Positions 1 to 13,402 of a stretch of 13,402 bases of DNA are shown here, in pieces. The position numbers were made by a program, and so were the translations under genes. Numbering within the stretch: position 1 is the stretch's first letter; each line of letters starts with the position of its first letter. This stretch comes from Candidatus Fermentibacterales bacterium (GTDB lineage Bacteria > Fermentibacterota > Fermentibacteria > Fermentibacterales > JAFGKQ01). Below the pieces are notes generated by a model. The model saw only the letters and a list, made by a program, of their open reading frames with translations, had not been told where the DNA came from and made no database searches. The DNA lies in assembly GCA_016928495.1 (NCBI GenBank), contig JAFGKQ010000143.1:1-13402 (forward strand), in the 5' to 3' direction.

Positions 1-121
1 AACGAAGGGAGAAACACCGGAAAGAAAAGTGTCACACCCAAACCGGCGAAATCGTCACTCTAGAAACCGGCGTTGACACCAGGCGCCCTACTCCGCTCAT
101 ATCCTCGGCCTGGACTACGTC

Positions 122-778
122 GTGGGCGACGAGGTCATCATCTTCACCAGCAACACCGACAACAAGCTCTTCATGTGCGATCCCGACGATGGCGCCTATG
201 TGTCGGAGGTGTCGCTCAACTACACCGGCAACCCCTATCCGTTCGGGAACTGCTGGAAGGTCGGTGCCGGGGTGACGGCATGGGTCAACGACTTCATTAC
301 GTCCAGCATGGCAGTCTGGGACGGCTCGGCCTGGTCCAGCATCAGCAATCCTGCCGGGACCAACGGCCGCGGCATGGACTTCGAGGATCCCTACATCTGG
401 GAGACCAACAGCAGCAGCTCGATCCTGAGGTTCGAACCCGGTGGCTCCCCGACCAGCTTTGCGGCCGGCGTTCCGGGTCAGATGAGCGGCCTGGCGGTGT
501 TCCCGCTCGGCGCGAACCTGGGCGTGGTCACCACCTGCTACAACGCGCCGGGTCACAACCTCTACTTCTACGAGTTCGACGGCGCCAGCCTCACGCCCCT
601 GGGCAACGCCCCCTGCCCCGTCGCTGTAGGGAACTCGCTCGGCCTGACCTACTCCGAGTCGAGGGGCACCTTCTTCTGGGGCTACAACTCGGGCGGCTAC
701 TACATCGCGGAGCTGGACGTGGACCTTGGCGTGGGACTCACCCCTTCCACCTGGGGCAGCATCAAGAGCTCCTTCTAG
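122..778 (+). CDS. Beta-propeller-like protein, 5' end missing or frame-broken
   Basis: No named family is recognised. The 218-residue product is rich in Gly, Ser, Asn, Tyr and Trp and contains repeated short beta-like units (for example LFMCDPDDG, ILRFEPGG, LYFYEFDG). This is the look of a secreted beta-propeller protein that reads out a phrase followed by a D/E-G turn. It ends in TWGSIKSSF, a short Trp-Gly-x-Ile-Lys tail of a kind I associate with secreted proteins of some uncultured bacterial phyla; its function is unknown. The GTG at 122 has no Shine-Dalgarno sequence and no signal peptide. The frame is open back to 77, where it meets a TGA, and the residues encoded there (AHILGLDYVV) already look like propeller sequence. 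The true N-terminus therefore lies upstream, in another frame or beyond the window. It could be a pseudogene, or intact with a sequencing indel. The 3' end is solid, with a terminator-like hairpin 20 bases after the stop. Confidence 0.5.
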   Translation: MGDEVIIFTSNTDNKLFMCDPDDGAYVSEVSLNYTGNPYPFGNCWKVGAGVTAWVNDFITSSMAVWDGSAWSSISNPAGTNGRGMDFEDPYIWETNSSSSILRFEPGGSPTSFAAGVPGQMSGLAVFPLGANLGVVTTCYNAPGHNLYFYEFDGASLTPLGNAPCPVAVGNSLGLTYSESRGTFFWGYNSGGYYIAELDVDLGVGLTPSTWGSIKSSF

Positions 779-798
779 GTGAACAGCGGATTCCGGAA

Positions 799-828
799 GG
801 CCCCGGGGCGCAGCGGCGCCCCGGGGCC
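799..828 (+). terminator. Strong GC hairpin, likely terminator of the upstream gene
   Basis: The arms 799-811 and 816-828 are perfect 13-bp reverse complements around a 4-base AGCG loop, beginning 20 bases after the stop codon at 776-778. Only a short C/T stretch follows (CCTTGCC), not a true U-tract, so intrinsic termination may be incomplete or the hairpin may mainly protect the 3' end. It separates the beta-propeller gene from the hydrogenase operon. Confidence 0.6.
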
Positions 829-914
829 CCTTGCCCTGTGCCGGGACGCAATCCACTGGAGATCAGAGGGCTGTATCCGCGCCTCGCGACTGTTCCGGCA
901 GGGCTGACGCTCGC

Positions 915-940
915 CCCGGCTTGACGGCTTGTGAGCCGGG
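915..940 (+). repeat. Inverted repeat overlapping the promoter candidate
   Basis: CCCGGCT (915-921) is the exact reverse complement of AGCCGGG (934-940), with a 12-base loop. Inside it a direct repeat, CGGCTTG at 917-923 and again at 925-931, lets a second, shorter hairpin form (CGGCT 925-929 with AGCCG 934-938). The repeat covers the start of the -35 box and part of the spacer, a geometry expected of a repressor operator. In such GC-rich DNA a chance repeat is possible. Confidence 0.35.
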
Positions 941-949
941 TAATAAGGT
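921..949 (+). promoter_or_regulatory. Candidate sigma-70-type promoter of the hydrogenase operon
   Basis: TTGACG (921-926, five of six to the -35 consensus) is followed after 17 bases by TAAGGT (944-949), which keeps the T, A and final T of a -10 box. It sits about 60 bases upstream of the first operon ATG (1010), in the only sizeable non-coding gap of the window. An inverted repeat overlaps it. The -10 match is weak and the host's sigma-factor preferences are unknown. Confidence 0.33.
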
Positions 950-1009
950 CTGGCGTCCATCTCACTTTGTAGCGTTTCGGCAGGGGCTTCTCATCACAGC
1001 AGGAGTGGC

Positions 1010-2047
1010 ATGCGCTACGTTTCTCGGGCTAATCTCAAGCTTCTTCTGGATGACCTGAGCGGGCAGTATCGGGTCTTCGTGCCGGTCCGGAAGAAGGACA
1101 GCCGGTTCTACAGCCGGTACGAGGGAAGCATGGACGACGTCGTCATAGGCGAGGTCCGGGCGTTCGAGCCGCTGAAGGCCTTCTTCTTCCCGGCAGTGGA
1201 GAAGGTGGCGGAGGGCTTCTCCGGGGGGTCCTTCCCTCACGAGAAGGACCGGCCCGTCTGCATCGTAGGCGTCAAGGCCTGCGATCTCAAGGGCTTCAAG
1301 GTCCTGGACCACGTGTTCGGCCAGGAGGACGAGTACCCCGATCCTTCCTACATCAAGCGCAGGGCAGAGAACCTGATCATCTCGTCCGACTGCACCATGG
1401 CCATCGAGACATGCTTCTGCCTCGCACTCGGGCTGAAGCCGTTCCCTCAGGAGGACTTCGACATCAACCTGTCTCCCGTGGGCGACGGCTTCTTCGTCTT
1501 CGTGGGCTCCGACAAGGGCAAGCAGATAGTGGAGAGGCACGCGGGCCTGTTCGAGGAGCCGGGCGAGGAGCTCTCCTCGGCCCAGGAGAAGTCGCGGCTT
1601 CGGGTCATCCGCGAGGTCGAGAGGAACATCGAGGAGCACGGGGTGCCGTCGCAGGACCGTTACCAGGGCATCATCGAGAAGGGCTACGAGTCGGCCGTCT
1701 GGAAGGACGAGGCCGAATCCTGCGTGGAGTGCGGGGCCTGCAACACCATCTGCCCCACCTGCCACTGCTTCCTGCTCTACGAGCAGATGAAGGGCGACGA
1801 GGAGTTCGCGAGGTTCCGGATGTGGGACTCCTGCCTCATAAAGGACTTCGCCAGGGTTGGGGGGGGAGACAACCCCAGGGAGCACCTCTGGATGAGGCTG
1901 CGCAACCGCTTCGAGAAGAAGTTCGACTACTTCAGGAAGGTCGCCGACATCTACGCCTGCACGGGGTGCGGGAGGTGCATCTCGGCGTGTCCGGCGAAGA
2001 TCGATATCAGAGACGTCCTGAGGAAGCTGGTTGAAGAGAATGAGTAG
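1010..2047 (+). CDS. HydB/AsrA-like dicluster iron-sulfur subunit of the electron-input module
   Basis: The product has 345 residues. The C-terminal third carries two ferredoxin-type [4Fe-4S] motifs: C238-x2-C241-x2-C244-x3-C248-P, immediately followed by T-C251-H-C253-F, and C317-x2-C320-x2-C323-x3-C327-P. The CPTCxCF continuation after the first motif is characteristic of the sulfhydrogenase beta (HydB) and anaerobic sulfite reductase A (AsrA) family. The N-terminal domain holds further conserved cysteines (C84, C91, C128, C135, C137). In that family this protein wires a FAD/[2Fe-2S] partner to a catalytic subunit; the partner is encoded directly downstream with an 8-base overlap. No siroheme AsrC gene is present, so the context favours hydrogenase electron transfer over sulfite reduction. 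The start at 1010 is supported by AGGAG at 1001-1005 and by its position as first gene of the operon. The product is cytoplasmic, with no signal peptide or membrane segment. Confidence 0.88.
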   Translation: MRYVSRANLKLLLDDLSGQYRVFVPVRKKDSRFYSRYEGSMDDVVIGEVRAFEPLKAFFFPAVEKVAEGFSGGSFPHEKDRPVCIVGVKACDLKGFKVLDHVFGQEDEYPDPSYIKRRAENLIISSDCTMAIETCFCLALGLKPFPQEDFDINLSPVGDGFFVFVGSDKGKQIVERHAGLFEEPGEELSSAQEKSRLRVIREVERNIEEHGVPSQDRYQGIIEKGYESAVWKDEAESCVECGACNTICPTCHCFLLYEQMKGDEEFARFRMWDSCLIKDFARVGGGDNPREHLWMRLRNRFEKKFDYFRKVADIYACTGCGRCISACPAKIDIRDVLRKLVEENE

Positions 2048-2879
2048 CTCACCCATCTCCGACAATCCGTACAGGTCCATCAGGGCCGAGGTCCAGAGGG
2101 TCATCCCCGAGACGCCGACCATAAAGACCATCCGCATGAAGCTGACGGAGGACCTGCCGTTCAGGCCCGGCCAGTTCATCGAGATGTCCATCCCCGGAAG
2201 CGGAGAGGCTCCCTTCACCCCTTCCTCTCCCTGCTACCAGAAGGAGCACATGGACGTCACCGTCATGAAGGTCGGCAAGGTGACGGAGCTGATCCACAGG
2301 CTCGAGCCCGGGGACACCGTGGGACTGCGCGGCCCCTTCGGAAGGGGCTATCCCCTGGATGACTTCGCCGGCAAGGAAGTGCTCGTGGTCGGGGGAGGCG
2401 TCGGCTTCGCCCCCCTCAGGACGCTGATGTACTCCCTCTTCGAGATGAGGGACAGGCTGGCACGCCTGATCTACAGGGGTGGCTGCAGGTGCCCGGAGGA
2501 GCTCCTCTACACCGACGAGATCAAGGGCTGGGGCGACAGACCGGACCTGGACATGGTGCTCTGCGTGGACGCCTGCACCCTCGAGGACCGCTGGGACGGC
2601 CCGGTCGGCGTCGTGACCACCGTGCTGGACGGCATCGACTTCAACCCCCGGAACGCCGTCGGTGTGGCCTGCGGGCCGCCCATCATGATGAAGTTCACGA
2701 CCTACAAGTTCCAGGAGCTGGGCATACCCGACGAGAACATCTACCTCTCGATGGAGAAGAACATGTCGTGTGGTATCGGCAAGTGCGGCCACTGCAGGAT
2801 CGGGAGCTACTACTGCTGCAAGGACGGGCCGGTCTTCACCTATGCCGAGATCAAGGACTTCCCTGGGATCTGGGACTGA
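2040..2879 (+). CDS. HydG/AsrB/PyrK-like FAD, NAD(P) and [2Fe-2S] oxidoreductase subunit
   Basis: The product has 279 residues from the ATG at 2040, which overlaps the previous gene by 8 bases; a TTG at 2031 would add three residues and is less likely. The domain order is that of sulfhydrogenase gamma and PyrK. An N-terminal FAD barrel contains R42-PGQF. A Rossmann domain begins with the glycine-rich stretch at 114-124 (VLVVGGGVGFAP) and includes the late CGPPIMM motif (211-217). A C-terminal [2Fe-2S] loop carries C244, C249, C252 and C260, in the order C-GIGK-C-GH-C ... C-KDGPVF. Family role: NAD(P)H oxidation or NAD(P)+ reduction, passing electrons to the HydB-like partner. This subunit is the best reason to think the hydrogenase exchanges electrons with pyridine nucleotides. 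An oddity is C149 and C151 in the segment G-C-R-C-P, where relatives usually have an uncharged, cysteine-free G-A-R-x-P. Whether it prefers NADH or NADPH cannot be read by eye. Confidence 0.88.
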   Translation: MSSSPISDNPYRSIRAEVQRVIPETPTIKTIRMKLTEDLPFRPGQFIEMSIPGSGEAPFTPSSPCYQKEHMDVTVMKVGKVTELIHRLEPGDTVGLRGPFGRGYPLDDFAGKEVLVVGGGVGFAPLRTLMYSLFEMRDRLARLIYRGGCRCPEELLYTDEIKGWGDRPDLDMVLCVDACTLEDRWDGPVGVVTTVLDGIDFNPRNAVGVACGPPIMMKFTTYKFQELGIPDENIYLSMEKNMSCGIGKCGHCRIGSYYCCKDGPVFTYAEIKDFPGIWD

Positions 2880-2880
2880 T

Positions 2881-3468
2881 ATGGACGCAAAACTGAGACC
2901 GAAGACCGCAACGAGCGCCGAGCAGATCCACCACGGCAGGGTCGAGATGGCCCCGCTGGCGGGCCCCGACCACAGGCTGTTCGTCGACCTGGACGTGTGC
3001 GCCGCGGGGGAGTGCAAGGAGTGCGTGGTCAGGTGCAGCTACCCGTTCCACCCGACCGGCCTGAACAACGGGATCATCTCGGTTGCGGAGCTGGCCAGCT
3101 ACTACCTGGTCTGCCGGCGCTGCGAGGAGCCGCACTGCGTGAACGCCTGTCCCAGGGACGCGCTCGAGCAGCAGGAAGACAAGGACAGGATGCTGGTCCG
3201 GCACACCATGCGCTGCATAAGCTGCAGATCCTGCTCTCACGCCTGCCCTTACGGCACTATCTACCCCGAGCTGGTGCCTCAGCTCGCGAGCAACTGCGAC
3301 TTCTGCCTGGGCAGAAGGGAGCACCCGGAGGAGCCTCTGTGCGTCAGCACCTGCCCCTACGGGGCGCTCCGTCTCGAGCCCGGGGACATGGAGCTGGACG
3401 AGAACACCTTCCTGGTGGGCAACTGCCTGATCGTCCACTCGACTCACTGGAACAGGGATAGAGCATGA
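2881..3468 (+). CDS. HycB/CooF-like ferredoxin subunit with four [4Fe-4S] motifs
   Basis: The product has 195 residues. Sixteen cysteines fall into four clusters typical of polyferredoxin electron-transfer subunits (HycB, HydN, CooF, DmsB type): C40/45/48/52, C78/81/86/90, C112/115/118/122 and C139/142/154/158. C182 is extra. The first motif has C-x4-C-x2-C-x3-C spacing rather than C-x2-C. The last carries an 11-residue insert between its cysteine pairs, as is normal in this family. There is no signal peptide or membrane helix. Lying between the FAD module and the hydrogenase core, it is the natural wire linking the HydB/HydG-like pair to the small subunit or to the MbhN-like protein; this assignment is inferred from position. 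The ATG at 2881 is one base after the preceding stop, with GGGA at 2872-2875. A longer reading from 2770 would overlap the conserved [2Fe-2S] region of the previous gene and is rejected. Confidence 0.87.
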   Translation: MDAKLRPKTATSAEQIHHGRVEMAPLAGPDHRLFVDLDVCAAGECKECVVRCSYPFHPTGLNNGIISVAELASYYLVCRRCEEPHCVNACPRDALEQQEDKDRMLVRHTMRCISCRSCSHACPYGTIYPELVPQLASNCDFCLGRREHPEEPLCVSTCPYGALRLEPGDMELDENTFLVGNCLIVHSTHWNRDRA

Positions 3469-4388
3469 TCTACCTTTTCTACCTCCTGGTGTACGGCTTC
3501 CTGTTGACCGCCGCCCTGGGGCTGTTCGCGAGCTGGGTCGACAGGAAGGTTACCGCAAGGGTCCAGTACAGGATCGGGCCGCCATTGCTCCAGCCCCTTA
3601 TCGACATAGTCAAGCTCATGGGCAAGGAGACTCTGATCCCACGGGGAGCCTCGAGGAACACCTTCCTGCTCTCCCCGGTGGCAGGCCTCTCGAGCGTGAT
3701 CCTGGCGTCGGCCCTGCTCTGGGTGGTCGGCCTCAGGCCCGGCGATGGGTTCCTCGGAGACTGGATCGTGGCGATCTACCTGCTGACGATTCCCTCAATA
3801 TCGATAATCGTCGGCGGTTTCGCTTCCGGGAACCCGCTGGCCAGCCTGGGCTCGTCCCGCGAGATGAAGCTGGTGCTGGCCTACGAGCTTCCCTTCGTTC
3901 TGGCGGCCCTGGTCCCCGTGATCAGGGCGGGGCTGATCCTCAGGCTCGGCGACATAGTGGTGGCACAGCAGATCGCGGGAGCAACCGCGACCAGCCTTTC
4001 GGGCATCATAGCCCTGATCGTGGCGATACTCTGCGTTCAGGCCAAGCTCGCTCTGGTTCCCTTCGACATACCCGAGGCCGAGACGGAGATCATCCACGGG
4101 CCGCTCGTGGATTACTCCGGGAGCTCCCTCGCGCTCTACAGGCTCATGAAGAACATGCTGCTGTTCACGCTGCCGTTCTTCCTGGTGATCCTCTACCTGG
4201 GCGGCATACGTCTGACCGGCATCCACATCCTCTGGTCCGTGCTCAAGTACCTGGTGCTCGTCGCGATCATCACGGTGATCAGAAACACCAACCCGCGCGT
4301 CAGGATCGACCAGGCCCTCAGGTTCTTCTGGGGGCCGGTGACCATACTCTCGGTGATAGCGGTCGTCCTCGCGGTGCTTGGCTTGTAG
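3465..4388 (+). CDS. NuoH/MbhM/EchB-like membrane anchor subunit
   Basis: The product has 307 residues and is strongly hydrophobic, with about eight transmembrane helices (first at about 3-22). It shows the NuoH hallmarks: a D26-R27-K28 stretch followed by a cytoplasmic loop R32-VQYRIGPP (NuoH has E-R-K here); a second loop SREMKLVLAYELP (131-143) with E133 and E141; and the acidic DIPEAETEI loop (201-209). In complex I and Mbh this subunit docks the hydrogenase module on the membrane arm, and the charged residues form the start of the ion pathway (the quinone cavity in complex I, closed or absent in hydrogenases). Its ATG overlaps the previous stop as ATGA (3465-3468), indicating translational coupling. 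It is placed before the catalytic genes, whereas in Pyrococcus mbh it follows the large subunit. Confidence 0.92.
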   Translation: MIYLFYLLVYGFLLTAALGLFASWVDRKVTARVQYRIGPPLLQPLIDIVKLMGKETLIPRGASRNTFLLSPVAGLSSVILASALLWVVGLRPGDGFLGDWIVAIYLLTIPSISIIVGGFASGNPLASLGSSREMKLVLAYELPFVLAALVPVIRAGLILRLGDIVVAQQIAGATATSLSGIIALIVAILCVQAKLALVPFDIPEAETEIIHGPLVDYSGSSLALYRLMKNMLLFTLPFFLVILYLGGIRLTGIHILWSVLKYLVLVAIITVIRNTNPRVRIDQALRFFWGPVTILSVIAVVLAVLGL

Positions 4389-4431
4389 CGAGTCATGTTG
4401 ATGGAACGCAAAGGAGCGGAGCTCTAGCGAG

Positions 4432-4857
4432 ATGAGCATGAAGCTGAAGGCTCTCCTGAAATCCCCGTGGGTCTTCCACCTCTCGACGGGCAGCTGCAAC
4501 AACTGCGACATAGAGGTGCTGGACTGCCTCACGCCAAGGTTCGACATCGAGAGGTTCGGCATGCTCCTCGCCGGGAGCATCAAGCATGCCGATGTCCTTC
4601 TCGTCACCGGATCCTGCAACCGCATGTCCGTCGAGAGAATGAAGAGGATGTACGAGCAGGTGCCCAGACCGTGCCTGGTCGTCGCCATAGGCGAGTGCGC
4701 GCTGTCGAGGGGCATGTTCATCCACAGCTACAACTGCCCCGTCCCCCTAGACCAGATTATCCCCGTTGACGTCTACATCCCCGGGTGCCCGCCCAAGCCC
4801 GAGGCGATCATAGCCGGGGTGGTAAAACTCATAGAAAAGGTCGGCTCGAAGACATGA
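4432..4857 (+). CDS. [NiFe]-hydrogenase small subunit, NuoB/MbhJ/EchC-like
   Basis: The product has 141 residues, the short soluble form typical of group 4 hydrogenases. It has the proximal [4Fe-4S] ligand pattern: C22 and C25 in TGSCNNCDIE, C89 in GECALS, and C119 in the IPVDVYIPGCPPKPE signature. There is no Tat signal, so it faces the cytoplasm. It passes electrons to the [NiFe] site of the large subunit encoded two genes downstream. Additional cysteines C32, C62, C81 and C102 are present, and the usual S-G-G after the third ligand reads S-R93-G. The 43-base gap upstream is one of the two largest in the operon. GGAG at 4418-4421 fits the ATG at 4432; a second ATG at 4438 would remove two residues. 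Arg codons are almost all AGG/AGA, in line with neighbours. Confidence 0.93.
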   Translation: MSMKLKALLKSPWVFHLSTGSCNNCDIEVLDCLTPRFDIERFGMLLAGSIKHADVLLVTGSCNRMSVERMKRMYEQVPRPCLVVAIGECALSRGMFIHSYNCPVPLDQIIPVDVYIPGCPPKPEAIIAGVVKLIEKVGSKT

Positions 4858-5327
4858 CGCGCGAGGAAGTCCTTAAAGACATACGCTCCAAGTTCGAGGG
4901 AGAGATCCTCGACTTCTGCGACAAATCGCCCCACAGGGTCTACATGGAGATCAGACCCGAGGCGATAGTCCCGATGGCGAGCCATCTCTTCCTGGACCTG
5001 GGTGCCAGGTTCAACATCGCGTCCGGGATGGACATGATGGATCGCATCGAGATCCTCTACCACCACACCCTGGAGGACCTGAACCTCATGATCTCGCTCA
5101 GGGTCAGGCTCGATCGCGACAACCCCGAGATAGACTCCATGGGCGCCAAGCTCGAGGCGTACAACTGGATCGAGAGGGAGATCGCGGAGATCCTTGGCGT
5201 GAGGTTCCGGGGGCATCCGGACATGCGCCACCTGCTGCTTGCCGACAACTGGCCCGATGGGGTCTACCCGCTGCGCCAGGACTACGAGGAGTGGGACCCC
5301 TCCGCCATCCGGGACAGGGGTGTGTGA
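4854..5327 (+). CDS. NuoC/MbhK/EchD-like subunit
   Basis: The product has 157 residues from the ATG at 4854, which overlaps the upstream stop as ATGA. The C-terminal half carries the 30-kDa complex I signature: N104-WIEREIAEILGVRF, then GHPDMRHLLL and the closing P-L-R-Q-D-Y. The N-terminal half is a mixed alpha/beta domain with low conservation. The family has no cofactor; it forms a scaffold on the large subunit and in complex I is fused to NuoD in some lineages. It is separate here. The next start overlaps its stop as TGATG, suggesting equal output with the large subunit. A reading from 4785 would run across the conserved C-terminus of the small subunit and is rejected. Confidence 0.9.
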   Translation: MTREEVLKDIRSKFEGEILDFCDKSPHRVYMEIRPEAIVPMASHLFLDLGARFNIASGMDMMDRIEILYHHTLEDLNLMISLRVRLDRDNPEIDSMGAKLEAYNWIEREIAEILGVRFRGHPDMRHLLLADNWPDGVYPLRQDYEEWDPSAIRDRGV

Positions 5328-6514
5328 TGGGCAGGACCATAGTACCCATCGGACCCTATCATCCCCTCCAGGAGGAGCCGGAGTTCTTCTCGCTCACCGT
5401 GGAGGGAGAGCGGGTCGTAGACATAGACGTCCGCATCGGCTACAACCATCGCGGCATAGAGAAGCTGTCGGAGCGCAAGAACTTCGACCAGTCCACCTTC
5501 GTGATCGAGCGCATCTGCGGCATCTGCAGCACCAGCCATCCCTTCGCCTACACCAGGGCTGTCGAGGACATCTTCCCGATGGATGTGCCCGAGCGGGCGA
5601 AGTACATAAGGACCATCATAGCGGAGGGCGAGAGGATCCACTCTCACCTGCTCTGGCTGGGCCTCGCAGGCCATTTCCTGGGTTACAACACGGTGTACAT
5701 GTGGGTGTGGAAGCTCCGCGAGGAGATCCTCGACGCGATGGAGATACTCTCCGGCAACAGGAACAACTACGCGATGTTCAAGCCGGGCGGCGTCAGGAGG
5801 GACATAAAGGAGAGCGACATTCCCGACGTTCTCCGCAAGGTCGAATCCATTGTCGGAACCCTGGAGATGCTACGGGACGCCATTATGGACGACCCGGTGA
5901 TTCATGCCAGGACCAAGGGCGTAGGCGTCCTCACGAAGGAGAAGTCCATCGAGTTCAGCGCGCTCGGGCCCACCTCCAGGGCCTCCGGCGTTGCCCGTGA
6001 CGTCAGGAAGGATTCTCCGTACGCGGTCTACGACCGGCTGGACTGGGACATGATAGTGACCCAGAACGGCGACGTGTTCGACAAGGTCGTTGTCAGGGTG
6101 CTCGAGATGCTCGAGTCGGTGAAGATCATACGCGCCTGCTTGCTGAACCTGCCCGGCGGTGAGATCGACGCGAAGATAAAGAACGTGCCTCCGGGTGAAG
6201 GTGTCGGTCACATCGAGGCTCCGCGTGGTGAGACCTTCCACTACGTCCGCTCCGATGGAACAAACAGGCCGGTGCGCCACAAGGTCAGGGCCCCGACCTT
6301 CATGAACCTGCCGACCTACAAGGCGACGGTGGTGGGTGAGACGATCTCGGACGCTACGATCATCCTGGCCGCGATCGACCCCTGCTACTGCTGCACCGAG
6401 AGAATGGCGGTCAGGGATGTGGATGGGGCAAGGCTCTACGACGGCCAGGACCTCATCCGTCTGTCGCAGTTGAAGACCGAGAGACTCAGGAAGGAGCTGG
6501 GATTCGGATCATGA
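5327..6514 (+). CDS. [NiFe]-hydrogenase large subunit, MbhL/EchE/NuoD-like, group 4
   Basis: The product has 395 residues. Both nickel-binding motifs are intact. L1 is E61-RICGIC with C64 and C67, followed by STSHP. L2 is D351-P-C353-Y-C355-C356-TER, giving the required C-x2-C. These four cysteines separate it from complex I NuoD and from sulfane-reducing Mbs/Mbx enzymes, in which the set is incomplete. An R in place of the final H of L2 is usual for group 4. C355, adjacent to ligand C356, is unusual. A 35-residue tail follows TERM; whether it is removed is unclear, but a HycI-type endopeptidase gene closes the operon, which suggests processing near the L2 motif. Role: reversible 2H+ + 2e- to H2 on the cytoplasmic side of the membrane. 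The start at 5327 is preceded by GGGG at 5317-5320. Confidence 0.95.
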   Translation: MGRTIVPIGPYHPLQEEPEFFSLTVEGERVVDIDVRIGYNHRGIEKLSERKNFDQSTFVIERICGICSTSHPFAYTRAVEDIFPMDVPERAKYIRTIIAEGERIHSHLLWLGLAGHFLGYNTVYMWVWKLREEILDAMEILSGNRNNYAMFKPGGVRRDIKESDIPDVLRKVESIVGTLEMLRDAIMDDPVIHARTKGVGVLTKEKSIEFSALGPTSRASGVARDVRKDSPYAVYDRLDWDMIVTQNGDVFDKVVVRVLEMLESVKIIRACLLNLPGGEIDAKIKNVPPGEGVGHIEAPRGETFHYVRSDGTNRPVRHKVRAPTFMNLPTYKATVVGETISDATIILAAIDPCYCCTERMAVRDVDGARLYDGQDLIRLSQLKTERLRKELGFGS

Positions 6515-8205
6515 GCTTCGACTTCCTGAAAGACCCGCAACTCTTCAGGTACGACGCTCTCTCGAAGTTCGTAGGAGTGTTCGTGGCCCTGTTCTTCGTG
6601 CTGGTCGTGATCTACTCGATCGGCTACATGCGAGGAAGAAAGGGCCTGCTCCGCTACTATCTCTGCACCCTGGCGACGTTCGTAGCGTCCCTGGGAGCGG
6701 TCTTCGCCAACAACATGCTGGTCTTCCTCTGCTTCTGGGGCTTCCTGGGGCTCCTGCTCTACCTGCTGATAGCCTTCGGGCGCAACGAGAGGACCCCGGC
6801 GACCGCGAAGAAGGCCTTCATCATCATCGGCGGCTCCGATGCCCTGATGCTGCTGGGCATAGTCATCCTCTGGCAACTCAACGGGCCGGGGGAGCCGATG
6901 TCCATCCTCTCGCTGAGGATGGATGCGCTGAGCCAGCCGCTCAACGGGAGCCTGGCCGTGCTGGGATACCTCTGCCTGGCTGCCGGGGCACTCGCCAAGG
7001 CCGGGGCGATGCCCTTTCATACCTGGGTGCCCGACACGGCGGAGGACGCGCCGATACCGGTCACCGCCTACCTCCCCGCGTCACTCGACAAGCTGCTCGG
7101 CATCTACTTCCTGGGCAGGCTCTCGCTCGAGGTCTTCAGGATGACCACGGGCATGAATACCGTGCTCATGGCGTTGGGCAGCTTTACTATCATAGCTGCG
7201 GTGATGATGGCCCTCATCCAGCACGACATGCGCAGGCTGCTCGGGTACCATGCCGTCAGCCAGGTGGGCTACATGATCCTGGGCATCGGCACAGGCAACC
7301 CGATCGGGATCGCCGGCGGGCTCTTTCACATGCTGAACAACGCGATCTACAAGTCCTGCCTCTTCCTTTCCGCCGGCGCGGTCTCGAAGAGGGCGGGGAC
7401 GAACGACCTGGCGAAGCTGGGAGGTTTCGCGAGGGTGATGCCGGTCACCTTCAGCACCTTCCTGATTTCGTCGCTCGCGATCTCGGGGGTGCCGCCGTTC
7501 AACGGATTCGCAAGCAAGTGGCTGGTCTACCAGGGCGTGATAGAGACGGGGCAGAGCGGGGGCGACCTCTGGGTGGTGTGGCTGGTGGCTGCCATGTTCG
7601 GCAGCGCGCTGACGCTGGCGAGCTTCATGAAGCTGACCCACTCGATCTTCCTTGGTCAGCCGAGCACCGACGTGCCCGCGGAGCAGATGCTGAAGCGCAG
7701 GGAAACCGGCTTCAGCATGTGGCTGCCGACAGTCGTTCTGGCGTTTCTCAGCGTAGTGTTCGGCGTTTTCGCGCTTCAGGTACCGCTTCGGCTGTTCGTG
7801 TTCCCCAGCATCGGCGGGGATGTCGTGGCGCCGGGCATATGGAGCTCGGGACTGGCCTCTCTGCTTCTGGTCATCGGCATCGTCGTCGGCTTCCTGATCT
7901 ACCTTGCAGGCTCTCTCAGGAAGAGCCGCCTCGTCGAGCCCTTCGTGGGCGGAGAAGACCTCTCCAAGATGCCCGAGATGCGCGTGTCGGGAGTGGACTT
8001 CTACGAAACCGTTCAGGGTACGGGCGTGCTGAAGGGCATATACCGTGCTGCATTGAAGAAGCTGTTCGACATCTACGATGTGCTCGCGGGGTTCTTAGGC
8101 TGGATCGGGCAGGGGCTTGCGGCTCTGCATAATGGTATCCTGCCCAGGTACTTGAGCTGGTGCCTGGTGGGAATGGTCGTGCTCTTCTTCGTCCTGATTA
8201 GGTAG
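6511..8205 (+). CDS. Antiporter-like membrane subunit (EchA/MbxH'-like) in the MrpA position
   Basis: The product has 564 residues and about 13-14 transmembrane helices. It belongs to the NuoL/M/N-MrpA/D antiporter family. Seen: FHTWVPD (169-175) with the helix-7 lysine K163 just before it; a TAYLPASLDKLLG stretch (185-197) typical of Ech-type rather than Mrp-type members; K281; helix-12 K336 in GFASKW; and a charged C-terminal stretch (about 470-545) before a last helix, resembling the lateral helix of NuoL. Oddities: the family's helix-5 W-E motif reads W76-G77; the N-H-x-x-F-K motif reads N276-N277-A-I-Y-K; and the conserved R-Y-D-A-L-S normally preceded by two helices starts at residue 13, so helices 1-2 are missing. 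The start is fixed by an ATGA overlap (6511-6514). Its place directly before MbhD/E- and MrpB-like genes is that of MrpA. Confidence 0.88.
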   Translation: MSFDFLKDPQLFRYDALSKFVGVFVALFFVLVVIYSIGYMRGRKGLLRYYLCTLATFVASLGAVFANNMLVFLCFWGFLGLLLYLLIAFGRNERTPATAKKAFIIIGGSDALMLLGIVILWQLNGPGEPMSILSLRMDALSQPLNGSLAVLGYLCLAAGALAKAGAMPFHTWVPDTAEDAPIPVTAYLPASLDKLLGIYFLGRLSLEVFRMTTGMNTVLMALGSFTIIAAVMMALIQHDMRRLLGYHAVSQVGYMILGIGTGNPIGIAGGLFHMLNNAIYKSCLFLSAGAVSKRAGTNDLAKLGGFARVMPVTFSTFLISSLAISGVPPFNGFASKWLVYQGVIETGQSGGDLWVVWLVAAMFGSALTLASFMKLTHSIFLGQPSTDVPAEQMLKRRETGFSMWLPTVVLAFLSVVFGVFALQVPLRLFVFPSIGGDVVAPGIWSSGLASLLLVIGIVVGFLIYLAGSLRKSRLVEPFVGGEDLSKMPEMRVSGVDFYETVQGTGVLKGIYRAALKKLFDIYDVLAGFLGWIGQGLAALHNGILPRYLSWCLVGMVVLFFVLIR

Positions 8206-8210
8206 AAGAG

Positions 8211-8771
8211 ATGTTTATTCTAATCGTGCTGCTCGGCTTGATGATAATGGGCGCGTTGGTCGCTGTGGAGGCAAAGAACCTCCTGTCTGCAGTCATCGCC
8301 ATAGGCACAGCAGGGCTGGGCCTCTCCATAGCTTTCCTCTTGCTGAAGGCCCCCGACGTGGCCATCACGCAGTTGGTCGTGGAGATCATGGCGGTGGTGA
8401 TACTCATCAGGGCCACCATCCGGCAGGGGCTGCCTTCCTCTCCGATGGACAGCAGACCTCTCGGAGTCGTCATTGCCCTGGGCTTCGTCGCCGTGCTCTT
8501 CCTGGCGGCGATACCGGTGCTCGAGAGCATCCCGGAGTTCGGGGACCCGGTGATGAGGGTCTCCCGGAGCTACGTAGACGGGACCTGGAGGCTGAGCGGC
8601 TCGACCAACGTGGTGGCCTCTGTCATTCTGGACTACAGGGCCTACGACACTCTGGGCGAAGCTACGGTCCTGTTCACGGCCGTTGTCGGCGTGCTTGCGG
8701 TGACCAGGCTGTCGGGGCGCAGGGAGCAGAAGGACGGGGCACAGGAAGCGGAGCAGGGGGCGGGACGATGA
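8211..8771 (+). CDS. MbhD-MbhE fusion (MrpA C-terminal-like) membrane subunit
   Basis: The product has 186 residues. Two modules that are separate genes in Pyrococcus mbh are joined here. Residues 1-70 are MbhD-like (DUF4040), with E20-A-K22-N-L and the L-L-K46-A-P-D49-V-A-I-T-Q stretch ending in V-V-E58-I. Residues 85-168 are MbhE-like, with N133-VVASVILDYRAYDTLGE150-A-T. The same two modules occur in fused form at the C-terminus of MrpA, so with the preceding gene this makes a split MrpA. About five to six helices are visible; the tail (169-186) is hydrophilic. The charged residues listed are those expected to line a Na+/H+ path in Mrp-type complexes. The ATG lies five bases after the previous stop, with only a GAAGAG directly against it, so initiation may depend on coupling. 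Confidence 0.87.
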   Translation: MFILIVLLGLMIMGALVAVEAKNLLSAVIAIGTAGLGLSIAFLLLKAPDVAITQLVVEIMAVVILIRATIRQGLPSSPMDSRPLGVVIALGFVAVLFLAAIPVLESIPEFGDPVMRVSRSYVDGTWRLSGSTNVVASVILDYRAYDTLGEATVLFTAVVGVLAVTRLSGRREQKDGAQEAEQGAGR

Positions 8772-9220
8772 GCAAGGAGCGCCAGCCGGGGATGACCCTG
8801 ATCGTCAAGACGGTGACGCGTCTGACGGTCGGTCTGATCCTGCTCTACGGGATCTACGTCGTGACGCACGGCCACCTGACCCCCGGGGGAGGGTTCGCCG
8901 GCGGCGTCGTGATAGCCCTGTCTCTCGTCCACCTGATGCTGGCCTTCGGCGGGGATGTCGCGTTCAAGACTCTGTCGAAGTCCGGCGCGGCCGTTCTGGA
9001 GGCCATCGGCGCCCTTCTCTTCGTCGGAATAGCCATCATCGGCTTCGGCTGGGCGGGGTTCTTCTTTAACTTCCTTCCGAAGGGCACGCCGTTCGACCTG
9101 TTCAGCGCTGGCATCATACCGCTCTGCAACATAGCGATCTCCCTGAAGGTCGGGGCCGGGCTCTTCTCGGTCGTGATCGCGATCGTCTTCCTGAGGGTTG
9201 CCGGATCGGAGAGGGAGTAA
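8768..9220 (+). CDS. MrpB/MnhB/MbhF-like subunit
   Basis: The product has 150 residues and four likely transmembrane helices. The MnhB signature G35-H-L-T-P-G-G-G-F-A-G-G is at 35-46, and the conserved P118-L-C-N-I-A-I-S-L-K-V-G-A-G stretch lies before the last helix. In Mrp antiporters and Mbh this small subunit is part of the membrane arm involved in Na+ translocation; the exact residues are not settled by sequence alone. Its length is usual for the family. The start overlaps the preceding stop as ATGA (8768-8771), and its own stop shares a base with the next start (TAATG, 9218-9222). Confidence 0.92.
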   Translation: MSKERQPGMTLIVKTVTRLTVGLILLYGIYVVTHGHLTPGGGFAGGVVIALSLVHLMLAFGGDVAFKTLSKSGAAVLEAIGALLFVGIAIIGFGWAGFFFNFLPKGTPFDLFSAGIIPLCNIAISLKVGAGLFSVVIAIVFLRVAGSERE

Positions 9221-9561
9221 TGGCCGTTTACGTACTCTGCCTGGTTCTGTTCTGCGTGGGGATCTACGCCATACTGTCCAAGCGTAACCTCATAAAGATC
9301 ATCATCGGGCTCATCGTGGCCGAGCACGCGGTCAACCTCTTCTTCATCCTCGTTGCCTACAGGATCGGCGGGAGGGCCCCGATATTCGAGCCACCGCCCG
9401 TCTCGATAGAGCCGATGGTGGACCCGCTGCCGCACGCGCTCGTGCTGACCGCAATAGTCATAGGCATCGCCACCACGGCTTTCATGGTCGCTCTGGCGAT
9501 GAGGATCTACGAGAAGTACGGCACCTATGACATAGCCAGGATACGGGAGCTCAGAGGATGA
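9220..9561 (+). CDS. MrpC/MnhC/MbhG (NuoK-like) subunit
   Basis: The product has 113 residues and three transmembrane helices, the NuoK fold. Helix 2 carries the conserved glutamate as V33-A-E35-H-A-V-N-L. The loop and helix-3 signature D68-PLPHALVLTAIVIGIATTA is the family hallmark. It is expected to pair with the MrpD-like antiporter subunit encoded next and to carry part of the ion path. Length and motifs match ordinary MrpC proteins and nothing is missing. It starts in a TAATG overlap and ends in an ATGA overlap. Confidence 0.94.
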   Translation: MAVYVLCLVLFCVGIYAILSKRNLIKIIIGLIVAEHAVNLFFILVAYRIGGRAPIFEPPPVSIEPMVDPLPHALVLTAIVIGIATTAFMVALAMRIYEKYGTYDIARIRELRG

Positions 9562-11060
9562 TGCCTACCTCTCCTGTCATTCCGCTGTTCGTGGCCGTTC
9601 CCCTGGCGGGAGCGTTCGCCATAGCGCTTCTGGGGAAGAAGACCCGGATCATCCCCAACGGCATGGCGCTGATAGTGACCGGCGGGCTCATAGCTTTCAG
9701 CATCATCGCGATGCGGATGTTCAGCCTGTTCGGCGTGCACACCTACAAGCTCGGAGCCTGGCCTGCCCCGTTCGGCATCGTGATGGTCCTCGACGGGCTC
9801 ACGGCCTTCATGCTGTTCACCGTCTCGCTGATAGCCTTCCTGGTCATCCTCTTCTCCATCAGTTACATGGAGAGGTACTCGGGAAGATGGCAGTTCTACA
9901 CCCTTTTCCTTCTCATGGTCGCCGGAATGAACGGCGTGATCGTCACGGGCGACATGTTCAACCTGTTCGTGTTCCTGGAGGTAGCTGCCGTTGCGAGCTA
10001 CGCGCTGGTTGCCTTCGGAACCGAGAAGCACGAGCTGGAGGCGGCGTTCAAGTACGCCGTGATGGGCTCCGTAGGGTCGCTGTTCGTGCTCCTTGCCATA
10101 GTCTGGCTCTACAGCTACACGTCCACGCTGAACATGGCTGACATGGCTCTTGCGCTGCAGGCAGCGGGCAGCACCAGGGTGGCCCTGGTCACTGGCGTGC
10201 TGCTGTTGACGGGGTTCGCTCTGAAGGCAGCCATCGTGCCGTTCCATGCATGGCTTCCGGACGCCCACCCGTCGGCGCCTGCACCGATATCGGCGATGCT
10301 GTCGGGTGTCCTCATCAAGGCGCTTGGGGTCTACGCGATCTGCAGGGTGTTCTACAGCGTGCTGGGCGTCAGCCCGCAGCTCTCGATGTTGCTCATGGTG
10401 CTGGGAGTGGTGTCGATGTCCGTAGGGGTGTTGCTGGCGCTGAGGCAATGGGACCTCAAGAGGCTGCTGGCCTACAGCTCCATCAGCCAGATCGGCTACA
10501 TCATGCTGGGCATCGGCATTGGCACTCCGCTGGGCTTCATGGCCGCCCTTTTCCATCTCTTCAATCACTCCGTGTTCAAGTCTCTTCTGTTCCTCGGCTC
10601 GGGCGCGGTGGAGTACGCGACCGGGACCAGGGACCTCCGTGAGATGGGGGGCCTGGGCAAAAGGATGAAGCTCACGAGTGCGGCGATGCTCTCCGGGTCC
10701 ATGTCCGTTGCGGGCATCCCGCCGTTCGCGGGCTTCTGGAGCAAGCTGCTCATCATCGTTGCGGCGGTCCAGGCCGGGTACTACTGGTTCGCGATAATAG
10801 CCGTGGTGGCCAGCATGCTCACTCTCTCCTACGTCATGCGCATCATGCGCTACGGTTTCCTGGGAGAGCTCCGTGAGAAATGGGCCGGAGTGCGCGAGGT
10901 CCCATTCATGATGAAGCTCTCTCTCGGGCTTCTCGCTCTCATCTGCATCCTGGGGGGGCTTCTTCTCCTCCCTGGCGCGCGGGAGTTCTTCCTGACTCAA
11001 GCCGCGAGAACGTTCTCTGTTGGTACGCAACTGGCATCCAGAATCCTGGGCGGGGTCTGA
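9558..11060 (+). CDS. MrpD/MnhD/MbhH antiporter subunit
   Basis: The product has 500 residues and about 14 transmembrane helices. It is a complete member of the proton-antiporter (NuoM-like) family. The channel residues expected in an active member are present: helix-5 E141 in F-V-F-L-E-V; helix-7 K223 in A-L-K-A-A-I-V-P-F-H; K254 in V-L-I-K-A-L-G; H337 and K341 in F-N-H-S-V-F-K; and helix-12 K396 in G-F-W-S-K. This contrasts with the EchA-like paralogue at 6511-8205, which lacks the glutamate and the histidine. In Mbh the equivalent subunit carries the proton path that drives Na+ export. Two adjacent ATGs exist (9558 and 9561); GGGAG at 9545-9549 suits either, and 9558 gives the ATGA overlap. 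Confidence 0.94.
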   Translation: MMPTSPVIPLFVAVPLAGAFAIALLGKKTRIIPNGMALIVTGGLIAFSIIAMRMFSLFGVHTYKLGAWPAPFGIVMVLDGLTAFMLFTVSLIAFLVILFSISYMERYSGRWQFYTLFLLMVAGMNGVIVTGDMFNLFVFLEVAAVASYALVAFGTEKHELEAAFKYAVMGSVGSLFVLLAIVWLYSYTSTLNMADMALALQAAGSTRVALVTGVLLLTGFALKAAIVPFHAWLPDAHPSAPAPISAMLSGVLIKALGVYAICRVFYSVLGVSPQLSMLLMVLGVVSMSVGVLLALRQWDLKRLLAYSSISQIGYIMLGIGIGTPLGFMAALFHLFNHSVFKSLLFLGSGAVEYATGTRDLREMGGLGKRMKLTSAAMLSGSMSVAGIPPFAGFWSKLLIIVAAVQAGYYWFAIIAVVASMLTLSYVMRIMRYGFLGELREKWAGVREVPFMMKLSLGLLALICILGGLLLLPGAREFFLTQAARTFSVGTQLASRILGGV

Positions 11061-11063
11061 CAG

Positions 11064-11576
11064 GTGAAAAGCAGAATCGTACTATTCATCGTCTCGTTGA
11101 TCGTCTGGTCTGCTCTCAGCTGGGCAGTGGACTGGCAGCACCTGGTGATCGGCGTGCTGGTGTCCGTGCTGGTTGCCGCAGCCGCGGGGGATCTCTTCGT
11201 GAGGAGACCCCACCTCCTTCGGCATCCGGCCCGATACTTCTACTTCCTGTTCGCCTATCTGCCTCTTCTTCTCTGGGAGATAGTCAGGGCGAATCTGGAT
11301 GTCGCTATGAGGGTTCTCAATCCGGCTCTGCCGATCAGGCCCGGAATCGTGAAGATCAGGAGCAAGCTACGGTCCGAGACCGGGCTCACCTTCCTCGCGA
11401 ACTCGATAACCCTCACGCCGGGAACGATGACCGTGGACGTGGATGCCGAGAGCGGGACGCTCTACATCCACTGGATAGCCGTCAGATCGACTGACCCGGA
11501 GGAGGCCACGAAGGCGATAGCGGGCCGTTTCGAGCCGCTCCTGCTCAAGATATTCGAAGAGGATGTGGTAGAATGA
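11064..11576 (+). CDS. MrpE/MnhE/MbhA-like subunit
   Basis: The product has 170 residues. Two to three hydrophobic helices in the N-terminal half (about 4-20, 25-41, 58-73) are followed by a soluble domain holding the family signature: E105-TGLTFLANSITLTPGTM and the closely following T-V-D-V. MrpE is required for antiporter assembly in bacterial Mrp systems, and the homologous MbhA sits at the distal Mrp end of Mbh. It uses a GTG start at 11064, three bases after the previous stop, with GGGG at 11052-11055. The stop overlaps the next ATG (ATGA, 11573-11576). Confidence 0.92.
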   Translation: MKSRIVLFIVSLIVWSALSWAVDWQHLVIGVLVSVLVAAAAGDLFVRRPHLLRHPARYFYFLFAYLPLLLWEIVRANLDVAMRVLNPALPIRPGIVKIRSKLRSETGLTFLANSITLTPGTMTVDVDAESGTLYIHWIAVRSTDPEEATKAIAGRFEPLLLKIFEEDVVE

Positions 11577-11941
11577 GGGCGCTAAGGTGGACACTCGGGG
11601 CGATCGTCCTGATCGCCGTAATCGTCCTGATAATCCACAGGCCGCCGGCGATGCCTTTCTTCCCCGACATGCCCTTCGCGGGTTTCGTGACGCGGGCTCT
11701 CTACATACTGGTGCTGGCGGCGTTGCTGGTGCTCTTCAGGATAAGGAAAGGGCCCACGGCTGCGGACCGCGTCATGGCCATCGACATCCTCGGCGTACTG
11801 ATCGTGGGAATCTGTGCCGTGGTCTCGATAGCTACTCAGAGATCATGGTACATCGACATAGCCATCGCCTGGGCTCTCCAGAGCTTTATTGGAGCGCTTG
11901 CCTTCGCGAAGTACCTGGAGGGGCGGAGCTTCGATGATTGA
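11573..11941 (+). CDS. MrpF/MnhF/MbhB-like subunit with an extra N-terminal helix
   Basis: The product has 122 residues, about 30 more than the usual MrpF of roughly 90. The standard three-helix core occupies about 38-115 with its hallmark stretch R56-I-R-K-G-P-T-A-A-D-R-V-M-A-I-D and the helix-3 motif Y93-I-D-I-A-I-A-W. The extension (1-37) contains one more hydrophobic segment (about 7-22) and a Pro-rich linker (HRPPAMPFFPDMP). In the known complexes MrpF lies among the small subunits MrpC, MrpE and MrpG at the far end of the membrane arm. The start is fixed by the ATGA overlap; a later Met at residue 27 or 33 would restore typical length but would lose the overlap. Confidence 0.9.
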   Translation: MRALRWTLGAIVLIAVIVLIIHRPPAMPFFPDMPFAGFVTRALYILVLAALLVLFRIRKGPTAADRVMAIDILGVLIVGICAVVSIATQRSWYIDIAIAWALQSFIGALAFAKYLEGRSFDD

Positions 11942-12269
11942 TACTGTCGGACTCGTTTTCGTAGGCTTCGGCCTGTTCTTTGACCTCGCGGGTTGCCTGG
12001 GCCTTGTCAGACTGCCCGATGTCTACAACAGGCTCCAGGCCTCGACCAAGTGCGTCACTCTCGGCACATGCAGCATCCTGTTCGGGACGTTCCTGATCAC
12101 AGGGATCAACGGAGCTGGGATCAAAGCTCTGCTATGCATCGTGTTCGTGGCGCTCACCTCACCGGTCGCGGCTCACGCGATAGCGCGGGCCAGCCACAGA
12201 GGCGGGGTGAAGCTCTGGAAAGGGACCGTGGTCGACAGGTACGCCGAAGACCAGGAAGGTGAGGCCTAA
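11934..12269 (+). CDS. MrpG/MnhG/MbhC-like subunit
   Basis: The product has 111 residues from the ATG at 11934, which overlaps the mrpF-like gene by 8 bases. GGAG at 11925-11928 lies five bases upstream and decides this start; a reading from 11889 would add 15 non-conserved residues. Three helices are visible (about 4-22, 43-58, 64-85). Signatures are G23-L-V-R-L-P-D-V-Y-N-R-L-Q-A and the helix-3 L74-T-S-P-V-A-A-H-A-I-A-R. It is the last of the Mrp-type genes, so the order A(split)-B-C-D-E-F-G is complete. C21, C40, C46 and C68 are extra cysteines without known role. Confidence 0.93.
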   Translation: MIDTVGLVFVGFGLFFDLAGCLGLVRLPDVYNRLQASTKCVTLGTCSILFGTFLITGINGAGIKALLCIVFVALTSPVAAHAIARASHRGGVKLWKGTVVDRYAEDQEGEA

Positions 12270-12273
12270 GCCC

Positions 12274-12298
12274 GGGCTGTCCGACTCCGTCGGAGCCC
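12274..12298 (+). other. Intergenic hairpin between the Mrp block and the mbhN-like gene
   Basis: GGGCT (12274-12278) and CCGAC (12281-12285) pair with GTCGG (12289-12293) and AGCCC (12294-12298), giving a 10-bp stem with a 2-base bulge and a 3-base loop. No U-tract follows. It lies inside the 44-base gap and may act in mRNA processing, stability or partial attenuation. Chance cannot be excluded. Confidence 0.35.
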
Positions 12299-12313
12299 CT
12301 GCCGGATGGTGAG

Positions 12314-12928
12314 ATGAAGTATCCGAAGATCAGAGAGCTCGCTGAGGCGATAAAGGCGGTAGTGCATGGCCCCTACACCTCGCGCTTCCCGAAGGAGGCC
12401 CACGTTCCGCACCCCAACTTCAGGGGCCAGCCGAAGTTCGATGAGAGCAAATGCGTCGGGTGCTGCGGCTGCGAGGAGATCTGCCCCGTGGAGGCCATAG
12501 CCCACAGGGACGTAGTGGACGATGCGGGGCCGCCCAGGCGGCTGATGATCCACTACACCGATACCTGCATCTTCTGCGGCGAGTGCGAGGCCGCGTGCAT
12601 TGCCGACAACGAGGGAATAAAGCTCTCGACCGACTGGGAGCTCTCGTTCTTCGACAGGAAGCAGTCCTACGAGACGATCGAGAAGGAGCTCGTCCTGTGC
12701 GAGATCTGCGGGGATCCGATCGCCTGCAAGGACCATCTGCTCTGGATATCCGAGAGGATCGGCGAGCTTGCCTACTCCAACCCCACGCTCTACCTGGCCA
12801 GGCTGAGGGCGCTGGGGATAGCCGACGAGAACATCGTCTCGGCCCTGAAGGACGACTGGCGGTCCGACCGCGTGAAGATCCTCTGCGCCAGGTGCCGCAG
12901 GGAGACCACCCTCACAACAGCCGACTGA
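12314..12928 (+). CDS. NuoI/MbhN/HycF-like 2x[4Fe-4S] subunit with extra C-terminal Cys motifs
   Basis: The product has 204 residues. The N-terminal stretch (HPNFRGQP, 33-40) and two ferredoxin motifs identify the NuoI family: C47-x2-C50-x2-C53-x3-C57-P and C85-x2-C88-x2-C91-x3-C95. In Mbh this subunit takes electrons from ferredoxin and hands them to the small subunit. Here it could instead receive them from the HycB-like protein, or serve as a second entry point. Beyond the ferredoxin core, L128-C129-E-I-C132-G-D-P-I-A-C138 and C191-A-R-C194 form two C-x2-C pairs that could hold a metal. Similar tails occur in HycF/HyfH-like proteins but not in plain NuoI. No membrane segment is present. 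The start at 12314 has a GGATGGTGAG purine-rich leader. It is separated from the other catalytic genes by the whole Mrp block. Confidence 0.9.
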   Translation: MKYPKIRELAEAIKAVVHGPYTSRFPKEAHVPHPNFRGQPKFDESKCVGCCGCEEICPVEAIAHRDVVDDAGPPRRLMIHYTDTCIFCGECEAACIADNEGIKLSTDWELSFFDRKQSYETIEKELVLCEICGDPIACKDHLLWISERIGELAYSNPTLYLARLRALGIADENIVSALKDDWRSDRVKILCARCRRETTLTTAD

Positions 12929-13402
12929 GTGAGCCTTCCGGCCGACCTACTGAGTTTCCTCGAGACAACCGGGGAGGGCAGGCTGGTCATTGCCTGCATC
13001 GGGAACGCGCTGCGCAGCGACGACGGTTTCGGCCCGCGCCTTGCCGCGGAGCTCGGGGCGCGGGCACTCCGGAACACGATCGTGCTGGACTGCGGCACGA
13101 CCCCCGAGAACCAGGTCGGACCCATTGCCAGGGAAGCCCCGGGTGCGGTACTGATCGTGGATGCGGTCCACCTCGGAGAGGCGCCCGGGACCATGCGGCT
13201 ACTGGGCGCGGACGAGATCTCGCGTAGCGGCCTGACGACCCATGACCTGTCACCGTCGATGTTCCTCGAGAGGCTCATTGCGAGCCTGCCGGAAGGCTGC
13301 CGGGTGCGTATGCTGGCTGTTCAGCCGGCTTCGGTGGCCTTCGGCGAAGGGCTGAGCGGGGAGCTCGAGCAAGCCCTCTCGGCCCTCCTGAAGCTATTAT
13401 GG
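12929..13402 (+). CDS. HycI-type hydrogenase maturation endopeptidase, runs off the window
   Basis: There are 158 codons to the window edge with no stop seen; the length already equals that of E. coli HycI, so only a few residues can be missing. Peptidase M52 features: C23-I-G-N-A-L-R-S-D31-D32-G-F-G; a glycine-rich D54-C-G-T-T-P-E-N loop; L75-I-V-D78-A; and L102-T-T-H105-D-L-S-P. By alignment with HycI, D32, D78 and H105 are the nickel-sensing ligands. Role: it removes the C-terminal extension of the large subunit after Ni insertion, and the obvious substrate is the large subunit at 5327-6514. The GTG start follows directly on the previous stop with no clear ribosome-binding site. Codon use differs from the neighbours: only 3 of 11 Arg codons are AGR, which may reflect low expression or separate origin. 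Confidence 0.88.
   Translation, partial: MSLPADLLSFLETTGEGRLVIACIGNALRSDDGFGPRLAAELGARALRNTIVLDCGTTPENQVGPIAREAPGAVLIVDAVHLGEAPGTMRLLGADEISRSGLTTHDLSPSMFLERLIASLPEGCRVRMLAVQPASVAFGEGLSGELEQALSALLKLLW

What the first reader, a model, noticed from the sequence alone, without database searches (positions are those of the whole stretch)
1010..13402. A one-operon NAD(P)-linked, Mrp-coupled [NiFe] hydrogenase (proposed 'Nuo-like' Mbh)
Seen: 17 contiguous, mostly overlapping genes combine a HydB/HydG-like pyridine-nucleotide module, a four-cluster HycB-like wire, an Ech/Mbh hydrogenase core, two antiporter-like subunits, a full set of Mrp small subunits, a NuoI-like protein and its maturation protease. 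Known: Pyrococcus Mbh is ferredoxin-driven with one antiporter subunit; soluble sulfhydrogenases use HydB/HydG with NADPH; complex I is the respiratory relative. Inference: this assembly joins both and could couple NAD(P)H/H2 exchange, perhaps with ferredoxin as a second donor, to Na+ or H+ transport. By canonical motifs it would carry nine [4Fe-4S] and one [2Fe-2S] centres. Such a machine would let a fermenter adjust H2 production by membrane energy. Related clusters may exist in other anaerobes; I cannot check.
Basis: partly seen in the sequence, partly recalled or inferred. Interest (0 to 1): 0.85.

Follow-up and report, generated by a model that had tools for sequence, protein, structure and literature searches.

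The report
NADH-wired, ion-coupled group 4g hydrogenase
A 17-gene operon, kept in the same order across many uncultured anaerobic bacteria, encodes a membrane hydrogenase of a class whose electron donor is unknown, and its conserved NAD(P)H-reading and wiring parts suggest that it swaps electrons between NADH and hydrogen gas while moving ions.

Summary
Window 1010-13402 carries 17 same-strand, mostly overlapping genes: HydB/HydG pyridine-nucleotide module, four-cluster HycB-like protein, [NiFe] core, NuoL/MrpA-like and MrpD-like subunits, Mrp small subunits, NuoI-like protein and protease. The window is a whole contig of a Fermentibacterota genome; the protease runs off its end. It is a HydDB group 4g hydrogenase: the large subunit is 69% identical to the only group-4 hit in Ca. 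Saelkia, typed 4g. The block is a conserved unit. All 21 Fermentibacterota and all 47 sampled Omnitrophota HydB orthologues lie in it, or on contigs that end inside it. A variant with a molybdopterin subunit is published (PMC6349859). Best reading: a reversible, ion-coupled NAD(P)H:H2 oxidoreductase. Donor, ion and direction are untested.

The parts
1010..2047 (+). hydB: sulfhydrogenase beta/AsrA-like Fe-S subunit (345 aa), two canonical [4Fe-4S] motifs plus seven more invariant Cys
   Evidence: Fer4_22; ShyB/HydB models, below cut-off; P. furiosus SHI beta 9nez_B E=5e-44; Cys conservation 70-71 of 71
2031..2879 (+). hydG: FAD/NAD(P)-binding subunit with [2Fe-2S] (start TTG 2031 or ATG 2040)
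   Evidence: SHI gamma 9nez_C E=6e-60; C247, C252, C255, C263 71/71
2881..3468 (+). hycB-like ferredoxin, four [4Fe-4S] motifs
   Evidence: Fer4_11; DmsB/NrfC-type; 16 Cys ligands conserved, the first cluster's in 66-73 of 74
3465..4388 (+). NuoH/MbhM-like membrane anchor
   Evidence: PF00146 E=4e-64
4432..4857 (+). NuoB/MbhJ/HycG-like small subunit, proximal [4Fe-4S]
   Evidence: PF01058; C22, C25, C89, C119 83/83
4854..5327 (+). NuoC/MbhK-like subunit
   Evidence: PF00329
5327..6514 (+). [NiFe] large subunit (395 aa), RICGIC and DPCYCC motifs
   Evidence: PF00346 and PF00374; MbhL 6cfw E=8e-92, HycE 7z0s E=4e-85; Ni ligands 86/86
6511..8205 (+). NuoL/MrpA-N-like antiporter subunit (564 aa); TM5 Glu replaced by Gly, TM7/TM8/TM12 Lys kept
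   Evidence: PF00361; MbhH, NdhF, MrpA hits; Gly in 68 of 75
8211..8771 (+). MbhD+MbhE fusion (MrpA C-terminal part)
   Evidence: PF13244, PF20501
8768..9220 (+). MrpB/MbhF-like
   Evidence: PF04039
9220..9561 (+). MrpC/MbhG-like
   Evidence: PF00420
9558..11060 (+). MrpD/MbhH-like antiporter subunit, Glu/Lys/Lys/Lys set complete
   Evidence: PF00361 E=5e-75; MbhH and MrpD; residues
11064..11576 (+). MrpE/MbhA-like
   Evidence: PF01899
11573..11941 (+). MrpF/MbhB-like
   Evidence: PF04066
11934..12269 (+). MrpG/MbhC-like
   Evidence: PF03334
12314..12928 (+). NuoI-like subunit of HycF type: two [4Fe-4S] plus C-terminal CxxC-x58-CxxC quartet
   Evidence: HycF model best of NCBIfam; 7z0s_F best of PDB; 12 Cys invariant; spacing
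12929..13402 (+). HycI-type [NiFe] maturation protease, runs off the contig end
   Evidence: PF01750; TIGR00072

Best explanation
One membrane complex, a HydDB group 4g [NiFe] hydrogenase with its own electron-input arm. NAD(P)H binds HydG (FAD, [2Fe-2S]). Electrons pass through HydB, the four clusters of the HycB-like subunit, the two of the HycF-type subunit and the one of the small subunit to the [NiFe] site, where H+ is reduced to H2. The reaction is near equilibrium, so the complex should run both ways. It is coupled through the NuoH-like anchor to Na+/H+ movement in a full Mrp-type arm, so that the ion gradient can push NADH-dependent H2 release at higher H2, or be charged when H2 is low or being oxidised. 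Shown here: gene content, motifs, conserved linkage, co-variation, and Rex association in relatives. Inferred: assembly, electron order, donor, ion and direction.
For: HydB and HydG match P. furiosus NADPH-sulfhydrogenase beta and gamma over nearly their whole length. hydBG-hycB directly precede the hydrogenase core in Fermentibacterota and other phyla. Every HydB orthologue in two phyla lies in this operon or at a contig end inside it; 45 of 193 Omnitrophota have both genes, 3 only nuoD, 2 only hydB, all five explained by contig ends or an N run. Distances of hydB, hydG, hycB, nuoD and nuoI correlate at 0.80-0.87, those of mrpD only at 0.47-0.60. The HycF-type tail with its Cys quartet occurs with HydBG-HycB and is absent in two sister Omnitrophota hydrogenases that lack them. 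In E. coli FHL this tail contacts HycB. Rex operators (at least 12 of 14 positions) upstream of 17 of 66 operons against 0.24 in shuffles; rex gene directly upstream in 14; either in 24.
Against: No biochemistry for group 4g was found, and HydDB lists it as putatively ferredoxin-coupled. No Rex operator was found in Fermentibacterota, the window included (best 10 of 14). Rex also controls a ferredoxin-dependent Ech in Caldicellulosiruptor (PMC6391272), so Rex alone does not prove NADH oxidation. Neither HydB nor HydG reaches a curated cut-off of any named NCBIfam family. No structure of the assembly was computed.
Confidence: 0.62

Rival explanations
1. Ferredoxin is the main donor, entering at the HycB- or HycF-like subunit as HydDB supposes for group 4g. 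HydBG is a side exit that passes some electrons to NAD(P)+, so the complex is a branched ferredoxin to H2 and NAD(P)H machine.
For: HydDB label. Authors assume a ferredoxin donor for group 4g. Ferredoxin is the donor of the related P. furiosus MBH. Forward ion pumping is thermodynamically easier from ferredoxin (own knowledge).
Against: No ferredoxin-specific docking feature was identified. The HycF-type tail and HycB mark a bound donor module as in FHL, whereas two sister hydrogenases without HydBG have the short MbhN-like form.
Confidence: 0.22
2. Electron confurcation: NADH and reduced ferredoxin are used together to make H2, like HydABC, in addition to ion coupling.
For: Two possible entry points (HydG; HycB/HycF). 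Unassigned invariant cysteines in HydB leave room for an extra cofactor.
Against: Only one flavoprotein is recognised in the operon; no second flavin domain such as NfnB or a NuoF-type subunit.
Confidence: 0.06
3. HydBG brings another substrate (sulfite, sulfur, polysulfide) as AsrAB or sulfhydrogenase would, so the operon links sulfur reduction to H2.
For: AsrB and AsrA models are among the best named models; P. furiosus sulfhydrogenase reduces sulfur (cites this).
Against: No AsrC/sirohaem subunit is in the operon; AsrAB themselves are the NADH-reading part of sulfite reductase (own knowledge).
Confidence: 0.04
4. HydBG and HycB are co-transcribed but form a separate soluble enzyme.
For: No structure of the joint complex was computed.
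Against: Strict adjacency across phyla, absence together with the hydrogenase in several Fermentibacterota genera, and co-variation.
Confidence: 0.06

Closest known systems
HydDB [NiFe] group 4g (Ca. Saelkia and other Omnitrophota, PMC8542988)
   Same: Large subunit 69% identical to the only group-4 hit of Saelkia, which carries the same operon (L103); Mrp-linked
   Different: Published text for group 4g assumes a ferredoxin donor and, in the papers read, does not describe HydB/HydG/HycB/HycF
Enigmatic group 4 hydrogenase of Saganbacteria RX5A (PMC6349859)
   Same: Group 4 core, Mrp subunits, AsrA/AsrB (= HydB/HydG) and CooF (= HycB-like); nearest relatives Zixibacteria and Omnitrophica
   Different: It has an extra unclassified molybdopterin oxidoreductase, seen here in L125, L126, L129 and L132 but not in the window
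E. coli formate hydrogenlyase (group 4a, PDB 7z0s)
   Same: HycB, HycF with C-terminal Cys quartet, HycG/HycE core
   Different: Donor is FdhF, not HydBG; no Mrp small subunits; CxxC-x34-CPxC against CxxC-x58-CxxC
P. furiosus MBH (group 4d, PDB 6cfw)
   Same: Large subunit best PDB match; MbhA-H equivalents
   Different: MBH has one antiporter-like subunit, a short MbhN, ferredoxin as donor and no HydBG/HycB
P. furiosus sulfhydrogenase I (group 3b, PDB 9nez)
   Same: HydB and HydG subunits
   Different: Soluble group 3b core, no membrane arm
Thermococcus Fdh2-Mfh2-Mnh2 (group 4b, own knowledge)
   Same: Donor module plus group 4 core plus Mrp module in one cluster
   Different: Formate dehydrogenase as donor module

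Membership tests
HydDB [NiFe] group 4g | Large subunit clusters with HydDB 4g sequences | tested here: met
   69% identity to the only group-4 hit of Saelkia, whose paper assigns 4g; one clade of 86, support 0.78, apart from MbhL, HycE and Nqo4. HydDB itself was not run
HydDB [NiFe] group 4g | Intact CxxC...CxxC [NiFe] ligands | tested here: met
   C64, C67, C353, C356 in 86 of 86
HydDB [NiFe] group 4g | Ferredoxin as donor (putative label) | not testable with these tools
   HydDB itself calls the role undetermined
Mbh, group 4d | One antiporter-like subunit plus MbhA-G and short MbhN, no donor module | tested here: not met
   Two antiporter-like subunits, HycF-type NuoI, HydBG and HycB present
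Formate hydrogenlyase, group 4a | HycB/HycF wire | tested here: met
Formate hydrogenlyase, group 4a | FdhF formate dehydrogenase in the complex, no Mrp small subunits | tested here: not met
   No Mo-pterin gene in the window; Mrp E, F, G present
NAD(P) sulfhydrogenase, group 3b | Group 3b large and small subunits with HydB/HydG | tested here: not met
   HydB and HydG present but the core is group 4
Complex I (Nuo) | Quinone site in place of [NiFe], NuoEFG | tested here: not met
   [NiFe] ligands intact; no NuoE/F/G
Mrp antiporter module | MrpA-G complement | tested here: met
   MrpA split into two genes (6511-8205, 8211-8771), B, C, D, E, F, G; ion activity not testable
Rex regulon | Rex operator upstream | tested here: inconclusive
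   Strong in Omnitrophota, Zixibacteria and a Clostridia MAG; best only 10 of 14 in the window

The most novel reading that the evidence does not exclude
HydBG-linked group 4g enzymes are a distinct bioenergetic machine: an ion-gated NADH:H2 valve with an FHL-like wire and a full Mrp arm, under NADH/NAD+ (Rex) control in part of its range, and widely used by uncultured fermenters to release NADH electrons as H2 at the cost or gain of sodium-motive force.
Probability: 0.45. Interest if true: 0.72.

Novelty: new variant of a known kind. Interest (0 to 1): 0.55.

Why it matters
Group 4g is the [NiFe] class that HydDB lists with undetermined role, and papers assign it ferredoxin by default. Conserved HydBG-HycB-HycF input arms in at least Omnitrophota, Fermentibacterota, Zixibacteria and Spirochaetota (and, by record titles, other phyla) make a specific, testable donor prediction. 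If right, it changes the energy budgets inferred for many uncultured anaerobes: fermenters could dispose of NADH as H2 without a bifurcating [FeFe] hydrogenase, with the ion gradient setting the limit. It also shows input modules being exchanged on one [NiFe]-Mrp chassis (formate dehydrogenase, HydBG, HydBG plus a molybdopterin subunit), which bears on the origin of complex I.

Tried and rejected
Placement as Mbh (4d), FHL (4a) or complex I was tested and rejected (membership table). NADH against NADPH from HydG sequence: the nucleotide-site segment is variable and gave no verdict. Rex operator in Fermentibacterota: not found; their hydB upstream regions instead show a conserved TTGACA-like element close to the start codon. 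One apparent exception (G078/L136, hycB without hydBG) fell away because the 6 kb upstream reads N. G061, G236, G127, G194 and the split Omnitrophota cases are contig ends. 'of' needs a genome handle. One region request was over-long.
Full report
What is there. The window is the whole of contig C233 (13402 bases) of a 2.3 Mb genome, completeness 81%. Its phylum is Fermentibacterota: a genome of the same order, G006, has the contig (335466 bases) that carries the title Candidatus Aegiribacteria sp. MLS_C in the named collection. From 1010 to the contig end lie 17 genes on the + strand, mostly overlapping or with a few bases between them. The protease gene is open at the contig end.

Cofactors. 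In an alignment of 86 large subunits the four Ni ligands are invariant. HydB keeps two ferredoxin motifs (70-71 of 71) and seven further invariant cysteines, most of which align to cysteines in P. furiosus sulfhydrogenase beta. HycB keeps four motifs, though 7-8 of 74 relatives lack ligands of the first. NuoB keeps its four ligands. The NuoI-like protein keeps eight plus a quartet C129, C132, C191, C194 (64/64 and 62/62). HydG keeps the four [2Fe-2S] ligands.

The wire. The NuoI-like subunit is best matched by HycF. In the structure of E. coli formate hydrogenlyase the chain runs FdhF, HycB (four), HycF (two), HycG (one), NiFe, with centres under 14 angstroms apart, and the HycF C-terminal tail contacts HycB and holds a metal by CxxC-x34-CPxC (PMC9474812). 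Here the tail has CxxC-x58-CxxC in 62 of 71 relatives and spacings of 57-61 in seven others. Two sister group-4 hydrogenases in Omnitrophota, 47% identical in the large subunit and without HydBG-HycB, have a NuoI-like protein of 125-135 residues without that quartet. So the tail goes with the donor module. I infer the order HydG, HydB, HycB, HycF, NuoB, NiFe.

Conservation. The gene order is the same in the other Fermentibacterota examined. Eighty named loci from the genome collection (of 311 that matched) show it in Omnitrophota, Elusimicrobiota, Hydrogenedentota, Atribacterota, Zixibacteria, a Clostridia MAG and others by record title, and rearranged in Spirochaetota. In Fermentibacterota, 21 HydB orthologues (52-59% identity) were found besides the window's: 18 sit upstream of the large subunit on one contig, and three are on contigs that end in hycB or nuoH. 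In 193 sampled Omnitrophota genomes, 48 have the large subunit and 47 HydB; 45 share both (Fisher p 8e-38). In 39 they are on one contig and strand, 3.1-4.1 kb apart, and every other case is a contig end or an N run. Pairwise distances of hydB, hydG, hycB, nuoD and nuoI correlate at 0.80-0.87, and those of mrpD with them at 0.47-0.60. This suggests that the redox arm evolves as one unit while antiporter parts are exchanged; the shared relatedness of the sequences was not removed from this figure.

Class. PMC8542988 assigns Ca. Saelkia tenebricola MAG 3300035698_749 a single identifiable hydrogenase, group 4g. L103 is from that MAG, its large subunit is 69% identical to the window's, it is the only group-4 hit in that genome at the threshold used, and it carries the same operon. 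HydDB describes 4g as loosely clustered with undetermined role, putatively ferredoxin-coupled (PMC5037454). In a quick FastTree the 86 sequences form one clade (support 0.78), separate from MbhL, HycE and Nqo4. HydDB itself was not run.

Regulation. In 14 of 66 operons with at least 1 kb upstream, a rex gene lies directly upstream on the same strand. In 17 of 66 a site matching the Rex operator TTGTGAA-N4-TTCACAA (PMC2883068) at 12 or more of 14 positions lies upstream of hydB or of rex. Dinucleotide shuffles give 0.24 on average, at most 2 in 200 runs, and 824 kb of downstream sequence holds two. Twenty-four of 66 have one or the other. They are Omnitrophota, Zixibacteria, a Clostridia MAG and records named only 'bacterium'. 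The loci are related, so the count is not of independent events. Rex senses NADH/NAD+, which fits an NADH-linked role, but Rex also controls a ferredoxin-dependent Ech in Caldicellulosiruptor (PMC6391272) and is predicted to control a CO-driven ECH (PMC13077300). The window has no convincing site (10 of 14).

What is known already. PMC6349859 reported in Saganbacteria RX5A an enigmatic group 4 hydrogenase with Mrp-like subunits, asrA, asrB, cooF and an unclassified molybdopterin oxidoreductase, nearest to Zixibacteria and Omnitrophica, and supposed an Mbh-like function. In L125, L126, L129 and L132 the gap between hydG and hycB holds one open frame of 566-641 aa that I read as molybdopterin-oxidoreductase-like (my reading of the sequence, not a family search). 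These four form one subclade (support 0.87). The window's form lacks that gene. Full-text searches found no paper that proposes NAD(P)H as donor for group 4g; supplements and most subscription journals were not searchable.

Mechanism. NADH (about -320 mV, own knowledge) to H2 (-414 mV standard, about -300 mV at a few pascals) is near equilibrium, so the complex should be reversible and gain or spend ion gradient with the H2 pressure. The genome also has RnfC over the family cut-off (G000:C109), so an Rnf could charge a Na+ gradient from ferredoxin that this complex spends to expel NADH electrons as H2. That is inference. The NuoL/MrpA-like subunit has Gly for the TM5 Glu in 68 of 75, while MrpD keeps the full set, so the two may not be equivalent pumps.

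Verdict. Real, conserved, and a new variant of a known kind. The donor prediction is the valuable part. It rests on homology, linkage and regulation, and on no biochemistry.

Noticed in passing
L125, L126, L129, L132 (between hydG and hycB): A molybdopterin-oxidoreductase-like gene (566-641 aa) is inserted, matching the published Saganbacteria RX5A form; it forms one subclade of the large-subunit tree.
   Followed up: partly
window 6511-8205 and relatives: NuoL/MrpA-like subunit lacks the TM5 glutamate (Gly in 68 of 75) but keeps the TM7, TM8 and TM12 lysines.
   Followed up: partly
window 1010-2047: Seven invariant HydB cysteines outside the two ferredoxin motifs, most also present in sulfhydrogenase beta: possible extra cluster.
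   Followed up: no
G000:C125 (L048, L147): A hydrogenase-related complex without the first [NiFe] CxxC motif (its 3' end is cut) and with antiporter-like subunits; a Rex gene lies on the same contig at 9226-9369.
   Followed up: partly
L047 1104-2603; L035 382-2300: A second [NiFe] large subunit, group 3c-like by eye; in L035 a relative and its protease lie about 2 kb upstream of the 4g operon.
   Followed up: no
window 5327-6514: Window and L035 large subunits group with Omnitrophota rather than other Fermentibacterota (weak support), suggesting transfer of the operon between phyla.
   Followed up: partly
L072 18251-21176: A glycyl-radical enzyme and its activase follow the operon in Aegiribacteria MLS_C (by eye).
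   Followed up: no
L145, L146: A second group-4 hydrogenase in Omnitrophota (47% identity) with several antiporter-like genes and no HydBG-HycB.
   Followed up: partly
L084, L099-L102: Spirochaetota loci have a rearranged order, with NuoI and in most cases the protease directly after NuoD, and more diverged Mrp genes.
   Followed up: no
window 122-778: 218-aa open frame upstream of hydB without a Pfam match.
   Followed up: no
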